Source of the DNA: a virus | Strand: one strand, 5' to 3' | IMG/VR virus record: IMGVR_UViG_3300037297_000275 | Location: 1-63,970 of that record | DNA: 63,970 nt | In this document: positions 1 to 63,970 of the stretch, in pieces | How the letters are laid out: every line of letters begins with the position of its first letter | Position numbering within the stretch: position 1 is the stretch's first letter | Program-made: the position numbers and the translations under genes | Notes under the pieces: model-generated | Databases searched by the model: none | Told to the model about the DNA's origin: nothing | The model's input: the letters and a program-made list of their open reading frames with translations, nothing else

Positions 1-2
1 GG

Positions 3-119
3 AGTGGACTTTATGCTCTAGACATAACTATACTTAATCAAACCAAAGATGAAGAATGGAAAAATACACAAAACCAATTTCTTAATAATATCAGTAATTT
101 TGAACTATTGGACATGTAA
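3..119 (+). CDS. C-terminal end of an unidentified gene cut by the window edge
   Basis: The frame beginning at base 3 is open from the window edge to a TAA at 117-119. It gives 38 residues ending NFELLDM. The other two frames stop within the first 40 bases. The fragment is polar and too short to assign to a family. It sits upstream of a gene with its own ribosome-binding site, which fits a gene end. Confidence 0.5.
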   Translation, partial: SGLYALDITILNQTKDEEWKNTQNQFLNNISNFELLDM

Positions 120-156
120 TTATTGTAATTCAATAAATAATAAAAGGAGTTATAAA

Positions 157-441
157 ATGAATAGACAACGAGAAAAGTTAGTTTTGACAAATGAAGAAGG
201 AAGAAGTCTTGTCTGGAGAGAAAATAAAGATTTTGAAACAATTGAAGACACTATAATTGAAAATACACGCTGGTCTATTGTTCATGAAATTATAGTTAAA
301 CGTTTATCTGATGGAAAATACTTTATGGATAATTATTCTGTTGGAGCAACAGAAACCCAAGACGAATCTGCATATGAATATTCCGATCCAGAATTTGTAG
401 AAGTTTTTCCTGTAGAAAAAACAATAATAACATATGAATGA
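157..441 (+). CDS. Small acidic protein of unknown function
   Basis: This gene encodes 94 residues, acidic towards the C-terminus, with no membrane segment and no motif I recognise. An AAGGAG at 143-148, spaced 8 nt from ATG 157, decides the start. An in-frame ATG at 49 lies inside the preceding partial gene and has no ribosome-binding site. The gene ends with TGA. Function unknown. Confidence 0.7.
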   Translation: MNRQREKLVLTNEEGRSLVWRENKDFETIEDTIIENTRWSIVHEIIVKRLSDGKYFMDNYSVGATETQDESAYEYSDPEFVEVFPVEKTIITYE

Positions 442-450
442 TTTAAACGA

Positions 451-475
451 AGGAGAAAAAATAAATAGACCAATT
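451..475 (+). other. Possible relic copy of the start region of the gene at 740
   Basis: Bases 451-475 read AGGAGAAAAAATAAATAGACC followed by AATTAAGG. This closely matches the ribosome-binding site and first codons of the gene at 740 (GGAGAGAAAAATGAGTAGACC followed by AATTTATG). In this copy the start codon is ATA and no reading frame follows. It looks like a decayed or partial duplication of the start of that gene, though chance similarity in A-rich leaders cannot be excluded. Confidence 0.3.
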
Positions 476-495
476 AAGGAAAAATTACAAAAACT

Positions 496-747
496 ATGTT
501 TATTGGAATCTTATTTCTCGTTTATGTACTTGTAATAATACTAGGACCTATAATCGCTAGTGTATTAGTTAAACATGAAAGAACCAAAAGTTCTTTAAAT
601 GAAGAAGATTTTACAAATTTCTTATTGCCCTTTCTATGTTGGCCAATGATAGTTATTTCTTTCGTTTTTTGGCCAATAGAATTCATAATAGAGGAAATTA
701 TTAAGAAAATCTTCAAGATAAAAAACAAAGGAGAGAAAAATGAGTAG
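496..747 (+). CDS. Small membrane protein of unknown function
   Basis: The product is 83 residues with two hydrophobic stretches, about residues 2-24 and 43-64, separated by a charged loop, and a Lys-rich tail. This suggests a two-pass inner-membrane protein. It ends with TAG and overlaps the next gene (ATG at 740) by 8 nt, so the two are probably translated together. A holin role is conceivable from size and topology, but the amidase and transglycosylase genes lie about 1 kb away and nothing specific supports it. Confidence 0.6.
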   Translation: MFIGILFLVYVLVIILGPIIASVLVKHERTKSSLNEEDFTNFLLPFLCWPMIVISFVFWPIEFIIEEIIKKIFKIKNKGEKNE

Positions 748-970
748 ACCAATTTATGAAATTGCGAGAGAAATCAGAAACGACTGGAAGAAAGTTAATT
801 TTGCCGCCGCACCATATTTGAATGCAATGTTTAGCCTAAATGATATTAAAGATTCCTATTACGCAGATTCTGGTAAAAGTGTAGTTTTATATTTTCTTTC
901 AAATGCAGGTTCTTGGAGAGGAGAAACTGCTAAAAGAGTAAAGAAAGAACTAAGAGAAATATGTAAGTAA
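740..970 (+). CDS. Conserved small phage protein
   Basis: The product is 76 residues, starting MSRPIYEIAREI and containing YFLSNAGSWRGETAKRVKKE. This pattern, with an 'A-PYL-AM' stretch, an Asp-rich middle and a 'YFL-NA--WRGE-A' end, is one I recall from many short hypothetical proteins in phages and plasmids. No biochemical function is known to me. A GGAGA element 5 nt upstream supports the start. The gene overlaps the membrane-protein gene before it. Confidence 0.8.
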   Translation: MSRPIYEIAREIRNDWKKVNFAAAPYLNAMFSLNDIKDSYYADSGKSVVLYFLSNAGSWRGETAKRVKKELREICK

Positions 971-984
971 TAGGGAGAAACAAA

Positions 985-1413
985 ATGTGTTTATTTATTA
1001 AATCTGATCAAGATCGGAATGAAAAAGATCTTAAAAGATGGTTCGGATCTAGAACCAAATTTGCCTATGTTTATAAGATCTTGCGAACATGGCCAGAAAC
1101 ACCTTCTTATAAATCTGTTTGGTATAGTAATTTCGAGTGGGATTTCAATAAAACCAAAATATATCAAGTAATTAGACCTGCCAAGCCAACTAAAGATGAA
1201 CTAAAAATAGGCGAAATCGGAAAAGGTTTTCATGTTTATGCTTCTCTTAAAACAGCCAAAGAGGTCCGTGGTGGTAACTTATTTGAGATAGTTGTAAAGT
1301 TTCGGGTTAATAGAGAAGACATTGTTGCTATTCAAAATAATCGTACTCCGCGCTTTAACCTTACAGAGCTTGTTTGTACTAAATTGGAATTCGTAAAAGT
1401 AATAGATGACTAG
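985..1413 (+). CDS. MCL-family paralog 1 (unknown function, conserved Cys2)
   Basis: This is the first of seven paralogs in the window. All are 141-148 residues, begin Met-Cys-Leu, and share three blocks: an N-terminal DQ--N--DL--WFG-R-KF-YVYK block, a middle WDF---K-FQV-R plus G-HVYTSL--AK block, and a C-terminal VKFRV---DI-AI-N then VC-KL-FVKVIE block. The family looks related to widespread short phage/bacterial proteins that also start MCL and carry YKVL and G-HV blocks. No function is known to me. The invariant Cys2 would become N-terminal after Met removal. A GGGAGA ribosome-binding site precedes the ATG, and the gene ends with TAG. Confidence 0.8.
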   Translation: MCLFIKSDQDRNEKDLKRWFGSRTKFAYVYKILRTWPETPSYKSVWYSNFEWDFNKTKIYQVIRPAKPTKDELKIGEIGKGFHVYASLKTAKEVRGGNLFEIVVKFRVNREDIVAIQNNRTPRFNLTELVCTKLEFVKVIDD

Positions 1414-1436
1414 AAGACCTTAACCTCTTATTATGA

Positions 1437-1442
1437 TAAAAT
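1437..1442 (+). promoter_or_regulatory. Candidate -10 element of a leaderless promoter for the amidase gene
   Basis: The 35-nt gap before the amidase has no Shine-Dalgarno sequence. TAAAAT ends exactly 6 nt before ATG 1449, where a -10 box would place transcription start at or near the start codon. The same 6-nt spacing of TATAAT to an ATG lacking a ribosome-binding site occurs at 50855-50867. No convincing -35 box is present. Confidence 0.35.
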
Positions 1443-1448
1443 AGCCTT

Positions 1449-2108
1449 ATGTCTACAATTGTAATCAATCCAGGCCACGGCCTTAACAAAAACAACAAAT
1501 ATTCAAGACCATTAATAAACACAAACAATAGTAAAATAGAGATCCTTAATGATATGAAGCCAAGTCCTAAAGATTCTCTTCCAGGTTATTATAGGGAAGA
1601 CTTAGGGACTCTTATTTTAGCTAAAGAAATTAGAGAAGAACTCAAAAACAAACATACTATTCTTTTAACTAGAGAAGATGAAAGAAATTCAGCTCTTTGG
1701 TTAGGTAAAGACTGTTCTAACAAATGGAAAAAAACTTTTTGGTCTCAATCTAAATGGATAACCGATTTTACAAATAGAAACAATGCTGACATCTTTATTA
1801 GTCTTCATACGAATGCAGGAAGAGGAACAGGATGTGTTTCTTTTTGGGAATCCGCGCCAAATGGCATAATTTTTTCTGAAATGCTAACAAGAAGCATTCA
1901 TGAACAGACGGGGCTTCCAGTAAGAAAAATAGACAAACATAGATATTCTGTCTTAAGAAACAATTGTAAAGGAAGTTCTATTCTATTAGAGGCTTTGTTT
2001 CATGATGATATAGATGATATTCAGTTTATGATTAATGATGAAAAAAGAAAGATTCTAGTAAAAGCAATCTCGCAAGGGATTGATAACTACTCTCAAACAA
2101 TTCAATAA
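1449..2108 (+). CDS. N-acetylmuramoyl-L-alanine amidase (Amidase_3 type), likely endolysin
   Basis: The product (219 aa) cleaves the amide bond between MurNAc and the stem peptide in peptidoglycan. The Amidase_3 zinc site is visible in order: His10 in PGHG, Glu50 in YREDLGT, His120 in ISLHTNA, and the catalytic Glu181 in ILLEALFHD. The length matches a single catalytic domain with no separate wall-binding domain and no signal peptide, so release would need a holin or another export route. The gene has no clear Shine-Dalgarno sequence and may be read from a leaderless transcript. The next gene encodes a second wall hydrolase, making a lysis pair. Confidence 0.9.
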   Translation: MSTIVINPGHGLNKNNKYSRPLINTNNSKIEILNDMKPSPKDSLPGYYREDLGTLILAKEIREELKNKHTILLTREDERNSALWLGKDCSNKWKKTFWSQSKWITDFTNRNNADIFISLHTNAGRGTGCVSFWESAPNGIIFSEMLTRSIHEQTGLPVRKIDKHRYSVLRNNCKGSSILLEALFHDDIDDIQFMINDEKRKILVKAISQGIDNYSQTIQ

Positions 2109-2130
2109 ATAACATATAGAGGTGATATAA

Positions 2131-2874
2131 GTGAAAGTTCTTTTAGCAACTGCACTTACTGCAGTTTTTTTATATTTTGGTTATTCCCAAATTCCACAGG
2201 AAATTAAATTAGAAACCTTTAACAATACAACAAGAAATATCTATAACAATTATGAGATTATACCTATTATTAAAGAAGACTATAAGAAACTTAAGAAAGA
2301 GAAGAAAATCAGAGAGATAGAAGAAACATGGACGGTAATCTTCGATGAAGCTGGTGCTTCGCCTGATGATGATAGAAGAATGTATTTCCGACTTTATGCT
2401 GAAACTATTGTTGAGATTTTAGAAGAGTTTCAAAATAAAGATAGTAAAACAGTTAAAATAACAGGAGTAGAATTACCCAAAAATGAACTCATTCATATAT
2501 TAATTGCCTACATTGTTTATAGAGAATCTTCTGTAAACCCAACAGTAGTTGGTAAAAAACCTAGAAGAGAGGTTGGGTTAATGCAGGCTTGGGGAAGAGC
2601 CTTAATGGGTTTTTCTAGAGAAGAAGTTAGAAAAGATTTTGAATTAGGTTTATTTTTAGGTATACATTGGCTTGGAACAATGATACAAGAATGTAAGATA
2701 GATGTTGATTCTATGCAAACTATAAATAGTTGGAAAGGGCCTTTGTCTTTATATGGCGCGGGGCCAAAAAGAGCTATTAAAAATGGTAGATGTTTAACAA
2801 ATTTTAGATTTGCAAACAGAAGAATAAAGAAAACAAAAGAACTAGCAAGATTAGTAAAGAAAGAGATTCTATAA
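2131..2874 (+). CDS. Lytic transglycosylase (SLT-like) with N-terminal membrane segment
   Basis: This 247-aa protein likely cleaves the glycan strand. An N-terminal hydrophobic stretch (about residues 2-18) could be a signal peptide or anchor. The C-terminal half has the SLT pattern: YRESSVNP around 130-137 with Glu132 as candidate catalytic acid, then EVGLMQAWG around 147-155, and a late SLYGAGPKRA block. The central part is charged and probably helical. The start is GTG at 2131, preceded by AGAGGTGAT. It lies 22 nt after the amidase and abuts the next gene. It could act in lysis or as a virion-associated wall enzyme. Confidence 0.8.
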   Translation: MKVLLATALTAVFLYFGYSQIPQEIKLETFNNTTRNIYNNYEIIPIIKEDYKKLKKEKKIREIEETWTVIFDEAGASPDDDRRMYFRLYAETIVEILEEFQNKDSKTVKITGVELPKNELIHILIAYIVYRESSVNPTVVGKKPRREVGLMQAWGRALMGFSREEVRKDFELGLFLGIHWLGTMIQECKIDVDSMQTINSWKGPLSLYGAGPKRAIKNGRCLTNFRFANRRIKKTKELARLVKKEIL

Positions 2875-3690
2875 ATGATTAAATTACCCAATAAGAAGAC
2901 AGAAGAAGAAATAAAGTTGTATAAAGAGTACGGTCCTTTATTTGGAGAAATGCTTAAAGAACTAAGAGATAAGATTCTTACAAGAGAAATTAATAATAGT
3001 GAAGAATTATTAATAGATCTTCCTAGCAGAGTTAATGAATGGGATTATTGTTTTTTATGGCAAGAAAATGAATATCGAGAAAAATTTAAATATCCATTCT
3101 GTCTTTCTATTAATGATACTATAGGTCATGGAATTCCAGATATTGAATCAAAAGATCCATATACTTTTAAAGATACTGATATTATTTCTATAGATATAGG
3201 AATCTTTCATAAACCTAGTTGTCTTCATTTTGACGCAGCTTTTACAGTTTGTAAAGATCCTCAAAAACAATCTTTTGTAAACGCGCCATTAGATACAATT
3301 AAGCTTCTAAGTAGACATAAAAATATTAAAACAACAAAAGACATCAGTCAGATAATCTACTATGTCCCAGACGATTATGGTTATGATATTGTAGCTTCAA
3401 TAGCAGGACATGGAATTGGACATTCTCTTCATGAGCCGCCAAAAATATATAATATTCCAATAAATAAGAATAATTATCAACTTTTTGACGGAATAGTTTT
3501 TTGTATAGAGCCGGTTTATGTAGAAAAAGAAAAAAATGATTCTAAAGTAAAAATAGTAGATGCTTATATAGACAATAAAGATAATTGGTCTATTAAAACA
3601 GTAAATGGTAAATCTTCTACACACTGGGAGACTATGTTTTTAGTAGAAGATAATAAATTAGTAGATCTGTTAAAAATATCAGAGTGGTAA
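2875..3690 (+). CDS. map: Methionine aminopeptidase (MetAP)
   Basis: The product (271 aa) removes the initiator Met from nascent proteins whose second residue is small (Gly, Ala, Ser, Cys, Thr, Pro, Val). The type I pita-bread active site is complete: His85 in TIGHGIPD, Asp107 in SIDIGIF, Asp120 in FDAAFT, His179 in AGHGIG, His186 in SLHEPP, Glu212 in CIEPVY and Glu252 in HWETMF. Residues 1-60 and 217-245 are divergent for the family. The ATG follows the transglycosylase stop codon directly. With the deformylase at 28570 the phage carries both steps of N-terminal Met processing. All seven MCL-family proteins have Cys at position 2, a permissive residue. Confidence 0.93.
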   Translation: MIKLPNKKTEEEIKLYKEYGPLFGEMLKELRDKILTREINNSEELLIDLPSRVNEWDYCFLWQENEYREKFKYPFCLSINDTIGHGIPDIESKDPYTFKDTDIISIDIGIFHKPSCLHFDAAFTVCKDPQKQSFVNAPLDTIKLLSRHKNIKTTKDISQIIYYVPDDYGYDIVASIAGHGIGHSLHEPPKIYNIPINKNNYQLFDGIVFCIEPVYVEKEKNDSKVKIVDAYIDNKDNWSIKTVNGKSSTHWETMFLVEDNKLVDLLKISEW

Positions 3691-3709
3691 GGAAATAAAA
3701 GGAGAGGAA

Positions 3710-4519
3710 ATGAAAACAAAGTATTTAAGAGACGGTAAAAAAGTAGCAGTTATTTCACAAATCAATGAAACTGAATTTATAGTTCAAGAAATCCTAGTTT
3801 CAGGTGAGAAAGAATTTCCTTCAGGTAAGAACTTTGTCGCAAACAACTTACTTGACGAACCTATTGAAACTTGGGAAGATAGAAGAATCAAGGAATTACA
3901 ACATAGATATAACCAAGTAAAAGCGCATCTAGAAAGCGAAACTAATATTTTAACAAAAGAATCTAGTGTTGTAAGAGAAAAGCTATCTTATCTTAAGAAA
4001 ACTTCTAAAAACCTAAATAAAGAAGCCTTAAATAAGCTTACCAGATATTTAACAGGAACTTATAAATATATAGTGCAAGGCGGATATAGTATTCAAATTC
4101 TAACTAAAGAAGATTGGAAAGAGAAAGAAGTTTGTAAAGGCTATCCTGAACTCCGATTGGTTTCTATTTTTGGTAGAGATGACGGAACGTTTACTTTTGG
4201 TTTAGGAGAGTATTATGACGCATCTGGTTCATCTACTTCTTTTATGCCGTGCAATACATTAAAAGAAGCTATTAGTTATGCGCAGAAACTAGTAAATAAA
4301 GAAAAGAATTATCATGAATCACATCTAGAGCTAGAAAAAGAGTATGAAATAAAACTAGATCCTACCAAAAAGAAAAGATTTTTAATGAGAAAAAAAGCAG
4401 ATCTAGAAAGTTCTATAGAGAGAAAAGAAAATTATATTAAAGATTATAATAAAGACAAAGAAGAATATAAACAAAAATTAGATGAGATTGTCAGTCAACT
4501 AGAAACTTTAACATCCTAA
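3710..4519 (+). CDS. Coiled-coil protein of unknown function
   Basis: The product is 269 residues and I do not recognise it. Residues 1-55 look like a small beta domain. Residues about 58-115 and 198-269 are strongly charged and heptad-like, suggesting two coiled-coil arms flanking a central globular part that contains a GRDDGTFTFGLGEYYDASG stretch. GGAGAGG lies 5 nt upstream of the start. It is probably structural or a DNA-metabolism accessory, but nothing visible decides this. Confidence 0.7.
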   Translation: MKTKYLRDGKKVAVISQINETEFIVQEILVSGEKEFPSGKNFVANNLLDEPIETWEDRRIKELQHRYNQVKAHLESETNILTKESSVVREKLSYLKKTSKNLNKEALNKLTRYLTGTYKYIVQGGYSIQILTKEDWKEKEVCKGYPELRLVSIFGRDDGTFTFGLGEYYDASGSSTSFMPCNTLKEAISYAQKLVNKEKNYHESHLELEKEYEIKLDPTKKKRFLMRKKADLESSIERKENYIKDYNKDKEEYKQKLDEIVSQLETLTS

Positions 4520-4545
4520 ATATATTTAGGAAATTAGGAGGAAAA

Positions 4546-4893
4546 ATGTTTGTAAAGAATGTAAAGATAAAGAAGCATGAATCTGGTAAGCTTCGAGGTT
4601 TTGCTTCGGTCGACTTCGCTTTCCGTAAGGATGGAGATGTTGCTGTAACAATTCCAGGTTGGAAGTTGTTTGCCGATAATGATGGAACTATTCAAGTTAG
4701 CGCTCCATCAATAAAAGACTCGAAAGGAAATTGGCAGAATACTTTGTTCTTTTATACCAAAAAGAATGATGATGCTATTAAGTTCTTAGAATATATTTCT
4801 GGAGAAGTAAGAGTTTATTATAATGCCATGACAAAAGAAGAAACAAAACCAGACAAAGAGCCTCAAATATTAGGTGACGATATACCTTTCTAG
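4546..4893 (+). CDS. SpoVG-like protein with SSB-type acidic C-terminal tip; candidate ssDNA-binding protein
   Basis: The product is 115 residues. The core resembles SpoVG: KNVKIKKHESGKLRGFASV, then APSIKDSKGNWQNTLFF, matching the SpoVG pattern of a short beta sheet followed by 'PS----G---D---P'. The protein ends GDDIPF, nearly the same as the DDDIPF tip with which bacterial SSB recruits DNA-repair and replication proteins. SpoVG proteins bind nucleic acid. I infer a phage ssDNA-binding or SSB-mimicking protein. A strong AGGAGG site precedes the start. The nucleotide-metabolism and replication genes are nearby rather than adjacent. Confidence 0.65.
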   Translation: MFVKNVKIKKHESGKLRGFASVDFAFRKDGDVAVTIPGWKLFADNDGTIQVSAPSIKDSKGNWQNTLFFYTKKNDDAIKFLEYISGEVRVYYNAMTKEETKPDKEPQILGDDIPF

Positions 4894-4901
4894 GAGATAA
4901 A

Positions 4902-5633
4902 ATGAAAGATATGTATCTAGGATTGCCTTTAGACACATGGAAAGAGAATTGTGACTTAGCTCAAGATCTTCTTTTAGAAGAGAATCTTGGACAACATGTT
5001 CTTGGAATCTATCCATATGGAAAAAGGATTTATGGATATGAATCAGAGAAGCTAGAACTTTTCTGTATCTATCTAGATTCTGTAGAGACAATTCTAGATC
5101 CATATACTGACGATAAAATCTATATTCCTATTGAGATTAATCCATCTTCTACCTCTACAATTTTCTTTCAAGAATTGAGAGGTTGGGTTTCTTGGACCGG
5201 AGGTTCAGTAGTTTCAGAGGATCATATAATTCCATGTTTTTATGATCATCTTTATGAAGACGAATCTCTTACCGAGATTATTACTTTTCTTCAAGAACTA
5301 ATTTTACGATATAAGAAATATATTCCACAATCAGATTGCTTCCTAGACTGGAGAGCCGCATATATCTTTAATAAACTAAAGAGATATGAACCAAATGTTA
5401 ATCCTGAATGGGGAGATGTTTTTGACTTCTCAGGGCTAAATTTTTCACATCCTCAAGCTCTTCATAAAATTGAAGAAAAAATACTAAAAGAAAAAGCTAG
5501 TTATACATCAAATATAATAAAAGCAATATTCCTTGATGAGATTAAAGAGTTAAAGAAAGAGGAAGAAGGAGAATTTGATATTAGAAATCAGATTTCTAAA
5601 TTAGTAATAAATCTTTATAGAGTATTAGTATAA
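4902..5633 (+). CDS. Unknown protein, possibly a degenerate nucleotidyltransferase-fold domain
   Basis: The product is 243 residues. Residues about 33-60 (GIYPYGKRIYGYESEKLELFC as a shape) recall the GS-x-YG----SDxDL start of pol-beta-type nucleotidyltransferases, followed by a second strand and a Cys/His-containing helical part. The acidic pair that binds metal in that family is not evident, since the SDxD position reads SEKLEL. If the fold is right, the enzyme is inactive or divergent. GGAGA lies 7 nt upstream. The assignment is weak. Confidence 0.45.
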   Translation: MKDMYLGLPLDTWKENCDLAQDLLLEENLGQHVLGIYPYGKRIYGYESEKLELFCIYLDSVETILDPYTDDKIYIPIEINPSSTSTIFFQELRGWVSWTGGSVVSEDHIIPCFYDHLYEDESLTEIITFLQELILRYKKYIPQSDCFLDWRAAYIFNKLKRYEPNVNPEWGDVFDFSGLNFSHPQALHKIEEKILKEKASYTSNIIKAIFLDEIKELKKEEEGEFDIRNQISKLVINLYRVLV

Positions 5634-5643
5634 GAGAGAAAAA

Positions 5644-6174
5644 ATGATTGTACATTTGATTGGATCTCCCTGTTCTGGAAAAAGTACTCTAATAAAAGAA
5701 CTTAAAAAAGAACATGATGATATAAGCAGCTGGGATATATTAGAAGATTTTTATATTCCTCTTGAAATCACAAAGAATGGAATATTTAATACTAGCTTAT
5801 ATTATAAACACCAACTTTCCATTGATACTATCCTGAAAATAGCAATCAATAAGGCTGCACAAAAAAAACATCTCTTTATTTTAGAATCAAGTGGATGTAA
5901 TAAACTTATTAATAGATATATTAAAATATCTCAACAAGATGTTTTTCCAGTTATATTAAAAATTCCATCAGAACAAGAAACTAGACTTCGAGTAATCGCC
6001 CAACTAAAATCAGTAGAACCATCACTTCAGATAAGAGACCTATTTCTTCAAAAACTTCCTTATTTATTAGATTCTCTTTCTAATAAATATAAAGATAATG
6101 ATTTAATACCAAAAGAACCTATAAATTTGGATCTGGCAAAAGAAAGAATAAACCAATTGTTTACTAAGAAGTAA
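5644..6174 (+). CDS. P-loop kinase-like NTPase
   Basis: The 176-aa product begins MIVHLIGSPCSGKSTL, a Walker A loop (GSPCSGKST, residues 7-15) directly after the first strand, as in nucleoside/nucleotide kinases. A central strand LFILESSGC could supply a Walker B-like acidic residue, and an Arg-rich lid may follow around residues 118-135. The size fits a small nucleoside or RNA 5'-kinase, but the substrate cannot be read. The gene follows the previous one by 10 nt. Confidence 0.7.
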   Translation: MIVHLIGSPCSGKSTLIKELKKEHDDISSWDILEDFYIPLEITKNGIFNTSLYYKHQLSIDTILKIAINKAAQKKHLFILESSGCNKLINRYIKISQQDVFPVILKIPSEQETRLRVIAQLKSVEPSLQIRDLFLQKLPYLLDSLSNKYKDNDLIPKEPINLDLAKERINQLFTKK

Positions 6175-6178
6175 GAAT

Positions 6179-6604
6179 ATGTGTTTGTTAATTAGCTTAG
6201 ATCAAGAAGAAAACGAAAGAGATCTAAAGAAGTGGTTTGGGAATAGAACCAAATTTACTTATGTTTACAAAGTTTTAAAAAAACAACAAAACGAAGATTT
6301 TTATAGATCTTGGTTTCATAACGGTTTTATCTGGGATTTTAGAAAAGGAAAAGTCTTTCAGGTGAATAGAGATTCAGAACCAACTGAAGAAGAATTAACA
6401 AACAGAGAAATTAATAAAGGGCTTCATGTCTACACTGGTTTGGAAAAAGCTAAAAGATCTAAAGGTTTTTTTAGCACAATCGTAAAATTCAGAGTTGAGA
6501 AAAAAGATATTGTTGCTGTTGAAAATTATTATGACAACCCAGAATATAACTTTAAAGAAGCAGTCTGCAGGAAATTAACTTTTGTTAAGGTCATAGAAGA
6601 CTAA
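6179..6604 (+). CDS. MCL-family paralog 2
   Basis: This 141-residue paralog starts MCLLISLDQEENERDLKKWFG and has all the family blocks described for the copy at 985, including GLHVYT and a terminal VCRKLTFVKVIED. It is adjacent to paralog 3, and the pair looks like a tandem duplication. It begins 4 nt after the kinase-like gene with only a weak ribosome-binding site. Confidence 0.8.
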   Translation: MCLLISLDQEENERDLKKWFGNRTKFTYVYKVLKKQQNEDFYRSWFHNGFIWDFRKGKVFQVNRDSEPTEEELTNREINKGLHVYTGLEKAKRSKGFFSTIVKFRVEKKDIVAVENYYDNPEYNFKEAVCRKLTFVKVIED

Positions 6605-6615
6605 GGAGTAAGAAT

Positions 6616-7044
6616 ATGTGCCTATATATTAAAAAAGATCAAGGAAAAAACGATAGGGATCTAAATCAGTGGTTTGGTAATAGAAAGAAATTTGCTTATG
6701 TCTACAAGATTCTAATAAAAAATAAAAAAGAAAGTTTCTATCGATCTTATTATTATAATAATTTTATTTGGGATTTTTCTAAAGAAAAAGTATTTGAAGT
6801 CTATAGAGACCTCAAACCAACTATCTTTGAACTAGGTAACGAAAGTATAGATTGGGGACTCCATGTATATACTTCTTTAAAAGAAGCTAAAGATATCTGT
6901 AGTAGCTTAGCCGAGGCAATTATAAAATTTCGTGTTAAAAAAGAAGACATCATTGCTATCGAAAATGGTTGGTATCGGAAAGAAGATAATTTCAAACAAG
7001 CAGTTTGTACCAAATTAACCTTTGTTAAGGTTATAGAAGATTAA
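6616..7044 (+). CDS. MCL-family paralog 3
   Basis: This 142-residue paralog starts MCLYIKKDQGKNDRDLNQWFG and shares the core and the terminal VCTKLTFVKVIED. AAGGAG precedes the start. It lies 11 nt after paralog 2 and is most like it in the C-terminal block, consistent with local duplication. Confidence 0.8.
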   Translation: MCLYIKKDQGKNDRDLNQWFGNRKKFAYVYKILIKNKKESFYRSYYYNNFIWDFSKEKVFEVYRDLKPTIFELGNESIDWGLHVYTSLKEAKDICSSLAEAIIKFRVKKEDIIAIENGWYRKEDNFKQAVCTKLTFVKVIED

Positions 7045-7052
7045 GGGAAAAA

Positions 7053-7475
7053 ATGAAAAGATACGAAGCTAATTATTTAAAAGATGTAAAACAAATAGAA
7101 CAACCAGAACAGAGACCAAAGAAGTGGGGAAATGAGTTAATCTTGGTTAATAAAGATTATACCTCTAAAGTAATGATCTTATATCCTGATATGCAAGTGT
7201 CTCTTCATTTTCATGCCGAAAAATCAGAAAGTTTTTTTCTTCTTGAAGGTCAACTAATTGTAGAGACTGTTAATCTAGCAACTGGTGAAACAACAAGAAC
7301 TTTATTGCAAAATAAGTTTGATTGTATTAGTATAGAGAAGATGGTTCCTCATACATTCTATTGTCCTGAGGGCCAAGAAGAAAATACTGTTTTTATAGAA
7401 GTCAGCACAACGGATTACATTAATGATAGCTTCAGACTTACCCAAAGTGGCGATATTAGGAGATCTTCTAATTGA
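7053..7475 (+). CDS. Cupin-domain protein, sugar-phosphate isomerase-like
   Basis: This 140-residue single-domain cupin has two motifs: SLHFHAEKSESFFLLEG (metal-ligand His, His and Glu) and VPHTFYCPEG (fourth His). The KKWGNELILVN start and the ending FIEVSTTDY resemble the cupin of type II phosphomannose isomerase/ManC C-terminal domains and stand-alone cupins found in capsule and LPS operons. It overlaps the HldA-like kinase by 53 nt, so a role in sugar supply is likely. It could feed mannose-6-phosphate towards the GDP-mannose dehydratase at 48751. The actual substrate is uncertain. Confidence 0.7.
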   Translation: MKRYEANYLKDVKQIEQPEQRPKKWGNELILVNKDYTSKVMILYPDMQVSLHFHAEKSESFFLLEGQLIVETVNLATGETTRTLLQNKFDCISIEKMVPHTFYCPEGQEENTVFIEVSTTDYINDSFRLTQSGDIRRSSN

Positions 7476-8319
7476 CGAAACATGGTTTGTCCAAACCCCA
7501 AAACTTTCTCCGGAGGCTCCCGTCCCAATAGCAAGAATACTGGAGAAAGAACCTCTTATATCTCCTGGAGGAGCAGGGCTAGCCGCGACATATGCCATCA
7601 AGAAGAATATTCCGTCTATATTAGTTTCTTGTGTTTCAGAAGAATATAAAGATCTACTCTTAAGTAAAAAGATAAAGGTAGAGAATTTGGGACAAACAGA
7701 GAATGTAAAAAAGATCAGATATCTTGATGTTGAATCAAATTATCATTTAATCAGAGTAGATACAGATGAAATTACAAATACATCAATTCAAACAAAGAAT
7801 ATTATTCCAAAATTAGAACATCTTATTCTTAGAGAGAATATTCCTGTTGTTGCTTTTCTAGATTATAGAAAAGGATTATTTAGAGATAGAAGCTTAGTTA
7901 AAAAAATAATAAAACTATGCGAAGACAAACGAGTTTCTACTTACGTTGATAGTAGAGGATCTATATCAAAATTTGTGGGTATTGATGTCATAAAAATTAA
8001 CTTAAAAGAATTTTACAATCTACAGAAGGAGATTAATGAAGATCCACAAGAAATTCTTAAACAGACAGAAGCAAAAATGTTAATTGTAACAAAGGGGAAA
8101 GAAGGAGCAACTTTATACAGAAAAGACGAAAAGTCACTTACGTGTAAAGTAAAGAAAGTTTCTGGTATTGCAGATGTAACTGGTTGTGGAGATGTATTTG
8201 ATATAAATTTTTGTTATTATAATTTTATAAAAAAATATTCTCCAGAAGACTCGCTTAAACTTTCTGTTGACGCTGCGAGTTTATATGCTTATACTACTAT
8301 GAATGAGAAACTATGTTAA
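7423..8319 (+). CDS. hldA: D-glycero-D-manno-heptose-7-phosphate kinase (HldA-like, PfkB family)
   Basis: The product (298 aa) matches the kinase half of HldE. It begins VAILGDLLIDETWFVQTPKL, followed by SPEAPVPIARI and PGGAG (residues about 29-52), the signature region of the heptose kinase. The C-terminal PfkB motif DVTGCGDVFD carries the catalytic Asp. It would phosphorylate heptose 7-phosphate at C1. The nucleotidyltransferase and phosphatase for the following steps are fused in the gene at 38414, so the phage splits HldE and adds GmhB. No heptose epimerase (HldD) or isomerase (GmhA) is visible in the window. It overlaps both neighbours. Confidence 0.85.
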   Translation: MIASDLPKVAILGDLLIDETWFVQTPKLSPEAPVPIARILEKEPLISPGGAGLAATYAIKKNIPSILVSCVSEEYKDLLLSKKIKVENLGQTENVKKIRYLDVESNYHLIRVDTDEITNTSIQTKNIIPKLEHLILRENIPVVAFLDYRKGLFRDRSLVKKIIKLCEDKRVSTYVDSRGSISKFVGIDVIKINLKEFYNLQKEINEDPQEILKQTEAKMLIVTKGKEGATLYRKDEKSLTCKVKKVSGIADVTGCGDVFDINFCYYNFIKKYSPEDSLKLSVDAASLYAYTTMNEKLC

Positions 8320-8510
8320 CTTTAGCTGAAAGATTAGACGCGATAGAACAACAACTATCTTTGATTAAAAGAAGTATTGACACAAATCCTTCTCTTGAAG
8401 AAGTTGAATCAACAAGAGAAGAAATTTTTAACGCTCTTAATAACAATAGAATAGCAATTGAATCTCTTAAAAAAGCAGTTGCAGGATTAGACAAAACCAT
8501 CAGGAGATAA
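8313..8510 (+). CDS. Short coiled-coil protein of unknown function
   Basis: The product is 65 residues, almost wholly helical and heptad-like (LAERLDAIEQQLSLIKRSID and onwards), with no Cys or Trp. It overlaps the stop of the kinase gene by 7 nt and is followed 4 nt later by a zinc-ribbon gene. It is probably a small oligomerising protein. Confidence 0.55.
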   Translation: MLTLAERLDAIEQQLSLIKRSIDTNPSLEEVESTREEIFNALNNNRIAIESLKKAVAGLDKTIRR

Positions 8511-8514
8511 TAAA

Positions 8515-8778
8515 ATGAGCCGATGTGCCCATGCACAATCTACTTATAGATTAACAAAAATGCCAACTTGCAGAAAATGCAAACAGCCTTTATATCTAAC
8601 TGCAGTGGCCGCCAAAACAAAAAAAGGATATGTTTTTGAATGGGAGTGTACAAGGTGTAATAAATCAATTCCCTACCATTTAATACAAGAACCAGAATTT
8701 AGTGAAGAAGATAGGATATTACATGAATGGTGCAAACAAAATAATTCCAACTTATCAACTATTAGAAGAAACAATTAA
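8515..8778 (+). CDS. Small zinc-ribbon protein
   Basis: The product is 87 residues. CRKC (about 19-22) and CTRC (about 45-48) form a four-Cys zinc ribbon. An extra Cys and His near the N-terminus (SRCAHAQSTYRL) may add to it. GGAGA precedes the start. Such ribbons bind nucleic acid or protein; the role is unknown. The 3' end overlaps the next gene. Confidence 0.65.
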   Translation: MSRCAHAQSTYRLTKMPTCRKCKQPLYLTAVAAKTKKGYVFEWECTRCNKSIPYHLIQEPEFSEEDRILHEWCKQNNSNLSTIRRNN

Positions 8779-8989
8779 CAAACTAAGTAGTTTCGGTAAA
8801 AAAGAAATTTTAGAATTTCTATGTACTTTAACATACTCAATTGGTTCTTCATTTGAAAATGTAGGAACATTGTCTTCTGAAGAAGTACTTTTACTTTATT
8901 CAAAAAACCCAACAATTGGAAATGCGCTTATGACCCAAGCTCTTTGGATGAGAGATTTATGGCAAGAAAGGAACAATGAAAATGAATAA
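8723..8989 (+). CDS. Small helical protein of unknown function
   Basis: The product is 88 residues from ATG 8723; an in-frame GTG at 8702 is a weaker alternative. It is mostly helical with a GKKEILEFLCTLTYSIGSSF stretch and ends NNENE. I do not recognise it. It overlaps the zinc-ribbon gene by 56 nt and the Whirly-like gene by a few bases, suggesting coupled translation. Confidence 0.5.
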   Translation: MNGANKIIPTYQLLEETINKLSSFGKKEILEFLCTLTYSIGSSFENVGTLSSEEVLLLYSKNPTIGNALMTQALWMRDLWQERNNENE

Positions 8990-9473
8990 TAATCAACGAC
9001 CGCTACAATATAAGATTTACAAGGGAATAAAAGGAAAGTTTGGGGCAATCAGATTTGGCCTTTTGCCCGCATATGTCAATAGCGGAAATAACAACAAACC
9101 AGAAGGAGCCGTATTTGTAGAAGCAGCTCCAACAATAGGAGTAAATAATTACGACTGGGAAAACAGTAAAATTGTTTTTGCTCTTAAAGTTACAGATATT
9201 GGTAAGATTCTGTCTTTTCTAAAGACAAAAAACGAATCAAATCTAATACTATTACATGATACTGGTCTTAGTAAAGGGCAGCCTCAAGGAGAATTAGTAA
9301 CAATTCTTAATATTTCGCGGCCAAATGAAACAATGAAATCATTTTGGGTGAACATGAGCCAAAAAGAACAAGGATCTGTTAAAAATGAAGTAAAAATTCC
9401 AATCTCTATTGATGAAATGTTTGTAATTTATACTCTACTGGAAGCTGCCATTCCTAGAATCCTTGCTTGGTAA
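8982..9473 (+). CDS. Whirly-type single-stranded DNA-binding protein
   Basis: The product is 163 residues. The layout follows plant Whirly proteins closely: an N-terminal YKGIKGKFGAIRF block in the place of the plant KGKAAL motif, then IGVNNYDWENSKIVFALKV-TDIG, LLHDTGLSKG, a G-V--L strand, FWVNMSQKE, and IPISIDEMFV followed by AIPRILAW in place of the plant 'PYLLGW'. Whirly proteins form tetramers that bind ssDNA without sequence preference. I infer that this is a replication or recombination ssDNA-binding protein. AAAGGAA at 8967-8973 favours ATG 8982 over the in-frame ATG at 8976. Confidence 0.75.
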   Translation: MNNNQRPLQYKIYKGIKGKFGAIRFGLLPAYVNSGNNNKPEGAVFVEAAPTIGVNNYDWENSKIVFALKVTDIGKILSFLKTKNESNLILLHDTGLSKGQPQGELVTILNISRPNETMKSFWVNMSQKEQGSVKNEVKIPISIDEMFVIYTLLEAAIPRILAW

Positions 9474-9508
9474 CAAATAGTAAATATTAGAAAGAAAGGA
9501 AAAAGAAA

Positions 9509-9955
9509 ATGTGTTTATTTATTAAACCAGATCAAGAAGAGAACGAAGAAGACCTAAGAAGATGGTTTAAGTCTCATCATAAATGGTTTGGAGTTCATAA
9601 AGGTTTTGCCTATGTTTATAAAGTATTAGTAAAAAAGCCAAATGAAGATTTTTACAGATCTCCTCGTTTTCCAGATTATAAATGGGATTTTAATAACCAA
9701 AAGGTTTTTCAAGTGAGGAGAAGTCATAAGCCAACTCAAGAAGAACTAGAGAATAGAAGTATAGAGATAGGTCTTCATGTATATACTCATTTAGAATCTA
9801 TGAAGCCTTACCTAGACTCTAATGAAGTAGTTGTAAAATTCAGAGTTAGAAAAGAAAATATTGTTGCTATTGAAAACAATTATAAAGTAAAGAAATATAA
9901 CTTCGAAGAAGCTGTATGTACCAAATTAGAATTTGTTAAAGTTATTGAAAATTAA
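9509..9955 (+). CDS. MCL-family paralog 4 (with local insertion)
   Basis: At 148 residues this is the longest family member. It differs by a small insertion in the first block: RRWFKSHHKWFGVHKGFAYV contains a second WF where other copies have one, which looks like an internal duplication of about six residues. Other blocks are intact, including GLHVYT and VCTKLEFVKVIEN. AAGGAAAAAG precedes the start. Confidence 0.8.
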   Translation: MCLFIKPDQEENEEDLRRWFKSHHKWFGVHKGFAYVYKVLVKKPNEDFYRSPRFPDYKWDFNNQKVFQVRRSHKPTQEELENRSIEIGLHVYTHLESMKPYLDSNEVVVKFRVRKENIVAIENNYKVKKYNFEEAVCTKLEFVKVIEN

Positions 9956-9966
9956 AGGAAAAAGAA

Positions 9967-10398
9967 ATGTGTTTATGGATTCAACCAGATCAAGATCAAA
10001 ACGAGAAAGACTTAAAGAAGTGGTTCGGTAATAGAAAAAAATTCGCATACGTTTATAAGGTATTAAGAAAATGGTCATGTGAGTCTTTTTACAGATCTCT
10101 TCTCTATGGTAATTTTAAGTGGGACTTTGAAAAACAGAAAGAATTTCAAGTCGATAGAGATCTCAAACTTACTAAAAGCGAATTACTTTCAGAACAAATC
10201 AACAAAGGTTTTCACGTTTATACTAGTCTTAAATTAGCTAAATCATGGATCTCTAATGAGCCAAACTCAGTAATAGTAAAATTTAAAGTTAGAAAAGAAA
10301 ATATTATTGCTATTCAAAATAGTTCGTTTATTTCAGAAAAATATCGTTTTAAAGAATTAGTTTGTACTAGATTAGAATTTGTCAAGGTAATTGAATAA
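9967..10398 (+). CDS. MCL-family paralog 5
   Basis: This 143-residue paralog starts MCLWIQPDQDQNEKDLKKWFG. It follows paralog 4 by 11 nt, the same spacing as between paralogs 2 and 3. All family blocks are present, with GFHVYTSLKLAK and a terminal VCTRLEFVKVIE. Its stop overlaps the next start by one base. Confidence 0.8.
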   Translation: MCLWIQPDQDQNEKDLKKWFGNRKKFAYVYKVLRKWSCESFYRSLLYGNFKWDFEKQKEFQVDRDLKLTKSELLSEQINKGFHVYTSLKLAKSWISNEPNSVIVKFKVRKENIIAIQNSSFISEKYRFKELVCTRLEFVKVIE

Positions 10399-10877
10399 TG
10401 TTAATTTTTGCCTTTCCTACTTTAGGTAAATCTCAAAAAAAACTTCTAGCTGATATTTGTGAGTGGTTTAAAAAAGAAATTGATAAAGAAATTATACTAT
10501 GGGATGTTTTTTACGAAGAAAGAGAGATTCTTCCAGAGGACGTTTTAGTCGTCTTTGGCAACCGCGCCTATAATCAAATAAAAAAAGATGTTGAGAATAA
10601 AATTTTTAAAGCAAGAAGCTTTCAAAAGATGATTTCTGATCCTGAATGTAAAAGAGATACTCTAGAAACCCTCCAGGAAGCCCTAGAATGGATTAAGACA
10701 GAAGAAGAGACAAAGATGATAGTAAGTAAAGAGAATGTAGAAATTGGCCTTGGAGGCCAAATACAGCTCTCTGAGAAAGAAGTAGAATATCTATCAAATC
10801 TTAAAAATATACTAGGAGGAGGAGATATTATTATTACAAAAGGTGACTTAACTATAGAAATAAAAAATAAGGAGTAA
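10398..10877 (+). CDS. Unknown alpha/beta protein
   Basis: The product is 159 residues. The first half looks like an alternating strand/helix domain (MLIFAFPTLGKSQKKLLADI, then DVLVVFGNRAYNQIKKD). The second half is acidic and helical with a Gly-rich turn and a short beta end. I do not recognise the family. The gene is sandwiched between two MCL-family genes with 1-nt overlap and 3-nt spacing, so it is co-expressed with them. Confidence 0.55.
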   Translation: MLIFAFPTLGKSQKKLLADICEWFKKEIDKEIILWDVFYEEREILPEDVLVVFGNRAYNQIKKDVENKIFKARSFQKMISDPECKRDTLETLQEALEWIKTEEETKMIVSKENVEIGLGGQIQLSEKEVEYLSNLKNILGGGDIIITKGDLTIEIKNKE

Positions 10878-10880
10878 AAA

Positions 10881-11306
10881 ATGTGTTTGTTAATCAATCC
10901 AGATCAAAGCCAAAATAAAAAAGACCTAGATCATTGGTTTGGGTCTCGTAAAAAGTTTGCTTATGTCTATAAATTCCTAAGAAAAACAACTAAATTACCT
11001 GGAAACCTTGGCCAATCAATAGTATATAAGTCTCCATACTTTGAGTTTTTTAAATGGAACTTTAGAAAACAAAAGATCTTTCAAGTAAAAAGATCTTATA
11101 AAGTTACCGAAGATGAACTTGATTTAGGAAGGATTTGTGTGGGGCTTCATGTATGTACTTCTCTCAAAGAAGCCAAAAGAAAGAAATATCCTAGTGATAT
11201 AATTGTAAAATTTAAGGTTTTAAAAAAAGATATAGTTGCTGTAGATAATAGTTGTCGTGAAGCTTTTTGTAGAAAGTTAACGTTTGTTAAGGTTTTAGAG
11301 GATTAA
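10881..11306 (+). CDS. MCL-family paralog 6
   Basis: This 141-residue paralog starts MCLLINPDQSQNKKDLDHWFG. It has an insertion after the first block (TTKLPGNLGQSIVYKS) and a shortened penultimate block (AVDNSCREAFCRKLTFVKV), making it the most divergent copy. AAGGAG precedes the start. Confidence 0.8.
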   Translation: MCLLINPDQSQNKKDLDHWFGSRKKFAYVYKFLRKTTKLPGNLGQSIVYKSPYFEFFKWNFRKQKIFQVKRSYKVTEDELDLGRICVGLHVCTSLKEAKRKKYPSDIIVKFKVLKKDIVAVDNSCREAFCRKLTFVKVLED

Positions 11307-11316
11307 GGAAAAACAA

Positions 11317-11553
11317 ATGGAACTGTATTATTGTTTTGAAGAGAATCTTACTAGGTGGGTAATCCGTGTCTGGTCAGAACTTGATAAAGCTGGTTGGATT
11401 CTAAAAGAATGGAATAAAAAACCATCAAAGAAAACAATAGATGAAACAATTGAGTTACTCCAGTGTTCTCTAAAAATTATTTTAGAATTACAAAAACAAA
11501 AAATAGAAAAAGAGCATAATTGCACTCTAAACTATAAAACTTTATTTCGATAA
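11317..11553 (+). CDS. Small protein of unknown function
   Basis: The product is 78 residues, Trp-rich in its first half (three Trp within residues 13-32) and helical after residue 38. AAGGAAAA precedes the start. No family recognised. A 77-nt gap follows before the next gene. Confidence 0.5.
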   Translation: MELYYCFEENLTRWVIRVWSELDKAGWILKEWNKKPSKKTIDETIELLQCSLKIILELQKQKIEKEHNCTLNYKTLFR

Positions 11554-11630
11554 TAAAAATTCCTATATAGAGCGAATTTAGTAAAAAAATTTTTTGAGCG
11601 TTTTGCTTTTTAAGTAAAAAGTGAGGTTTT
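11554..11630 (+). other. Short A+T-rich intergenic gap with a weak hairpin
   Basis: This 77-nt gap holds AAAAAATTTTTT around 11585-11596 and a weak inverted repeat CTTTTT-AAGT-AAAAAG near 11609-11624. The stem is A/T only with no following T-run, so it is not a convincing terminator. It may simply be a leader for the gene at 11631. Confidence 0.25.
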
Positions 11631-11900
11631 ATGTTTAAAAAAGATGATCTGGTTTGGTATCTTTCTGGTAATATTATTGTCGCAGAGGCCAAGATTATAA
11701 AAGCAATTTTCTTTATTCAAACAAACCCTGTTCAATACGAAATTGAAATAAAATGTCCTGATGATCATCATTTTACTCGCAAGGCTTATCATTTTGACTT
11801 ATATAAAAGACCAAAAGAAAGAGAATATCTAGTTTCTAAACTAGAAGCAAATTTAGAAGAAGTTAAACTTCAAATTAGAAAGGTTAAGAACAATGAATAG
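11631..11900 (+). CDS. Small beta-rich protein with helical tail, unknown
   Basis: The product is 89 residues. The start MFKKDDLVWYLSG and the alternating hydrophobic pattern to residue 60 suggest a small SH3-like barrel, followed by a charged helix. GTGAGG is upstream. It overlaps the next gene by 8 nt. Function unknown. Confidence 0.5.
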   Translation: MFKKDDLVWYLSGNIIVAEAKIIKAIFFIQTNPVQYEIEIKCPDDHHFTRKAYHFDLYKRPKEREYLVSKLEANLEEVKLQIRKVKNNE

Positions 11901-12165
11901 AACAGCAAAAGAAATACTAGACGCTCTTGATGATGGGAAAGGAATCTCTGATAAAGAACTTCTTTATCTAGGGGCTCTATATCAACTAATTGATACTTCT
12001 ACAAGAAAGCTACCAGGATTTGAACTAGCAAGCTTTAAAGCTGCAATGGAACTATATAGTTTAGAAAGTATATTTTCTGCGCGGCAAAGAGAAAAATCTA
12101 ATTTTGAATCTCTCTATAAAATTGATGCAATTAAAGTAATAAAAGAATATGAAAAAGATATTTGA
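11893..12165 (+). CDS. Small helical protein of unknown function
   Basis: The product is 90 residues, helical, starting MNRTAKEILDALDDGKGISD and ending EYEKDI. I see no motif. It overlaps the start of the RNA-ligase fragment by 17 nt, so the genes are translationally linked. Confidence 0.5.
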   Translation: MNRTAKEILDALDDGKGISDKELLYLGALYQLIDTSTRKLPGFELASFKAAMELYSLESIFSARQREKSNFESLYKIDAIKVIKEYEKDI

Positions 12166-12337
12166 AAACAATATTGTAAAATATCCAAGAACTTATCATT
12201 TACCTTGGTCACAAGACAAAACTAATGACGATAAATCTTTAAAAGATGTTTCTTGTTTTATAGATAAAGAAGTTGTTGTATCTAAAAAACTAGATGGAGA
12301 AAATACTACACTTTTTATATGCACGCAAGAAGTCTAG
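12149..12337 (+). CDS. RNA ligase, N-terminal fragment (frameshifted)
   Basis: These 62 residues begin the Rnl2-type RNA ligase seen in many phages: KYPRTYHLPWS, then the nucleotidyl-transfer motif KKLDGENTT, whose Lys would be adenylylated. The frame then leaves the ligase and stops at TAG 12335-12337. The rest of the enzyme continues in the -1 frame from about 12316. The junction is CTTTTTATATG at 12311-12321. A -1 slip on the T-run, or one extra T, would join TTLF-YM-HARSLDS. The frameshift may be programmed, a mutation or an assembly error. Confidence 0.7.
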   Translation: MKKIFENNIVKYPRTYHLPWSQDKTNDDKSLKDVSCFIDKEVVVSKKLDGENTTLFICTQEV

Positions 12338-12792
12338 ACAGCAAAACTCATCCAAGTCAAACTTGGGTAAAAAACTTTTGGAACCAAATCAAAAACAATA
12401 TTCCTAGTAGATGGCGGATCTGTGGAGAAAATCTATATGCAAAACATTCTATTTTTTATGAAGATCTCGATTCTTATTTTTATGGTTTTTCTATCTGGAA
12501 TGACAAGAACATTTGTTTGTCATGGGATGAAACTTTAGAATGGTTTGAGCTTTTAGGAGTTACTCCTGTTCCTGTCTTGTATATTGGAAAATTCAAAAAA
12601 GAAAACATAAAAAATCTCACTAATAAATTAGATCTTAATAAAGACGAAGGATATGTTGTAAGACTAAAAGGATCTTTTAGTTATATTGATTTTAAAAACA
12701 GTGTTGCTAAATTTGTAAGAGAGAAACATGTACAAACAGATAAACATTGGAAAACCTCTAAAATAATAAAGAATAAATTAAAGGAGAAATAA
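12319..12792 (+). CDS. RNA ligase, C-terminal fragment (frameshifted)
   Basis: These 157 residues start MHARSLDS and continue with the family's later motifs: RICGENLYAKHSI, GFSIWNDKN, LSWDETLEWFELLG, DEGYVVRL (motif IV) and SVAKFVREKHVQTD (motif V with the second Lys). The fragment lacks the active-site KxDG, which is in the fragment at 12149. ATG 12319 sits exactly at the frame junction, so independent re-initiation could yield a two-chain enzyme, but it has no good ribosome-binding site. The codons are intact throughout, arguing against long-standing decay. Confidence 0.7.
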   Translation: MHARSLDSKTHPSQTWVKNFWNQIKNNIPSRWRICGENLYAKHSIFYEDLDSYFYGFSIWNDKNICLSWDETLEWFELLGVTPVPVLYIGKFKKENIKNLTNKLDLNKDEGYVVRLKGSFSYIDFKNSVAKFVREKHVQTDKHWKTSKIIKNKLKEK

Positions 12793-12793
12793 A

Positions 12794-13219
12794 ATGTGTT
12801 TGCGTATTAAGTCGGATCAAATCCAAAACGAAAAAGATTTAAATCGTTGGTTTGGTTCTCGTAAAAAGTTCGCCTATGTTTATAAAGTTCTGAGAAAATG
12901 GGATGATGAAGATTTTTATAGATCTCTCTGGCATCCTGAATTCATTTGGGATTTTTCAAAACAGAAAGTATATCAAATAGATAGGGTTTCGGGACTAACT
13001 AAAGATGAACTAGACAGAAAGGTTGTTAATGAAGGATTTCATGTTTATACTTCTCTTGAAATAGCTACATTTAATTGTGGTTCTTGTTTTGAAAAAATCG
13101 CAAAATTTCGCGTTAAGAGAGAAGATGTTGTCGCTATTGAGAATAATTATAACAACAAAGAACTTAATCTTAAAGAATTAGTTTGTACCAAATTAGAATT
13201 TGTTAGAATAGTAGACTAA
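12794..13219 (+). CDS. MCL-family paralog 7
   Basis: This 141-residue paralog starts MCLRIKSDQIQNEKDLNRWFG, with GFHVYTSLEIA and a terminal VCTKLEFVRIVD. AAGGAG lies upstream within the ligase 3' end. It is the last copy in the window and stands directly before the reductase module. Confidence 0.8.
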   Translation: MCLRIKSDQIQNEKDLNRWFGSRKKFAYVYKVLRKWDDEDFYRSLWHPEFIWDFSKQKVYQIDRVSGLTKDELDRKVVNEGFHVYTSLEIATFNCGSCFEKIAKFRVKREDVVAIENNYNNKELNLKELVCTKLEFVRIVD

Positions 13220-13456
13220 ATGAGTAAAAAGAAAAGAACTTTCATTAACTCTATATTGATTTCAATTAGTCTAATTATTATTTTCATTTCAATAATTGAT
13301 TTACTTGGAATGTATAAAAAATACTGGTTTAATTATGGTCAAGCTATTCAATCATGTGATTCTTCTCAGCTCGCCGCGACATATAGAATAGGAGAAGATT
13401 TATATATTGTTTGTACTAATAGAACTACTAAAAAACTACTACCTTTAGGAGAGTGA
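13220..13456 (+). CDS. Small single-pass membrane protein
   Basis: The product is 78 residues: a Lys/Arg-rich start (MSKKKRT), a hydrophobic helix at about 10-30, and a polar domain with two Cys (about 46 and 65) that could form a disulfide outside the membrane. It abuts paralog 7 with no gap and lies 4 nt before the reductase. Topology suggests an exported C-terminal domain; function unknown. Confidence 0.6.
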   Translation: MSKKKRTFINSILISISLIIIFISIIDLLGMYKKYWFNYGQAIQSCDSSQLAATYRIGEDLYIVCTNRTTKKLLPLGE

Positions 13457-13460
13457 TACA

Positions 13461-16400
13461 TTGACAATTAAAACCAAGATCGTAGATGCAACTATTAGAG
13501 ATAAAGATGGAAATATTATTAGTGGAAAAGAAAATTTTGAAGTACCAGAAGATTGGAGCGATAGAGCTGCCCAAATTGTAGCCTCTAAATATGCTACTGA
13601 TAAAGAAACCTCTGTATTACAAATTATAGATAGAGTAGTAAACCAAATAACAGAATGGGGGGTTGAACAAGATTACTTTAAAGATAAAGAATTTTATAGT
13701 AACGACTCTATAAAAAATGACTTATCGATATGGGAAGCTTCTATACATGACGCCCCAGACTATATTAAATTTGCAAAGAAACTCAAAGAAATTCTTATTG
13801 ATCAAAGAGGTACCTTTAATACTCCGGTTTGGCTAAATATTGGAGTTCCAGAGAATAAAAGTCAAAGTTCTGCCTGCTTTCTTGCAACAATTGAAGATAA
13901 TATGGAAGATATTTCTACTCATCATATTAGATCTGGTCGTATATTTAAATCTGGATCTGGTGTTGGGTTTAATGTCTCTAAATTACGAGCTAAAGGAGAA
14001 AAATTATCTAATAAAGGAACTAGCTCTGGACCAGTTTCTTTTATGAGGCCATGGGATCGAACAGCGGGTGTTGTAAAGTCAGGCGGAAAATGTCTTGCTC
14101 CTTGGCAAAAAGTATACACGGAAAATGGACCTATTGAAATCTCAAAATTAATAGAGAAAGATTTTTGTGTAATTAGTTATGATCCTCCTTCTGGTCAGTA
14201 CAAAATAAAGAAAGGAAAAGCATGGAAGCAAGAATTTCAAAAAGAATTAGTAAGAATTATTACTGATAAAGGATCCTTTGTTGTAACAAAAGACCACCCA
14301 ATTAAAATAAACGGTTCTGAAGATTATATTTATGCAAAAGATCTATCAAAAGGAATGAGTTTATTTCAATGTTCAATTGATAATTTTATGCATAAATATA
14401 TAAGAATCCATTTACGAAATAATAAAAAAGGCAAAAACTTATTTCATCGAATGCTAGTCAGAGATATCTTAAAAAAAGAAATAAAGAATAAAGTTATCCA
14501 TCATATAGACGGGAATAGCTATAATAATGACCTTTCTAACCTTCAGGTTCTATCTCCTAAAGAGCATTCTTTTATCCATGGGAAAGAATTAGCAGAAAAA
14601 GGCCTTCATGTTTTTCAAAACCAATATTTTGGAAAATCCGGAGAAGAAAACCCAATGCACAGAACTTCTCCATTTTGGCAAAATAAAGACAAGGTTGCAA
14701 AACTTAAAGAAATTCATTCTAAACAAATGACAACCTCTCGTGCAAGAAAGATGCAGCCTTTTGCGACAAAGAAACGAATGATGAATTTAGCTTATATATT
14801 AATAAACAAAGGACATGATCTTTCTACCTTTGATAGATATCTTAAAGCAAGAAAAAAAGAAATAGGAAAACTCGGAGTAAGTAACAAAAAACAACTTGAA
14901 AAAATAGAAAATCATTTTGGATCTTATGAAAACTTTTATAAAGAAATAAGAGAAAATAACCATGAGGTTATTTCTATAGAAGAGTTGGGGTTTTCGGAAG
15001 TTTATTCTTTAGAAGTTGATTGTCTTACAGCAGATGATAAAACAAAAAATTCTGGACATAATTATGTTATTTGGCCAGAAAATAATAATACTGTTTTTGG
15101 ATCTGGCATTGTTGTTTCAAACAGCCGTCGCGCCGCAGTCCTTGTAGCAATGAATATTAATCATCCAGATATTGAAGAATTTATTGAATGCAAAAGCAAA
15201 GAAGAAAATAAAGCCAGAACTTTAATTGAAGCTGGAATCCCAATAGAGGAAGCTTATTCTACTGTTGATTTCCAAAATGCTAACCATTCAGTTGTTGTTA
15301 CAGATGAGTTTATGAAGGCAGTAAAAGAAGATCTAGATTGGAATCTTTATAATAGAGGAAATAAACAAATAGCAAAAACAGTTAAGGCAAAAGATTTATT
15401 TAGAAAAATCGCTACTCAAGCTTGGTATACTGGAGATCCAGGATTACAATTTTCCGATACTATTAATGTCTATAATCCATTAAAGAATACTGGAGATATT
15501 GAATGTTCAAATCCATGTTTTACTGGGGATATGAGGCTTTATACTAAAAATGGAGCAAAATCATTTAAAGAATTAGCCCTTCTTAAAGAAGAGATTGATC
15601 TTATTAACCCTATTAATAACAGATATGGACAAATAGCAAAAGGAAAAGTTTGGTCAAGTGGTATTAAAAATACAATAAAACTAACAACAGAAAAAGGACA
15701 TGTCCTTAAATGCACACCAGATCATATTTGGATTTTAAAAGATGGTTCTAAATGTAAAGCAATCGATTTGCTAGGTAAACAGATAATGTCTTTTGACGAT
15801 CTTTCAAGCAAAATAATAAAGATGGAAGATAATGGAGAAGAAGAAGTTTTTGATTTCTCTATTGATACAGATAAACATTGGGGGATCATTGAAGGTTTTG
15901 TTGCTCACAATTGTGGAGAGGTCTACCTTCCCCCTTGGGGATGTTGTCAATTGTTTTGTTTTAATCTATCAAAATATGTAGACAATAAGGGATATACTCT
16001 TGAAGGTCTCTTACAAAAAGATTGTAATATAGTTGTAACCGCAATGGATATCTTAATTGGAAACGCAGATTATCCAACAGAAGAATTTAAAAAAGAAGCA
16101 ATTGAAACAAGACCATTAGGAATTGGAGCAACAGATTTAGCTGGTTTTCTAATCAAGAAAGGACTTGCTTATAATTCAGAGAAGGGGAGAGAAGCTGCTC
16201 AAAGAATTATTTATATGATTACGGAACTTTGTACAAAAGAAAGTATTAATTTATCTAAAAAACTAGGTCCTTTTAAAAGATTCGAAGAAGAAAGAGATTC
16301 AACTCTCTATGTTTATAATAAAGTTCTTAAAGACTATTATAATTATGAGATCTTTACACATGGAATTAGAAATTGTACAGTAACCTCACTAGCTCCAAAT

Positions 16401-17336
16401 GGAACAACAGGAATGATGGTAGATTCTAGTGGGACTGGGATTGAACCTCTCTTTGCTTTAAAACAAACAAAACAATTATCTGGTGGTGGTACTCTAGAAT
16501 GGGTTCCTGATTGTGTAAAAAAATATAACACTCTTTATAAAGAAAAAGATCCAGAAGTATTAAAAACAGCTAACGAGATTCATTGGAAGGATCATCTCTT
16601 AATGACAGCTGCTCTACAGAAAGTTATCTCTATGGGGTTGAGCAAGACCACGAATCTTCCTTCAGAGGCAACTGTGGAAGATATTGAGAGAGCATATATT
16701 ATGGCCTGGGAGCTAGGATTAAAAGGTATTACGGTCTATAGAGACGGCTCTAAAGAATTACAACCACTAAGTGATGCTAATAAAAAAGCAAAGAAAGAAA
16801 AGACAAAGGTTGAAACTAAGATAATTTATCAGCCAACCCGCAATAAGCTTCCTGCGTCTATTAAAACTATAAGACATAAAATAGATATTGCTGGATTTGA
16901 AGGATACCTACATGTAGGTTTATACGAGAATGGCGAGCCAGGAGAAATTTTTATCCGCGCGTCGAAGCAAGGAAGTTTTGTACTTGGAATGCTAGATGCC
17001 TTTGCAACAATGGTTTCCATTGCTATGCAATATGGGGTTCCACTCAAAGACCTAGTAGATAAATTTAAAGGTCAACGATTTGAACCAAATGGAATAACTC
17101 AAAACGAAGATATAAGATTCTGTACTTCTATTATAGATTATATATTTAAGTGGTTAGAAAATAATTTTCTAAACAAACAACTAGAGTTACCTCTAGATAA
17201 AATAAAAGAAGAAAAACAAGAAATAGGAATTCAAACATATGAAAATGTATGTCCAGAATGTGGCGGGTTTATGCAACAAAGCGGAACCTGTCACTATTGT
17301 ACTAATTGTGGAGAAAATTTTGGGGGTTGCTCCTGA
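13461..17336 (+). CDS. nrdJ: Adenosylcobalamin-dependent (class II) ribonucleotide reductase with two inteins
   Basis: The precursor is 1291 residues, reducing to about 815 after both inteins splice. The exteins carry the class II reductase body: NTPVWLNIG, SSACFLATIED, GSGVGFNVSKLR, SGGK/SRRAAVLVAMNI, SNP/CGEVYLPPWGCC, and TVTSLAPNGTTGMM with DSSGTGIEP. They end in a zinc-ribbon tail with CPEC and CTNC pairs typical of NrdJ. No NrdB is seen, consistent with B12 radical chemistry. The start is TTG 13461 after AGGAGAG. It makes dNTPs for replication, with the dCMP deaminase and ThyX-like proteins downstream. Confidence 0.93.
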   Translation: MTIKTKIVDATIRDKDGNIISGKENFEVPEDWSDRAAQIVASKYATDKETSVLQIIDRVVNQITEWGVEQDYFKDKEFYSNDSIKNDLSIWEASIHDAPDYIKFAKKLKEILIDQRGTFNTPVWLNIGVPENKSQSSACFLATIEDNMEDISTHHIRSGRIFKSGSGVGFNVSKLRAKGEKLSNKGTSSGPVSFMRPWDRTAGVVKSGGKCLAPWQKVYTENGPIEISKLIEKDFCVISYDPPSGQYKIKKGKAWKQEFQKELVRIITDKGSFVVTKDHPIKINGSEDYIYAKDLSKGMSLFQCSIDNFMHKYIRIHLRNNKKGKNLFHRMLVRDILKKEIKNKVIHHIDGNSYNNDLSNLQVLSPKEHSFIHGKELAEKGLHVFQNQYFGKSGEENPMHRTSPFWQNKDKVAKLKEIHSKQMTTSRARKMQPFATKKRMMNLAYILINKGHDLSTFDRYLKARKKEIGKLGVSNKKQLEKIENHFGSYENFYKEIRENNHEVISIEELGFSEVYSLEVDCLTADDKTKNSGHNYVIWPENNNTVFGSGIVVSNSRRAAVLVAMNINHPDIEEFIECKSKEENKARTLIEAGIPIEEAYSTVDFQNANHSVVVTDEFMKAVKEDLDWNLYNRGNKQIAKTVKAKDLFRKIATQAWYTGDPGLQFSDTINVYNPLKNTGDIECSNPCFTGDMRLYTKNGAKSFKELALLKEEIDLINPINNRYGQIAKGKVWSSGIKNTIKLTTEKGHVLKCTPDHIWILKDGSKCKAIDLLGKQIMSFDDLSSKIIKMEDNGEEEVFDFSIDTDKHWGIIEGFVAHNCGEVYLPPWGCCQLFCFNLSKYVDNKGYTLEGLLQKDCNIVVTAMDILIGNADYPTEEFKKEAIETRPLGIGATDLAGFLIKKGLAYNSEKGREAAQRIIYMITELCTKESINLSKKLGPFKRFEEERDSTLYVYNKVLKDYYNYEIFTHGIRNCTVTSLAPNGTTGMMVDSSGTGIEPLFALKQTKQLSGGGTLEWVPDCVKKYNTLYKEKDPEVLKTANEIHWKDHLLMTAALQKVISMGLSKTTNLPSEATVEDIERAYIMAWELGLKGITVYRDGSKELQPLSDANKKAKKEKTKVETKIIYQPTRNKLPASIKTIRHKIDIAGFEGYLHVGLYENGEPGEIFIRASKQGSFVLGMLDAFATMVSIAMQYGVPLKDLVDKFKGQRFEPNGITQNEDIRFCTSIIDYIFKWLENNFLNKQLELPLDKIKEEKQEIGIQTYENVCPECGGFMQQSGTCHYCTNCGENFGGCS
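14091..15122 (+). mobile_element. Intein 1 in the ribonucleotide reductase, with HNH homing endonuclease
   Basis: This 344-residue insertion lies between SGGK and SRRAA of the reductase. It starts with Cys (CLAPWQKVYTENG, block A), has block B around FVVTKDHPIKI, and an HNH-type core (HHIDGNSYNNDLSNLQVL). It ends in block F (VYSLEVDCL, then NSGHNYVI) and block G (GSGIVVSN), with Ser as the +1 extein residue. The HNH domain probably makes it a self-propagating element. Cys1, the block-B His and the terminal Asn are present. The penultimate residue is Ser rather than His, an accepted but less common variant. Confidence 0.88.
15516..15911 (+). mobile_element. Intein 2 in the ribonucleotide reductase, mini-intein without endonuclease
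   Basis: This 132-residue insertion lies between SNP and CGEVYLPP, the conserved active-site loop of the reductase. Cys1 (CFTGDMRLYTKNG), block B with TPDHIWIL, block F (EEEVFDFSIDTDKHWG) and a canonical His-Asn end followed by +1 Cys are visible. There is no endonuclease domain, so it is splicing-only and can no longer home by itself. Placement in an essential loop makes correct splicing necessary for reductase activity. Confidence 0.88.
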
Positions 17337-17363
17337 TCTTTATATTTAAATAAGGAATTGAAA

Positions 17364-17810
17364 ATGAAATATTATAGATGTCCATATAATTGCGGAGATC
17401 CAAGATTTCCAAAACCAAAATGGAAGACAGAAAAAGGTTATCTTAATCATTTAGAAAAGTGTCCAAATCGACCAGAAGCAGTAGAGAAAAGAAAAATACA
17501 ACAACAAGAACAAGAAAAGAAATATCAAGAAGAAAAAGAAAAAGCTCTTGCAAATTTCAAATATAAAATCGGAGATAAAATAATTATATGTTCTTATAGA
17601 GTAACAAAACCAATCTACGAACAAAGAGGTACAAGAAGAGTAAAAGTAAGATACGAAGAAGAAAGAAGATATTTCGCAAAAGAAATAGAGATACTTAATA
17701 TTACTTATCATAATCGGATTATTATTAATAATTCCTTCAAAGAAAATGAGATAGTAATTTCTTCTTTGTCAGAAGCAAATAAACTAGCAGAAGAGAAACA
17801 AAAAAGATAG
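17364..17810 (+). CDS. Zinc-finger-like protein with charged helix
   Basis: The product is 148 residues. The N-terminus MKYYRCPYNCGDPRF with GYLNHLEKCPN gives a C-x3-C...H-x3-C arrangement, a plausible C2HC finger. A strongly charged Gln/Glu/Lys helix follows at about 45-70, then a beta-rich part with GDKIIICSYRV. ATG 17364 is chosen because AAGGAA at 17352 is spaced for it; an in-frame TTG at 17358 is too close. Role unknown. Confidence 0.6.
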   Translation: MKYYRCPYNCGDPRFPKPKWKTEKGYLNHLEKCPNRPEAVEKRKIQQQEQEKKYQEEKEKALANFKYKIGDKIIICSYRVTKPIYEQRGTRRVKVRYEEERRYFAKEIEILNITYHNRIIINNSFKENEIVISSLSEANKLAEEKQKR

Positions 17811-17848
17811 GATCGATATTTATATGATTCTTCACTAATGAGATAATA

Positions 17849-18100
17849 ATGACTGTTGACAAACTAGAACTAAAATGTTGGGAATATATTTATTCAGTAA
17901 AAGATATATTAAAGTATTCTGGGAAAGGAATTTATGGATTAGATAAGATAAGAGAAAAAATCCATAATGAAATATGTAGTTTATCTCAACTTTCAAAAGA
18001 AGAAACACTTAGATTTACAGACAACCTTGATAAATTAAATTTTAATGGAACTAAGCTATATCTTAAGATATTAGACTACATTAGAGATAAAAATGAATGA
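17849..18100 (+). CDS. Small helical protein of unknown function
   Basis: The product is 83 residues, helical and moderately charged, with no recognisable motif. It ends overlapping the HicB-like gene by 8 nt. The preceding 38-nt gap is A+T rich with a GAGATAA leader. Confidence 0.5.
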   Translation: MTVDKLELKCWEYIYSVKDILKYSGKGIYGLDKIREKIHNEICSLSQLSKEETLRFTDNLDKLNFNGTKLYLKILDYIRDKNE

Positions 18101-18323
18101 AAAAAATGCAAAATATTACATGAATCTGCCTTATACGAAGATATTGATCCTTGATAGTGATGGTAGCTGGTTTGCAAAAATAGAAGAACTACCTGGGTGT
18201 ATGACGGTTGGAAATAATAAGGAGGACGCACTTGAAATGCTCAATGATGCGTTGCAAGCCTGGCTTGAAACTGCAATCAAGACAGGTAAAGAGATTCCAG
18301 AGCCTATAAACGAGGTAGAGTAA
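18093..18323 (+). CDS. HicB-like antitoxin domain protein without a HicA partner
   Basis: The product is 76 residues. The HicB N-terminal pattern is clear: YTKILILDSDGSWFAKIEEL, PGCMTVGNNKEDAL, a helix ending AWLETAIKTGKEIPEP. This partial RNase H-like fold normally pairs with a HicA toxin (a short double-stranded-RNA-binding-domain RNase). No HicA-like gene is adjacent and no C-terminal DNA-binding domain is present. It may be a stand-alone antitoxin countering a host HicA toxin, or simply a repurposed domain. Confidence 0.75.
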   Translation: MNEKNAKYYMNLPYTKILILDSDGSWFAKIEELPGCMTVGNNKEDALEMLNDALQAWLETAIKTGKEIPEPINEVE

Positions 18324-18757
18324 TGGAAGATACAGTTAAAAAGATTGATAACTTTGTAAAAAGATTAGATAAGTATAAAAAGAAAGCCCTGGAAGCAAAA
18401 GAGTTTTTAGTAAAAGATAACTTAAATAATACCAAACCAAAAAGAAAACTTAAACTCAAAGAATATATCAGAGTTTTTTTAGCATATATAATTATACTTG
18501 TTGTCACTATTTCTCTTACAGGACTTTTTTCTTACCCGATATGGGCTTTTCATTCATTAGAAATAAAAGATCCGACTCATTATGTTTTCAATGTTAGGCC
18601 ATTAAGGAAATTCGATAGAGTTATTTCTTTAGAAAGAAATATTCTTTTTAACAGGTATCATTGTGAAGAAGACTTCTATGCCTATAAAGCAGTTAAAAAT
18701 GGGAAGATATATAAAGGTCATATTTGCTGTGAGGATAAATATAAACTCTGTCATTAA
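18323..18757 (+). CDS. Membrane protein with exported Cys-containing domain
   Basis: The product is 144 residues. A charged helical segment (1-48) precedes one transmembrane helix (about 50-72), followed by a 70-residue domain with four Cys (HCEED, ICCED, KLCH), suggesting a disulfide-bonded or metal-binding exterior. The layout is like the smaller protein at 13220. It overlaps the HicB-like gene by one base. Function unknown. Confidence 0.6.
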   Translation: MEDTVKKIDNFVKRLDKYKKKALEAKEFLVKDNLNNTKPKRKLKLKEYIRVFLAYIIILVVTISLTGLFSYPIWAFHSLEIKDPTHYVFNVRPLRKFDRVISLERNILFNRYHCEEDFYAYKAVKNGKIYKGHICCEDKYKLCH

Positions 18758-18767
18758 TAGGTAAATA

Positions 18768-19046
18768 ATGTTAGTTAAACTAAGACATAATAAAAAGTTT
18801 TGGGAGTTTAAGGAAAAAGACTCTAATTTTATATGGTACAACAAGAAAAGCTCTGTCCGTTGTTTGCTTCAGCCAGGAATATATTATGAAACAAGAGAAA
18901 ATATATATAGAATTGCACTCTATGACTGGAAAATAGAAGTCCAAAGACTTTACTTCCAAGATTCTTCGTGTTATTGGGTTAATCATTATACTCATATAGA
19001 AAAGATAATATGGGACAATGGGATTTTTATAGGAAATAATAAATGA
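18768..19046 (+). CDS. Small protein of unknown function
   Basis: The product is 92 residues, rich in aromatic residues (Trp, Tyr, Phe) and probably all-beta. No motif recognised. It overlaps the next gene by 4 nt (ATGA type), so it is part of a translationally coupled run from 18093 to 20640. Confidence 0.5.
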   Translation: MLVKLRHNKKFWEFKEKDSNFIWYNKKSSVRCLLQPGIYYETRENIYRIALYDWKIEVQRLYFQDSSCYWVNHYTHIEKIIWDNGIFIGNNK

Positions 19047-19336
19047 AACAAAAAGATTTAAAAGAATTAAAACTAGAAACAACTAAAAGTTTTCTAGGCG
19101 GGACCTCTTATGTTGTTGAATTTAATACAAAAGTCCCTATCTATTTTAACAAAGACAATAAATTTAGAATACCAACTTTTATCTGGGGAGAAAATCCAGA
19201 AGAAATTTTAGATGAATTTTTAAAGTTCTGTAAAAAATATAAAAGTTTATATATATGGAATAATAAATTACAAAAATATGAAATCTTTGACATTGTTATA
19301 AAAGATAATAAAGTATTTATTAAGGAAGAGTTATGA
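19043..19336 (+). CDS. Small protein of unknown function
   Basis: The product is 97 residues, with alternating beta and helical segments and a central WGENPEEILDEFLKFCKKYK helix. It has 4-nt ATGA overlaps on both sides. No family recognised. Confidence 0.5.
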   Translation: MKQKDLKELKLETTKSFLGGTSYVVEFNTKVPIYFNKDNKFRIPTFIWGENPEEILDEFLKFCKKYKSLYIWNNKLQKYEIFDIVIKDNKVFIKEEL

Positions 19337-19527
19337 GTTACAAAGTAGGTGTTTCGGTTGCCGCCGGTAAAAATAGAACTAAAGAATTCGTAGTAGATTC
19401 TGAAGAAAGAGCACAAGAACTACTTATTGATATTCTAAAAAGTTTAGATATAGTTGTATGGATAGAAGAAACTGAAGAAGAACCAATAAAAGATAATGTT
19501 ATTTATTTACATAATAAGGAAAAGTAA
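19333..19527 (+). CDS. Small acidic protein of unknown function
   Basis: The product is 64 residues. A beta-helix-beta pattern (YKVGVSVAAGKNRTKEFVVD, then an ERAQELLIDILKSL helix) resembles small ferredoxin-like phage proteins, but this is only a shape. It overlaps the next start by one base. Confidence 0.5.
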   Translation: MSYKVGVSVAAGKNRTKEFVVDSEERAQELLIDILKSLDIVVWIEETEEEPIKDNVIYLHNKEK

Positions 19528-19829
19528 TGAATAAAATTTCATTAGAGAAGAGACAAAAAGTAAGTAGATATTTACAATCAGTTTTATTTAGTCAAAAAGA
19601 ATTTAGAGAATGCCATTTTGTAGCGGCGCTTTGGATAAAAAATGTTTATATGATCATAACAGAAGATCCAATCCCAATTGTATTTTATTCTGATTGGTCT
19701 GCTAAACTACTAGACACTTCTAATTTAAAAGGAGTATCTATTCAATTCTATTCAGCAGTAGAAGACGAAGAAGAATTCATTCCAACATTAGAACTAGATT
19801 ACGAGCTATATATAGGAGAAGAAGGATGA
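19527..19829 (+). CDS. Small protein of unknown function
   Basis: The product is 100 residues with a helical N-terminus and a beta-rich, acidic C-terminal half. AAGGAAAAG precedes the start. It overlaps the membrane metalloprotease-like gene by 4 nt. No motif recognised. Confidence 0.5.
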   Translation: MNKISLEKRQKVSRYLQSVLFSQKEFRECHFVAALWIKNVYMIITEDPIPIVFYSDWSAKLLDTSNLKGVSIQFYSAVEDEEEFIPTLELDYELYIGEEG

Positions 19830-20338
19830 AAAGATTACTTTTATATTTTGTTTGTCTACCTTGGGACTTAACTGTTTGGTTGATTATCTTCTTCTCTTAT
19901 ATTCTTTGGGGAGATAAATTATTTTGGGAAGATGGGTTATGGTGTGAATTTAAGAAAGATTCATGGCCAATGAGAACCTGGTACAAGGAATGGAACGGAA
20001 CAACTTTTGGTCATGGTGGCTGGCTACGGTATAATTACCTAGAGAAAACTTTAAATCATGAACTAATCCATGTAGAACAATTTGAAGCAAATATGTTATT
20101 TACATTTGTCCTTGCTGTTTTTGCTCTATGTGTAGGATTGTTTCATGCTATTTATATTCCAACTTTCATTACATGTGGTGTTGTTTGGTTATTGGGCGGA
20201 TTTCCTTGGGCTGCCAATTGGCTTACTGCCTATCTAAGAGGAGAAGATTTTTGCTTTGGAAGCATTCATGAAGAAAGTGCTTATAGTCAAATAGAATTAG
20301 AAGAACAAAATAAACAACAGGAAGGAGATAAGAAATGA
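19826..20338 (+). CDS. Integral membrane protein with HExxH motif
   Basis: The product is 170 residues. Hydrophobic segments occur at about 3-28, 88-110 and 111-135. Between them lies LNHELIHVEQFEA, a zinc-metallopeptidase-type HExxH, which could be catalytic or merely metal-binding. A second acidic ligand cannot be fixed. The last 30 residues are Glu/Gln-rich and cytosolic-looking. Proteins of this type, with a TLNHELIHVEQ core, occur in phages as unassigned membrane proteins. It is coupled to its neighbours by 4-nt overlaps. Confidence 0.65.
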   Translation: MKRLLLYFVCLPWDLTVWLIIFFSYILWGDKLFWEDGLWCEFKKDSWPMRTWYKEWNGTTFGHGGWLRYNYLEKTLNHELIHVEQFEANMLFTFVLAVFALCVGLFHAIYIPTFITCGVVWLLGGFPWAANWLTAYLRGEDFCFGSIHEESAYSQIELEEQNKQQEGDKK

Positions 20339-20640
20339 AAAGACAATCTTTAGATGATGGAACTTGGTTTGATATTGACAAAGCAACAGTTTTTGAAGAA
20401 GACACCTACTGGAATGGAAACAACAATATATCAAAAGCAACATGTTCTCAATGGAGTCACGAAACTCTCTATAAGACAAAGAAAGGGAAATGGGTTCTTT
20501 ATCATTCCTCTCAATATCAAGATTCTCGTCCATCATGGGAAGAAATTTCAGAAGAAGAAGCTGCTAAATGGTTAGTTGTAAATGAACATGAACTTGATAA
20601 TCCTTCCCTAAATGAACATATTGATTCTTTAGAAATATAA
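20335..20640 (+). CDS. Conserved phage hypothetical protein
   Basis: The product is 101 residues. The run LYKTKKGKWVLYHSSQYQDS followed by RPSWEEISEEEAAKWL and NEHEL is one I recall from small phage and plasmid proteins, where a tryptophan-rich strand pair is followed by 'IS--EAA-WL--N-H'. No function is known to me. It is the last gene before a promoter-containing gap, so a transcription unit may end here. Confidence 0.7.
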   Translation: MKRQSLDDGTWFDIDKATVFEEDTYWNGNNNISKATCSQWSHETLYKTKKGKWVLYHSSQYQDSRPSWEEISEEEAAKWLVVNEHELDNPSLNEHIDSLEI

Positions 20641-20662
20641 GAACTAAACAAAATTAATAACA

Positions 20663-20690
20663 TTGACTTAGCTCCTAGTTCTAATATAAT
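20663..20690 (+). promoter_or_regulatory. Sigma-70-type promoter
   Basis: TTGACT (20663-20668), a 16-nt spacer and a perfect TATAAT (20685-20690) lie in the 70-nt gap after the gene at 20335. An AAGGAG ribosome-binding site at about 20700 and ATG 20711 follow. This is the best consensus host-type promoter in the plus-strand block and would drive the RecA/nucleotide-metabolism genes downstream, an early-gene pattern. Confidence 0.7.
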
Positions 20691-20710
20691 AAAAAAGACA
20701 AGGAGTTAAG

Positions 20711-21244
20711 ATGAGACCAAAATATGATGATACTATCGAAAGAAACCTAATTTTATTTTCTCATTCAAACGTAAATACAAGAATTTTTGTTGCGAGCCTC
20801 TGGAAAGAAGTAATTGAAAAAGCAATTCAAGATATTGTTTTGGGAATAATAAAAATCGATAATGACCAACTTGAAGAAGAAGATAAAGAAATTCTTTTAT
20901 CTGCTAATTCTTTTTTGTTTTCAGATAATCACTATATTTTCTATGATGATTATATAGTTCAGTTTATTTGTCCAATCTGTAAGAAAAAACATAATCTTTA
21001 TATGAGTGTTTTTGCATCAGAAAAATACACTTGCTGTGGTAAAAAATATACTCCAGAAACAACTGAATATAAAGTCGTAAAAACAATAAAAGAAATTACT
21101 TTACAAGATCTTCTCTCTCAGTTACAAGAATTTGATATCTCCAAGTGGAGAATAGAAAAGAGAAAAGAAATTGGACGACAGCTCAAAAAGAAAAAAGAAT
21201 ATTTAAGAAAAAGGAGTTTAAATGAATCTAAAAGAACACCTTAA
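20711..21244 (+). CDS. Zinc-ribbon protein of unknown function
   Basis: The product is 177 residues. An acidic helical N-terminal half is followed by CPICKKKHNLYM and a CCGKKY pair (about residues 93-117), a probable zinc ribbon, then a basic C-terminal helix (KRKEIGRQLKKKKEYLRKRS) suited to nucleic-acid contact. It is the first gene after the 20663 promoter. Its end overlaps the DUF3310 gene by 23 nt. Confidence 0.6.
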   Translation: MRPKYDDTIERNLILFSHSNVNTRIFVASLWKEVIEKAIQDIVLGIIKIDNDQLEEEDKEILLSANSFLFSDNHYIFYDDYIVQFICPICKKKHNLYMSVFASEKYTCCGKKYTPETTEYKVVKTIKEITLQDLLSQLQEFDISKWRIEKRKEIGRQLKKKKEYLRKRSLNESKRTP

Positions 21245-21512
21245 ATTTGCACCCGGAAATAAAGACAACCATTATAAAGGCAAAATACATCCTATAGAAT
21301 TCATAGAAGACCAAGAACTTGGTCCTCACGAGTCAAATATTATTAAATATATTTGTAGATATAAAGATAAAGGAGGAGCCGAAGACCTGGAAAAAGCAAA
21401 GTGGTATATAGAAAGATTGATCTATCTATACAAGAACAACATTGATCAAAAAGAAAATCTTTCTATAACAGCTGAAGATTCAACATCTATTTGGAGAGAA
21501 ATACATTTTTAA
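21222..21512 (+). CDS. DUF3310 protein
   Basis: The product is 96 residues. HYKGKIHPIEFIEDQELGPH followed by IIKYICRYKDKGGAEDLEKA and KWYIERLI is the DUF3310 signature, common in phages next to nucleotide-metabolism genes and sometimes labelled nucleotide-kinase-like. The catalytic function is not established. AAGGAG precedes the start. It lies 16 nt before recA. Confidence 0.88.
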   Translation: MNLKEHLKFAPGNKDNHYKGKIHPIEFIEDQELGPHESNIIKYICRYKDKGGAEDLEKAKWYIERLIYLYKNNIDQKENLSITAEDSTSIWREIHF

Positions 21513-21528
21513 TTATTGAGGAAACTAA

Positions 21529-22512
21529 ATGACAAAAGATACTTTAGACATAGTCGTAAAAACAATTAATAAAATATATGGAGAAGGAGCAGCTACTTCC
21601 TTTAATGAAGTTCCGAAAATACAACCAGAAGATATTATTAAAACGGGATCCATTAATTTAGATCTAGCTCTTGGTATTGGCGGTTATCGAAGAGGAAGAA
21701 TTGTAGAGATAATTGGACAAGAACAAAGTGGTAAAACAACAGCTGCATTGCATGCGGTTGCAAATGTCCAAAAGCAAGGACAAATTGCTGCTTATATAGA
21801 TGCAGAACATAGCTTAGATTTGTCTTACTGTCAGACTCTTGGTGTGGATTTGAGTAAAATGATTCTTTCTCAACCTGACTACGGAGAACAAGGACTAGAT
21901 ATTGCCAAAAAGTTAGCAGAGACCGGAGAAGTTGCCCTTATAGTTATTGATTCGGTTGCTGCTCTTACCCCAAAAGCTGAGCTTGATGGAGAAATAATCG
22001 ATAATCATGTTGGACGTCAAGCGCGGATGATGAGTCAAGCAATGAGAATGATTACCGGAGCCGCCGCTAATACAAACACTACAATTCTATTCTTAAACCA
22101 GTTTAGAAGTAAGATTAATGTAATGTATGGCAATCCCAATATTGGAACTGGCGGAAACGCTCTAAAATATTATGCCTCTCATCGACTAGAAATTAGAAGG
22201 ATAGGAGATGTCAAGCTTGGAGATAAAGTGGTTGGGAACAGGACTAAAGTAAAAGTTTTAAAAAATAAATTATCTGCTCCATTTAAAGAAGCAGAGTTTG
22301 ATCTGATTTTTGGTAAAGGAATTGATCAAGATTCAGAACTACTGGATTTAGCTGTTGAAGATGGAATTATAAAGAAATCCGGAGCATGGTTCTCTTACGA
22401 AGAAAATAACATAGGACAAGGAAAAGCAAATACATTACAATGGCTTAAAGATACTCCAAAAACACTAGAAAAAATTAAAGAAGAAGTTTTATCAAACAGA
22501 GGAATTGAATAA
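21529..22512 (+). CDS. recA: RecA recombinase
   Basis: The product is 327 residues, near the usual RecA core length. Walker A GQEQSGKTT (about 63-71), Walker B LIVIDSVAAL, DNA-binding loops (HVGRQARMMSQAMR and the LNQFRSKINVMYGNP region with GGNALKYY) are intact. It promotes homologous strand exchange and could serve recombination-dependent replication. No intein is present in it. GAGGAAAC lies upstream. It is clearly bacterial-type RecA rather than T4 UvsX. Confidence 0.95.
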   Translation: MTKDTLDIVVKTINKIYGEGAATSFNEVPKIQPEDIIKTGSINLDLALGIGGYRRGRIVEIIGQEQSGKTTAALHAVANVQKQGQIAAYIDAEHSLDLSYCQTLGVDLSKMILSQPDYGEQGLDIAKKLAETGEVALIVIDSVAALTPKAELDGEIIDNHVGRQARMMSQAMRMITGAAANTNTTILFLNQFRSKINVMYGNPNIGTGGNALKYYASHRLEIRRIGDVKLGDKVVGNRTKVKVLKNKLSAPFKEAEFDLIFGKGIDQDSELLDLAVEDGIIKKSGAWFSYEENNIGQGKANTLQWLKDTPKTLEKIKEEVLSNRGIE

Positions 22513-22525
22513 CAAAGGATAGAAA

Positions 22526-23584
22526 ATGAATAAGTTAGCAATTGCAGTTCAAGATAGTAAGAACAGTAAAGTAGGAGATGTTGCTGTTACTTATGTAACA
22601 ACCGCTTCTTGTCCAAAGACTTGTAAGCTATTAAACAAAGGATGTTATGCGCAAGGAGGACATTGTGCCTTCACTACTAATCGATTAGATAGAGAAGCCT
22701 CTAAAAGAAATAGACTAAGACCTATTGATATTGCGCGGGCCGAAGCAAAAGAAATTGATAAGCTTCCAGCAAATAAACCTTTAAGACTACATATTGTTGG
22801 AGACTGTCGAACTATAGGAGCAGCTAAAGTTTTAGCCGATGCCGCCGAAAATTATAAAAGACGATCTTCTAAGATGAATACTCCTCCAGTATGGACATAT
22901 ACTCACAGTTGGAAAACCATCCCAAGATCAGCTTGGGGCTGGATCTCTGTTCTGGCGAGTTGTGAAACAATGGAAGAAGCAGAACAAGCATATAGCAGAG
23001 GTTATACTCCAGCTATGATTAGATATAAACCTTTTAAGGGAACTATTTCTTATAGAGGTTGGGAACTAACCGCTTGTAGAGAAATGTCAGAAGGTGTTAC
23101 CTGTGATAAATGCAGAATTTGTATGAATGCAACGCCTTGGACAGTAGATAAAAAGATTGTTTGCTTTTTCCCTCATGGCAACAAAGCAAAACAAGTTGAA
23201 GAGATGATTAAGACTGAAAGTTTCATAGAGTCTCAAAAAGAACAAAAAGAATTCAGAGAAAGTCTCTCAAAAGGACTAGAAGTAATAGACTTGAGTTTTA
23301 ACGTACTAAGAAAAAAGAATAAAGAAAGACAGAAATCTTACAAAATAGCTGAAGACTGGAGTCTCACAAACTGGGCTCGTGTGGCAATGGGCGAATTATG
23401 TAATAAGATCAAAAAGCTTCGAAGAGGAGAAAATATTTCTACTAAAGAAATAGCAGATGAAATTGCCGATACAGTAACTTATCTAGATCTCCTTGCTGAC
23501 AAATTAAACATTTCTCTACCAGAGGCTATTATAAGTAAGTTTAACAAAGTCTCTGATCGAGTAAACTCTAATGTCAAGCTCTAA
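22526..23584 (+). CDS. Fusion of a Cys-rich phage domain and a MazG-like pyrophosphohydrolase
   Basis: The product is 352 residues. Residues 1-230 form a Cys-rich domain (CPKTCKLLNKGCYA, VGDCRT, GVTCDKCRICMNATPW) like a phage family I recall as DUF7227, of unknown chemistry; the Cys clusters suggest zinc or iron-sulfur binding. Residues about 280-352 look MazG-like: GELCNKIKKLRRGE, then EIADEIADTVTYLDLLADKL and AIISKFNKVSDR, with the Glu/Asp cluster that binds Mg and hydrolyses NTPs to NMP plus pyrophosphate. The fusion suggests housecleaning or (d)NTP control next to RecA and dCMP deaminase. Confidence 0.75.
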   Translation: MNKLAIAVQDSKNSKVGDVAVTYVTTASCPKTCKLLNKGCYAQGGHCAFTTNRLDREASKRNRLRPIDIARAEAKEIDKLPANKPLRLHIVGDCRTIGAAKVLADAAENYKRRSSKMNTPPVWTYTHSWKTIPRSAWGWISVLASCETMEEAEQAYSRGYTPAMIRYKPFKGTISYRGWELTACREMSEGVTCDKCRICMNATPWTVDKKIVCFFPHGNKAKQVEEMIKTESFIESQKEQKEFRESLSKGLEVIDLSFNVLRKKNKERQKSYKIAEDWSLTNWARVAMGELCNKIKKLRRGENISTKEIADEIADTVTYLDLLADKLNISLPEAIISKFNKVSDRVNSNVKL

Positions 23585-23996
23585 TAATAGGCCATCTTTT
23601 CAAGAAATTTATATACAATTAGCTATAACTATTGCTAAACGTTCTACTTGTTCTAGAAAACAAGTTGGTTGTGTAATTACTTCAAGTGACTTTAGACGTG
23701 TATTGTCAATTGGATATAATGGAAATGCTGTTTCTCTTCCCAATTCTTGTGATAGTTCAGAAGTTGGTAATTGTGGATGTTTACATGCTGAAGAGAATGC
23801 TATTATTTCATGCTCTGAACCTATATCTACACCAAAGCTTGTCTTTATAACAGTATCTCCATGTAAGATGTGCGCTAAACGTTTAATTCAGCTTGGCGGT
23901 GTTCAGAAAATATATTATCTAGAAGACTATCGAAATACAGAAGCTAATCAAATTCTTAAAACCGCGAAAATAGGAATAGAAAAAATAAAAATATAA
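23571..23996 (+). CDS. Deoxycytidylate (dCMP) deaminase
   Basis: The product is 141 residues and converts dCMP to dUMP for thymidylate synthesis. Zinc-site motifs are intact: HAEENAII (His ligand and proton-shuttling Glu) and SPCKMCAKRL (two Cys ligands), preceded by the family's GCVITSSDFRRVLSIGYNG strand pair. Length is usual for phage and bacterial ComEB/dCMP deaminases. It overlaps the MazG fusion by 14 nt. Confidence 0.93.
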   Translation: MSSSNNRPSFQEIYIQLAITIAKRSTCSRKQVGCVITSSDFRRVLSIGYNGNAVSLPNSCDSSEVGNCGCLHAEENAIISCSEPISTPKLVFITVSPCKMCAKRLIQLGGVQKIYYLEDYRNTEANQILKTAKIGIEKIKI

Positions 23997-24007
23997 GAGA
24001 ATATAAA

Positions 24008-24436
24008 ATGAGATATTTTGACAACCCAGACAATAATAAAATCTCTATGTCTATTACTTATAGAGTATCAAATATTACAGGAATTTCTTCTATAAATTAT
24101 TTAGAATATAAACAATCAACTACGCAAAATTCCTATTCTGCTTTAATGATACCTCCTAAGATAGAAGGTAGTTTTACATTATGTAAAGAAATAAAAGAAA
24201 CAGAGTTGCTTCCTTCTAATATAAACGTAGATATTATTAGCTTAGAAAAACCAAATATTTATTTTAAACTTGTAAACGTAAAAGTCTTAAAAATAGAAAA
24301 TCTTAAGTGTACTTTTGTTTCTTATAAAGAGCCAATAATTTCTTCAAAAGAAATCTTCAGAGCCTCTAATGGAGGAGAAACCCTCCATAAAGGTGAGATA
24401 TATAGTATATACAATGACTCTTGGAATTGGTATTAA
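24008..24436 (+). CDS. Unknown beta-rich protein
   Basis: The product is 142 residues, rich in beta-branched residues, without recognisable motif. Its end HKGEIYSIYNDSWNWY resembles a peptide encoded just after the gene at 26209 (HRGEIYNPYNKNPWSFL), suggesting a shared C-terminal element. GAGAATAT precedes the start. Confidence 0.5.
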   Translation: MRYFDNPDNNKISMSITYRVSNITGISSINYLEYKQSTTQNSYSALMIPPKIEGSFTLCKEIKETELLPSNINVDIISLEKPNIYFKLVNVKVLKIENLKCTFVSYKEPIISSKEIFRASNGGETLHKGEIYSIYNDSWNWY

Positions 24437-24450
24437 GAAAGGACAGTAAA

Positions 24451-24624
24451 ATGGATAACTTTTCAAAACAGATATATGTATATCAAATAAAAGGGAAAAA
24501 GATTTTTCTTCAAGAAAACCTTGACTATCATAAACATGGAGGCTGGCACGAATATGTTACCCTAGATCATTTTACCTCTTATATTTTAATGCCATACATG
24601 GTAAGTAAATATCATGAAAACTAA
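24451..24624 (+). CDS. Small protein of unknown function
   Basis: The product is 57 residues from ATG 24451, chosen because AAAGGA lies 8 nt upstream; an in-frame TTG at 24421 lies in the previous gene. It contains a His-rich centre (DYHKHGGWHEYVTLDHF). It overlaps the uracil-DNA glycosylase gene by 11 nt. Confidence 0.55.
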   Translation: MDNFSKQIYVYQIKGKKIFLQENLDYHKHGGWHEYVTLDHFTSYILMPYMVSKYHEN

Positions 24625-25234
24625 ATTAGAAAAAATTAAAGATCTAGAAAAATATGTAAAAGAATGTAAAAATTGTTCTCTCCATAAAGATGGAGGACCT
24701 CCTGTTCTTTACAGAGGCAATCCAGAATCTTCTCTGTTGCTGGTCGGCGAAGGATTAGGAAAGGTAGAGCAAGAGCAACAGAAGCCGTTTGTAGAACCTG
24801 CTGGGCAGCTTCTCGACAAGATTATGGCTGCCATAGATATAGACACCAACAAAGATATGATTCTGACAAATTCTATTTTATGTAGACCAGTCGCTCCAAG
24901 AGAATCAGGAAGACAAAATCTATCTCCCCCAGAAGAATCTTTAAAGAAATGTCGTCAATATTTAGATGAATTTATAGAGATTATAGATCCAAAAGTAATA
25001 ATTGCTTGTGGAAGAACTGCTCTTTGTCAATTATCAAGAAACCCTAAATTAAAAATGAGAGATTATGAAGGAAAATGGGTTAATTATATTTATAAGCAAA
25101 TCCCTATATTTGTAATGACACACCCAGCTAGTATTTTACATTTATCAAAGTGGTCAGAGAAACAAATAGAAAAGAAACAAAAAGTTTGGGGTTATATTCA
25201 ACAATTTAAAAAAGATTTAGAGAAAAATGTATAA
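24614..25234 (+). CDS. Uracil-DNA glycosylase, family 4 (Fe-S type)
   Basis: The product is 206 residues and excises uracil from DNA. Four Cys suit a 4Fe-4S cluster: CKNC at the N-terminus, Cys in NSILCRPV and Cys in LKKCRQYL. The motif LLLVGEGLGKVEQEQQKPFV holds the family's catalytic segment (usual GE-PG-EDE is here GEGLGKVEQE), and MTHPASILH is the C-terminal active-site loop. It may purge uracil that arises from the dUMP route through dCMP deaminase. It overlaps neighbours on both sides. Confidence 0.88.
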   Translation: MKTKLEKIKDLEKYVKECKNCSLHKDGGPPVLYRGNPESSLLLVGEGLGKVEQEQQKPFVEPAGQLLDKIMAAIDIDTNKDMILTNSILCRPVAPRESGRQNLSPPEESLKKCRQYLDEFIEIIDPKVIIACGRTALCQLSRNPKLKMRDYEGKWVNYIYKQIPIFVMTHPASILHLSKWSEKQIEKKQKVWGYIQQFKKDLEKNV

Positions 25235-25373
25235 AGAAAAATTCAAATTATTTCTATTATTATTTATAGTTAGTTTGTTTATAGGAATTTTTGTTGGACT
25301 ATTACTCAAATGGTTATTATTTACAACTGTTATAATTTTAGTATTTGTTTTTATTATTAGGAGGATTCGTTAA
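25227..25373 (+). CDS. Small two-pass membrane protein
   Basis: The product is 48 residues: MYKEKFK, a hydrophobic stretch (8-27), a short Lys-Trp turn, then another (30-44) ending RRIR. The start overlaps the glycosylase stop by 8 nt and the stop overlaps the NUDIX start by one base, which supports translation of this very short gene. The GGAGGA within its last codons serves the NUDIX gene. The holin-like size is noted but there is no further support. Confidence 0.55.
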   Translation: MYKEKFKLFLLLFIVSLFIGIFVGLLLKWLLFTTVIILVFVFIIRRIR

Positions 25374-25957
25374 TGGAGCAAGTTTTAGTCTTTCAGAAAA
25401 AACTTTTAGAAAATTTAACCTTTAAGTTTTGTTATAAAGATAATAATTCTATCTTGAACTTTTTTGATAATGTTCTACCTACCTCTTTCTTTATGGATAG
25501 AGAAAAAGCAGAAAAGAATGAAGATTATCTTCAGATAATTCCATATGTTGTCTTTGTAAATGAAGATAAAATACTTTCTTATCAGCGCTCTAAAACAAGT
25601 AGAGAAACTCGACTTCATAACAAGACTTCTATCGGTATTGGTGGACATATAAATCCAATAGACTTTAAAGACAAAGATAGTAGATATGTCATATTTAACT
25701 GCGCAAAGCGCGAAATCGATGAAGAAGTTATATTAAAGCAAGAGTTTCATTATAGAGGAGAAACAATAGGGCTATTATATGATCCATCAGACAGTGTAGG
25801 AAGAGTTCATTTTGGGGTTGTTTTACAAATAGAGATTGACTTTCTTCCACTCCCGCGAGCTAAAGAATTGAAAAATATTTCATGGAAAACCAAAGAAGAA
25901 CTTTTAAAAGAACCCAACCTAGAAAACTGGTCTAGAATTATACTTGAAAGGATTTAA
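25373..25957 (+). CDS. NUDIX hydrolase
   Basis: The product is 194 residues. The Nudix box is present in extended form: IGIGGHINPIDF followed by CAKREIDEEVIL, giving the G-x(n)-REUxEE-x-U pattern with a longer spacer than the standard five. Residues 45-60 carry the preceding strand. It hydrolyses a nucleoside diphosphate linked to another group; the substrate is unknown, and mRNA-cap, NAD or oxidised dNTP roles are all possible. GGAGGAT lies 7 nt upstream. Confidence 0.8.
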   Translation: MEQVLVFQKKLLENLTFKFCYKDNNSILNFFDNVLPTSFFMDREKAEKNEDYLQIIPYVVFVNEDKILSYQRSKTSRETRLHNKTSIGIGGHINPIDFKDKDSRYVIFNCAKREIDEEVILKQEFHYRGETIGLLYDPSDSVGRVHFGVVLQIEIDFLPLPRAKELKNISWKTKEELLKEPNLENWSRIILERI

Positions 25958-25974
25958 AAGGAGAAACAAACAAC

Positions 25975-26202
25975 ATGACAAAGATAAAACAGGTAATATG
26001 TGGTGAGGGTGGCTGGAGAGCTGAAGTTTATACAGACGATGATAACGGTAGCGGATATGGTGAGAATCCAATGATCGGATATTGGTTTGGTACTAAAGAA
26101 GAATGCGAAATGGTCAATCCTAATGATGTAAAATTATATCCTGCTAACTATCCTGAATCTCCAGACCCATTTGACTTAGCTTGCGAAAGACGTTGGGATT
26201 AA
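25975..26202 (+). CDS. Small acidic protein of unknown function
   Basis: The product is 75 residues and very acidic (DDDNGSGYGENP region), with three Cys and four Trp. AAAGGAGAAAC precedes the start. No family recognised. Acidity and small size recall DNA-mimic phage inhibitors, but that is only a resemblance in composition. Confidence 0.5.
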   Translation: MTKIKQVICGEGGWRAEVYTDDDNGSGYGENPMIGYWFGTKEECEMVNPNDVKLYPANYPESPDPFDLACERRWD

Positions 26203-26208
26203 ATAAAA

Positions 26209-26424
26209 ATGGAAACAAGAAAATTTGAAATTGGAGATATAGTTGCACTTATAGATTCTTCTGATCATTTACGAGGATATGGCCAAATATATAATCTTTT
26301 ACCTAATACTGCACAAATAAAACTCGATTCTTTTTCTAAAGAATATTTAAAACAAAATAGTCCTTATGTTAACTGGCCTCTTTGTCTTTTAAGATTAGTA
26401 GAAGAAGCTTCTATAGAAACATAA
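26209..26424 (+). CDS. Small beta-barrel-like protein, unknown
   Basis: The product is 71 residues. KFEIGDIVALIDSSDHLRGYG with a second strand pair suggests an SH3-like fold. It ends at TAA 26422. The same frame continues for 23 codons encoding HRGEIYNPYNKNPWSFL and then TAA, which resembles the C-terminus of the protein at 24008. The gene may have been shortened by a nonsense change. Confidence 0.5.
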   Translation: METRKFEIGDIVALIDSSDHLRGYGQIYNLLPNTAQIKLDSFSKEYLKQNSPYVNWPLCLLRLVEEASIET

Positions 26425-26518
26425 GAAGAAGATCAAAAAGACCATAGAGGTGAGATATATAATCCATATAACAAAAACCCTTGGAGCTTTCTCTAACAAA
26501 CAAGAAAAGAGTAAGAGA

Positions 26519-26830
26519 ATGACCATATATATAATTTCAGATGGAAATGCTACAGAAGAAACCGAGAACTGGAGTGATATAATAGAGATCGCTGAAAATT
26601 GGTATAGCTATCTTCGTGACCAAAGCGATTTCCAAGGAGATGTTTGGGGTTACTATTCTGGTATTCCCGAGGGAAATGTCGATGAACTTAACGCAGCTAT
26701 ATCAGTATTCGAAAACGATCTAGCTGAAGAAATGGGCATTAATGTATTTCATGGTCACGGAAACTATTCTGTCAGCGCTGCATGTCAAGCAGGCTTTAAT
26801 CTAACTGTTGAAACAAATAATGAGGTTTAA
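26519..26830 (+). CDS. Small acidic protein of unknown function
   Basis: The product is 103 residues from ATG 26519; a GTG at 26450 in the same frame would add 23 residues that overlap the relic peptide region and is less likely. The protein is acidic, with a Tyr/Trp-rich centre (NWYSYLRDQSDFQGDVWGYY) and a late NVFHGHGNYSVSAACQAGF stretch. No family recognised. Confidence 0.5.
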   Translation: MTIYIISDGNATEETENWSDIIEIAENWYSYLRDQSDFQGDVWGYYSGIPEGNVDELNAAISVFENDLAEEMGINVFHGHGNYSVSAACQAGFNLTVETNNEV

Positions 26831-26832
26831 GA

Positions 26833-27213
26833 ATGAATAATTATCTTTCTGATGCAATAGACAAGATTAAAGAAAAAACAATAAGAACTTTAGTAAGAAT
26901 AAGATATGGAAAAAACAGTGATATTGTTTTTGTTTCTAGGAATAAAAATAATGTACTTGATTTTAAAACAGAATTTCTTTCTGACTCGGCAAATAATCTA
27001 CGTGAAGCAAGGACTAAACTTGCACAGAATCTCCTATTAAGATATGGAGCATATACTTTAATAAAAAAACCATATATCTTTTGTTTGTATTTAAAAAAAA
27101 ATTACTTTCAAAACATTAAAGAATTAGATAGATACATAAAAGAGATTATCGAATGGAAAGGCCAAACAACCTTAAATAAAAAAGAAGTTGTAGTAATCTA
27201 TAAGTATTTATAA
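26833..27213 (+). CDS. Unknown basic protein
   Basis: The product is 126 residues, Lys/Arg-rich, with alternating strands and helices (RTLVRIRYGKNSDIVFVSR, then a long helix). GAGGTTTAAG precedes the start. A nucleic-acid-binding role would fit the charge, but no motif is visible. Confidence 0.5.
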   Translation: MNNYLSDAIDKIKEKTIRTLVRIRYGKNSDIVFVSRNKNNVLDFKTEFLSDSANNLREARTKLAQNLLLRYGAYTLIKKPYIFCLYLKKNYFQNIKELDRYIKEIIEWKGQTTLNKKEVVVIYKYL

Positions 27214-27222
27214 AGGAAAATT

Positions 27223-27855
27223 ATGCGTATAGTTTGTATATCAGACACTCATGCTCTTCATGATGAAATGGAGCATTCTATCCCTGAAGGAGATATCTTA
27301 ATCCATGCAGGGGACTGTACTAACATTGGACAACTTCCTGATTTAGTAAGGTTTAAAAGATTTCTTAACAAACAGCCTCATAAATATAAAATTATTATTG
27401 CTGGAAATCATGATTGGTGTTTTTATAATTTAGACTGGGCAAGAAATATAATCACAGATCAAAATACTTTTTACTTAGAAAACTGCTCTCTCGAAATAGA
27501 AGGTTTAAAAATTTATGGCTCTCCATATACTCCTAACTTTTATAACTGGGCCTTTATGGGAGATGACGAAATTCAACTTAGAAAGCTATGGGACTTCATC
27601 CCAAATAACACAGACATTTTAGTTACTCATGGACCTCCATTTTATATTTTAGACAGAACAGAAGATCTTGATAGAGCCGGATCTAAAACACTTGAAGAAA
27701 GACTACAAGATCTAAAAAATCTAAAACTACATGTCTTTGGTCATATTCATGAAGCTTATGGTATTAAGGTTATAAATAAAACTACTTTTGTAAATGCATC
27801 TATTTGTACAAGAAAATATAAACCTAAGAACAAACCTATTGTAATAGATCTCTAG
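27223..27855 (+). CDS. Calcineurin-like metallophosphoesterase
   Basis: The product is 210 residues. The metallophosphatase motifs are complete: ISDTHALH (D-x-H), HAGDCT (GD), GNHDW (GNHD), THGPP (H) and FGHIHEAYG (GHxH). The YGSPYTPNFYNWAF stretch is typical of the MPPED/YfcE-like group that hydrolyses phosphomonoesters or cyclic nucleotides. In phages such enzymes may serve end-processing or cyclic-nucleotide signal removal; the substrate is not readable. AAGGAAAA precedes the start. Confidence 0.88.
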   Translation: MRIVCISDTHALHDEMEHSIPEGDILIHAGDCTNIGQLPDLVRFKRFLNKQPHKYKIIIAGNHDWCFYNLDWARNIITDQNTFYLENCSLEIEGLKIYGSPYTPNFYNWAFMGDDEIQLRKLWDFIPNNTDILVTHGPPFYILDRTEDLDRAGSKTLEERLQDLKNLKLHVFGHIHEAYGIKVINKTTFVNASICTRKYKPKNKPIVIDL

Positions 27856-27864
27856 GAGGTATAT

Positions 27865-28017
27865 ATGAGAATCAAGTGTCCAAATTGCGGGAAAACAAAA
27901 GAACAAAAAGGTAGATATGATAAGTCTTTTGATATATTTATAGAATGTAAGAACTGCAAATTTAAGGTTAAAGGTTTCTGTTGGGATTATGTTCAAAAAG
28001 AAAACAAAAAAATCTAA
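27865..28017 (+). CDS. Tiny zinc-ribbon protein
   Basis: The product is 50 residues. CPNC (5-8) and CKNC (28-31) form a zinc ribbon; a fifth Cys follows. A perfect AGGAGGT Shine-Dalgarno sequence 4 nt upstream of ATG 27865 supports expression. It is the kind of small nucleic-acid or protein-binding ribbon that recurs here (8515, 42022). Confidence 0.7.
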   Translation: MRIKCPNCGKTKEQKGRYDKSFDIFIECKNCKFKVKGFCWDYVQKENKKI

Positions 28018-28028
28018 AGAGACCAATA

Positions 28029-28577
28029 ATGAAGGTTAACTATATTAGAAAATGTGGGCCAAAATATATTTCTGGAACAATTAAAGCAACCTCTGGAGGA
28101 CAGATAACTTCTCTAAAGCCAATTTCTACCAGGCTATGGAGTTCTCTATTGAACACTGCAGGAGGAGTTCCTCATTCTCCAATAAGAGCTGTTGAATACA
28201 GACTCTTTATTTATGATGTTCCCTCTTGGGTCGCAACTCATTATTCTAGACATCATATCGGTTCTCAGCCTTATATCTTTTCACAAAGAGATGATAGGAA
28301 TAATAATCTTATCCCCCGCGCCGAAGAGAAACAAGGTAAACTTATAAATATGGTTCTGGATCTAAATGTAAACGCAATCTTAAACATTGCAAAAGCAAGA
28401 CTCTGTAATAAAGCAGCAAAAGAAACAAGAGAAGTCTTTAAACAATTTAAAGATCAACTTGCTAAATCAACAGACGAATATGACCAAATATTAGCTTCTT
28501 ATATGAGACCACCTTGTGAATGGTATCAGAAATGTTTTGAGATAACCCCTTGTGCTATGGAGAAGTCAAATGAGTAG
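28029..28577 (+). CDS. ThyX-like protein (phage subgroup; possible flavin-dependent thymidylate synthase)
   Basis: The product is 182 residues. VPSWVATHYSRHHIGSQPYI followed by SQRDDRN resembles the ThyX signature (RHRx7S), here as RHH with one extra residue, and ARLCNKAAKETREV matches the later helix of ThyX-like phage proteins. A C-terminal pair of Cys (PPCEWYQKCFEITPC) is present. With dCMP deaminase it would complete dCMP to dTMP. The changed signature means catalytic activity is uncertain. ATG 28029 is preferred to an upstream in-frame codon that overlaps the zinc-ribbon gene. Confidence 0.6.
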   Translation: MKVNYIRKCGPKYISGTIKATSGGQITSLKPISTRLWSSLLNTAGGVPHSPIRAVEYRLFIYDVPSWVATHYSRHHIGSQPYIFSQRDDRNNNLIPRAEEKQGKLINMVLDLNVNAILNIAKARLCNKAAKETREVFKQFKDQLAKSTDEYDQILASYMRPPCEWYQKCFEITPCAMEKSNE

Positions 28578-29112
28578 ATTAATTATTTATCCGAATAAAC
28601 TTTTGTTGTCAGAACAAGTTCCTATAGATCTAGAAGAGATAGAGAAAGATCCACCTTTTAAAGAGTTTGTCACATTTGTAATAAATGAGATGAAATCTAT
28701 AGTAAAAGAATATAATGCAAACGGGATTGCCGCGCCACAGATAGGATATAAATTACCTATTATTTATATAGATTCTGGAATTTATAAACAAATTATGATT
28801 AATCCTAGAATTGTTAATTCTTCTGGTTCTGATTTAAGAAGAGAAGGTTGTTTAAGTTTCTTGGGAGCAGAAATAGAAATCAAGAGAGCAACTGAAGTTC
28901 TTGTCAACTACATAGACAAAGATTTTAAAGAACAAATTGAAATATTTCAAGATCTTGAAGCCCGCATAATACAACATGAGATAGATCATCTAAATGGAAT
29001 TACCATTGCACAAAGAACCAGTAAAGTATACAGAGCTAAGTTAATGAGAGAACTAACTAAGAGAAAAAGACAATTTAAAAATTTAGTAAAAACAAATAAG
29101 AGTTCTGAATAG
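28570..29112 (+). CDS. def: Peptide deformylase
   Basis: The product is 180 residues and removes the formyl group from initiator Met. All three motifs are present: NGIAAPQIG (motif I), EGCLSF (motif II with metal-ligand Cys) and QHEIDHLNG (motif III, HExxH). Unlike minimal phage deformylases it keeps a C-terminal helical tail rich in Lys/Arg. ATG 28570 follows GGAGAAG. It pairs functionally with the MetAP at 2875, and the overlap with the ThyX-like gene is 8 nt. Confidence 0.93.
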   Translation: MSRLIIYPNKLLLSEQVPIDLEEIEKDPPFKEFVTFVINEMKSIVKEYNANGIAAPQIGYKLPIIYIDSGIYKQIMINPRIVNSSGSDLRREGCLSFLGAEIEIKRATEVLVNYIDKDFKEQIEIFQDLEARIIQHEIDHLNGITIAQRTSKVYRAKLMRELTKRKRQFKNLVKTNKSSE

Positions 29113-29122
29113 GGAAAGAATA

Positions 29123-29269
29123 ATGCCATATTTAGTAGATCTTATAATAAAAATATTTTGGCTTATTGTACTTGGTGGAGGAATTGGTGCACTAGTTTAC
29201 TATGGGTCTATTTCTGATCTTTTAGTTTGTTTAGTACTTTTAATAGTTATAAAACTTAGCCTAAGATAG
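29123..29269 (+). CDS. Small two-pass membrane protein
   Basis: The product is 48 residues, nearly all hydrophobic with a Gly-rich first helix (WLIVLGGGIGALVYYG) and a second (LLVCLVLLIVIKLSLR). GGGAAAG is upstream. It has the same length and topology as the protein at 25227, though the sequence differs. Role unknown. Confidence 0.5.
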   Translation: MPYLVDLIIKIFWLIVLGGGIGALVYYGSISDLLVCLVLLIVIKLSLR

Positions 29270-29278
29270 GAGACAAAA

Positions 29279-29923
29279 ATGTTAACTTATACAGAAACAG
29301 AAATATTTGATATTGTGAAACGAAATATAGAAACAAACGAAGAAAAACTAAAAAAAGATCTTATAACTTTTCATTTTTATACAGAAGAAGAATTTAGATC
29401 TTCTGTTAGTCAACTAATAGGAAAGAATCTTATTAAAAGAAATCAAAATTCTATACTTGTCATTTCAAATCCAATTATTAAGAGATTTGATGGAGATATT
29501 ATTATTACAGATCCTTGTTATATTGACAAAGGAGATGTATTTAAAGAAGGAAGAACCCTATGGGATTCAAACGAGTTAAATATTTATACAGGAGAAGGAT
29601 TAGAAAACTTTGGCTTTACTAACTATATTTGGGAAGGAACAATATATGGAGATTGGGGTTGTACTACACTTAATAAAGAAAACAACTCAGTCTTAGGGTA
29701 TTTTTGTGCCGACGCCGGTCTTGTAGGAGTTTTCTTACTAAAAGAAGTCTTAAGTTTCAATCCAAAAGTAGAAGAATTATCTTCTTCTAGACTAGCAACC
29801 ATTATTAAAGATTTTCATGGAACAGTTGAATATAAAATAGAGAAAGACCAAAAAGGAACTTCCTTTTGTTATCTTGAGGGAAATGGAAACGTTAACTTTA
29901 TAACAGATCAAACTTCAGCCTGA
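29279..29923 (+). CDS. Unknown protein with winged-helix-like N-terminus
   Basis: The product is 214 residues. Residues 1-65 form a helical segment compatible with a small DNA-binding domain (EEEFRSSVSQLIGKNLIKR). The rest is a beta-rich domain starting FDGDIIITDPCYI, with GTIYGDWGCTTL and GYFCADAGLVGVF, a pattern I have seen in unassigned phage proteins. AGGAGAC precedes the start. Confidence 0.6.
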   Translation: MLTYTETEIFDIVKRNIETNEEKLKKDLITFHFYTEEEFRSSVSQLIGKNLIKRNQNSILVISNPIIKRFDGDIIITDPCYIDKGDVFKEGRTLWDSNELNIYTGEGLENFGFTNYIWEGTIYGDWGCTTLNKENNSVLGYFCADAGLVGVFLLKEVLSFNPKVEELSSSRLATIIKDFHGTVEYKIEKDQKGTSFCYLEGNGNVNFITDQTSA

Positions 29924-29924
29924 A

Positions 29925-30422
29925 ATGAAATTTACACACAAAGAATTAGTAGATAAAGCTGCTATTTGGCTTCAAAAAACTATTGGTTGTAAAATAATTG
30001 CTAAAGAACTTACGACAGACACTCTATCTAGAGAGATACCAGATGTAATTGGATGGAAAAGTAACTGTTCTATTCTAATTGAATGTAAAGCTTCTCGTAA
30101 AGACTTCTTGAAAGACAAAATGAAACCAGCAAGACAAGAATACTTTAGAGGCGTTGGAAACTACAGAATCTATTTCACTAATCCAGGTATAGTGAAACCC
30201 GGAGAAATACCTCTAGGCTGGAGTCTTTACGAGGCGTACAACAAAACTTTATATAAAGGTGGGGTTAATTTGAAAACAGAAAGAATTTTTCCTTTTCTAA
30301 AGATTTGCTATCGTTCTGAACTGAAGATTCTTCAATCTATCATTAGAAGATCTAATAGCTATAATCCTATAATCGTAGACAGCCACACCTTTCGTTATAA
30401 TAAAGATGCAAATACTAATTAA
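29925..30422 (+). CDS. PD-(D/E)XK nuclease-like protein
   Basis: The product is 165 residues. The core is REIPDVIGWKSNCSILIECK, giving the PD...ExK triad (Asp in PDVIG, Glu and Lys in IECKAS) of restriction-endonuclease-fold enzymes, with an N-terminal helix bearing a possible further acidic residue. Such single-domain proteins are common in phages with unknown substrates. It starts 1 nt after the stop of the preceding gene. It overlaps the next gene by 17 nt. Confidence 0.7.
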   Translation: MKFTHKELVDKAAIWLQKTIGCKIIAKELTTDTLSREIPDVIGWKSNCSILIECKASRKDFLKDKMKPARQEYFRGVGNYRIYFTNPGIVKPGEIPLGWSLYEAYNKTLYKGGVNLKTERIFPFLKICYRSELKILQSIIRRSNSYNPIIVDSHTFRYNKDANTN

Positions 30423-30597
30423 TATAGAAGATAGCCTTTGGGATGAATTAACTAAAATAATTCATAAGGAATTTATGGTTGAAAATCTTTATGGCAGTTC
30501 TCCGAAAAGTATAGAAGCTGAAATAAAGAAAAGAATAAAAGAAAAAACAAAAAGATGTATTAAAAGAAACTTATTGTTTGATATAGAAAGAGGATAG
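30406..30597 (+). CDS. Small basic helical protein
   Basis: The product is 63 residues with a Lys/Arg-rich C-terminal helix (EIKKRIKEKTKRCIKRNLL). It overlaps the nuclease-like gene and is followed by the DnaE start region, for which its last codons (GAGGA) may provide ribosome binding. Function unknown. Confidence 0.5.
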   Translation: MQILINIEDSLWDELTKIIHKEFMVENLYGSSPKSIEAEIKKRIKEKTKRCIKRNLLFDIERG

Positions 30598-30608
30598 ATT
30601 TAGTAAAA

Positions 30609-30749
30609 ATGAATACTAATCAGAAAGGAATTACGAGTGTGGGGAAGAATTTTATTCATCTCCACACTCATTAGGTTAGCTCAGATTATTCACCACAAGA
30701 CGGAATTCAAACTGTAAAACAGATTGTAACAAAGGCTAAAAGTCTTGAA
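30609..30749 (+). other. Amber-interrupted N-terminus of the DnaE polymerase (PHP motif I)
   Basis: The DnaE frame continues upstream of ATG 30750 through clear polymerase sequence: FIHLHTH, TAG (30672-30674), then VSSDYSPQDGIQTV. The HxH pair of the PHP domain is therefore on the far side of an in-frame amber codon. Removing the nine bases TAGGTTAGC (30672-30680) would give HLHTHSDYSPQDG, the normal DnaE form. GTG 30639 has AAAGGA 9 nt upstream and would give MGKNFIHLHTH-stop; ATG 30609 is an alternative start. Readthrough, bypassing, or an N-terminally truncated product are all possible. Confidence 0.75.
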
Positions 30750-33700
30750 ATGTCCGCTGTTGCTGTTACCGATCATGGTAGAGCAGGAGGTTTACTTAAG
30801 TTACAGAAAGAATGCAAAAAAGCAGATATAAAACCTATCTATGGAATTGAATTATATGTTGCCCCAGAAAGTAGATTTACAAAAGAAAGACTAGAAAACT
30901 ATTCTAAAACTTCTTATCATTTAACTGTTTTTGCCAAAAACAAAGAAGGCTTGAAAAACATATTTCGACTAACCTCCAGAAGCTGGCAAGATGGTCTCTA
31001 TTATGGGAAGCCACGCTGTGATATAGAACTGCTTAAAGAGCACTCAGAAGGGCTTGTAGTGCTTTCTGGATGCGGCAGTGGTCATATTGCTGTTAATATT
31101 TTAGAGGATAAATATAGCCAGGCTCTCAAACATGCAAAAGTTCTTAAAGAAATATTTAAAGATAATTTTTATATAGAAATACAAAATCATAATTTAAGCT
31201 GGCAGCTTGGATTAAATAATTGCTTAGAACTTGTTTCTGAAGAAATAAATATTCCTTTAGTTATTACTCAAGACGCCCATTATCAAAATAAAGAAGATCA
31301 TGTATTACATAATCATGTATGTAAAATAACATCAGGAGATCTTATATTTGATTCAAATCAAAATTGGTTCAAGAGTCGCGGCGAAATGGAAGAAATGTTT
31401 GATCCTAAATATTATCCTGCTCTTGATATAACAAATGAAATTGCATCAAAATGTAACGTAGAATGGGATCATTCTAGAACTATTTGGCCAGTATATAAAA
31501 TATCAACTAATAAATCAGCAGAAGGAGAACTTAAGAGTTTGGCCCAAGCCGGATTATGTAAACGTTTTCCTAATAATATAACAAAAGAATACCAAAATCG
31601 ATTAGACTATGAGCTTGAAGTGATTAAAGAAATGGGGTTCTCAAATTATTTTCTTATAGTACAAGATTTTGCTAACTGGTGTGAACAAAACAATTTTACT
31701 CCTTCTCCTGGCAGAGGATCTAGTTCTGCTAGTTTAGTTTGTTATTCTTTGAGAATTACACACGTAGATCCAATTAAATATAAACTTCCTTTCTCTCGGT
31801 TTCTAAATAAATCTAGAGTCTCTCTTCCAGATATTGACTATGACGCTGATCGAAACAGAAGAAATGAATTACTTAAATATATTATGTCAAAATATGGATC
31901 TGATAAAGTTGCTCAAATTGGCACATATGCAGAATTTAAACCAAGAGGATCTTTAAGAGCTTTTGCAAGGGTGCTAGGCTATTCTCCTTCAGTGCAAGAT
32001 TATTTAGCAAGTTTAATTCCTGGAGATATTGCAGGAAAAACACAAAAGTTTAATGAAATACTAGAAAAAAGTAAAGATCTTCTAAACACAAAATATCCTG
32101 AAGTAGTTGATTTAGCACGCAAATCAGAAGGTCTTAAAATGCAAATGGGGATTCATGCAGCAGGAGTTGTTATTTCAGATGACCCCGTTAATGAAATTAT
32201 TCCTTTATTTGCCGGTCGAAATGGAGAAACTGCTTCCCAGTTTGATATGAAGGATATTGAAGACATTGGTCTTGTTAAGTTTGACTTCTTGGGACTAAAA
32301 ACTTTGTCAATTATTTCTGATACCAGAAACTTTATTAAAGAAACAACTGGTAAAGAGATTAACTTATTGTCTTTAGAAGACGGAGATCCTAAAACCTATA
32401 AGCTTTTTCATAATGGTGACCTAGATGGAATTTTCCAGTTTGAGACCTCAGCTGGATTTAAAGAATTATGCATGCAAGTTAAACCAAACAAGATAGAAGA
32501 TCTCTCTGCATGTACGGCCATCTATCGTCCAGGACCTTTGTCTAGTGGTGTTGCAGAAACCTATATAAAAAGAAGACAAGGAGAAAAATATAAATTAGAT
32601 ATTCCAGAACTAGAAGAGATACTAAAAGATACTTATGGACTTATTGTTTTTCAAGAACAAATTTCTAGAATCTGTATTGCTGTTGCAGGTTATTCTGATA
32701 CAGAAGCCGATAATATGCGCCGCATAGTTGGCAAAAAGATTCCAGAAAAAATGAAAGCAGAAAAAGAAAAATTCATTTCTGGATGTATTAAAAATGGAAC
32801 TGATAAAAGTTTAGCTAATAAATTATTTGAAGAGATTGAGGGGTTTGCAGCATATGGATTTTGTCTTGGACATGCATGTGCCTATTCATTCTTGTCATAC
32901 TGGACTGGATGGTTAAAGGCCCACTATCCTGTAGAATTTTATACAGCTATTTTAAACAACTGTGAAAATCAAGATGATATTATTAAATATATTTATGCAA
33001 TTAGAACTAAAGAGATTCCGTTAGTTCCTCCAGACGTAAATAGATCTTATAGTAAGTTTACTATTGATAATGGAACCATTGTTTTTGGCTTGTCAGGAAT
33101 AAAGGGATTAGGAGAAAAAGCTTGTAGTTCTTTGGTAGAGAAACGACCAAGTGAAGGGTTTACTTCCTTGGCAGATTTAGTTATTAACAAAATACCAAAA
33201 AACAATATTGAAGCATTGGCAGAATGTGGCGCGTTAGAAGGAATTTCTTCTCTTGGCCGCCATCAAATTGTTGAAAACATTGAAGAACTTATTGCAATAC
33301 AAAAACGAAAACTAAAATGGGAAGAAGGAATAAAGAAACGAGAAGTAAGAAATAAAGAAATTAAAGAAGCAGTTGAGAGAGGAGATAAACCACCAAGAAG
33401 ATTACCAAAAATGAAAGAAGAAAACAAACCAGTAGATCTTGTTTTGCCAGAACCAGAAGAGATGTCTAGAAAAGAAAGGCTTCGTTTAGAACGCAAAACA
33501 CTTGGATTCTATTTGACAGGACATCCATTAGATGATTATTCTAAGGTGTTGTCGAATTATAAATACCAGATTAAAGATCTACAAGCAGGAGAGGTTAAAG
33601 ATAAAGAAAAGATTCATCTTCCAATAATTGTTTCTTCTTTAAAAACAAAGTGCTCCAAAAAGAAACAAAACTATGCAACTCTCCTTGTAGAAGATCAAAC

Positions 33701-34016
33701 TGGTAAGTTAGATGCAACTATTTTTCCAAAGACCTGGGAAAAAGTTAAAGAGAAAGCAAAAGAAGACCGAATCTTTATTGCTGATGCCAGAGTTGGACTG
33801 ATACAACAAGACGATAGTCCTCCAATCGTTAAACTTATTATAAATAATCTTATTAACCCATCTTTTGTAAAGAAAGAGCTATCTCCTATTAAAGTTCATC
33901 TTTCTGACTGTATTGTTGAGTTTATCCCATCTGAGACCACTAGTGAATCTCAGTGGGTGCAGGCCAATAAATACAAAGAGATAATTGAAACCAACTCTAA
34001 AAGTTTACTTAACTGA
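30750..34016 (+). CDS. dnaE: DNA polymerase III alpha subunit-like replicative polymerase (DnaE)
   Basis: This is the uninterrupted 1088-residue part of a C-family replicative polymerase. It begins within the PHP domain (AVTDHGRAGG) and contains the remaining PHP blocks, the polymerase palm (PGRGSSSASLVCYSL, then the LPDIDYDADRNRR catalytic Asp pair with FDFLGLKTL later), the fingers, AYGFCLGHACAYSFLSYWTG, helix-hairpin-helix and a C-terminal OB-fold nucleic-acid-binding part (IIVSSLKTKCSKKKQNYATL). No clear beta-clamp motif is assigned. The first PHP block lies upstream of an in-frame TAG. A proofreading exonuclease is encoded 10 nt downstream. Confidence 0.92.
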   Translation: MSAVAVTDHGRAGGLLKLQKECKKADIKPIYGIELYVAPESRFTKERLENYSKTSYHLTVFAKNKEGLKNIFRLTSRSWQDGLYYGKPRCDIELLKEHSEGLVVLSGCGSGHIAVNILEDKYSQALKHAKVLKEIFKDNFYIEIQNHNLSWQLGLNNCLELVSEEINIPLVITQDAHYQNKEDHVLHNHVCKITSGDLIFDSNQNWFKSRGEMEEMFDPKYYPALDITNEIASKCNVEWDHSRTIWPVYKISTNKSAEGELKSLAQAGLCKRFPNNITKEYQNRLDYELEVIKEMGFSNYFLIVQDFANWCEQNNFTPSPGRGSSSASLVCYSLRITHVDPIKYKLPFSRFLNKSRVSLPDIDYDADRNRRNELLKYIMSKYGSDKVAQIGTYAEFKPRGSLRAFARVLGYSPSVQDYLASLIPGDIAGKTQKFNEILEKSKDLLNTKYPEVVDLARKSEGLKMQMGIHAAGVVISDDPVNEIIPLFAGRNGETASQFDMKDIEDIGLVKFDFLGLKTLSIISDTRNFIKETTGKEINLLSLEDGDPKTYKLFHNGDLDGIFQFETSAGFKELCMQVKPNKIEDLSACTAIYRPGPLSSGVAETYIKRRQGEKYKLDIPELEEILKDTYGLIVFQEQISRICIAVAGYSDTEADNMRRIVGKKIPEKMKAEKEKFISGCIKNGTDKSLANKLFEEIEGFAAYGFCLGHACAYSFLSYWTGWLKAHYPVEFYTAILNNCENQDDIIKYIYAIRTKEIPLVPPDVNRSYSKFTIDNGTIVFGLSGIKGLGEKACSSLVEKRPSEGFTSLADLVINKIPKNNIEALAECGALEGISSLGRHQIVENIEELIAIQKRKLKWEEGIKKREVRNKEIKEAVERGDKPPRRLPKMKEENKPVDLVLPEPEEMSRKERLRLERKTLGFYLTGHPLDDYSKVLSNYKYQIKDLQAGEVKDKEKIHLPIIVSSLKTKCSKKKQNYATLLVEDQTGKLDATIFPKTWEKVKEKAKEDRIFIADARVGLIQQDDSPPIVKLIINNLINPSFVKKELSPIKVHLSDCIVEFIPSETTSESQWVQANKYKEIIETNSKSLLN

Positions 34017-34026
34017 AAGGACAATA

Positions 34027-34971
34027 ATGAACTGGACTGAACAAGAAAGCAATCTTGCCAAAAAACTAAAATGGCAAAGATATTCTTATAAACAGATAAG
34101 AAAAGAGCTTAAGCTCATTGGCTCTAATAAAAGCAAAGAAGCAATCCGTAAGTTCTTAAAAAGAACAGAAAATAAATCAATAAAAAACTCTAAATCATTT
34201 CCAAAAATACTTATTTTTGACATAGAAACATTGCCTATTCAGTCTTATGTATGGGGTTTATTCAAACAAAACATTCCTATAGAAATGATAATTAAGGACT
34301 GGTGTGCTTTATCTTGGTCTGCTAAATGGTTGTTTGATTCAAAAATGTATTCAGATATCTTAACCCCATATGAAGCGCCACAAAGATCTGACAAAAGAAT
34401 CCTTAAAGGAATCTGGGATCTATTAGAAGAATGTGATATTTGTGTAGCTCATAATGGAACTCATTTTGATGTCAAAAAACTAAAGGCCAGGTTCTTTTGT
34501 AACAAGATGAAGCCAACAACTCCATTTGCGGTTATAGATACTTTAGAACAGAGTAGAAAAACCTTTGGGTTTACATCTCATAAACTAAACTGGATAACTC
34601 AGATCATCTCCAGAAAAGAAAAGCTACATACTGATTTTGAGTTATGGAGACAGTGTGATCAAGGAAATCGAAAAGCATTAAAGAGAATGCTCGAATATAA
34701 TAACTATGATGTTACATTATTAGAAGAAGTCTTTCTTGAAATGCTTCCATGGTTTACTTCTGTTCCTAATATTGGAGTTTATCTAGAGTCCAAAGAACCT
34801 GTATGCGGACATTGTGGTTCTACTTCTCTTAACTGGAGAGGAAGTTATATTACTCCTGCAGGTAAATATAAATCTTTTAGATGTAATGATTGCGGCGGAA
34901 TTGGAAGAAGCAGGTTTTCTTCCCTTGATAAAGAAACCCGAAAAGCGTTAGTTGTTAACACAGCAAAATAA
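34027..34971 (+). CDS. DEDD-type 3'-5' exonuclease with HTH and zinc-ribbon ends
   Basis: The product is 314 residues. Residues 1-48 look like a helix-turn-helix (WTEQESNLAKKLKWQRYSYK). The RNase H-fold exonuclease follows: ILIFDIETLP (Asp65 and Glu67), CVAHNGTHFDVKKL (second Asp) and EYNNYDVTLLEEV (Tyr-x3-Asp, DEDDy). A C-terminal zinc ribbon (CGHCGS, CNDCGG) ends it. Placed directly after DnaE, it is likely the separate proofreading subunit. ATG 34027 follows AAAGGA; an upstream in-frame codon overlaps dnaE and is not needed. Confidence 0.85.
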   Translation: MNWTEQESNLAKKLKWQRYSYKQIRKELKLIGSNKSKEAIRKFLKRTENKSIKNSKSFPKILIFDIETLPIQSYVWGLFKQNIPIEMIIKDWCALSWSAKWLFDSKMYSDILTPYEAPQRSDKRILKGIWDLLEECDICVAHNGTHFDVKKLKARFFCNKMKPTTPFAVIDTLEQSRKTFGFTSHKLNWITQIISRKEKLHTDFELWRQCDQGNRKALKRMLEYNNYDVTLLEEVFLEMLPWFTSVPNIGVYLESKEPVCGHCGSTSLNWRGSYITPAGKYKSFRCNDCGGIGRSRFSSLDKETRKALVVNTAK

Positions 34972-34986
34972 TATAAAGGAGATATT

Positions 34987-35418
34987 ATGAACGAACAAGA
35001 TATGATTAAACACATTGTGAACCAAGGATCAAATTCTCAACAGATGATGACGATGCTTACCGGTCTTCTACAGAAAATTTCTTATTTGTCTGTAGGAGTA
35101 GCCAGACAAGAAGAGCATAGTATTAATAATGCCATTGTTAATAAAGAATTTGAAGGTCTTGTTAATGTACTGTTTGAAATCTTAATAGAGAAAAACATCA
35201 TTACAAAAGACGAGGTTATAGAAAAATCCTCTAAAGTCCGAGAGAACACAGAAAAATATATTGCTCACATTAAAGAACAGCTAGAAACGAAAGTAGAAGA
35301 AGCAAAAGGAAAAGTTATCGAAAATGAAAAAGTAGAAAAGAAAGAAGAAATAATTGAAGAAGAAAACAATAGTTCTGTTGTTTTAGCAAGTGAACGTTTT
35401 AATAAGAAAGAAGAATAA
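34987..35418 (+). CDS. Coiled-coil protein of unknown function
   Basis: The product is 143 residues. A helical N-terminal half with many Met and Gln is followed by a long Glu/Lys-rich segment (residues 90-130) likely to be coiled or disordered. AAAGGAGAT precedes the start. It lies between the exonuclease and a DUF1281-like gene. No family recognised. Confidence 0.55.
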   Translation: MNEQDMIKHIVNQGSNSQQMMTMLTGLLQKISYLSVGVARQEEHSINNAIVNKEFEGLVNVLFEILIEKNIITKDEVIEKSSKVRENTEKYIAHIKEQLETKVEEAKGKVIENEKVEKKEEIIEEENNSSVVLASERFNKKEE

Positions 35419-35420
35419 TT

Positions 35421-36140
35421 ATGCCAAATCATATTAAAAACCGAATAACAATTCTAGGGACGTCAGAACAAGTAGAAGAAGTTCTTGATAAATTTAGTAC
35501 TTATTATCCCGCAGAGTTAGCAAGAGCTATTTATGGAGGAGGAATAATCTGTAATCATAAATCTGATTCTCTTTGTTATGGCTGGTTTGATGAAAAAACC
35601 GGAACTTTCTCTAGAAGAGGAAAAGATCCAGTAGTTGGTCTTCCAGAAGAGTATGTCTTTCAAATTAATCAAGCCTGGACTCATTTCCCGGATTTTGAAA
35701 AGGTAATTCCTCCTCCAGAGAATATCTTTAAAGGAGACTTAGGAGAAAAAGAAAGGAAAGAATGTGAAGAATCAGGACGACCTAACTGGTATGATTGGAA
35801 TATTTCAAACTGGGGAACGAAATGGAATTCTTATTCATGTAAAAAAGAAAGTTGGAATATATTTACTTTTGAAACTGCTTGGTCTGGAGTTCCAGGTATT
35901 ATTCAAGAGATGAGTAAACTTTGTCCAGATATAACTCTAGAATATGAATATTCTGATGAGGATATTGGTTCTAACTGTGGGGTTGGCAAAGCAAAAGCCG
36001 GAGAACTAGAGCTTGAAAGATTTACAGGATACTCAAAAGAAGCTTATGAAATAGCTTTTAAGCTTAGGCCAGAATGCAAAAACGATTATGTTCTTAATGA
36101 ACATGGCACTTATGAATACAAAGATGATGAAGAAGAATAG
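35421..36140 (+). CDS. DUF1281-like (YubB/Api92) ferredoxin-fold protein
   Basis: The product is 239 residues. It starts MPNHIKNRITILG and contains FPDFEKVIPPPENI, NWYDWNISNWGTKWNSY, FETAWSGVPG and YEYSDEDIGSNCG, the pattern of the DUF1281/Api92 group found on plasmids and in phages. The fold is described as ferredoxin-like; the function is unknown. It ends in a Glu/Asp-rich tail that overlaps the release-factor-like gene by 14 nt. Confidence 0.85.
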   Translation: MPNHIKNRITILGTSEQVEEVLDKFSTYYPAELARAIYGGGIICNHKSDSLCYGWFDEKTGTFSRRGKDPVVGLPEEYVFQINQAWTHFPDFEKVIPPPENIFKGDLGEKERKECEESGRPNWYDWNISNWGTKWNSYSCKKESWNIFTFETAWSGVPGIIQEMSKLCPDITLEYEYSDEDIGSNCGVGKAKAGELELERFTGYSKEAYEIAFKLRPECKNDYVLNEHGTYEYKDDEEE

Positions 36141-36504
36141 AGAGAAACTTCTTTCAGTAACAATCCATGATTGTGAAGTCCAAACTTATAGAGGTTCTGG
36201 TAAAGGCGGGCAAAATAGAAACAAAAGAGACACTGCTGTAAGAATTATTCATCATCCTTCAAATGCCGTTGGACAAGCTCAAGATGAAAGATCTCAATGG
36301 CAAAACAAAAAGCTGGCCTTCAAAAGAATGGCAGAGAGTAAAGAATTTCAAACTTGGGTAAAAATAGAAGCTGCTAAACAAATGGGACTTATAGAAAATA
36401 TAAAAAAGAAAGTTGAAAAAGAAATGAGAAACATCAAAATAGAAGTTAAAGATAAAAATGGCAGATGGATAGAAGAGCAAGGAGAAGAAGATGGCTCAAT
36501 ATGA
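36127..36504 (+). CDS. Release-factor-like GGQ protein (single RF-1 domain)
   Basis: The product is 125 residues from ATG 36127 (ATG 36124 is equally possible). The peptidyl-tRNA hydrolysis loop is intact: TYRGSGKGGQNRNKRDTAV, then IIHHPS and ERSQWQNKKLAF. Codon-recognition domains are absent, so it cannot read stop codons by itself in the manner of RF1/RF2. It resembles ArfB/PrfH-type rescue factors, with a basic and acidic C-terminal tail (KKKVEKEMRN, EEQGEEDG). It may release stalled ribosomes or alter termination during infection. Confidence 0.88.
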   Translation: MKKNREKLLSVTIHDCEVQTYRGSGKGGQNRNKRDTAVRIIHHPSNAVGQAQDERSQWQNKKLAFKRMAESKEFQTWVKIEAAKQMGLIENIKKKVEKEMRNIKIEVKDKNGRWIEEQGEEDGSI

Positions 36505-36518
36505 CAGTAAAACTGTCA
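36502..36518 (+). repeat. Perfect short inverted repeat after the release-factor-like gene
   Basis: TGACAGT-AAA-ACTGTCA is a perfect 7-bp inverted repeat with a 3-nt centre at the stop codon of the GGQ gene. No T-run follows, so it is not a standard terminator; it could be an operator or a small RNA hairpin. Confidence 0.45.
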
Positions 36519-36550
36519 AATAGATAGATAAACAAAAAGGAGAAGAATAA

Positions 36551-36925
36551 ATGATTTCAGCACTTTTCGAGAAAGTTTTTGGTTCAAGAGGTGGGGGCTT
36601 GGTGCGAGAATGTGCATGTGGTCGAGTACATTATGTTAGCCATCCTGATGATATTCCGAACTACGAGGAAGGCGAGTTCGAAGAACTTGAAACAAAAAGG
36701 AAAAAAGATCCGAATAAATACTTTGACCGGGACTCTACTGTAAGTACTATGTTTATTCCTTTTGTAGGAGAAATAGTTTTTGACTGTCCATGTAGGAATG
36801 CAGACCAAGCAGAAAAAATCATGCGAAGATACGGCCATAAACTAGCAGAATATCTTAATGGATATGCAGAAAGTCTTAAAAAGGAAGCAGACAAGATTGA
36901 AGTAAAGGACAAAGTTAATGAATAA
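36551..36925 (+). CDS. Small Cys-containing protein of unknown function
   Basis: The product is 124 residues. An N-terminal ECACGRVHYVS and a middle FDCPCRNADQAEK provide CxC and CPC pairs plus His, a possible metal site. The C-terminal part is helical. AAGGAGAAG precedes the start, and it overlaps the Cas4-like gene by 8 nt. Confidence 0.6.
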   Translation: MISALFEKVFGSRGGGLVRECACGRVHYVSHPDDIPNYEEGEFEELETKRKKDPNKYFDRDSTVSTMFIPFVGEIVFDCPCRNADQAEKIMRRYGHKLAEYLNGYAESLKKEADKIEVKDKVNE

Positions 36926-37832
36926 TTTTTCACTAGTTGAATCAGAAAATAATTTTATGGCAAACAAGCGATCTTTTGCAAAGCTTAGGCCAGGACTTTA
37001 TCCTTCAGAAGCTTCGGTTAAATATCTAACAGAAGACATGAAAGAGATTACCGAGGGAACTTGTCTTAGAGCCGCCTACTATAGAGTAAAAGGATATAAA
37101 TCAGAAAGAAGTTTCGAGCCAAACTTAAAGATGAAGGCAGAGCTTGGTAAAAAAGCAGAGCTGTCTGTTATTGAACGAGTTAAAGAGATGGGGATCTATG
37201 TCGCAAATGCTGTAAAATTCTTTGCTCCTAAATTTATTGTTTCTGGAGAACTAGATATTGTTATTAAAGATCCAGTTACTGAAGAGTTAATTATAGAAGA
37301 GATTAAATCTTTTTATGGACATTATGCTGGTAGACAAATCTGTGGAGCAAAAAAACCTCCTATTCCAGGAGCGCCAAAAATCGAACATTATTTACAAGCC
37401 ATTACATATCATAATGAATATAGAACTGAAATTCCAAGAGCACGAATTTACTATATAGAGCGTGGAGACGGACATAGGGTTGAGTTTGAGATAGGAATTG
37501 ATGACAACGGACAATGCTGGTATCAACAAGTTCCTGGTCCATATTGGAACTATTTCTCAGACAAGAAGATTTATTATCCTTTTAAATACAGTGATATCGA
37601 GAAAAGATTTCAAGAGTTAGTTGGTTATCTAAAAAAAGAAGAACTTCCACCAAAAGACTACTATAACGAAATTCCAAATGATCAAGTTGAATATCTTAAT
37701 TCAATTGGATATATAAAGAAAAAATCATATGATGCTTGGGTAAAGAAAGGAACCCCGATTGGTGACTGGCATTGTAGCTATTGTCATTATAGAGGACAAT
37801 GCAAGAAAGACGAATTCTCTCTCCAAAAATAA
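36918..37832 (+). CDS. Cas4/RecB-like PD-(D/E)XK exonuclease
   Basis: The product is 304 residues. Nuclease motifs: VSGELDIVIKD (catalytic Asp), LIIEEIKSF (E-x-K) and a C-terminal QAITYHNEYR helix (Gln/Tyr motif). Cys in EGTCLRAAYYR plus the C-terminal cluster WHCSYCHYRGQC would hold a 4Fe-4S cluster as in Cas4/AddB. Single-strand exonuclease function in recombination is the family expectation. No CRISPR genes are near. Start ATG 36918 has AAAGGA 9 nt upstream. Confidence 0.85.
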   Translation: MNNFSLVESENNFMANKRSFAKLRPGLYPSEASVKYLTEDMKEITEGTCLRAAYYRVKGYKSERSFEPNLKMKAELGKKAELSVIERVKEMGIYVANAVKFFAPKFIVSGELDIVIKDPVTEELIIEEIKSFYGHYAGRQICGAKKPPIPGAPKIEHYLQAITYHNEYRTEIPRARIYYIERGDGHRVEFEIGIDDNGQCWYQQVPGPYWNYFSDKKIYYPFKYSDIEKRFQELVGYLKKEELPPKDYYNEIPNDQVEYLNSIGYIKKKSYDAWVKKGTPIGDWHCSYCHYRGQCKKDEFSLQK

Positions 37833-37845
37833 GAAGGAAAGTAAA

Positions 37846-38421
37846 ATGCATACAATTGGTATCGATATGGATGGAACCATTGCTGACTTTATTGGTGGTT
37901 TTGTAAGAGCTGCAAATAATAAATATGGAAGCCCAGGTAATAATATTAAAAGAACAGATATTACAGAATACAACCTTAAAACTGTGCTTAATAAGAAATT
38001 TCCTATTTCAAAAGAAGAAAAAAACCTATTAGAAAATCTTATTCAACCAGAATTTTTTACTTATCTAGATATTTTTCCAGAGGTAGTTGAAACACTAAAA
38101 CAATTGAACAAAAAAAATAAAATTATTATCATTTCTAGAGCAATAAATTTTTATAATTGTACTTCAGAAAAAACAAGATGGCTAAAACATCATCTTAAAG
38201 ACATCAACTACGACATTATTTATGTAGATAGTTCTTCTAATAAAACTCTTATTAATGTAGATTATATGGTTGATGACGATCCAAAAGTGATTAGTAAACT
38301 AACTACACAAACTGGGATTATGACTGAACAACCTTGGAATCTAAAATATAGACAAGAAAATAGAGTTATTTCTGTTGATAATTTTAGCAAAGTGAAAGAG
38401 TATATTTCCAACTATGAGTAA
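37846..38421 (+). CDS. HAD-family 5'-nucleotidase-like phosphatase
   Basis: The product is 191 residues from ATG 37846, which AAGGAAAG at 37834 supports over an in-frame start inside the previous gene. IGIDMDGTIADF is the DxDGT nucleophile motif, ISRA the second motif, and YMVDDDPKV the third acidic motif. The layout matches cytosolic deoxy-5'-nucleotidase-type phosphatases. Overlap by 8 nt with the heptose gene leaves a sugar-phosphate substrate open. Confidence 0.8.
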   Translation: MHTIGIDMDGTIADFIGGFVRAANNKYGSPGNNIKRTDITEYNLKTVLNKKFPISKEEKNLLENLIQPEFFTYLDIFPEVVETLKQLNKKNKIIIISRAINFYNCTSEKTRWLKHHLKDINYDIIYVDSSSNKTLINVDYMVDDDPKVISKLTTQTGIMTEQPWNLKYRQENRVISVDNFSKVKEYISNYE

Positions 38422-39463
38422 AATAATAACAAGAGAAGAAGCAATTCTTGTAAAAGAAGCAACCAAAAAAGTAAACAGCAATATTAGAATTGGTTTTACC
38501 TCCGGTGCTTTTGATCTATTACATTTAGGCCATATTGTGCGGCTTCAAGAAGCAAAAGAAAACTGTGATATGTTAATAATTGGAGTTAACTCAGATTCCT
38601 CAATTCAATCATATAAAAATTCAAACCGACCTATTATCCCGGAATCTCAAAGAATTTCTTGTATTGCTGCTCTAGAGTATGTTGATTATTGTTTTCTATT
38701 TACAGAAACAGATAATCATGAGAACCTTAAACAGCTTCAACCAGATTTCTTTTTCAAAGGGCCTGACTATACAAAAAAACAACTAGAACAACATTCAGAA
38801 GTCAAAAATTTTTCTGGAGAAATTAAAATTTTAGATAAAATAAATTGTGATATTCATACCTCTAATATTATCGAAGATGTTATTAACAAAGAACTTTTAG
38901 TAGAATGTTCAGAATCTCATATTTATGACGGAATTGTTTTTCTTGATCGAGACGGTGTTATTAACAAAGAAGTAAACTATCTTCATGATCCAAAAGATTT
39001 CGAATTTACAGAAGGAGCAACAGAAGCAATTAAAAGATTTAACGAGAAAAACTTTGCAGTTGTTGTTATTACTAACCAAGCTGGAATAGGCTACGGCTTT
39101 CTTACAAAAGAAGATTTTCTCAAGATAAACAAAAAAATGATATCTTTAGTAAAGAAAGAAGGAGCAAGAATAGATAAAGTATATTATTGTCCTGATCTTT
39201 TCTCTAGATCGTTTTATAGAAAACCAAATCCGGGAATGCTTTATAAAGCACAAAAAGATATCAAATACAAAAGACGATCTAACAACCAATTTATGATAGG
39301 AGATAGGCCTTCTGATATTCTTGCGGCTTGCACAAACGAACCTATCATTACTATTGCAGTTAAAACAGGATATGGAAAAGAAGTAGACTGGAATAAAGTA
39401 AATCCAGATCATATTGTTAAAAATCTTTTAGAAGCAAGTAAACTCATTTGCGAAAATTATTAA
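38414..39463 (+). CDS. Heptose-1-phosphate nucleotidyltransferase fused to heptose-bisphosphate phosphatase (HldC-GmhB)
   Basis: The product is 349 residues. Residues 1-160 are the cytidylyltransferase-like half of HldE: GFTSGAFDLLHLGHIVRLQEA (as GAFDLLHLGH, residues 31-40), GVNSD and FFKGPDYTK. Residues 170-349 are a GmhB-type HAD phosphatase: FLDRDGVINKE (Asp178 and Asp180), TNQAGIGYG, RKPNPGML (Lys270) and IGDRPSD. The Cys-rich zinc loop of E. coli GmhB is reduced to one Cys. With the kinase at 7423 this supplies kinase, phosphatase and nucleotidyl-transfer steps to an NDP-heptose, most likely ADP-D-glycero-D-manno-heptose. Confidence 0.88.
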   Translation: MSKIITREEAILVKEATKKVNSNIRIGFTSGAFDLLHLGHIVRLQEAKENCDMLIIGVNSDSSIQSYKNSNRPIIPESQRISCIAALEYVDYCFLFTETDNHENLKQLQPDFFFKGPDYTKKQLEQHSEVKNFSGEIKILDKINCDIHTSNIIEDVINKELLVECSESHIYDGIVFLDRDGVINKEVNYLHDPKDFEFTEGATEAIKRFNEKNFAVVVITNQAGIGYGFLTKEDFLKINKKMISLVKKEGARIDKVYYCPDLFSRSFYRKPNPGMLYKAQKDIKYKRRSNNQFMIGDRPSDILAACTNEPIITIAVKTGYGKEVDWNKVNPDHIVKNLLEASKLICENY

Positions 39464-39475
39464 AAAGGAAATTCA

Positions 39476-41893
39476 TTGAAACAGAGAATTGTCAATTTAG
39501 AATCTCTATGCAAACAACTAAAACCTTTCTTGCCTCAATATCTAGAAGAACGCGGTATAAATACGACTAAAAATTTTAAGTGTCTTAATCCAAAACACGA
39601 AGATAATAATTTCTCAATGACAGTAAAGCAACATCCGGAAGCAGCTTTTTGCTTTGGATGTGGAACTGTTTGTGATCTGTTTAAGGCTGCTTCGATATTA
39701 GAAAATAAGCCAGAGAAAGGAAGAGCTTGGGTTGAGGAAAATGTTTTATATTTTGCAAAGAAATATGGCATACAAGCAGAGCTGGCAGACCTTACTCAAG
39801 AAGAGATTTATGAATACAAAACTTATGAAGCTTATAGATTAGCAGCTAAGCTAGTTTCAGATAGATCCTTTGGTGATTATTCTCTTATTGATAAAGAAAT
39901 AGAACGTAGAAACTGGAATAAAGAAAATGTTGCTAAGTGGGGAATTGGCACGGTTAACTATAATGAATTCCGCAGACAACTGAAATCTGCAGGATTTGAA
40001 GCTAGATTCCTTGATGGTATAGATCTATCTAATCCTACTTTATTTGAAAACAATAATCTAATTTTTACTGTCTATGATGCAGAAGGGAGACCCGTTGGAT
40101 TCTCTGCAAAAAGACTTGATAGAGAAGATGGCTCTGGAAAATACATAAACACAAGACAAACAGGACTAGAATGCGCGATTTTTAGAAAAGGAGAGCGTCT
40201 CTATGGTTTTGAAATCGCAAAAGAAGCCCCTAGTCCGTTATATATTTTTGAAGGCCAAGCCAATGTAATTACCTTAAGACAACATGGATTAATGAATTGC
40301 TGTGGTATTATGGGAACAGCATTCACTGATCATCATCTTCACTTATTGAAAAGATATGGCTGTTTTAAAATAGTCCTTATGCTTGATGGAGATGGGCCAG
40401 GTAGAATTGCTACAGAAAAAATCCTAGATGAAAAATTCGCAAAAGAAAAAGATTTCAGAGTTCAAATTTGTCAATTACCAGAAGACCCAAAAGATCCAGA
40501 TGAATTTGTAAGACAAAATGGGATAGATGCTTTTATTCGTCTTAAGAAATGGACTGCCTTTGAATGGCGAATGAAGAAGTTCATAGACGAAAACGAAGAC
40601 GAACCAGACGAAGAGAAATGTAGAGAAATTGCAGATACTATGATTCCGATTATTGTGTCTGAATCAAACTATATTAGACAAGAAGAACTATCCAAACAAG
40701 TTGCAAAAATGACTGGCTATGACTTTGGCAATATTATGGCCGAAGTTAAACGACAAAGAAATGAAAAAGAAAAAGAAATCCACACTCTTAAGACAAATGC
40801 AATTGAATCTTTTGTTCAAGAAGTTAGACGAAACCCAGAGGATGCAGAGCTAAGTCTAGCTGCTTGTCAACAAGCAATCTCAGATATTAACAAAACAACA
40901 CAAGGGAAAGAAGAAATAAAATCTACCTTTGCCTCTATCATGTCTCAGAAAGAAGTAGATGATGCAAAAGATGGAAGCTTTGAAGGATTCCTTCTTAATC
41001 CTGCTACTTTAGGAGAATTAGGTCTTCGTTTGAATGGAAATTGGAGAGAAAATGCATTAGTTTACTTAGGTGGATCTTCTCAAAGTGGGAAAAGTACTTT
41101 AGCTGCGCAAATCTTATATGAAGTTGCAAACAACCCAAAGAACAATGCAATCTGTATCTATCATTCTATAGATGATGCAAAGAACAGAATTGTCTATAAA
41201 TGGGTTTGTCATGGAACTAAAGAACTGTTCCTGCATCAGAATGATGTTTCTGCTCCAGTATATTGGGAAAGACAAAAACCAGGAATTACCAAACTAAGAG
41301 ATGAAGGATATAGAAAGCTTTTAAAACTAGCGCAAGAGAATAAGCTTGTAATAAAAGATACTTCAGATGGAAGTTCTTTTGCTTATATTGAAAATATAGC
41401 AAAGTACTATAGAAATCAATTTCCAGATAAACATATTCTTCTATGTATAGATAACTTTCATAAACTTCCTGATCTAGAAGCCCTCAACGAGACAGAAAGA
41501 GTCAAAAAGATGAGCAATCATCTTAAGAGGAGTGCAGTTGCTAATCAAATGACAATTTTGGCTACTGTAGAATACAGAAAGCTACAGCCTGGAGAAGCGC
41601 CAAGTAATGCGGCAATTGCTTCTAGTAGAAGTCTAGAATATGACGCGGACGTTATTATTCATTTATATAACGAGCTTCATTTAAAAGGAGAAGAAAGAGC
41701 AGAAGTAATTCATATCGACCAAGAAGGAATTATTCAACCAAGAATTGGAGTCCGTTTTGGCAAAAATAAGATTTCTGGTTATACCGGAGCAGAATTTTTG
41801 AATCTTTATGCTGGACCAGCGCGTATGGTTTATGTTAATAAAGAAGTAGCTCTTAAGGAGCTAGAGGAGAGAAAACAACTGCTTCGGAGTTAA
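39476..41893 (+). CDS. Primase-helicase fusion (DnaG-type zinc and TOPRIM domains plus DnaB-like ATPase)
   Basis: The product is 805 residues. An N-terminal zinc finger (Cys36, His41, Cys59, Cys62) is followed by a DnaG-type core with TOPRIM motifs YIFEGQANVITL and VLMLDGDGPGR. A linker precedes a RecA-fold helicase with Walker A GSSQSGKST near residues 533-541, Walker B LLCIDNFHKL, and SSRSLEYDADVI. It primes and unwinds DNA at the fork in partnership with DnaE. The start is TTG 39476 after AAAAGGAA. The arrangement is like T7 gp4 but with DnaG/DnaB-type parts. Confidence 0.9.
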   Translation: MKQRIVNLESLCKQLKPFLPQYLEERGINTTKNFKCLNPKHEDNNFSMTVKQHPEAAFCFGCGTVCDLFKAASILENKPEKGRAWVEENVLYFAKKYGIQAELADLTQEEIYEYKTYEAYRLAAKLVSDRSFGDYSLIDKEIERRNWNKENVAKWGIGTVNYNEFRRQLKSAGFEARFLDGIDLSNPTLFENNNLIFTVYDAEGRPVGFSAKRLDREDGSGKYINTRQTGLECAIFRKGERLYGFEIAKEAPSPLYIFEGQANVITLRQHGLMNCCGIMGTAFTDHHLHLLKRYGCFKIVLMLDGDGPGRIATEKILDEKFAKEKDFRVQICQLPEDPKDPDEFVRQNGIDAFIRLKKWTAFEWRMKKFIDENEDEPDEEKCREIADTMIPIIVSESNYIRQEELSKQVAKMTGYDFGNIMAEVKRQRNEKEKEIHTLKTNAIESFVQEVRRNPEDAELSLAACQQAISDINKTTQGKEEIKSTFASIMSQKEVDDAKDGSFEGFLLNPATLGELGLRLNGNWRENALVYLGGSSQSGKSTLAAQILYEVANNPKNNAICIYHSIDDAKNRIVYKWVCHGTKELFLHQNDVSAPVYWERQKPGITKLRDEGYRKLLKLAQENKLVIKDTSDGSSFAYIENIAKYYRNQFPDKHILLCIDNFHKLPDLEALNETERVKKMSNHLKRSAVANQMTILATVEYRKLQPGEAPSNAAIASSRSLEYDADVIIHLYNELHLKGEERAEVIHIDQEGIIQPRIGVRFGKNKISGYTGAEFLNLYAGPARMVYVNKEVALKELEERKQLLRS

Positions 41894-41894
41894 C

Positions 41895-42029
41895 ATGTGG
41901 AAACCATTTTTAGAAGGATTTAAATTTATTTTAATTACTTTAAATTATACATCTTTCTTAGATGAATTTAATCACAACTTAGAAAAAATTGCAGATCTAT
42001 TAGAGGAGAAGCTTAATAAAGATGGGTAA
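41895..42029 (+). CDS. Tiny helical protein
   Basis: The product is 44 residues starting 1 nt after the helicase stop and overlapping the next start by 8 nt, as expected for a translated small gene. It has a hydrophobic start with two Trp/Phe clusters and an amphipathic helix. Function unknown. Confidence 0.45.
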   Translation: MWKPFLEGFKFILITLNYTSFLDEFNHNLEKIADLLEEKLNKDG

Positions 42030-42198
42030 ATATATTTATTATTGTATTGAATGTGGAGAAACAACTCCAAAATATCATGATCAATGTCCACATTGTTCTG
42101 CAAATTATACGTTAGATAGATTTCGGAACAAAGACTACGAAGAAGAAGAAGACGATCTTTTTAATGAATTTGAGATACTAGATAATTTTATAGAATGA
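42022..42198 (+). CDS. Small zinc-ribbon protein with acidic tail
   Basis: The product is 58 residues. CIEC (8-11) and CPHC (22-25) make a zinc ribbon, followed by a very acidic tail (YEEEEDDLF). GAGGAGAAG upstream serves it, and its end overlaps the next ATG by 4 nt. Role unknown. Confidence 0.65.
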   Translation: MGKYIYYCIECGETTPKYHDQCPHCSANYTLDRFRNKDYEEEEDDLFNEFEILDNFIE

Positions 42199-42917
42199 GA
42201 TTAACCTCAAAGGATTTTGAAATTTTTAGTTTTTGCCCATATTTATGGGCGAGCAACATAAAGAAGATTCCATTAGAAAAGGATTTTTCTTCATTTGAAA
42301 AAACCATTATTCAAACAATAAAGAAAACAGAACTAGCTTGTCTACTAAAAGATAGTGAAGTTACAAATAGAAAACTAATAAGACAATGGGACAATACTTG
42401 GTGGCCAACAGTAATAAAAAACAGAATACCTATAAAAGAAGCTCAAGATCTTTCTGTTCACGCCGCCAAAATATTTACAGACTATTGCAAATATGAAGTT
42501 ACAGATCTATTTCATCCTACTGCTGGTGTTGACATTGAAAAAGAAATACAGATTGGAAGAAGTATTGTTTCAAACCATATAAGTCTTTTAAAGATAGACT
42601 TAAATATAAAAGAAAAGAATTTAATAATTATCGAATTCGGAAAAGAGACGAAAACTTCTAAAGAACTTGCTCTTAATTTAAATCTTCTTTCTAAAATATA
42701 TTCTTTTTATAATAGTCATAAAATTATAAAATTAATATACATAGTAATTGATAGCAAAAAACAGAAGCTGTTGTCGAAAACAATTTCATATAGAAGAGAA
42801 GATTTTCAACAACTTAAAAAGACTTTAGACTTTATTGAGTCTGGAATTAGCAAAAAAGTTTCTTATATGAATTTTTATAATTGCTGGAGGTGTAACTATT
42901 GTCAAACTTTAGAATAA
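42195..42917 (+). CDS. Cas4-like protein with degenerate nuclease core
   Basis: The product is 240 residues. The N-terminal FEIFSFCPYLW with the C-terminal NCWRCNYCQ supply the four-Cys arrangement of Cas4/RecB-type iron-sulfur nucleases. The central KEKNLIIIEFGKETK stretch sits where the E-x-K should be, but Lys spacing is off, so catalysis is doubtful. The first acidic motif may be SLLKIDLNI. It is a second, divergent relative of the protein at 36918. Confidence 0.6.
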   Translation: MRLTSKDFEIFSFCPYLWASNIKKIPLEKDFSSFEKTIIQTIKKTELACLLKDSEVTNRKLIRQWDNTWWPTVIKNRIPIKEAQDLSVHAAKIFTDYCKYEVTDLFHPTAGVDIEKEIQIGRSIVSNHISLLKIDLNIKEKNLIIIEFGKETKTSKELALNLNLLSKIYSFYNSHKIIKLIYIVIDSKKQKLLSKTISYRREDFQQLKKTLDFIESGISKKVSYMNFYNCWRCNYCQTLE

Positions 42918-43210
42918 TTGACAGCAGACGGTTTCCTTTAGAATATCCGGATAAAAACCTTAATATTACAGACTATTATAGGTTTGAGCATAAAGCAACC
43001 ATATCTTTAGGAGTTAGACGATATATGGTTATTGTTGATCAGCTTACTCAAAGTATTCATTATCATGATATTACTTCTGGAACTGACCAAACAATTGAAG
43101 ACGACCAAATCTTTAACGAACTAAACCAATTTTGTGAAGAGCAAGGGCTATTGACTATGCAGATTCCAATTTTTAAAAATCCATATCCTTCTATTAAATC
43201 TACAAAATGA
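42899..43210 (+). CDS. Small protein of unknown function
   Basis: The product is 103 residues from TTG 42899, preceded by a strong GGAGGTG. It overlaps the Cas4-like gene by 19 nt and the next by 4 nt. The sequence (RYMVIVDQLTQSIHYHDITS and an acidic middle) is not one I recognise. Confidence 0.55.
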   Translation: MSNFRIIDSRRFPLEYPDKNLNITDYYRFEHKATISLGVRRYMVIVDQLTQSIHYHDITSGTDQTIEDDQIFNELNQFCEEQGLLTMQIPIFKNPYPSIKSTK

Positions 43211-44220
43211 ACTCTCAAGAAGAATATATCCTAAAGAACTATGGAAAGGTATCAACTTCCAAGTTAAGTAAGCAAACAGGCTATTCAATTGGCTCTATAT
43301 TCTATATTCTTAAACAACATAAGGTAGATCCAGAACTATATTGGTGGTCAAAAGCTGAAGTAAAAAAACTAAAAGAACTTTATCCGGATCTTTCAAATAA
43401 AAACATAGAAAAAATTCTTAATAGATCTGTAAAAGCAATTGAAACAAAAGCATCAAGTCTAGCTCTCAAGAAGGATTCTTGGTGGTCTTCTGAGGACCTT
43501 CAGAAGCTTCGTAGGCTTGCTTTCTATGGTACTAGTATAGGGAGTATAACAAAGCAGTTAAATCGCAAGAGAACGTCTATCATGGCCGCTCTCGAAAGAG
43601 AAGGATTACTTAACTGTACTTGGACTGATACTCAAAAAGAATTAGTTAAAGACTATATCTTCTCAAACAACGTTACTCTTTTTGAAGTAGCTGCTTATTT
43701 CAACAAGATTCCAGCTCAGATAAAAGAACTAATCAAGCAAGAGAAAATTCCAGCAAAGATTAAAAGGACTTCTTCTGTTGGAAATGACAAAATACTTAAA
43801 TTATTAAAAGATCTATTCCCTAATTACAAGATAGAATCTGAATATATAATTCCAAATAATTTAAGATTAGACTTTTTTATCCCAGCTCTCCAACTTGCTT
43901 TTGAGTTTGATGGAATACAACATTTTAAGTTTTCTAATTTCTTCCATAAAGATAAGAAATCTTTTGAAAAAGCAAAGGAAAGAGATAGTCAAAAGTCAAA
44001 ATATTGTCTAGAAAATAATATCTCTTTAATTAGAATAAGATATGATGAAGATTTAACTAGAGATTTATTAAAAGAAAAGATAGATAAAGAGATAAAGGAA
44101 AATAAAGTTTGTCTTGCAAAGCCAAAACCAAAAAGGAAATACAAATGGGTAACTCGCAAGATACAGAACAAAAGCCAACTACACAGTATTAATGACAAAA
44201 CAAAAACAAATTCCAATTAG
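43207..44220 (+). CDS. Multi-HTH DNA-binding protein with Vsr/restriction-like endonuclease domain
   Basis: The product is 337 residues. Three helix-turn-helix repeats occupy about 1-130 (SKQTGYSIGSIFYILKQH, NKNIEKILNRSVKAIETKA and GSITKQLNRKRTSIMAAL). Residues 200-290 form a restriction-endonuclease-fold nuclease: RLDFFIPALQLAFEFDGIQH, then RDSQKSKYCLENNISLIRIRY. This arrangement resembles free-standing phage homing-type endonucleases of the Vsr-like group, or a recombination nuclease. It lies in an operon with another nuclease, overlapping it by 29 nt. Confidence 0.75.
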   Translation: MNSQEEYILKNYGKVSTSKLSKQTGYSIGSIFYILKQHKVDPELYWWSKAEVKKLKELYPDLSNKNIEKILNRSVKAIETKASSLALKKDSWWSSEDLQKLRRLAFYGTSIGSITKQLNRKRTSIMAALEREGLLNCTWTDTQKELVKDYIFSNNVTLFEVAAYFNKIPAQIKELIKQEKIPAKIKRTSSVGNDKILKLLKDLFPNYKIESEYIIPNNLRLDFFIPALQLAFEFDGIQHFKFSNFFHKDKKSFEKAKERDSQKSKYCLENNISLIRIRYDEDLTRDLLKEKIDKEIKENKVCLAKPKPKRKYKWVTRKIQNKSQLHSINDKTKTNSN

Positions 44221-44785
44221 GTGTAGTCAGTGTAGGAAAATAATTTGCTATATTTCAGCAATTTATTCTATGAATATTCCTATTGTTTGCGTGAATTGTC
44301 ATAAAGGAGTTCCTAAAAAAAGAAAAACCATGACCTTGACAGAATCTTATACTAAGATGAAGAAAGGAATTAGAAAAGACATTCATCCTTCTTATTCTTT
44401 TAGGTCTGCGACAGAAGCAAACTTTGCAAGAATACTGAATTTTGTCAAAGCTAAATGGAAATACGAAGAGAGAGTTTTTAATTTTTACGACTATGGATAT
44501 AAGAGTACTCCTTTTGTCTATATAATGGACTTTGAGATAATAGGGAAAAACAAACTATTTCCAGCAGGATATTATGAGATAAAAGGATATATGGACGGCC
44601 AAGCCCGAAAGAAACTTCGTCGATTAAAGAAACACTATCCAAAAGAATTTAAAGAAACAACAGTAGTCCTTTATAACAAATATAAGAAAAAAGACATTGC
44701 CTTTTGTCAAAAACTTGGATATAAATATTTATTGTACGATAGTTTGACTCAACAATTTAAAGGACTTATTAAGAATTGGGAATAA
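44192..44785 (+). CDS. PD-(D/E)XK endonuclease with N-terminal zinc finger
   Basis: The product is 197 residues. CSQC and CVNC form a zinc ribbon (11-36). The nuclease core follows: FRSATEANFARILNF, KWKYEERVF, YIMDFEII (Asp) and YYEIKGY (E-x-K). This resembles T7 endonuclease I-like or other phage junction-resolving nucleases in order, though the exact family is uncertain. It probably processes branched replication intermediates. Confidence 0.75.
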   Translation: MTKQKQIPIRCSQCRKIICYISAIYSMNIPIVCVNCHKGVPKKRKTMTLTESYTKMKKGIRKDIHPSYSFRSATEANFARILNFVKAKWKYEERVFNFYDYGYKSTPFVYIMDFEIIGKNKLFPAGYYEIKGYMDGQARKKLRRLKKHYPKEFKETTVVLYNKYKKKDIAFCQKLGYKYLLYDSLTQQFKGLIKNWE

Positions 44786-45346
44786 ATGTTAATTCCATCA
44801 AAAAAAGCAGAGGTCTTAAGAGAACTAGAACCTATTCTTAGAAAAAAAGAATATCCTTTTAACAAGAAACTAAATCTTTTTTGGCGGCTTTTAAAACCAA
44901 ATCTTAGTTGGATAAAAAATTCTTTCATACACACTTATAGGCTAGAACCTGAAGAAGCTAACAGCGAGATCTATCTTTTCTGTAATAGATTGTTAAGAAA
45001 ATACAACTCAGAAAGAAGTAGTATAATTCCTTATCTATCAAAAATGACTGAGTGGGAATTTAATAATTATAAACGAGTCTTAGACAAAAAATATTCTATA
45101 GAAGATATTTTTATTAAGAAAGAAGGAGATTACAATTTAGAAGAAGAATATTACTGGTCAGAAAAAATATTATTTGAGACAAAATGGTTAAAAAACTTTT
45201 CTAAATCAGACAAATATCTGATATACTTAATTTTATCTTGTGACCAAGACATTACACAAGAAAAACTAGCAGAGGAAACTAATATAAGTAGAGAAAGTTT
45301 AAGTAAAAAACTAAAACAAATAGGAGGTATTTATGCGAATTCCTAA
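44786..45346 (+). CDS. Sigma-factor-like transcription protein
   Basis: The product is 186 residues. The N-terminal half has a region-2-like helical part (EEANSEIYLFCNRLLRKYNS, then SIIPYLSKMTEWEFNNYKR). The C-terminus ends in a clear region-4-type helix-turn-helix (DQDITQEKLAEETNISRESL). This suggests a phage-encoded sigma factor directing late or middle transcription, possibly of the minus-strand tail genes. A plain regulator is the alternative. It starts at the base after the nuclease stop. Confidence 0.6.
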   Translation: MLIPSKKAEVLRELEPILRKKEYPFNKKLNLFWRLLKPNLSWIKNSFIHTYRLEPEEANSEIYLFCNRLLRKYNSERSSIIPYLSKMTEWEFNNYKRVLDKKYSIEDIFIKKEGDYNLEEEYYWSEKILFETKWLKNFSKSDKYLIYLILSCDQDITQEKLAEETNISRESLSKKLKQIGGIYANS

Positions 45347-45899
45347 TGGATACAAACCAGAAGATATTATGAAAAATGGTATTTTCTACCGAAACCCAAG
45401 TCATCTGAAAGAAGCAGAACAAGCAGTAAACCAGCTTGATATTGTTGAGGCAATAAATGAGAGGCATCAGAAAAGAGCCCATGAGGTAATTTTATTTGAC
45501 GATCCTGATAAAATCACTTTTCCAGGAATGACAAAGATTCGAGAGATGGAAGAAGAAGATCTGCAAAAGTTTTTTCTGATGCTTCTTAAGTCTAGACCAA
45601 CTCTCTTTATGGTCCGAATTTCTCTTGGTGCTTATCCCACTCAGAAACCAGTTACTGGAGGAAAAGTTAACCAGCTTAATATAAATCGAGCAACAGAACT
45701 TCCTGTTATTGCAGAAAGACTTGCAGATCTCTTTTCAGACTCTAGAGTAAATATAACAGATCTTGTAATTACTTTTACTTCCAGTGGAATAGGGACTCCA
45801 TTTATTCAAACTCATGCTTGGGGAGTCGGATCTAAGGAAGAACGAGACACTGACGAGTATTTTGAACCTGTTATAGAATTAGAGTATATGAAAAAATAA
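45333..45899 (+). CDS. Unknown protein
   Basis: The product is 188 residues. A helical, charged N-terminal half is followed by a beta-rich half with RISLGAYPTQKPVTGG and LVITFTSSGIGTPF. AGGAGGT is 6 nt upstream. It overlaps the sigma-like gene by 14 nt and precedes the glycan island. No family recognised. Confidence 0.6.
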   Translation: MRIPNGYKPEDIMKNGIFYRNPSHLKEAEQAVNQLDIVEAINERHQKRAHEVILFDDPDKITFPGMTKIREMEEEDLQKFFLMLLKSRPTLFMVRISLGAYPTQKPVTGGKVNQLNINRATELPVIAERLADLFSDSRVNITDLVITFTSSGIGTPFIQTHAWGVGSKEERDTDEYFEPVIELEYMKK

Positions 45900-45905
45900 T
45901 AATAA

Positions 45906-47873
45906 ATGAAATCTATTAGAAATCGACATGGAATATTTTCTCCAGTTCCTGCCCGGGTAATAAATATTTCTTCTAAAAGGAAAAAACCTGTCACAAATCC
46001 TCTTCAACTAGACAAACTTCTTAAAAAAGAAACACCCTCTATCTTAATTAACCGAAGACTTGGTGGGATTGGAGATGTCTTAATGACAACTCCGTTATTA
46101 AAGAAAATCAAGAAAATACTCCCAAAATGTATTTTGACATATGCCACAGATCTCATTTACGCACAAGGTTCTCTTGCTGAAATAATTCAACACTGTCCAG
46201 TAGTAGATCAGCTAATCGCATCTAAAGAAGCGATTCCTCAAGAATATGATTATTCTGTTGATGTTACGACTACTGGCCTGATAAAAGAAAAGATTGGAGA
46301 TATCCCCCCTAATAGAATTGATTTATTTGCGGAAGCGGTTGGGCTTTCGGTAGAAGAAGACCCTGTGCCTCTTTACGTAATAACAAAAGAAGAAAAACTT
46401 TCTGCTTCAAAAGAAATTAAAGAAAAATATCTTTTAGGAGAAGAAAGGGCAGATCTCAATCTTATCGCAATTCAGACTAGAAGTAATGACGCTAGACGAA
46501 CTTGGCCATTTGAAAAAGTTAAAGAACTATATACGTTACTCTCAAACAATCCTAAAAATAGAGTTTTGTTGTTAGACTGGACAGGAACTGTTAGTAAATG
46601 GACTAATCTTCCTGAAAGAGTCTTTGGTTTTTTTGATCGAAGTATTGCTGATACTGCTGCAATTTTAGATCAATGCGATGTAGTAGTTGCTCCAGATAGT
46701 AGTATTCTTCATTTGGCGGGAGCGCTTGAAAAAAAGATAGTTACTATTTTTGGGCCTATCCCTCCTCAAAGTAGAGTAAATCATTATTCCAATGCTTCTG
46801 TTGTTCTAGCAAAACAAAGATGTCCGCATTTTCCCTGTTGGTATTCTCCAAGATGTATTAGATCGTCAAGTAAAGAAGCTCATTTGTCTTGTTTAACTAC
46901 AATTACAGCAGAACAAGTAGAAGAGGCTATTTATAAAAAATTACTAGAACCTTTAAACACACAAATAATTCAAAAACAAAATCGTTCCGACTTCAGATCA
47001 GATAAGATTATTCTTATAAGAAGAAAAACTTCTGGAATTGGTGATATTATAATGGCCTCAAATGGAATAGAGGCTGTTAAAAGAAAATATCCTAATCATC
47101 AAATTCACTTACAGGTTCAACCTTTTATAAAAGGAATTGTAGAAACAGACCCTAATGTTGAAAAAGTTTTTACAACAGAAGATTCTATTAATTACAGAAG
47201 ATATTCTCTTATATTTGATATATCTTCTCCTTGTGCGCATTATGAAAGCACAAGAGTAAGTCTAAGTAAATCTGTCGAGAAAAGTCGGGTTGAGGTTTTC
47301 GCGGAAGCTCTTGGAGTTAGAAATTTAATTACAGACCTGAAACCAAGATACTATCCTAAAGAAGAAGAATTGTTTTGGGCAGAAAAATGGAAAAAAGAAA
47401 ACATCAATACTGATAAAAAAACTCTTTTTATTGTCTTAAGCAGTGCTGAACTTTATAGAAACTGGCCAGAAACATATTATAAAACTCTAGTAGGCGGTTT
47501 AAAAGATAAATATAATATTCTTGTTAGGGGAGACTATATAAAAGGAACCCAAAACCTTAAAGATTTATCTTTTAGACAGGCAATGGCTGTTATGAAATAT
47601 TCAGATTTACTTTTCACTGTAGATACAGGACCTCTTCATATTGCTGCTTCTTACGAGATGCCTGTAATTACCCTATTTGGCCCTATTGATTATAGAGCTA
47701 GATGTAAAGGATATAAATCTGTTACTGTTGTAAAAGCAGGATTAGAATGTATTCCTTGTTGGAGAAATAGCTCAATAAAGTGTCAATATAAAAGGAGTTT
47801 GTCTCAATATTCTAGATGTTTAGAAATAATTAAACCAGAAAAAATCAAACAAATGATTTTACAAATTTTATAA
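45906..47873 (+). CDS. Double GT9 (heptosyltransferase-type) glycosyltransferase
   Basis: The product is 655 residues made of two tandem GT9 units. Unit 1 (about 35-335): INRRLGGIGDVLMTTPLL at its start, APDSSILHLAGAL and IFGPIPPQSR near its end. Unit 2 (about 360-655): IRRKTSGIGDIIMASNGI, then TVDTGPLHIAASYEMPV and LFGPIDYRA. Both end with Cys-rich HFPCWYSPRC and CIPCWRNSS segments. GT9 enzymes transfer heptose from ADP-heptose to LPS, and the related autotransporter heptosyltransferases modify protein Ser. Both active-site signatures look kept, so each unit may add a sugar. Confidence 0.88.
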   Translation: MKSIRNRHGIFSPVPARVINISSKRKKPVTNPLQLDKLLKKETPSILINRRLGGIGDVLMTTPLLKKIKKILPKCILTYATDLIYAQGSLAEIIQHCPVVDQLIASKEAIPQEYDYSVDVTTTGLIKEKIGDIPPNRIDLFAEAVGLSVEEDPVPLYVITKEEKLSASKEIKEKYLLGEERADLNLIAIQTRSNDARRTWPFEKVKELYTLLSNNPKNRVLLLDWTGTVSKWTNLPERVFGFFDRSIADTAAILDQCDVVVAPDSSILHLAGALEKKIVTIFGPIPPQSRVNHYSNASVVLAKQRCPHFPCWYSPRCIRSSSKEAHLSCLTTITAEQVEEAIYKKLLEPLNTQIIQKQNRSDFRSDKIILIRRKTSGIGDIIMASNGIEAVKRKYPNHQIHLQVQPFIKGIVETDPNVEKVFTTEDSINYRRYSLIFDISSPCAHYESTRVSLSKSVEKSRVEVFAEALGVRNLITDLKPRYYPKEEELFWAEKWKKENINTDKKTLFIVLSSAELYRNWPETYYKTLVGGLKDKYNILVRGDYIKGTQNLKDLSFRQAMAVMKYSDLLFTVDTGPLHIAASYEMPVITLFGPIDYRARCKGYKSVTVVKAGLECIPCWRNSSIKCQYKRSLSQYSRCLEIIKPEKIKQMILQIL

Positions 47874-47885
47874 AGAAAACAAATC

Positions 47886-48743
47886 ATGGCAGAAAATAAA
47901 ACTTTTATGTTGACTTTAGGAGGAGGACTTGGGGATGTTTTTTGGTATTATCTTGATGGACATAATGGATGGGATAGACTTGAAGCACTAAAAGAGAAAT
48001 ATCCCGATTCTAAAGTAAAAGTTTTTTCTTCTACTCATAATCCTCAAGTAGAAGAACTTCTTAAATACAATCCACATATTTATAAAGTTAAAGAATATGG
48101 TTGGGTTTTAGATGGAAATTCCTTATGGAGAAGACATAAAAAAAAATATACAAAAGTAAAAACATTAAAAAACTTAGAAAAAAGAAAGAACAAAGTTTAT
48201 TTATCAGATAAAGATAATGAGCAAATAAACAAAATTATTTCTAAAGGGCCTTTTATATTAATACATCCTTTTGCTGGAGAAAGACAAAGAATGTGTTTAG
48301 AGGCTAATGACTTTATTCCTATTATTGATTCCTTAATAACAAAAACAAAGTTAAATATAGTTGTGTTAGGAGGAACTTATACCCGAAAAAACAAAAATTC
48401 TTCTTACCAAATGCGCGAGTCGTTTTTGTATGAAAGAGAAGGACTTATTAATCTAGTAAATAAAACAAATGCAAGAGTAGGAGCAGTTCTAGCTTCTAAA
48501 CAACACAGTTTTGTTGGTTGCTGGTCTGCTTATTCTTGTGCTTCTTGGATTTATAATAAACCTAGTACTATTATTGTTCCTAAAAACTGGGCTAGAATCT
48601 TCAGAAAGAATAAACAAGCTGAAGGAGGAAGATGGGCCAACAAAGAGGTTAATATAGTATCTATAAATGGAGATCTTTTTCACAAAAATATTAAAGAGAT
48701 AGACTTAAGCCAAATAACAAAACAAATATTAATAAATTATTAG
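47886..48743 (+). CDS. GT9-like glycosyltransferase, divergent
   Basis: The product is 285 residues. LTLGGGLGDVFWYYL resembles the GT9 nucleotide-loop start. Mid-protein ILIHPFAGERQRM and late HSFVGCWSAYSCASWIYNKP match positions of the GT9 acceptor/donor loops, the latter in place of 'DTGPLHIA'. It is a paralog of the protein at 50867. Donor and acceptor unknown; a Lys-rich middle may bind nucleotide or lipid-linked acceptor. Confidence 0.7.
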   Translation: MAENKTFMLTLGGGLGDVFWYYLDGHNGWDRLEALKEKYPDSKVKVFSSTHNPQVEELLKYNPHIYKVKEYGWVLDGNSLWRRHKKKYTKVKTLKNLEKRKNKVYLSDKDNEQINKIISKGPFILIHPFAGERQRMCLEANDFIPIIDSLITKTKLNIVVLGGTYTRKNKNSSYQMRESFLYEREGLINLVNKTNARVGAVLASKQHSFVGCWSAYSCASWIYNKPSTIIVPKNWARIFRKNKQAEGGRWANKEVNIVSINGDLFHKNIKEIDLSQITKQILINY

Positions 48744-48750
48744 GAGAAAA

Positions 48751-49779
48751 ATGGAAAGAGTTTTAATTACTGGAATTACTGGTCAAGTCGGATCGTATCT
48801 AGCAGAAAAATTCTTAGCAAAAGGATATGAGGTACATGGCCTTGTTAGAAGAACTAGTCTCTATACAAGAGATCGCATTGATCATTTAACCTCGAACAAA
48901 AACATTTACAATAAGATTCTTTTCTTACACTATGGAGACCTAACAGATGGTTCGAATATTTCTAGGCTAATAGAAAAAACCAACCCTTCTTATGTTGTTA
49001 ATTTAGCTGCCCAATCTCATGTCAAAATTTCTTTTGATGTTCCTGAATATAGTGCTCAAGTGGATGCAATAGGAGTTCTTCGTTTGTTAGACGCAATAAG
49101 AGAGATTTGTCCGTCTTCAAAATTTCTTCAAGCTTCAACAAGTGAGATGTTTGGAAAAGTACAAGAAGTTCCTCAAAAAGAGACAACTCCCTTTAATCCT
49201 AGAAGTCCGTATGCCGCAGCTAAAGTATTTGGATATTGGATTACGAAAAACTATCGCGAAGCATATGGCTTATTTGCTTCTAATATTATTATGTTCAATA
49301 CAGAATCTCCCCGAAGAGGAGAAAACTTTGTTACCAAAAAGATAACAACTGCAGTTGCTAATATTTCAAAAGGGAAACAGGAAAAAGTTCTTCTTGGTAA
49401 TCTTTCTGCTAAACGAGACTGGGGTTATGCTCCTGAATATTGTGATGCAATTATAAAAATAATAACTCATAAAGATCCTGATGATTTTGTTATTGCTTCT
49501 GGAGAAAACCATTCAGTTGAAGAATTTTGCAAAGCTGCTTTTGAGGCTGCAGGCATACCGTTGAAATTTAAAGGAAAAGGAATAGAAAGAAAAGGTTATG
49601 ATAGAGATGGCATTATAAGAGTAGAAGTAGATCCAAAATATTTTAGATTAACAGAGGTAGAAACTTTATTGGGAGACGCCTCTAAAGCAAAAAATATTCT
49701 TGGGTGGGAATCAACAACAAAATTTAAAGATATTGTTCAAAAAATGGTTCATTATGATATAGAAAGACTTCATGAATAA
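48751..49779 (+). CDS. gmd: GDP-mannose 4,6-dehydratase
   Basis: The product is 342 residues, a short-chain dehydrogenase/reductase converting GDP-mannose to GDP-4-keto-6-deoxymannose. NAD(P) loop GITGQVGS (8-15), HGLVRRTS typical of Gmd, the catalytic STSEMFG (Thr130, Glu132 region) and Tyr154-x3-Lys158 in SPYAAAK, and FNTESPRRGENFVT at the substrate site are visible. GGAGA precedes the start. The product would feed a 4-aminotransferase such as the protein at 53115 (perosamine route). Confidence 0.93.
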   Translation: MERVLITGITGQVGSYLAEKFLAKGYEVHGLVRRTSLYTRDRIDHLTSNKNIYNKILFLHYGDLTDGSNISRLIEKTNPSYVVNLAAQSHVKISFDVPEYSAQVDAIGVLRLLDAIREICPSSKFLQASTSEMFGKVQEVPQKETTPFNPRSPYAAAKVFGYWITKNYREAYGLFASNIIMFNTESPRRGENFVTKKITTAVANISKGKQEKVLLGNLSAKRDWGYAPEYCDAIIKIITHKDPDDFVIASGENHSVEEFCKAAFEAAGIPLKFKGKGIERKGYDRDGIIRVEVDPKYFRLTEVETLLGDASKAKNILGWESTTKFKDIVQKMVHYDIERLHE

Positions 49780-50407
49780 CTATTGGCAATATTATAGCGA
49801 ATCTTATCTTCAAGGACCTAGATGTTTTGAGATCCCTTTTGTTGTAAACAACATCAAAGAAGGCAACTCTTTAGAAATAGGAGCAAACTTAAGTTTATTT
49901 AAATGGTTTTTTGTTCGTAGAGGATATCCTTTTACCTTAATAGATCCAATAGGAGCAAATTTCAATAATGGTAAAAACAATCCCCTGGCAACCTGTATTA
50001 AAGAAGACATTCGAAAAAAAACTTCTAAAGAACTAGGAACGTTTACTAATGTCCTTTTAGTATCAGTTTTAGAACATATTGGTTTAGGTTCTTATAAACA
50101 AGAAAAGAGTTATTCTCCTATAAAAGAACAATTAAAAACGTTTCGTCACTGCATGTCTTTTGTAAAAAAAACTGGAAGAATGATCTGTACTCTTCCTTAT
50201 TCTGTTGTAAAACAAACAACAGAACTAAATTTTCTTCTTAAATATAATTACAATATGATTCAAGATTTGTATAAAGGGTATAATCTTGTTGATGAAAAGT
50301 TTTATATTCTTACAAAACCAATTCATCTTGATCGATGGAAAGAAGTATCTCGTCGAGAAACAGAAGGCCATAGAGGTAATATTTGTTTTGTTCTAGAACA
50401 CAAATGA
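49772..50407 (+). CDS. SAM-dependent methyltransferase-like protein
   Basis: The product is 211 residues. NSLEIGANLSLFKWFF matches the SAM-binding motif I, TLIDPIGAN the acidic second-strand motif, and VLLVSVLEHIGLG a motif of small-molecule methyltransferases (the SVLEH form is common). In this neighbourhood methylation of a sugar or glycan end is most likely. It overlaps gmd by 8 nt. Confidence 0.75.
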   Translation: MNNYWQYYSESYLQGPRCFEIPFVVNNIKEGNSLEIGANLSLFKWFFVRRGYPFTLIDPIGANFNNGKNNPLATCIKEDIRKKTSKELGTFTNVLLVSVLEHIGLGSYKQEKSYSPIKEQLKTFRHCMSFVKKTGRMICTLPYSVVKQTTELNFLLKYNYNMIQDLYKGYNLVDEKFYILTKPIHLDRWKEVSRRETEGHRGNICFVLEHK

Positions 50408-50631
50408 AAATTTCAAAAAAAATAGAAGGAATAATAAGCTTAAATATTATAATTTGGCATGAAGCTACCAAAATAAAAACAACAGACAATTTTTCAAGAT
50501 TGGGGCTTTCTTTAGAAGACAAAGGAAAAATCTTCTTAAAGATAAGGGAATATAACAATAAACGTTCATTGGTCAGATTTGAAATAGATAAATTCTTTAA
50601 TTCTGGAACTAATGAAACAAAGGTGTTTTAA
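50404..50631 (+). CDS. Small helical protein, possible DUF6165-like, tandem copy A
   Basis: The product is 75 residues from ATG 50404. The segment EGIISLNIIIWHEATKIKTT resembles MIDKLVVIHLKIWHLEEKIN in the next gene, so the two are probably diverged tandem copies. The overlap with both neighbours is 1-4 nt. Function unknown; found within a glycan operon. Confidence 0.5.
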   Translation: MKISKKIEGIISLNIIIWHEATKIKTTDNFSRLGLSLEDKGKIFLKIREYNNKRSLVRFEIDKFFNSGTNETKVF

Positions 50632-50840
50632 TGTTGAACTATAGTATTGGTGAAATGATCGACAAGCTTGTTGTAATACATTTGAAAATTTGGCATCTTG
50701 AAGAAAAAATAAATGAATTAAAAGACAATTATGAAAAAGAAAACCTAGAAGAAGTTGGAAAATTAGGAGAACAGGTTGTCTCTCTTAATAAAAGAAGAGT
50801 AGAAATCACAAAGGCTATTGATGAAGTTTTTTCTTTGTGA
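50631..50840 (+). CDS. Small helical protein, DUF6165-like, tandem copy B
   Basis: The product is 69 residues. SIGEMIDKLVVIHLKIWHLE recalls short proteins (DUF6165-like) that accompany glycosyltransferase genes in LPS operons. It is probably a helical hairpin. It ends immediately before a perfect inverted repeat (50841-50869). Confidence 0.6.
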   Translation: MLNYSIGEMIDKLVVIHLKIWHLEEKINELKDNYEKENLEEVGKLGEQVVSLNKRRVEITKAIDEVFSL

Positions 50841-50869
50841 CATCTAAAAAATGTTATAATTTTTAGATG
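50841..50869 (+). promoter_or_regulatory. Perfect hairpin covering a -10-like box and the start codon of the next gene
   Basis: CATCTAAAAA (50841-50850), a 9-nt loop ATGTTATAA and TTTTTAGATG (50860-50869) form a perfect 10-bp stem. TATAAT (50855-50860) lies in the loop and start codon ATG 50867-50869 is in the stem; there is no Shine-Dalgarno sequence. It may be a leaderless internal promoter, or a hairpin in readthrough mRNA that hides the start. Confidence 0.6.
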
Positions 50870-51730
50870 AAGTCAATAGCAATTCCGTTTAACCATAACT
50901 TACAATATGATCTTGGAGATATTCTTCGAGAATGGTTGCAGATTGGAGGATGGGCTTGTTTATTCAAAAAGCTTTCTTTGAATAACAAAGTACATCTTCT
51001 TCTTTCTTCTCACAATGACAATGCGATAGAGTTTTTTAAATATGTTCCTTTTTTAACTTCTCATTATATTAAATGGAAAAACAAAACACCTGACTATAGA
51101 ACAATTTCAATACGCAATAGATGGCAGTTTATAGAAGAAGAAGAAAAAGACAAATTAAAGGCAAATATAAATAAAAGAGACAAGAACAAAGTTTATCTTT
51201 CGAAAGAAGAAAAACAACTACATAAAAAAATAAAAAACAATCCTTATGTTTTTATTCATCCGTTTGCGGGAGAACCCTGGAGAGCTGTAGTTCCTACTGA
51301 AGACTATAAAAAACTCATAGATCAAATCATAACAAAAACAAAATATAATGTTGTAGTTGTTGGAAGTTCTTATTTGAGAAATAATAGAATGGCTTCCGTT
51401 CCAGCTATAAACAAAACTGAAATATTTAATTATCAAAAAAAGGGACTTTTTAATTTAGTAAATAAAACAAGCACTAGGCTTGCAACTCAATTAGTCTTAG
51501 ATTCTGAATGTTTTTTAGGTTGTTGGTCTGCTTTTTTGTGCGCTTCTTGGGAAGGAAAAATTCCTTCAATTTCTTTTATGAGAAGACAAACTACTATAAA
51601 TATGCCAAAAAATAAGATGTTTACTAAACGATGGCATTCCGACTGTCACGCTATTAACGCAACAGATTATTCTTCAGAAGAATGTTTTGAACAAGCAATT
51701 GATATTCTAAAAAATAAATACAATGGTTAA
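50867..51730 (+). CDS. GT9-like glycosyltransferase, divergent paralog
   Basis: The product is 287 residues. It shares with the protein at 47886 a LGD-type start (DLGDILREWLQI), IHPFAGE, a strand before an Asn- and Arg-rich turn, and LVNKT--R followed by ECFLGCWSAFLCASWEGKIP. The start codon sits within a perfect hairpin and lacks a ribosome-binding site. Donor and acceptor unknown; heptose or other NDP-sugar transfer is inferred from family and place. Confidence 0.68.
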   Translation: MKSIAIPFNHNLQYDLGDILREWLQIGGWACLFKKLSLNNKVHLLLSSHNDNAIEFFKYVPFLTSHYIKWKNKTPDYRTISIRNRWQFIEEEEKDKLKANINKRDKNKVYLSKEEKQLHKKIKNNPYVFIHPFAGEPWRAVVPTEDYKKLIDQIITKTKYNVVVVGSSYLRNNRMASVPAINKTEIFNYQKKGLFNLVNKTSTRLATQLVLDSECFLGCWSAFLCASWEGKIPSISFMRRQTTINMPKNKMFTKRWHSDCHAINATDYSSEECFEQAIDILKNKYNG

Positions 51731-52382
51731 TGTTATTTGCCTAGGAGATTCCTATACAAACAACTGGAAAAAAATATCTTCTGACAAATTTAAAATCTGT
51801 AAAGTTGTTGGAATCCCAGGAAAAACAGCACAAGGACTAAATAAACAACGAAACCAAGATCTATTTATTCAGAAAGTTAGCGAAGAACCTGATATTATTC
51901 TCTTAAACTTTGGAGAAGTTGATTGTGCCTATACAATTTGGAAAAGAAAAGAAAAATTCAAAACTTCTTTGGAAGAAGAGATAAACTATGCAGTTAGCGG
52001 AATCTTAAAACTAGCAAAAAACTTTAATGACAAAAAAATAATTCTCTCTTCTCCAATTATTCCTTTAGTTAAAGATTACAACAACTATAAAAGAAGATCT
52101 TTTAAAAAAGTTAAATTTATCGAAACAGCAAGAAAGCTGAGAGCTTCAATAACGGCAAGTTTACAAGAAAGAACTCTTTTGGTTTTGTCTTTTCAAGTAA
52201 TTCTTCTTGATAAAGCAATAAAAAAGAATTATAAGTTTATTACTATGAATGAAGAATTACTTGAACCAAGTACTAATCAAATAAAAAAAGAATATAAAAA
52301 CCTTGGATATGGTTGGCATCTTCCAACTACAATTACAACCCCTTTATTAAAAAACAAACTGGAGATACTTTTAAATGAATAA
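51723..52382 (+). CDS. SGNH-hydrolase-like protein
   Basis: The product is 219 residues. ICLGDSYTNNW carries the GDS nucleophile Ser block, ILLNFGEVDCAYTIW the third block, and a C-terminal GYGWHLPT supplies a candidate catalytic His. These match SGNH esterases/acyltransferase partners that acylate or deacylate polysaccharides. It overlaps the GT9-like and sulfotransferase genes by 8 nt each, so it probably trims or decorates the same glycan. Confidence 0.68.
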   Translation: MVNVICLGDSYTNNWKKISSDKFKICKVVGIPGKTAQGLNKQRNQDLFIQKVSEEPDIILLNFGEVDCAYTIWKRKEKFKTSLEEEINYAVSGILKLAKNFNDKKIILSSPIIPLVKDYNNYKRRSFKKVKFIETARKLRASITASLQERTLLVLSFQVILLDKAIKKNYKFITMNEELLEPSTNQIKKEYKNLGYGWHLPTTITTPLLKNKLEILLNE

Positions 52383-53121
52383 CCCATCTTTTATAATTGT
52401 AGGAGAATGTAAGTGTGGAACAACTTCTCTTTACGATATGCTTACACAGCATCCTAAGATTCTTAAGTCCTTGGGGAATGGAGAAAAAACAAAAACAAAC
52501 GACAACCAACTTCTAGGGAAAAAAGAATTAAGATTCTTTGACAAGTATTATGAAAATGGAATTAACTGGTATAGAGATTGTTTTCCATTTTGTAAGATTG
52601 GAGAGATTACAGGAGAAGCTTCTCCTACTTATTTGTTTAACCGTTCTTCTATTAGACGGATCAAAAACCATTTTCCTGAAATAAAAATAATAGTCAGCAT
52701 TAGAAACCCTATTGATAGATTAATTTCTCACTTTTATCATTTATGCAGTATTGATAAAAAGTTCAAACAAAAGTATAATAATAATCTTTTTGATTATCTC
52801 TTTTCTTCTTCCTCTTCATTTTTAGGAGAAGACTCTCATCTTTTATTACGAGGCCATTATTTTCTCTCTATTGATTTTCTTGCTAATTTTTTCCCTGAAA
52901 AAAATATTTTTATTCTTAAAGCTGAAGATTTATTTAGCAATCCTCAAGAAAAAATATCTAAAGTGTTTAATTTTTTAAACGTAAAAGATTTCGAAATAAC
53001 CCCTTCTCATTTAAGATCAACAAACAAACCTGCTCTGCCTAAAATTATTAAAAAAACATTGTCAGAACATTATAATAATTCAATGAGAGTTTTATCTGAA
53101 AGATATAGGATATCATGGTAA
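52375..53121 (+). CDS. PAPS-dependent sulfotransferase
   Basis: The product is 248 residues. IIVGECKCGTTSLYDML is the 5'-phosphosulfate loop, and IVSIRNPIDRLISHFYH is the 3'-phosphate-binding motif with Arg and Ser, as in heparan/carbohydrate sulfotransferases. LRFFDKYYENGINWYRDCF and GEASPTYLF follow the family order. It would transfer sulfate from PAPS to a glycan. Such genes are rare in phages and suggest a sulfated surface sugar. Confidence 0.88.
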   Translation: MNNPSFIIVGECKCGTTSLYDMLTQHPKILKSLGNGEKTKTNDNQLLGKKELRFFDKYYENGINWYRDCFPFCKIGEITGEASPTYLFNRSSIRRIKNHFPEIKIIVSIRNPIDRLISHFYHLCSIDKKFKQKYNNNLFDYLFSSSSSFLGEDSHLLLRGHYFLSIDFLANFFPEKNIFILKAEDLFSNPQEKISKVFNFLNVKDFEITPSHLRSTNKPALPKIIKKTLSEHYNNSMRVLSERYRISW

Positions 53122-54200
53122 GTCTTATTAGTCCTCAAATTACAGATACAGACAAAAAACAAGTACTAAAAGCTATTGAGTCTGGATGGCTAAATACTAC
53201 AGGTCCCTATGTAGAAAAACTAGAGAAAGAACTACAAAAAGTTACCAAAACGAAAAAAGCAACTCTTTTAGCAAATGGTACTTCTGCTTTATTTATGGCG
53301 CTTAAGTCACTTGGGATAGGCCCTGGAGACAAAGTGCTTGTTCCTTCTATTACTTTTGTTGCCACTATCAATTCAATTCTACATGCTGGGGCAGAACCGA
53401 TCTTTGTCGATTGTGGAAAAGATTTAAACATAGATCCAGAAAAAGTTAATAATTATTTAAAAACAAAAAACACACATAAGATAAAAGCAATTATTCCAGT
53501 TCACATTTTTGGGAATCCTTGTGAAATGACAAAAATAAAAGAAATTGCAAAACAATATAAATTATTTATTATAGAAGACTCGTGTGAAGCACTAGGGTCT
53601 TTTTATAACGGAACACCTTGTGGAGGCATAGGTGATATTGGTGTTTTTTCTTTTAGCTTTAATAAAATAATTACTTCTGGTAATGGAGGAGCTATTGTTA
53701 CAAATAATATAGAACTAGGAGAGAAAATCCGTTATTGGATTACTCAATCGAAAGACGATCCAATAAATTATATTCACAATGAAGTTGGTTATAACCTTGG
53801 ATTAACAAATTTGCAAGCTGCATTAGGTTATAGTCAAATTAAAAGACTATCAAAAATTATCAAAAAGAAACAAAAGATTACAGAAAAATATAAATCGTTT
53901 CTTGGGAAAAAGATTATACATCTAGAAGGAAGTAATTGTTGGTTGGTTGGTTATGATTGCAAAAACAATAGAGATCAACTTTTCAATACTTTAAAAAAGA
54001 AAAATATTCAAACAAGGCCATTATGGTATCCTAATCATTTACAGAAACCTTTTCGAAACTTTGAAAAAGCTAGTAACATGAGGAATACATTACTTTTTTC
54101 AAAAAGAATTCTTAACCTACCGTGTGGATTAGATCTTTCTAATAAAGACATCACAAGAATTTGTAGTATAATTCAGAATGAGGAATTAATATGTCATTAA
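53115..54200 (+). CDS. DegT/DnrJ/EryC1-family sugar aminotransferase
   Basis: The product is 361 residues. PLP-dependent fold with LANGTSALFMAL, VLVPSITFVATINSI, IIEDSCEALGSFYNG (Asp contacting PLP) and SFSFNKIITSGNGGA with Schiff-base Lys184. The FNKIITSGNGG form resembles LegC/perosamine-synthetase groups that aminate 4-keto sugars. Given gmd in the same operon, GDP-perosamine formation is a fair guess; UDP-linked substrates remain possible. It overlaps the sulfotransferase gene by 7 nt. Confidence 0.88.
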   Translation: MVSLISPQITDTDKKQVLKAIESGWLNTTGPYVEKLEKELQKVTKTKKATLLANGTSALFMALKSLGIGPGDKVLVPSITFVATINSILHAGAEPIFVDCGKDLNIDPEKVNNYLKTKNTHKIKAIIPVHIFGNPCEMTKIKEIAKQYKLFIIEDSCEALGSFYNGTPCGGIGDIGVFSFSFNKIITSGNGGAIVTNNIELGEKIRYWITQSKDDPINYIHNEVGYNLGLTNLQAALGYSQIKRLSKIIKKKQKITEKYKSFLGKKIIHLEGSNCWLVGYDCKNNRDQLFNTLKKKNIQTRPLWYPNHLQKPFRNFEKASNMRNTLLFSKRILNLPCGLDLSNKDITRICSIIQNEELICH

Positions 54201-54403
54201 CGTATCAAGAAGAACTAAAACTTTCAAATATTGAAGATCAAGTAGAAAACCTTGCAAATCTTTTGGCAGGGGCTGCTAGCAAAAATATGCTAAACAGACT
54301 TCTAACATTAGCAAATAAAGAGAATAGTAAAATTGAAGATTTAATTACAACTCTGACAACTCAAGTGGCAGAATTGAAGGCTTTGGCTCAGAAACTTCAG
54401 TAG
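54191..54403 (+). CDS. Small coiled-coil protein at the end of the plus-strand block
   Basis: The product is 70 residues and helical (LSNIEDQVENLANLLAGAAS, then a heptad-like end). It overlaps the aminotransferase by 10 nt. Its last 59 nt overlap the convergent minus-strand gene. It is the last plus-strand gene in the window. Confidence 0.5.
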   Translation: MSLTYQEELKLSNIEDQVENLANLLAGAASKNMLNRLLTLANKENSKIEDLITTLTTQVAELKALAQKLQ

Positions 54404-54719
54404 CTTTTGTTTTCTTTTTCCGCCGCGTATATTTTCTTTTCTTTGGCTTTTCTTCTTTAATAATAACTTTTTCTTTAGTTTCAGGTTCTTTTGTTTCTTC
54501 TTCTTCTTCAGCCGTTTCTTCTTTTTCAAGAGCATCAATAGATGGGGCATAAATGGGCGAGACTACTCGAACTGCATCTTCTTCCTCTTCGTCTTCTTGA
54601 ATAACAACAACTTTTGCTGGTTGTTCTTGCTCTTCCTTGCTGATTCTATTATCTCTGTATTTTACTTTAGGTATCTTTTTTAATCGTCTTTTAGGACGAA
54701 ATCCTATAAACTTAACCAC
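54345..54719 (-). CDS. Highly charged protein of unknown function
   Basis: The product is 124 residues with a basic N-terminus (RPKRRLKKIPKVKYR), long Glu runs (EDEEEEDA, EETAEEEEETKE), and a basic patch (KPKKRKYTRRKKKTK). It looks intrinsically disordered. The start is GTG 54719 with AAGGAGG upstream. It is convergent with and overlaps the gene at 54191. It may bind DNA or a virion protein, but nothing visible decides this. Confidence 0.6.
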   Translation of the reverse strand: MVKFIGFRPKRRLKKIPKVKYRDNRISKEEQEQPAKVVVIQEDEEEEDAVRVVSPIYAPSIDALEKEETAEEEEETKEPETKEKVIIKEEKPKKRKYTRRKKKTKATEVSEPKPSILPLELSEL

Positions 54720-54725
54720 TGTAAA

Positions 54726-54908
54726 CTAATCCTCCTTAATTAAATTCTTAACAAAAGGCATTAATCTGCCTTTACCAGAAATAGCTTTTTTAACATCCTC
54801 GTAATCTTTCCCATTAATTACAAGAATTTTAGTTCCTTGATCTTGGGTTTTGTAGATAACGGTCATTTTGTTAGCATTAGGAAAAATTCTAATTTGTTCT
54901 ATACTCAT
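54726..54908 (-). CDS. Small protein of unknown function
   Basis: The product is 60 residues: MSIEQIRIFPNANKMTVIYK with alternating strands and a C-terminal helix. It overlaps the GT25 stop by one base, so it is co-expressed with the tail block. No family recognised. Confidence 0.55.
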   Translation of the reverse strand: MSIEQIRIFPNANKMTVIYKTQDQGTKILVINGKDYEDVKKAISGKGRLMPFVKNLIKED

Positions 54909-55651
54909 TAGATTCTATCTCCTTCTGGAATCCAGCATTTATCACCAGACGCCGTGAATGTACTAATTTTAGCATATTCAGAATGAATAATTAAACTTTT
55001 ATCAGGACCATAAGCCTTAAATCTTTCTAGTTCTTCCCACTCAGGAGGCAACTTTGATTTTAAGATACCTGAGAAGCTCTGAAATAGCCTGAAGGGTATT
55101 TGCCAGTCTGTCTGATAGTAATGGGTCTTAAGGGCCTTTAGAATCGATTCTCCGGCTTTACGTGAAAGAATATAGCCCATTAAAGTCCTAGCCCACTTAA
55201 CTTGATTATCCGAGTATAGTTGAATTCTGTTTCCAGGGTGTTCTGGTCCAACAAGATAAAAGAAATCAGCATCATCTGGTATTTGAATAGAGAAAAGATC
55301 CCCTACCGGCTCTACGTCATCTTCTATTATAATTGCATATTCTTCTTTAGTTAAAAGAAATGTTTTTATTGCTTTTAAGTGGGAAAGATTACATCCTAAT
55401 TCTGTTGGCATAAGATTATAATATCTATTATGGGGGTTATTTAGTATTTTCTTTTGAATGAGTTTTTTAAGTATAACAGGATTCCATTTGTATCTGTTAT
55501 AACTATCTACCTCGCCAGTAGAAAACTGAAGTCCATCTATAGCCTCTATTCTATTTAAGGCGTTATTCTTAAATACTTTTTCTATATAATTACGACGCTC
55601 TAAAGATCTTTTTAAATTAATATAAAAGACAGGAAGATTAGAAAGAAACAT
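54908..55651 (-). CDS. Glycosyltransferase family 25 in the fibre gene block
   Basis: The product is 247 residues. PVFYINLKRSLERRNYIEK is the family start, RIEAIDG and GCNLSHLKAI the conserved middle, and AIIIEDDVEP the DxD-type metal/nucleotide site. GT25 enzymes galactosylate LPS core or collagen-like proteins. Being adjacent to the beta-roll fibre gene on the tail strand, it may glycosylate a virion protein or serve the same glycan system as the plus-strand island. Confidence 0.88.
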   Translation of the reverse strand: MFLSNLPVFYINLKRSLERRNYIEKVFKNNALNRIEAIDGLQFSTGEVDSYNRYKWNPVILKKLIQKKILNNPHNRYYNLMPTELGCNLSHLKAIKTFLLTKEEYAIIIEDDVEPVGDLFSIQIPDDADFFYLVGPEHPGNRIQLYSDNQVKWARTLMGYILSRKAGESILKALKTHYYQTDWQIPFRLFQSFSGILKSKLPPEWEELERFKAYGPDKSLIIHSEYAKISTFTASGDKCWIPEGDRI

Positions 55652-57997
55652 TTAACTACCAGCAGCAGTAAATGCAGTAGGAATTGTTCCACCAGCCCAA
55701 ACATGAGCTATATAATTAATTGTTTTCCCAGCCTCTCCGTTAACATTAATCTCTACTGTTTTATCAGTTGAGTTTGAGGAGACCGATGGAATAACAGAAA
55801 TCCCAGAACCATTTGTGTAGATTTGAGTAATACCAGATTCTCCTCCACCAGATGCTAACCCCATTCCTATAACAGGATCATTTCTCCATACAAAAATAGT
55901 AAACTCAAAAGCCTTTAGTCCAGAAGTTCCGGAATCCGCACAAAATAGAACCACTTTATACATTTGGGTTTGGCCATCAGGGCAATAGAGAGGAGAACTA
56001 CTGTCTCCCAGATCAAACATCATTACACAATCTACATCTCCAACTGTTTGACCAACAAGAGGACATCCATACATGATTTGAGAAGATCCTGCTCCGTCAA
56101 TATCATCTCCAGAAGAAAAGATTGTTCCAGGCCAAATTGCACTAGAACGTCTTCCTATTGCGAGAGCATAATCTGCCTGGACAACATTCCTATATCCAAA
56201 AGCAACACCCCCGTCATTTGTAAGAGTATGATTATATCCCGCCGCAAAACAATATTGAATGTCTGATCCGCTTACTATATGACTCTTTCCTACTAAGGCG
56301 TTATAAGAACCAGTACTAACAAGGTTTTGGTATCCAGCAAGAAGATTATATCCGGGTCCATTGTCAATATGATCTTCTCCAAATACAGCAGAATAATCAC
56401 TACTATTTGCAACTATATGGCTATTCCCGCTAATGATATGTCCAGTTCCTGTTATTTCATGTCCAGTTCCGAAAACAGCACCATAAGAACCACTTATTTC
56501 TTGAGAGAGTCCACTAACTATATTGTAGTTACCAGTAATATCTTGCTCTGTCCCGACAATACAATTATAGGAACCAGAGACAGTATGTTCATTTCCAGCG
56601 ACCAAACTATATTGTAATGCAGAGAGAGTATGGTTGTATCCAGAAATAATATTATATTTGGTTTCTGATGTACCAGAAATACTATAACCAATGACCATAG
56701 AATAAAGTAGATCAGAAAAAGTATTAGAAGCTCCTGTCATTATGCTATATCCGCCATTTGACTGTGTGTTTGATTCTCCAAAAACAACAGTGTAGTCAGA
56801 ATTAGCAACAGAATTTGATTGACCAGTAACCATAGAATAACTGGAGTTAGAAACTATATTTAATCTTCCAAAAACAGCATCGTAGTTAGAAAAACTACAG
56901 GTATTATTCTGGCCACCAACAACATGTCCTCCTCCATTAACAGCATTTTCTCCACCAAAAATTGCACATCTATTTACAGCAGATAAATTAGAGTGAGAGT
57001 CTCCAGCAATAAAAGTTCCAGTACTTATACCGGTAATCGTATAACTAGTACCAAAACACGCACAAGAAGTTATTCTTCCTAACGCAGCAATACTATGACC
57101 CGCCAGAAAGTTATAGGTAGAATATACACTTCCGTATTTAGAAAGAGTAACTGTTTGACCAAAAATCGTATTGTGATCTCCTTGAAGAGCATTACTTTGT
57201 CCTGATATAAATGAATAATTACAGTTAGAAAGACCATTTAGATAACCAAAAGCAGTGCTATAAACAGCGTCTGATAATAGGTTGTTTCTACCAAAAACTG
57301 ATGAGTAAGAACATCCAGTAGAAGAATATCCTAATGAATTATCTCTTCCTACTGTAATTGCATAACTTGTTGAGGAAGAAATATTGTGACTATAGCCTGC
57401 AACTAATAGATAATCACAATCTGTTCCAATACTATTGCTTCTTCCAGCTACTGAAGAATAGGAACTGCTATTAGAAATATTATTTTCTGCGCCAAAAACA
57501 CTGTTGGCAGTTGCAGTTCCTCCTATAGTATTACTTTTGCCACCAACAACATTACCAGAAGAAAAAGAGCCTATAGTATTTGTATATCCAAATACAGCAG
57601 AATAACTTGAATAACCTGCTACTGAATGAGTATATCCAAATACAGCAGAATAAGGAGAAGATAATGAACTGTTAGCACCAAATAAAAAACTATAATCAGC
57701 AGAAGTAGTACAAGTTAAAGAAGACCCCATTAAGAAAGAAGAATCTCCAAGAGCATCTAAGCTTTGGCCTATTCGTTGAGCTGAAGCAGATCCAGTACCT
57801 TCTTCAAATATTCCCACTCCGCCACCGCCACCACCGCCGCCAGAAATAGCATTCCAAACACCAGTAGAGGCATCTCTAAAATAAACAGTAGCAGCCCCAT
57901 CTCTTCCATAGATATTTCCTCTAGTATAAGAACTAGGAAGAGAAGTTCCATGGTTGATTTTTGAAGTATTAGCTCTATCTATTTTTGATTTTGACAT
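55652..57997 (-). CDS. Beta-roll fibre protein with trimeric-adhesin-like head repeats
   Basis: The product is 781 residues. After residue 60 (a run of Gly within WNAISGGGGGGGG) comes a long series of roughly 14-16-residue repeats of the type Y-S-x-V-x-G-x-S-N-x-I/L-S/G (for example SSVAGRSNSIG, AITVGRDNSLG, SAVFGYTNTIG), like the left-handed beta-roll of YadA-type adhesin heads. The repeats end near residue 600, followed by a beta domain with VDCVMMFDLGD and a C-terminal VNGEAGKTINYIAHVWAGG. It is very rich in Ser, Gly, Asn and Tyr. It is a likely receptor-binding fibre. AGGAG precedes the start. Confidence 0.8.
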   Translation of the reverse strand: MSKSKIDRANTSKINHGTSLPSSYTRGNIYGRDGAATVYFRDASTGVWNAISGGGGGGGGVGIFEEGTGSASAQRIGQSLDALGDSSFLMGSSLTCTTSADYSFLFGANSSLSSPYSAVFGYTHSVAGYSSYSAVFGYTNTIGSFSSGNVVGGKSNTIGGTATANSVFGAENNISNSSSYSSVAGRSNSIGTDCDYLLVAGYSHNISSSTSYAITVGRDNSLGYSSTGCSYSSVFGRNNLLSDAVYSTAFGYLNGLSNCNYSFISGQSNALQGDHNTIFGQTVTLSKYGSVYSTYNFLAGHSIAALGRITSCACFGTSYTITGISTGTFIAGDSHSNLSAVNRCAIFGGENAVNGGGHVVGGQNNTCSFSNYDAVFGRLNIVSNSSYSMVTGQSNSVANSDYTVVFGESNTQSNGGYSIMTGASNTFSDLLYSMVIGYSISGTSETKYNIISGYNHTLSALQYSLVAGNEHTVSGSYNCIVGTEQDITGNYNIVSGLSQEISGSYGAVFGTGHEITGTGHIISGNSHIVANSSDYSAVFGEDHIDNGPGYNLLAGYQNLVSTGSYNALVGKSHIVSGSDIQYCFAAGYNHTLTNDGGVAFGYRNVVQADYALAIGRRSSAIWPGTIFSSGDDIDGAGSSQIMYGCPLVGQTVGDVDCVMMFDLGDSSSPLYCPDGQTQMYKVVLFCADSGTSGLKAFEFTIFVWRNDPVIGMGLASGGGESGITQIYTNGSGISVIPSVSSNSTDKTVEINVNGEAGKTINYIAHVWAGGTIPTAFTAAGS

Positions 57998-58271
57998 AAT
58001 TACTCCTAGTTTTCGGAATAAAACTTCCCATCGATTCTTCTACATCTAGGTGATCAAGAGCAAGATCCCAAGCATCGGTACATAACTTTTTTTCTTGATT
58101 TGTCATGTCGTCCCATAATAAATCTTGTCTTTCAATTTCTCCTGTCGTTATGATTTTAATATAATGTTCTCCATTATCGTCAAAATAAACCCTAACCGAA
58201 GTAATTTCTCCATTTAAGACATGCTCTGGGATTATTTCTTCGGGTTTTGTTTTCTTTACTTTTTTACTCAA
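57975..58271 (-). CDS. Small acidic protein of unknown function in the fibre block
   Basis: The product is 98 residues from a TTG start with AAGGTGAT upstream. A Lys-rich start is followed by EITSVRVYFDDNGEHYIKII strands and a DxW-rich helical end. It overlaps the fibre start by 23 nt. It could be a fibre assembly protein or baseplate accessory; this is inferred only from position. Confidence 0.6.
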   Translation of the reverse strand: MSKKVKKTKPEEIIPEHVLNGEITSVRVYFDDNGEHYIKIITTGEIERQDLLWDDMTNQEKKLCTDAWDLALDHLDVEESMGSFIPKTRSNYVKIKNR

Positions 58272-58292
58272 GAAACATCACCTTCATATTAA

Positions 58293-58964
58293 TTAACTTC
58301 CAGCCCCAAAAAATAACCCTCCTATATTAGGAAGAGGATTTAATGAAACAAGAAAGGCTTGTTTAGTAATTGAGGAAACAGATAAAGTTCCATCTATATT
58401 TCCTGTTGCTCCGGCACTAGCACCGTTATAATGAGTCATAGTCATATGATAATCTGCAGTGCCGGAAGTTTCTCCGTCTTCGGCATCTTCTATAAAAGAA
58501 GTTGGAGGTGTAAAAGAAACAGCTGACGAATGGTCACAACCTCCTGCAAAAATTAAAACACTATTGTCTGCAGCAACATCAATAGAACTAGCCCTTATGG
58601 TTGTATCGTTTACTACATAGGTGTCGTTATCAGGAGGATCATAGTCAATAGAATCAGAAGGATCAAACCCACCACGATAAGTAGCTATCATTACTGCAAT
58701 ATCTCTATTAATTGTCCAAGTCCAAGTGTAGTCACTTCCTTCTGAAGAAGCAACTTTATAATAAAACCAAAATTTATGGCTCGAAGGGGCAGCAGAAGCA
58801 AGTTTGGTCCATCCGGAAGGAGGAGTTGGATTTTCAGTAGAATTTTCTCTTGCCACAAGAGTAAACATTAGATCATTGTCTACCGTCCCTGTAGGCTTAT
58901 CGACAGTAATCTCTGTTGCTCCGTTAGCCGTGTCAAAATTATAAGCTATAAAAGTTGTTCCCAT
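58293..58964 (-). CDS. Beta-sandwich tail/fibre-associated protein
   Basis: The product is 223 residues. FTLVARENSTENPTPPSGWT, then FWFYYKVASSEGSDYTWTW and AVMIATYRGG, follow a jelly-roll-like pattern I recognise from phage and bacterial surface proteins ('P-GW------YYKVA---S-YTWT' followed by 'a-i--YRG'). It is probably a virion decoration or fibre-attachment protein. It ends FFGAGS, close to the C-terminus of the fibre at 55652 (TAAGS). Confidence 0.75.
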   Translation of the reverse strand: MGTTFIAYNFDTANGATEITVDKPTGTVDNDLMFTLVARENSTENPTPPSGWTKLASAAPSSHKFWFYYKVASSEGSDYTWTWTINRDIAVMIATYRGGFDPSDSIDYDPPDNDTYVVNDTTIRASSIDVAADNSVLIFAGGCDHSSAVSFTPPTSFIEDAEDGETSGTADYHMTMTHYNGASAGATGNIDGTLSVSSITKQAFLVSLNPLPNIGGLFFGAGS

Positions 58965-58965
58965 T

Positions 58966-61900
58966 TTAACTAAAAGGTCCTGATATTATACCGTAATAAG
59001 TAGAAGAACCATGATATTCGAAAGTAAGTATATAGACTTCTCCTGATGTCCCGCTAAATGGAGGAGAAGTACCTGCCCAAGTACAGCCCGTAAAACCAGT
59101 AACAGAATAAGATCCAGTAAAAGATAACAAAATAGAAATTCTTCCAATACCGTTTGGGTTATTAGAGAAAGTTACAGTTGTTACGTTTTCATCTACAGTA
59201 ACTCGCTGCATACATCTTTCTTCCCAATCTATAGATAGAGTTCCAGAAGTAATTCCTGTTGCATTAGGAACGGTTGCTCCGAAAGAAATAGAATTAGCGT
59301 TTTTGATCGCTGCGTTATTTGGACTCGAACTAAGAGAAAGTGTATTTACGTCAAAAAGTACCTGATCAATACCGGAAAAAGTCGCATCATAGTCTGCTCC
59401 GCCAGATCTATATATTCTTAAGTAGGCATCAGAATCATTGAGTCCCATCTCTGCGGCAGCGTAATAAGTTTCTCCTTGTATACCATCAACCATAAAGTAA
59501 GGAGAATAGTAACCTTCTGTCATTCCGAGATAAATAGGCTCGTCAGACCAGATAATAGATCCATCTCCGTCATATGCTTCCAACCAAATAGAATATAAAG
59601 AATCAGAAGCATTATCTACAATAAGAGGAGAAGATCCTCCACCTACATCGGCATTTGAAATCCTAACTGACCCAGAACCTGCAGCAATAACAAAATCTGT
59701 TTGATCATGCGTGAGTCTACCATATTGTGTAATGTCTGTCGCGTCTGCACTCTGTATTACTAATGTCGGATCGGTATAGGCAGCATGGTCGAAATTAGTC
59801 GCCATATCTGCAGTCTCGCAAAATATCAGCGTGTTGGATTCTGCGGTCAATCCCCATAAAACAGCTGGATTTGTTTGTGAGCTAGCCGCATAAACTAACT
59901 GAGAATCATCGCTAGTTCCAAGTCTTATAAGACGATTATCTAATACATAAAATCCGCCGCGAAAATAAGTTCCGACTTCAAAATCGACTCGGCTATCAAA
60001 TTCAGAGAGCCCGGTTACATAAAGACAGTCGTTTCCACTTAGCCTGTTCGGCGTCCCTGTACCAATCTGAAGCCACCTGTTGCCATCTGAATCGTAGGTT
60101 AGGTTAGCAGAACCAGAAAGTTGATTTGAAGAGTTTCCTACGCCGATATAAGTATCTGTAAGTGAAGGTGTTCCTCCTCCTGCAGCGTAAGCTTGGTTAA
60201 GGGCATTGATTAAACTAACTTCTCCAAAATTAGTTTCGAACGTATCATACTCACCGGACGCGTCAGCTAATACAAATGCAGTATCATAAGTAGAGCCATC
60301 TAAATAGGCGTCTTCAAATTGGAAAGACCCTACTCCTGAAATCAAATGTGCGTGTGTCTGGTTATGAGAAAGAGAAATATACTGTGCTACTGTTGTTGCG
60401 TCTGCGCTTTGTATTACTAACGCTGGATCTGTCGAAGCAGCATGTCCAAAGTCAGTTGCTATGTCTGCTTTTTCACAAATCACAAACACTCTCGGGCTTG
60501 CGAGTCCGAGTATAAGCATATCATTTGTTTGGTCCGTGTTGAAACCAATAGTAGCATCAGACCCATCACCAAACCGGATTGTTTGGTCATCGTAGACTCT
60601 GGCACCTGCATCGAGATTGACAACGCCATCGAATTCAGATGGCCCGACAACATAAAGACAATCAACGTCCCCAAATGGCGGCGGTCCGGAAACAAGATGG
60701 CCCGGAGTACCGATACCAATCCGAAGCCATTTATCTCCATCTGGATCGTAAGTTAAATTTGCTGATCCGCTTAATTGATTTGAAGAATTCCCTACGCCGA
60801 TGTAGGTATCTGTAAGTAAAGGTGTTCCTCCTCCTGCAGCGTAAGCCTGGTTAATAGCGTTCATTAAACTAACTTCTCCTCCAAAGTTAGTTTCGAACAA
60901 AGTCCACTCTGCAGCTGAAGCAGCTAAGTTAATATAAGTCTGAGACCAAGAAGAAGACCCGTTATAACTATCAGAAAATTTTAGAGTTCCAGAAGTAGTA
61001 TGAACTTTATAGCTGGCCATGTTAAGGTTCCCAGCCATAGCTCTAGCCCCAGAGACCAACAAGTATTGCAGATGGTCGTCATCCAGCAATCCACCTAAGC
61101 TACCATGATCGGTCGTCCCTTCTCCTCCACCTCCAGCGACGCCGCCAAAAAGACAGATTGCTTTTACTATTTCAGCATTTGTCCAAATACGAATTGTATT
61201 AAGATCTGGGAAGTCAATTACAACATCTGATGTTGGAGTGCTATACATTCCCCAGGCTTGCTGGTCTGGAGACAAATCGATAATATTAACAACTGGTTCT
61301 TGCCCATATCCGTGTACAATAGTAATTGGAGTTTGCTCTCGTTGAGTATCAGAGAGTCCACTTCGGTCATAAGGTCCATATTCAACTCTAGAAACAAACC
61401 CAGTAATAGCGTCTTTAATAGCTGCGTCTAACTCTCCTATAGCTTGTTCTAAATCTCCTGCCTGGGTGACATAATTAGTAGAAGAGTACGTAGGCATTTC
61501 AACTATACTTGTGTAGTCTGTCATCCCTACAAAACGCGCTAAGTTCTCTAGAAGAGTATCGGCTCCGATATCAGAATAATTCAAGGCATGAGGGTTAGAA
61601 ACAGAAGAAGAACCAGACCCCACGTAATTCATATGTGTATTTAGGTCTCCTGCAGCCGAAGTAACTGGATCTGTAGCATCAGTATACCAAGAAGAAGATC
61701 CTCTTGTTCTTGTAATTTCCCATCTGATACGAAGAATGTCGTTATATAAAGTACTATACGGAGCAACTCTGCCTTGAGACAAAGTTACTGATGGCATTGG
61801 TCTAATATCTGTATAAGGGTGAGTGTGTTCTGCAGTAGCGAAAGTGTCATGTCCAAGAAGACTAGGATCTTCTTGCCAACCTCCTGGAATTCCATGGGCT

Positions 61901-62589
61901 TTCAGGAGATAATCTATATTCATTGCTACGCTATAAGATAAAGGAACCCCAAATGTCCAAGGGAGATAACCTTCATGATTCCCATATAAATCTTTCTTTA
62001 ACTGCTCCAGCCAGTCTTCTGTAACTCCAACTCTAGAGTCTAAAGATTCTGAAGAAGAAGTTAATGAAGGATCTTGATAATGATATCCAATAGCGTTCCA
62101 TAAAGGATCCAAATCAACCGAAGAAGGAGTTGGAGAAGTAGAAGTTATTTCTAAATTATCAATAGCATACCATAAGTTTTCAAAGGCTTCTGCGATAGTA
62201 ATTGGGCGTTCAGTATCAGTGTCCCAATACCGACCACTAGCCCGAATTGCGTTTGCGTCGTTAAATACAAACAGCGTAGTTCCTTGGAGGCCATATGTTA
62301 AGGCATCAATCTTAGGAGGAAGTCCTTTCCCCACTCTCCACCTAGTGTCTCTTGCTCCTGCAGGGAGGGAATCTAAGACAGGACGAATATTATTTTGCCA
62401 CAACCTCCACTGATGGTTTAGGTTCGATTTCATTGAATCTAAAGAAGCATTCAGCTCTGTAGAACTAATAGATCCTCTTGCTGCAGTTCGAAAAGAATAA
62501 AAGGTACCGCTGCTTTGATCAACTGAGGCCGACGCTTTTAGGGTCGAAGACAACGTGTCTACCCATGACCAGTTGAAATGTTGCGTCAT
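58966..62589 (-). CDS. Long tail fibre protein with internal tandem duplication
   Basis: The product is 1207 residues. The N-terminal part is helical/mixed and Trp-rich (WSWVDTLSSTLKASASV). Residues about 480-520 contain VAGGGGEGTTDHGSLGGLLD with DDDHLQYL, a motif common in phage fibres. Two copies of a 218-residue block follow (TDTYIGVGNSSNQLSGSANL, then DCLYVVGPSEFD, then TDPALVIQSADAT). The end resembles the beta domains of phage tail-spike tips. GGAGGT precedes the start. It is likely the main side-tail fibre or tailspike. Confidence 0.85.
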   Translation of the reverse strand: MTQHFNWSWVDTLSSTLKASASVDQSSGTFYSFRTAARGSISSTELNASLDSMKSNLNHQWRLWQNNIRPVLDSLPAGARDTRWRVGKGLPPKIDALTYGLQGTTLFVFNDANAIRASGRYWDTDTERPITIAEAFENLWYAIDNLEITSTSPTPSSVDLDPLWNAIGYHYQDPSLTSSSESLDSRVGVTEDWLEQLKKDLYGNHEGYLPWTFGVPLSYSVAMNIDYLLKAHGIPGGWQEDPSLLGHDTFATAEHTHPYTDIRPMPSVTLSQGRVAPYSTLYNDILRIRWEITRTRGSSSWYTDATDPVTSAAGDLNTHMNYVGSGSSSVSNPHALNYSDIGADTLLENLARFVGMTDYTSIVEMPTYSSTNYVTQAGDLEQAIGELDAAIKDAITGFVSRVEYGPYDRSGLSDTQREQTPITIVHGYGQEPVVNIIDLSPDQQAWGMYSTPTSDVVIDFPDLNTIRIWTNAEIVKAICLFGGVAGGGGEGTTDHGSLGGLLDDDHLQYLLVSGARAMAGNLNMASYKVHTTSGTLKFSDSYNGSSSWSQTYINLAASAAEWTLFETNFGGEVSLMNAINQAYAAGGGTPLLTDTYIGVGNSSNQLSGSANLTYDPDGDKWLRIGIGTPGHLVSGPPPFGDVDCLYVVGPSEFDGVVNLDAGARVYDDQTIRFGDGSDATIGFNTDQTNDMLILGLASPRVFVICEKADIATDFGHAASTDPALVIQSADATTVAQYISLSHNQTHAHLISGVGSFQFEDAYLDGSTYDTAFVLADASGEYDTFETNFGEVSLINALNQAYAAGGGTPSLTDTYIGVGNSSNQLSGSANLTYDSDGNRWLQIGTGTPNRLSGNDCLYVTGLSEFDSRVDFEVGTYFRGGFYVLDNRLIRLGTSDDSQLVYAASSQTNPAVLWGLTAESNTLIFCETADMATNFDHAAYTDPTLVIQSADATDITQYGRLTHDQTDFVIAAGSGSVRISNADVGGGSSPLIVDNASDSLYSIWLEAYDGDGSIIWSDEPIYLGMTEGYYSPYFMVDGIQGETYYAAAEMGLNDSDAYLRIYRSGGADYDATFSGIDQVLFDVNTLSLSSSPNNAAIKNANSISFGATVPNATGITSGTLSIDWEERCMQRVTVDENVTTVTFSNNPNGIGRISILLSFTGSYSVTGFTGCTWAGTSPPFSGTSGEVYILTFEYHGSSTYYGIISGPFS
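59690..60240 (-). repeat. Fibre duplication, downstream copy
   Basis: This is the approximate extent of the copy nearer the C-terminus. It encodes TDTYIGVGNSSNQLSGSANL, DCLYVTGLSEFD and TDPTLVIQSADAT. Nucleotide matches to the other copy are offset by 654-657 bases, for example CGCCGATATAAGTATCTG at 60141 against CGCCGATGTAGGTATCTG at 60795. Confidence 0.7.
60345..60900 (-). repeat. Fibre duplication, upstream copy
   Basis: This is the approximate extent of the copy nearer the N-terminus, with TDTYIGVGNSSNQLSGSANL, DCLYVVGPSEFD and TDPALVIQSADAT. It has diverged in the middle of the block, where residues between the conserved parts differ in sequence and length. Confidence 0.7.
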
Positions 62590-62616
62590 TCTCTACCTCC
62601 AAATATTATTGTAACA

Positions 62617-63970
62617 TTAAACTCCAAGCTTAATTCTATAAGAAGAAAACGATGGAGAAGTCTCACTGTCATCTGTCAATAATTCTGCTTGTAATTTTAT
62701 ATACTTATATAAAGAAGCGTTATCTCCTCCAGAACGCCACTTGACAAGAAAGAGTTCATTTACAAAATCTACATTCTCTTGGTTATAACGAACAACAATT
62801 CCAATAATAGGATTGTTTTCTGCATTACTAATGTCCCTAATCGCAAAAGAATCATAATCAAAAATATTATTTTCTAGATCAAACAAGCTGACCCGCTTCA
62901 TATAAGATTCTGCAACTCGATCTGCCCCTAAATAAACTTTAGTTCCTTCAAAACCAAGAAGATAAGGGAATCCCTCAACTAAAAGTTTATGGTTATAGGG
63001 GTAAAGAGGATCTACGGACTTTAAAATCTCTTCGGATCCAACAGAGATTGACTCTATAGACGAAGAAATATCAAACCAATTTTCTGCTGCGGTTTGAAAT
63101 TTATGAACACCCATCCCTAAATTAACAACCCCACTTACGTTATTCCCATCAAGAACACATTCTCTCGCTCCAAAATCAATAAGACGTCCGTTTGGATTTA
63201 AGATCTCAAAATAGCAACCATAAGTTTGGCCATTCAAAGACCATCCTCTAACAACATCTCTTACTGTTGTAGTATCAGGGAAGGTGCTTCTGTCTAAAGT
63301 ATTTCTCCAGACCACTACACTATTGGCAACTGGCTCTAAATCTTCTTCCGAAGAGATAGAAATTTTACTATTTACAACTGCGCAAGAAGGCCGTAGTCGA
63401 TAAGTTTCAATGTCAGAATCATCGAAAGTTGAAACTAAAACATTCTTTTCATAAGAAGAATTTAACTCTGTAATATCACTACTAGTATTATCTTTCCAGT
63501 CAATCCCGGAAAAAGCTACTATTTTAGGATAGTTAACGTCTTCTCTAGTAGAAGGGTTTATAGAATACCAGGAGGTCCAAGTAGAGTTGTCTTTTGAAGC
63601 CGCCAATGAATATTTTATATTTGTATTTGTGGGTAACACTTCACAAACATCTAATTGGGCTTTTGCAAAAGAATATAACGTGTCATCTGTTTTTAAAACA
63701 GACATCGGAATACTATAAAAAAGATTTCCATTGTCTTCATAATAAGCGTCTTTATAAAATCTTATAGATCTTAAAGAATAAATATATTCATAAAACCCAG
63801 AATCATGACTTGTTTTATAAAAAATAAATTTTACCCACCTTGCGGATCTTTTTGAAAAATTCCAGGCAATACTATCATAAAGATACTGAGTTGCTTGTTT
63901 AGATGGAACTATGTTCCAGTTGTGGCTATCAACAGAATAAAGAGCAGTAACGGTTGTTCTGTGACCATGT
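62617..63970 (-). CDS. Tail/baseplate-type protein, N-terminus beyond the window
   Basis: The frame is open through the window edge; ATG 63705 is internal and not the true start, since 88 further codons upstream continue without stop. These encode a discoidin-like domain (ALYSVDSHNWNIVPSKQ, then ARWVKFIFYK and YIYSLRSIRFYKD). The visible part (about 450 aa) is beta-rich, with a second DNSTWTSWYSI domain and a C-terminal set of strands (LFLVKWRSGGDNASLYKYIK). Such proteins occur in baseplates and tail fibres and may bind carbohydrate. The family is not firmly assigned. Confidence 0.7.
   Translation of the reverse strand, partial: HGHRTTVTALYSVDSHNWNIVPSKQATQYLYDSIAWNFSKRSARWVKFIFYKTSHDSGFYEYIYSLRSIRFYKDAYYEDNGNLFYSIPMSVLKTDDTLYSFAKAQLDVCEVLPTNTNIKYSLAASKDNSTWTSWYSINPSTREDVNYPKIVAFSGIDWKDNTSSDITELNSSYEKNVLVSTFDDSDIETYRLRPSCAVVNSKISISSEEDLEPVANSVVVWRNTLDRSTFPDTTTVRDVVRGWSLNGQTYGCYFEILNPNGRLIDFGARECVLDGNNVSGVVNLGMGVHKFQTAAENWFDISSSIESISVGSEEILKSVDPLYPYNHKLLVEGFPYLLGFEGTKVYLGADRVAESYMKRVSLFDLENNIFDYDSFAIRDISNAENNPIIGIVVRYNQENVDFVNELFLVKWRSGGDNASLYKYIKLQAELLTDDSETSPSFSSYRIKLGV

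Follow-up and report, generated by a model that had tools for sequence, protein, structure and literature searches.

Seven small Met-Cys-Leu proteins of a phage are related to the C-terminal domain of RIIB and have a predicted ADP-ribosyltransferase-like fold

Divergent RIIA and RIIB proteins from several phage subfamilies counter RexAB of phage lambda (PMC11879866), and RIIB has elsewhere been treated as a transcription regulator (PMC7824862). In RIIB the C-terminal domain is fused behind an N-terminal part containing an HTH, and the protein is usually encoded once per genome, beside rIIA. The locus described here departs from this plan. The window, which is an entire IMG/VR record (63,970 bp) from a virus of bacteria and possibly a fragment, encodes seven copies of a free-standing protein that begins with Met-Cys-Leu and that we relate below to the RIIB C-terminal domain. 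A second IMG/VR contig of 120,530 bp, G001, encodes 17 full copies, and RIIA was undetected in both records.

All seven family members were found as intact open reading frames (ORFs) in the ORF list of the window (Table 1), in agreement with the first-pass annotation of this DNA as to their starts and their range of 141 to 148 residues. The proteins align along their full length with 51-59% identity to copy 1, and copy 4 has a 7-residue insertion near residue 18. With HMM E-values around 1e-61 or below, chance is excluded as the source of a seven-member family. The two tandem pairs do share an identical spacing of 11 nt, as had been pointed out, and a third such spacer lies between two copies of G001 (85253-85263), but the arrangement is an ordinary one in which the stop codon simply abuts the Shine-Dalgarno sequence of the next gene. 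Upstream of the copies we saw individual Shine-Dalgarno sites only, and no conserved promoter or mobile cassette. Together the seven genes comprise 3,015 bp, or 25% of the interval from 985 to 13219 and 4.7% of the record. The earlier remark that they make up a large share of a phage genome is uncertain, because the completeness of the record is unstated.

Table 1. Coordinates of the family genes, their spacers, and two genes for N-terminal processing enzymes in the window.
Feature	Position	Strand	Description	Evidence
Family copy 1	985..1413	+	142 aa, MCLFIK...	ORF; HMM E 2.6e-71
Methionine aminopeptidase, type I	2875..3690	+		PF00557 2.3e-16; TIGR00500 2.9e-32, below curated cut-off
Family copy 2	6179..6604	+	141 aa, first of tandem pair	ORF; HMM E 2.8e-72
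Spacer	6605..6615	+	11 nt with Shine-Dalgarno, stop codon abutting it	Sequence
Family copy 3	6616..7044	+	142 aa, second of tandem pair	ORF; HMM E 2.4e-72
Family copy 4	9509..9955	+	148 aa, first of tandem pair	ORF; alignment
Spacer	9956..9966	+	11 nt with Shine-Dalgarno	Sequence
Family copy 5	9967..10398	+	143 aa	ORF; copy modelled, pLDDT 93.8
Family copy 6	10881..11306	+	141 aa	ORF; HMM E 1.2e-61
Family copy 7	12794..13219	+	141 aa	ORF; HMM E 5.4e-72
Peptide deformylase	28552..29112	+	First N-terminal processing step	PF01327 4.7e-33

A Met-Cys start was present in 7/7 family members versus 0/72 of the other non-overlapping window ORFs of at least 80 aa, and Met1, Cys2, and Leu3 are among the 40 columns that are invariant in the alignment of the seven window copies. 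The second and third codons of these copies vary synonymously (TGT/TGC and TTA/TTG/CTA, respectively), indicating that the constraint acts on the amino acids and not on the DNA of the start site.

G001 was the one other IMG/VR contig found to carry the close family. In addition to its 17 full copies, it has an internally deleted copy (84995-85252) as well as a fragment, and the copies lie mostly singly, between unrelated genes, at 72-118 kb. Two of the full copies lack Cys2, starting instead with MSIEI and MPLSI. The claim that Cys2 is present in every copy thus holds for the window, but across the 24 full copies of the two records the residue is near-invariant (22/24). Outside the family, comparison of the window with G001 by blastp at an E-value of 1e-4 gave few weak matches between short ORFs, some of them inside family genes. 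The tree of the copies was star-like, and those of the window were not clustered by genome (7 changes versus a shuffled mean of 6.3), yet a single origin of the window copies was not rejected (AU p 0.09); these results hint at, but do not establish, an old shared pool of copies. The occurrence of 7 and 17 diverged copies in two otherwise unrelated viral records further suggests a shared, exchangeable tool set.

Where a value was defined for a pair of copies, the medians were 0.40 for dN and 1.29 for dS, the latter being near saturation, and a codon model gave an overall omega of 0.147. The longest exact DNA run common to any two copies was 27 nt, ruling out recent gene conversion. Judged from these comparisons, the copies are old, individually constrained by purifying selection, and not homogenised. 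The paralog expansion noted in the first-pass annotation was therefore confirmed as constrained, and is larger in the second phage. The same annotation had read the expansion as selection for dosage or diversity. An overall omega of about 0.15, with dS near saturation, gives no demonstration of selection for diversity. Under dosage, the copies would be numerous small proteins, nearly equivalent to each other, that bind nucleotides or have a structural part and are not specialised for targets; the strong purifying selection, which acts on one core throughout the family, would suit this. One would then expect recent, near-identical copies or stronger expression, but identity among copies is just 51-61%, synonymous sites are near saturation, and no gene conversion keeps the copies alike. 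We consider dosage an improbable explanation, and the age, constraint, and lack of homogenisation of the copies favor separate retained roles over it.

Scans of the window proteins with Pfam and NCBIfam returned nothing credible, and a profile search of PDB sequences gave just chance-level matches, to procarboxypeptidase and ACE. An AlphaFold2 model of copy 5 was then built on the 24-row family alignment and had a pTM of 0.88 (pLDDT in Table 1). When this model was searched with Foldseek against viral models (BFVD), matches reached an E-value of 4.8e-5 at a probability of 1.00. The named matches included RIIB lysis inhibitors and membrane integrity protectors, with DUF7666 proteins lower down; several annotated RIIB proteins, at a probability of 1.00 and E-values of 7e-4 to 7e-3, have the same predicted fold. 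Comparison of the 24-row family alignment by hhalign with 13 RIIB C-terminal domains, from T4 and diverse phages, gave a probability of 92.5, an E-value of 4.9e-7, and a score of 44.1, whereas column-shuffled controls scored at most 18.7. The matched region of T4 RIIB is about residues 211-290. Four of the seven window members also weakly matched phrog_36818, annotated as RIIB lysis inhibitor, with a best E-value of 0.0018. Common to the family and the RIIB domain are Tyr/Trp-Lys on strand 1, Gly-Leu/Phe-His-Val, and V-x-V-x-P/K-x-D-V-V, the last in the looser form V-x-V-x-x-x-(D/N)-(V/I)-(V/I). We regard the homology of the family to the RIIB C-terminal domain as well supported and very probably correct.

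The family members are nonetheless not full-length RIIB proteins, having 141-148 aa compared to about 300 aa or more. The window proteins had no HTH match in Pfam at the cut-off used, whereas T4 RIIB does show HTH matches. Neither full RIIB nor RIIA-RIIB was detectable in the window or the G001 record with phrog_609, which spans the fused RIIA-RIIB length; since both records may be fragments, the RIIA partner is either absent or missing from the fragments.

Further relatives were sought by a DNA-pattern scan for a Shine-Dalgarno sequence, Met-Cys-Leu, and then Tyr-Lys, followed by an HMM search. The phage proteins recovered in this way (L052, L066, L068, L076, L081, and L088) are diverged but share the plan of the family, although because the pattern required Met-Cys, their Met-Cys starts are no independent evidence concerning Cys2. 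L076 and L088, from large phages in IMG/VR, are secure relatives (hhalign probability 97.7, score 76) that share Met-Cys-Leu, YK, W, GFH, and DIVA with the family but lack Cys133, and each is encoded once, in records of 197 kb and 174 kb, compared to the 7 and 17 copies above. L068 and L081 are plausible relatives (probability 45, score 30 versus 17). L052 and L066 are connected to the family only through phrog_13450, phage proteins of unknown function, as a direct two-sequence profile gave no link. The match to phrog_13450 runs from residue 1 through the Gly-x-His motif, at an E-value of 3.4e-5 with the G001 copies and about 1e-3 with those of the window, but it is confined to the N-terminal two thirds; L052 and L066, which resemble phrog_13450 more strongly, have a terminal IPKGT-YY-G block that is absent from the family. 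Members of DUF7666 (PF24703) match the window model by fold at probabilities of 0.84-0.98, and L076 matches the Pfam model weakly (E 0.039), whereas the window proteins do not match it.

Searches of other collections returned no additional members. No match was found by tblastn in INPHARED with the window, G001, and relative proteins, nor with a consensus-like query, and no relative was confirmed among 84,980 scanned genomes of bacteria and archaea. In IMG/VR, scans with the helicase and with PolIII alpha turned up no phage closely related to this one.

Among solved structures, the Foldseek matches of the window model at a probability of at least 0.09 were IcmQ, CNFy, and TreTu. A second confident model, that of L076 (pLDDT 93.1), matched Arr (probability 0.51), ParT (0.33), Tpt1 (0.25), PARP14 (0.23), and Arr-2 (0.21), with further matches at a probability of at least 0.09 to BC2332, PARP15, CNFy, and PARP1. 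We take all 19 chains matching L076 at this level to be proteins of the ADP-ribosyltransferase (ART) fold, counting the IcmQ C-terminal domain, CNFy domain 4, and BC2332 as ART-like. The best E-values against solved structures, 0.32 and 0.77, are not significant, and TM-scores were about 0.3-0.44. Taken one by one, then, the matches fall short of significance by E-value, and it is their consistency, weak as they are, on which the ART assignment is based. On these models, an ART-like fold for the family is fairly well supported and likely to be right. The connection of RIIB to the ART fold is indirect, running through this family, and a literature search, while not proof of absence, found no paper tying the two together.

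The residues constant in the 24 copies are Tyr30, Lys31, Trp52, Gly81, and Cys133, with His83 present in 23/24; Tyr30-Lys31 falls on the first core strand, and Gly81 and His83 form the Gly-x-His motif. The R/H - ST/Y - E catalytic set of the ART superfamily is not conserved. At the third ART motif, where Glu, Gln, Arg, or Ser precedes VC, there is no constant Glu, and classical mono-ART activity is therefore not predicted. Nor do Arr, ParT, Tpt1, and IcmQ, whose structural matches to the family models are consistent though weak, have sequence similarity to the family. With the modelled fold, the family may be compatible with ligand binding without catalysis or with chemistry like that of Arr or Tpt1.

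Arr and Tpt1 do not rely on the classical Glu triad but on different sets of residues. The copies could accordingly be imagined as active noncanonical ADP-ribosyltransferases, or as NAD+-using enzymes like Tpt1 and Arr, acting on several host proteins or RNAs, in which the constant Lys and His would stand in for the classical residues. Both enzymes are among the nearest solved folds of L076, and equivalents of Lys31 and His83 recur in L076 and L088 and in most of the 13 RIIB domains. The third motif without a constant acidic residue, and fold matches that are not significant on their own, argue against catalysis, and we hold this reading to be unlikely, if worth keeping in view.

The first-pass annotation had suggested from Cys2 that the N-terminus itself works, as in N-terminal-nucleophile enzymes or in HMCES/YedK, whose Cys2 crosslinks abasic DNA. 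Deformylation and removal of Met may leave Cys2 as the N-terminus, and since the phage encodes its own peptide deformylase and methionine aminopeptidase, this predicted exposure is plausible. The aminopeptidase gene sits among the family copies, and its product has what we take by eye to be the five metal-ligand motifs; we infer a link between the two enzymes and the family. Ser, Pro, and Cys at position 2 are small residues that normally allow Met removal, so that both exceptions in G001 would still permit it, and Cys2 persists in the other 22 copies despite the synonymous codon variation. A catalytic or crosslinking nucleophile exposed by these enzymes would fit such observations. Against it, Cys2 is replaced in 2/24 copies, neither processing enzyme was detectable in the G001 record, and the homologous domain of RIIB, a family annotated with another role, is C-terminal and has no N-terminal Cys. 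Two of the findings that the first-pass annotation had itself named as refuting its proposal, replacement of Cys2 in relatives and an existing annotation with a different role, are thereby partly borne out. In both models (window copy 5 and L076) the N-terminus is an ordered strand; Cys2 begins this short strand and is predicted most likely to pack against the sheet. Neither SRAP nor an Ntn-hydrolase was among the fold matches listed for the two models against solved structures, nor among those of the window model against viral models. Identity with HMCES/YedK (SRAP) was rejected, there being no Pfam hit, no SRAP among the listed PDB matches, and Ser or Pro at position 2 of two G001 copies, and identity with Ntn-hydrolases was rejected as no alpha-beta-beta-alpha Ntn fold was among the listed solved-structure matches. 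We consider the nucleophile proposal very improbable.

The seven genes are probably related tools against host defences rather than DNA-crosslinking enzymes. The best explanation of the whole, to which we give about an even chance, is that they are stand-alone, paralog-expanded proteins of the RIIB C-terminal, ART-fold type serving host takeover or counter-defence. Each copy would be a small protein acting much as RIIA and RIIB do against RexAB. Its ART-like pocket would bind a nucleotide such as NAD+ or ADP-ribose, or would act as a protein-binding scaffold, and the loops that vary among copies (around residues 34-50, 88-100, and 118-130) would direct each of them to a host target of its own. 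We infer the ligand, target, and counter-defence role of the copies, the last from distant homology; such a role for target-diversified ART-like binding proteins is, in our analysis, the most likely one, though we put it forward tentatively.

A broader proposal, which we regard as speculative and rather doubtful, is that RIIB belongs, with a broad class of small phage proteins starting with Met-Cys-Leu, to a single noncanonical ART-fold clade, from which some phages would have built an arsenal of 7 to 17 counter-defence factors handling NAD+ or ADP-ribose and directed at different targets. If true, binding or transfer of NAD+ or ADP-ribose would be what rIIB of T4 does biochemically, a long-unsolved question about one of the genes on which molecular genetics was founded. 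Free-standing and amplified, the family offers this RIIB domain as single-domain proteins of about 140 aa, with a directly testable hypothesis of NAD+/ADP-ribose chemistry or binding.

As to the surroundings of the copies, no known anti-defence genes were identified next to them. The gene directly preceding copy 7 encodes an RNA ligase.

Individual family copies are decaying in G001, a second viral contig from IMG/VR: the copy at 84995-85252, within the stretch G001:76001-96000 (L034), carries an in-frame deletion of residues ~17-71 and adjoins an intact family copy. The GC content of the copy-rich part of this contig (95-115 kb, L035) was 31%, close to the 32% of the window, versus 36-39% across the first 77 kb of G001, and this window-like, lower value hints at transfer of the copy-rich region.

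Other genes recognized in the window are listed in the table. The gene for RNA ligase is present as two overlapping ORFs (12149-12337 and 12319-12792), which suggests a frameshift or a sequencing error, and a family copy starts 1 nt downstream of it. Both steps of N-terminal Met removal are covered by phage genes. The DNA polymerase III alpha has ~35% identity to its best INPHARED relatives, and two intein-like insertions seem apparent by eye in the ribonucleotide reductase ORF. The glycan set, whose members were likewise assigned by eye, comprises a cupin isomerase, a glycosyltransferase of family 9, a GDP-mannose dehydratase, a DegT aminotransferase, and an ADP-heptose-type kinase/nucleotidyltransferase/phosphatase; its role is perhaps host surface modification.

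Positions of additional genes in the window
Feature	Position	Remark
Methionine aminopeptidase	2875-3690	
Sugar-nucleotide and glycan gene set	7053-8319, 38414-39463, 45906-54200	Recognized by eye
RNA ligase	12149-12792	PF09414 match, 1.1e-25, on second part
Ribonucleotide reductase ORF	13461-17336	1291 aa
Peptide deformylase	28552-29112	
DNA polymerase III alpha	30750-34016	Bacterial-type, phage-encoded

Follow-up and report, generated by a model that had tools for sequence, protein, structure and literature searches.

A Whirly-family protein encoded by a phage and its conserved SpoVG-like neighbour

Introduction

Whirly proteins are homotetramers (the whirligig), and in plants they further assemble into 24-mers. 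The plant members bind ssDNA and protect the stability of the organelle genomes, and in higher plants the KGKAAL motif serves ssDNA binding and hexamerisation, whereas the green-algal homologues are without it (PMC9070903). Whirly is described as plant-specific in a 2022 review (PMC9070903) and in a paper of 2025 (PMC12230644). WHY has been called 'obtained' in the early green lineage, from a source that is not given, and red algae are without WHY (PMC4166229).

Arabidopsis WHY1/2/3 and potato StWhy1 (p24/PBF-2) and StWhy2 belong to the Pfam family PF08536. Outside this family, the guide-RNA-binding proteins MRP1/MRP2 of Trypanosoma and PUR-alpha have a Whirly-like fold. The BFVD/UniProt entry A0A6J5NR37, 'Whirly transcription factor [uncultured Caudovirales phage]', shows that a phage Whirly was already so labelled by automatic annotation, and BFVD also contains a match in Acinetobacter phage ME3; phage Whirlies are therefore not new to the databases. 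The literature searched held no published study of A0A6J5NR37 and no paper pairing Whirly with Caudoviricetes. Here we analysed a window of 63,970 bases from an uncultured phage, a full linear IMG/VR virus record that is possibly only part of a genome, and computed the family, the monomer fold, the spread over viral records and the conserved neighbourhood of one of its proteins.

A Whirly-family protein in the window

The original prediction had read one ORF of the window (Table 1) as a Whirly-type ssDNA-binding protein because of its motifs, and all of them were found in this plus-strand ORF: YKGIKGKFGAI, YDWENSKIVFALKV, HDTGLSKG, FWVN, IPISIDE and AIPRILAW. A search of Pfam-A matched PF08536 only, with 54.3 bits against a cut-off of 23 (E 1.6e-14), and the match covered the profile positions 22-135 of 136. 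With phmmer, the ORF matched the plant Whirlies StWhy2, p24 and WHY1-3 among the PDB sequences (E 2e-9 to 4e-8). A profile from 18 viral homologues found the same six plant Whirlies at E 3e-22 to 2e-21 and beyond them no significant match in the PDB sequences. No match was obtained in PHROGs. An in-frame ATG at 8976 is another possible start and would add two residues (165 aa); the AGGA at 8969-8972 fits the start at 8982 about equally well.

Table 1. Positions of the Whirly gene, the small ORF at its start and the SpoVG-like gene in the window
Feature	Position	Strand	Length	Basis and remarks
SpoVG-like protein	4546..4893	+	115 aa	C-terminus ILGDDIPF; family profile, AF2 fold, neighbourhood, tail
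Small ORF, no known family	8702..8989	+	95 aa	overlaps the Whirly start by 8-14 bases
Whirly-family protein	8982..9473	+	163 aa	PF08536 E 1.6e-14, AF2 model, Z 19.6 to WHY1

The monomer was modelled with AlphaFold2 (AF2) using 17 natural viral homologues, which gave a mean pLDDT of 87.8 and a pTM of 0.82. The predicted strands 9-13, 21-28, 43-53 and 64-68 are followed by a helix at 70-81, and the strands 87-93, 105-112, 121-129 and 132-141 by a helix at 143-160. This is the Whirly order bbbb-a-bbbb-a, so that both four-stranded sheets are present in the predicted monomer, each with a helix after it. When the model was compared to the PDB with Foldseek, the best 13 matches were all plant Whirly chains (E 7e-11 to 1e-8) and the next was a trypanosome guide-RNA-binding protein. 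The VIA-align Z scores were 18.0-19.6 for the plant Whirlies, with Arabidopsis WHY1 (4koo) as the best at 19.6, compared to 13.8 for MRP1/MRP2 and about 8 for PUR-alpha, the last two groups at about 10% identity or lower.

In the structural alignments the window protein is 22-26% identical to the plant Whirlies. The signature residues, YDW and the C-terminal W among them, are the same, and the positions common to the phage and plant rows are Y-K, G, YDW/F, H, E and the C-terminal W. In contrast to the plant proteins, it is virus-encoded, has no N-terminal organelle targeting region and its gene is accompanied by a SpoVG-like gene. Also, the KGKAAL region is altered by a three-residue insertion and reads KGIKGKFGAI, with the lysine-rich loop kept. 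The details of the DNA contact may therefore differ. KGKAAL marks the higher-plant subset only and not the membership in PF08536; a large marine clade of the viral proteins has KKSAAAQF in its place, and L012 alone keeps KGKAAM.

The membership is supported alike by Pfam, the PDB sequence search, the fold prediction and the occurrence in 20 more viral records, and the match is far above chance. These results confirm that the phage ORF encodes a true Whirly-family protein. The refuting condition attached to the original prediction, no significant Whirly profile match and a fold without the paired sheets, is thereby answered in favour of Whirly for the monomer.

Occurrence among viral records

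The window and 20 other IMG/VR records make up 21 firm Whirly-carrying viral records, of which a few are near-duplicates. When 23 whole records were checked with Pfam, 19 were above the Whirly cut-off. G018 and G019 were missed in this check; however, the G018 protein, searched by itself, scored 30 bits and was above the Pfam cut-off, and the protein of L027, which comes from G019, is identical to it. G005 and G012 encode marginal relatives, whose long acidic tails have W as the last residue.

The IMG/VR viral contigs gave no match in a single-sequence search or with a plant-heavy Whirly profile. A DNA motif designed around P..G...YDW..F[AS]L found 13 loci, all 13 with a Whirly-like ORF, L006 and L013 being only marginal, and a profile scan found 19 loci that partly overlap with them. 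The two marginal matches lie in large-phage proteins (L006:201-911 and L013:181-891, contigs of 236 and 223 kb), in which an acidic tail, long and of low complexity, runs to a final DW/NW, a layout like that of SSBs.

Two phage proteins from BFVD were compared. A0A6J5NR37 has the same fold (TM 0.74/0.85, E 2.8e-9) and is 25% identical to the window protein. ME3_95 (A0A172Q074) of the cultured Acinetobacter phage vB_AbaM_ME3, encoded at 97413-97778 of KU935715, matched the viral Whirly profile at E 7e-10 and the fold with a TMt of 0.83; as annotated, it has 121 aa and begins at the third strand. With tblastn, the proteins of the window, L008, L012, L013 and L033 had no match in 50,697 phage or 72,556 plasmid records, which is weak evidence because the diverged ME3_95 sits in the same phage collection. 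In GTDB, 84,980 genomes of bacteria and archaea were scanned twice by profile, and of the 58 and 20 candidates that resulted none was confirmed; the patterns were narrow and insensitive, and an absence of Whirly from cells is therefore not established by these scans. A search for close relatives of the whole phage by its primase-helicase found none.

The SpoVG-like gene

Of the 21 firm records, 19 have a SpoVG-like gene close to Whirly and on its strand, and the distance between the two rarely exceeds about 1.2 kb. The window departs from this, with the SpoVG-like gene located 4.1 kb upstream and not adjacent as in the relatives. By itself the window ORF reached 18 bits (E 0.003) against the cut-off of 29.6 for Pfam SpoVG (PF04026), whereas the relatives in L016, L017, L022 and L031 were above it. 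A profile of the viral family found the SpoVG of B. subtilis at E 3e-9, and the AF2 model of the window protein had SpoVG as its best PDB matches (prob 1.00) and as the sole credible fold. The genome of phage ME3 was searched for a SpoVG-like gene and none was found.

The small ORF that overlaps the Whirly start was followed by a profile in 23 records, by alignment and by a profile search of all loci. In nine records, among them the window and two near-duplicates, this ORF or a homologue comes immediately before Whirly; in the marine clade its place is taken by a gene for a PhoH-like ATPase. The pair of Whirly and SpoVG-like genes is conserved in the phages and, as far as we found, undescribed; it is the more novel part of the finding. 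Two ORFs at L026:1843-3863 immediately precede the SpoVG-like gene and Whirly; one is ThiF-like and the other resembles a reverse transcriptase, with a YADD motif recognised by eye.

Candidates for the main ssDNA-binding protein

It had also been proposed that Whirly could be the principal ssDNA-binding protein of the phage in place of an OB-fold SSB. The observation behind this proposal stood, as PF00436 had no match in the window, nor in G009, G010, G018, G019 and G021, and no SSB family was among the best 25 of the 107 PHROG families of the window. However, a weak SSB match may lie beyond these 25, the SSB-less records are fragments or of unspecified completeness, and 13 of the 21 firm records (14 of 23 with G012 counted) encode PF00436 SSB beside Whirly. 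An ORF at L015:6181-6525, taken by eye for a divergent OB-fold SSB, was unsupported by Pfam and PDB searches.

The C-termini bear on the same question. The DDDIPF at the C-terminus of E. coli SSB is a docking site for partner enzymes. The window Whirly ends in LAW without an acidic tail, and the SpoVG-like protein, as the only ORF of the window, has an end of the SSB type, DDIPF. An end of the form [ILVM]PF was present in only five of 643 ORFs. Three of them are SpoVG-like proteins, from the window, L016 (SIPF) and L026 (GIPF), all in records without PF00436 SSB, and the other two are ME3_59 (DDDLPF) and one long ORF. The SSBs that coexist with a SpoVG-like gene were without an acidic IPF-type tip, whereas G011 has an SSB ending in EDDDDGVPF and no SpoVG-like gene. 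These tips suggest that in three independent lineages, those of the window, L016 and L026, the docking of partners is a task of the SpoVG-like protein. Because the window is possibly a fragment, 13 of 21 records have an SSB and the SpoVG-like protein with its tail is a rival, the claim for Whirly as the main SSB is weak; we regard it as doubtful and rather unlikely.

In phage ME3, the hypothetical protein ME3_59 (L036:18758-19327) is encoded beside DNA polymerase genes and ends in NSQADDDLPF. It is likely an SSB in a phage that also carries a Whirly gene.

The distribution of the tails could also mean that the SpoVG-like protein does the job of the SSB and Whirly is only a helper. The three tailed SpoVG-like proteins and the tailed SSB of G011 speak for this, but the correlation comes from three lineages only, the ssDNA binding of the SpoVG-like group is putative, and the fragment G009 has neither a SpoVG-like gene nor an SSB. 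We hold this as a tentative possibility, short of an even chance.

Our preferred reading, which we consider reasonably probable, is that the phage Whirly is a tetrameric, sequence-independent ssDNA binder that acts as an accessory in replication and recombination beside a SpoVG-like or SSB partner. The protein would form the Whirly tetramer, which would bind ssDNA without sequence preference and may protect or align it in phage replication and recombination. It would be an accessory to a second ssDNA-handling protein, the OB-fold SSB in many relatives and, as we infer, the SpoVG-like protein with the SSB-type docking tail in this phage. RecA, DnaE and a primase-helicase are also encoded in the window, which we counted in favour of this role. 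The altered KGKAAL motif and the distance of 4.1 kb to the SpoVG-like gene count against it.

That Whirly regulates transcription via melted promoters or RNA, for example to switch phage or host genes, appears quite improbable. In its favour, the plant Whirlies entered the literature as transcriptional regulators and are able to bind RNA (PMC9070903), such a role has been proposed for the nuclear ones, and the neighbour gene belongs to the family of Listeria SpoVG, a regulator that binds RNA (PMC4959528). However, the surrounding genes belong to nucleotide, replication and recombination functions (PhoH, ribonucleotide reductase, RecA), and neither a regulatory domain nor a target site was observed.

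Relation to the plant Whirlies

A phage copy had been expected to be relevant to the origin of the plant Whirlies. The relevance is real, but the phylogeny gave no direction. With relatives on at least 20 other viral contigs, the family extends beyond plants, so that a phage source of the plant genes becomes testable. In an unrooted tree of 23 phage and plant rows, the window pairs with L015 (89/91), the plants form one group (100/99) and 13 viral rows another (95/94), with the remaining viral rows, the window included, on the plant side of the 13-row branch. As the deep branches are long and a root is lacking, no direction of transfer can be taken from this tree, which speaks neither for nor against a phage origin of the plant protein.

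The phage Whirlies are more divergent than the plant ones and are candidate donors or sisters, a question that is open to phylogeny. As a speculation to which we give a low probability, Whirly may originally have been a phage replication protein that was passed to the green lineage, like the T-odd-phage-like organellar primase-helicase, with Whirly and a tailed SpoVG-like protein replacing the OB-fold SSB in phages such as this one. The finding draws attention to the phage pair of Whirly and SpoVG-like protein, the latter with the tip of a bacterial SSB in some lineages.

Other genes in the window

Seven paralogues of about 141 aa are located around Whirly (985-1413, 6179-6604, 6616-7044, 9509-9955, 9967-10398, 10881-11306 and 12794-13219). 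They share the motif MCLxIKxDQxxNExDLxxWFGxRxKFAYVYK, had no Pfam match and were absent from the other loci analysed. The ribonucleotide reductase ORF (13461-17336, 1291 aa) has two apparent intein-like insertions, as judged by eye. The gene at 3710-4519 is a homologue of a hypothetical protein of phi80 and Pseudomonas phage phiPSA1 (29-34% identity, phrog_16901). At 7423-8319, 38414-39463 and 45906-54200 the phage carries a surface-sugar gene set with heptose-kinase-like, cytidylyltransferase/phosphatase, glycosyltransferase, nucleotide-sugar and aminotransferase-like genes.
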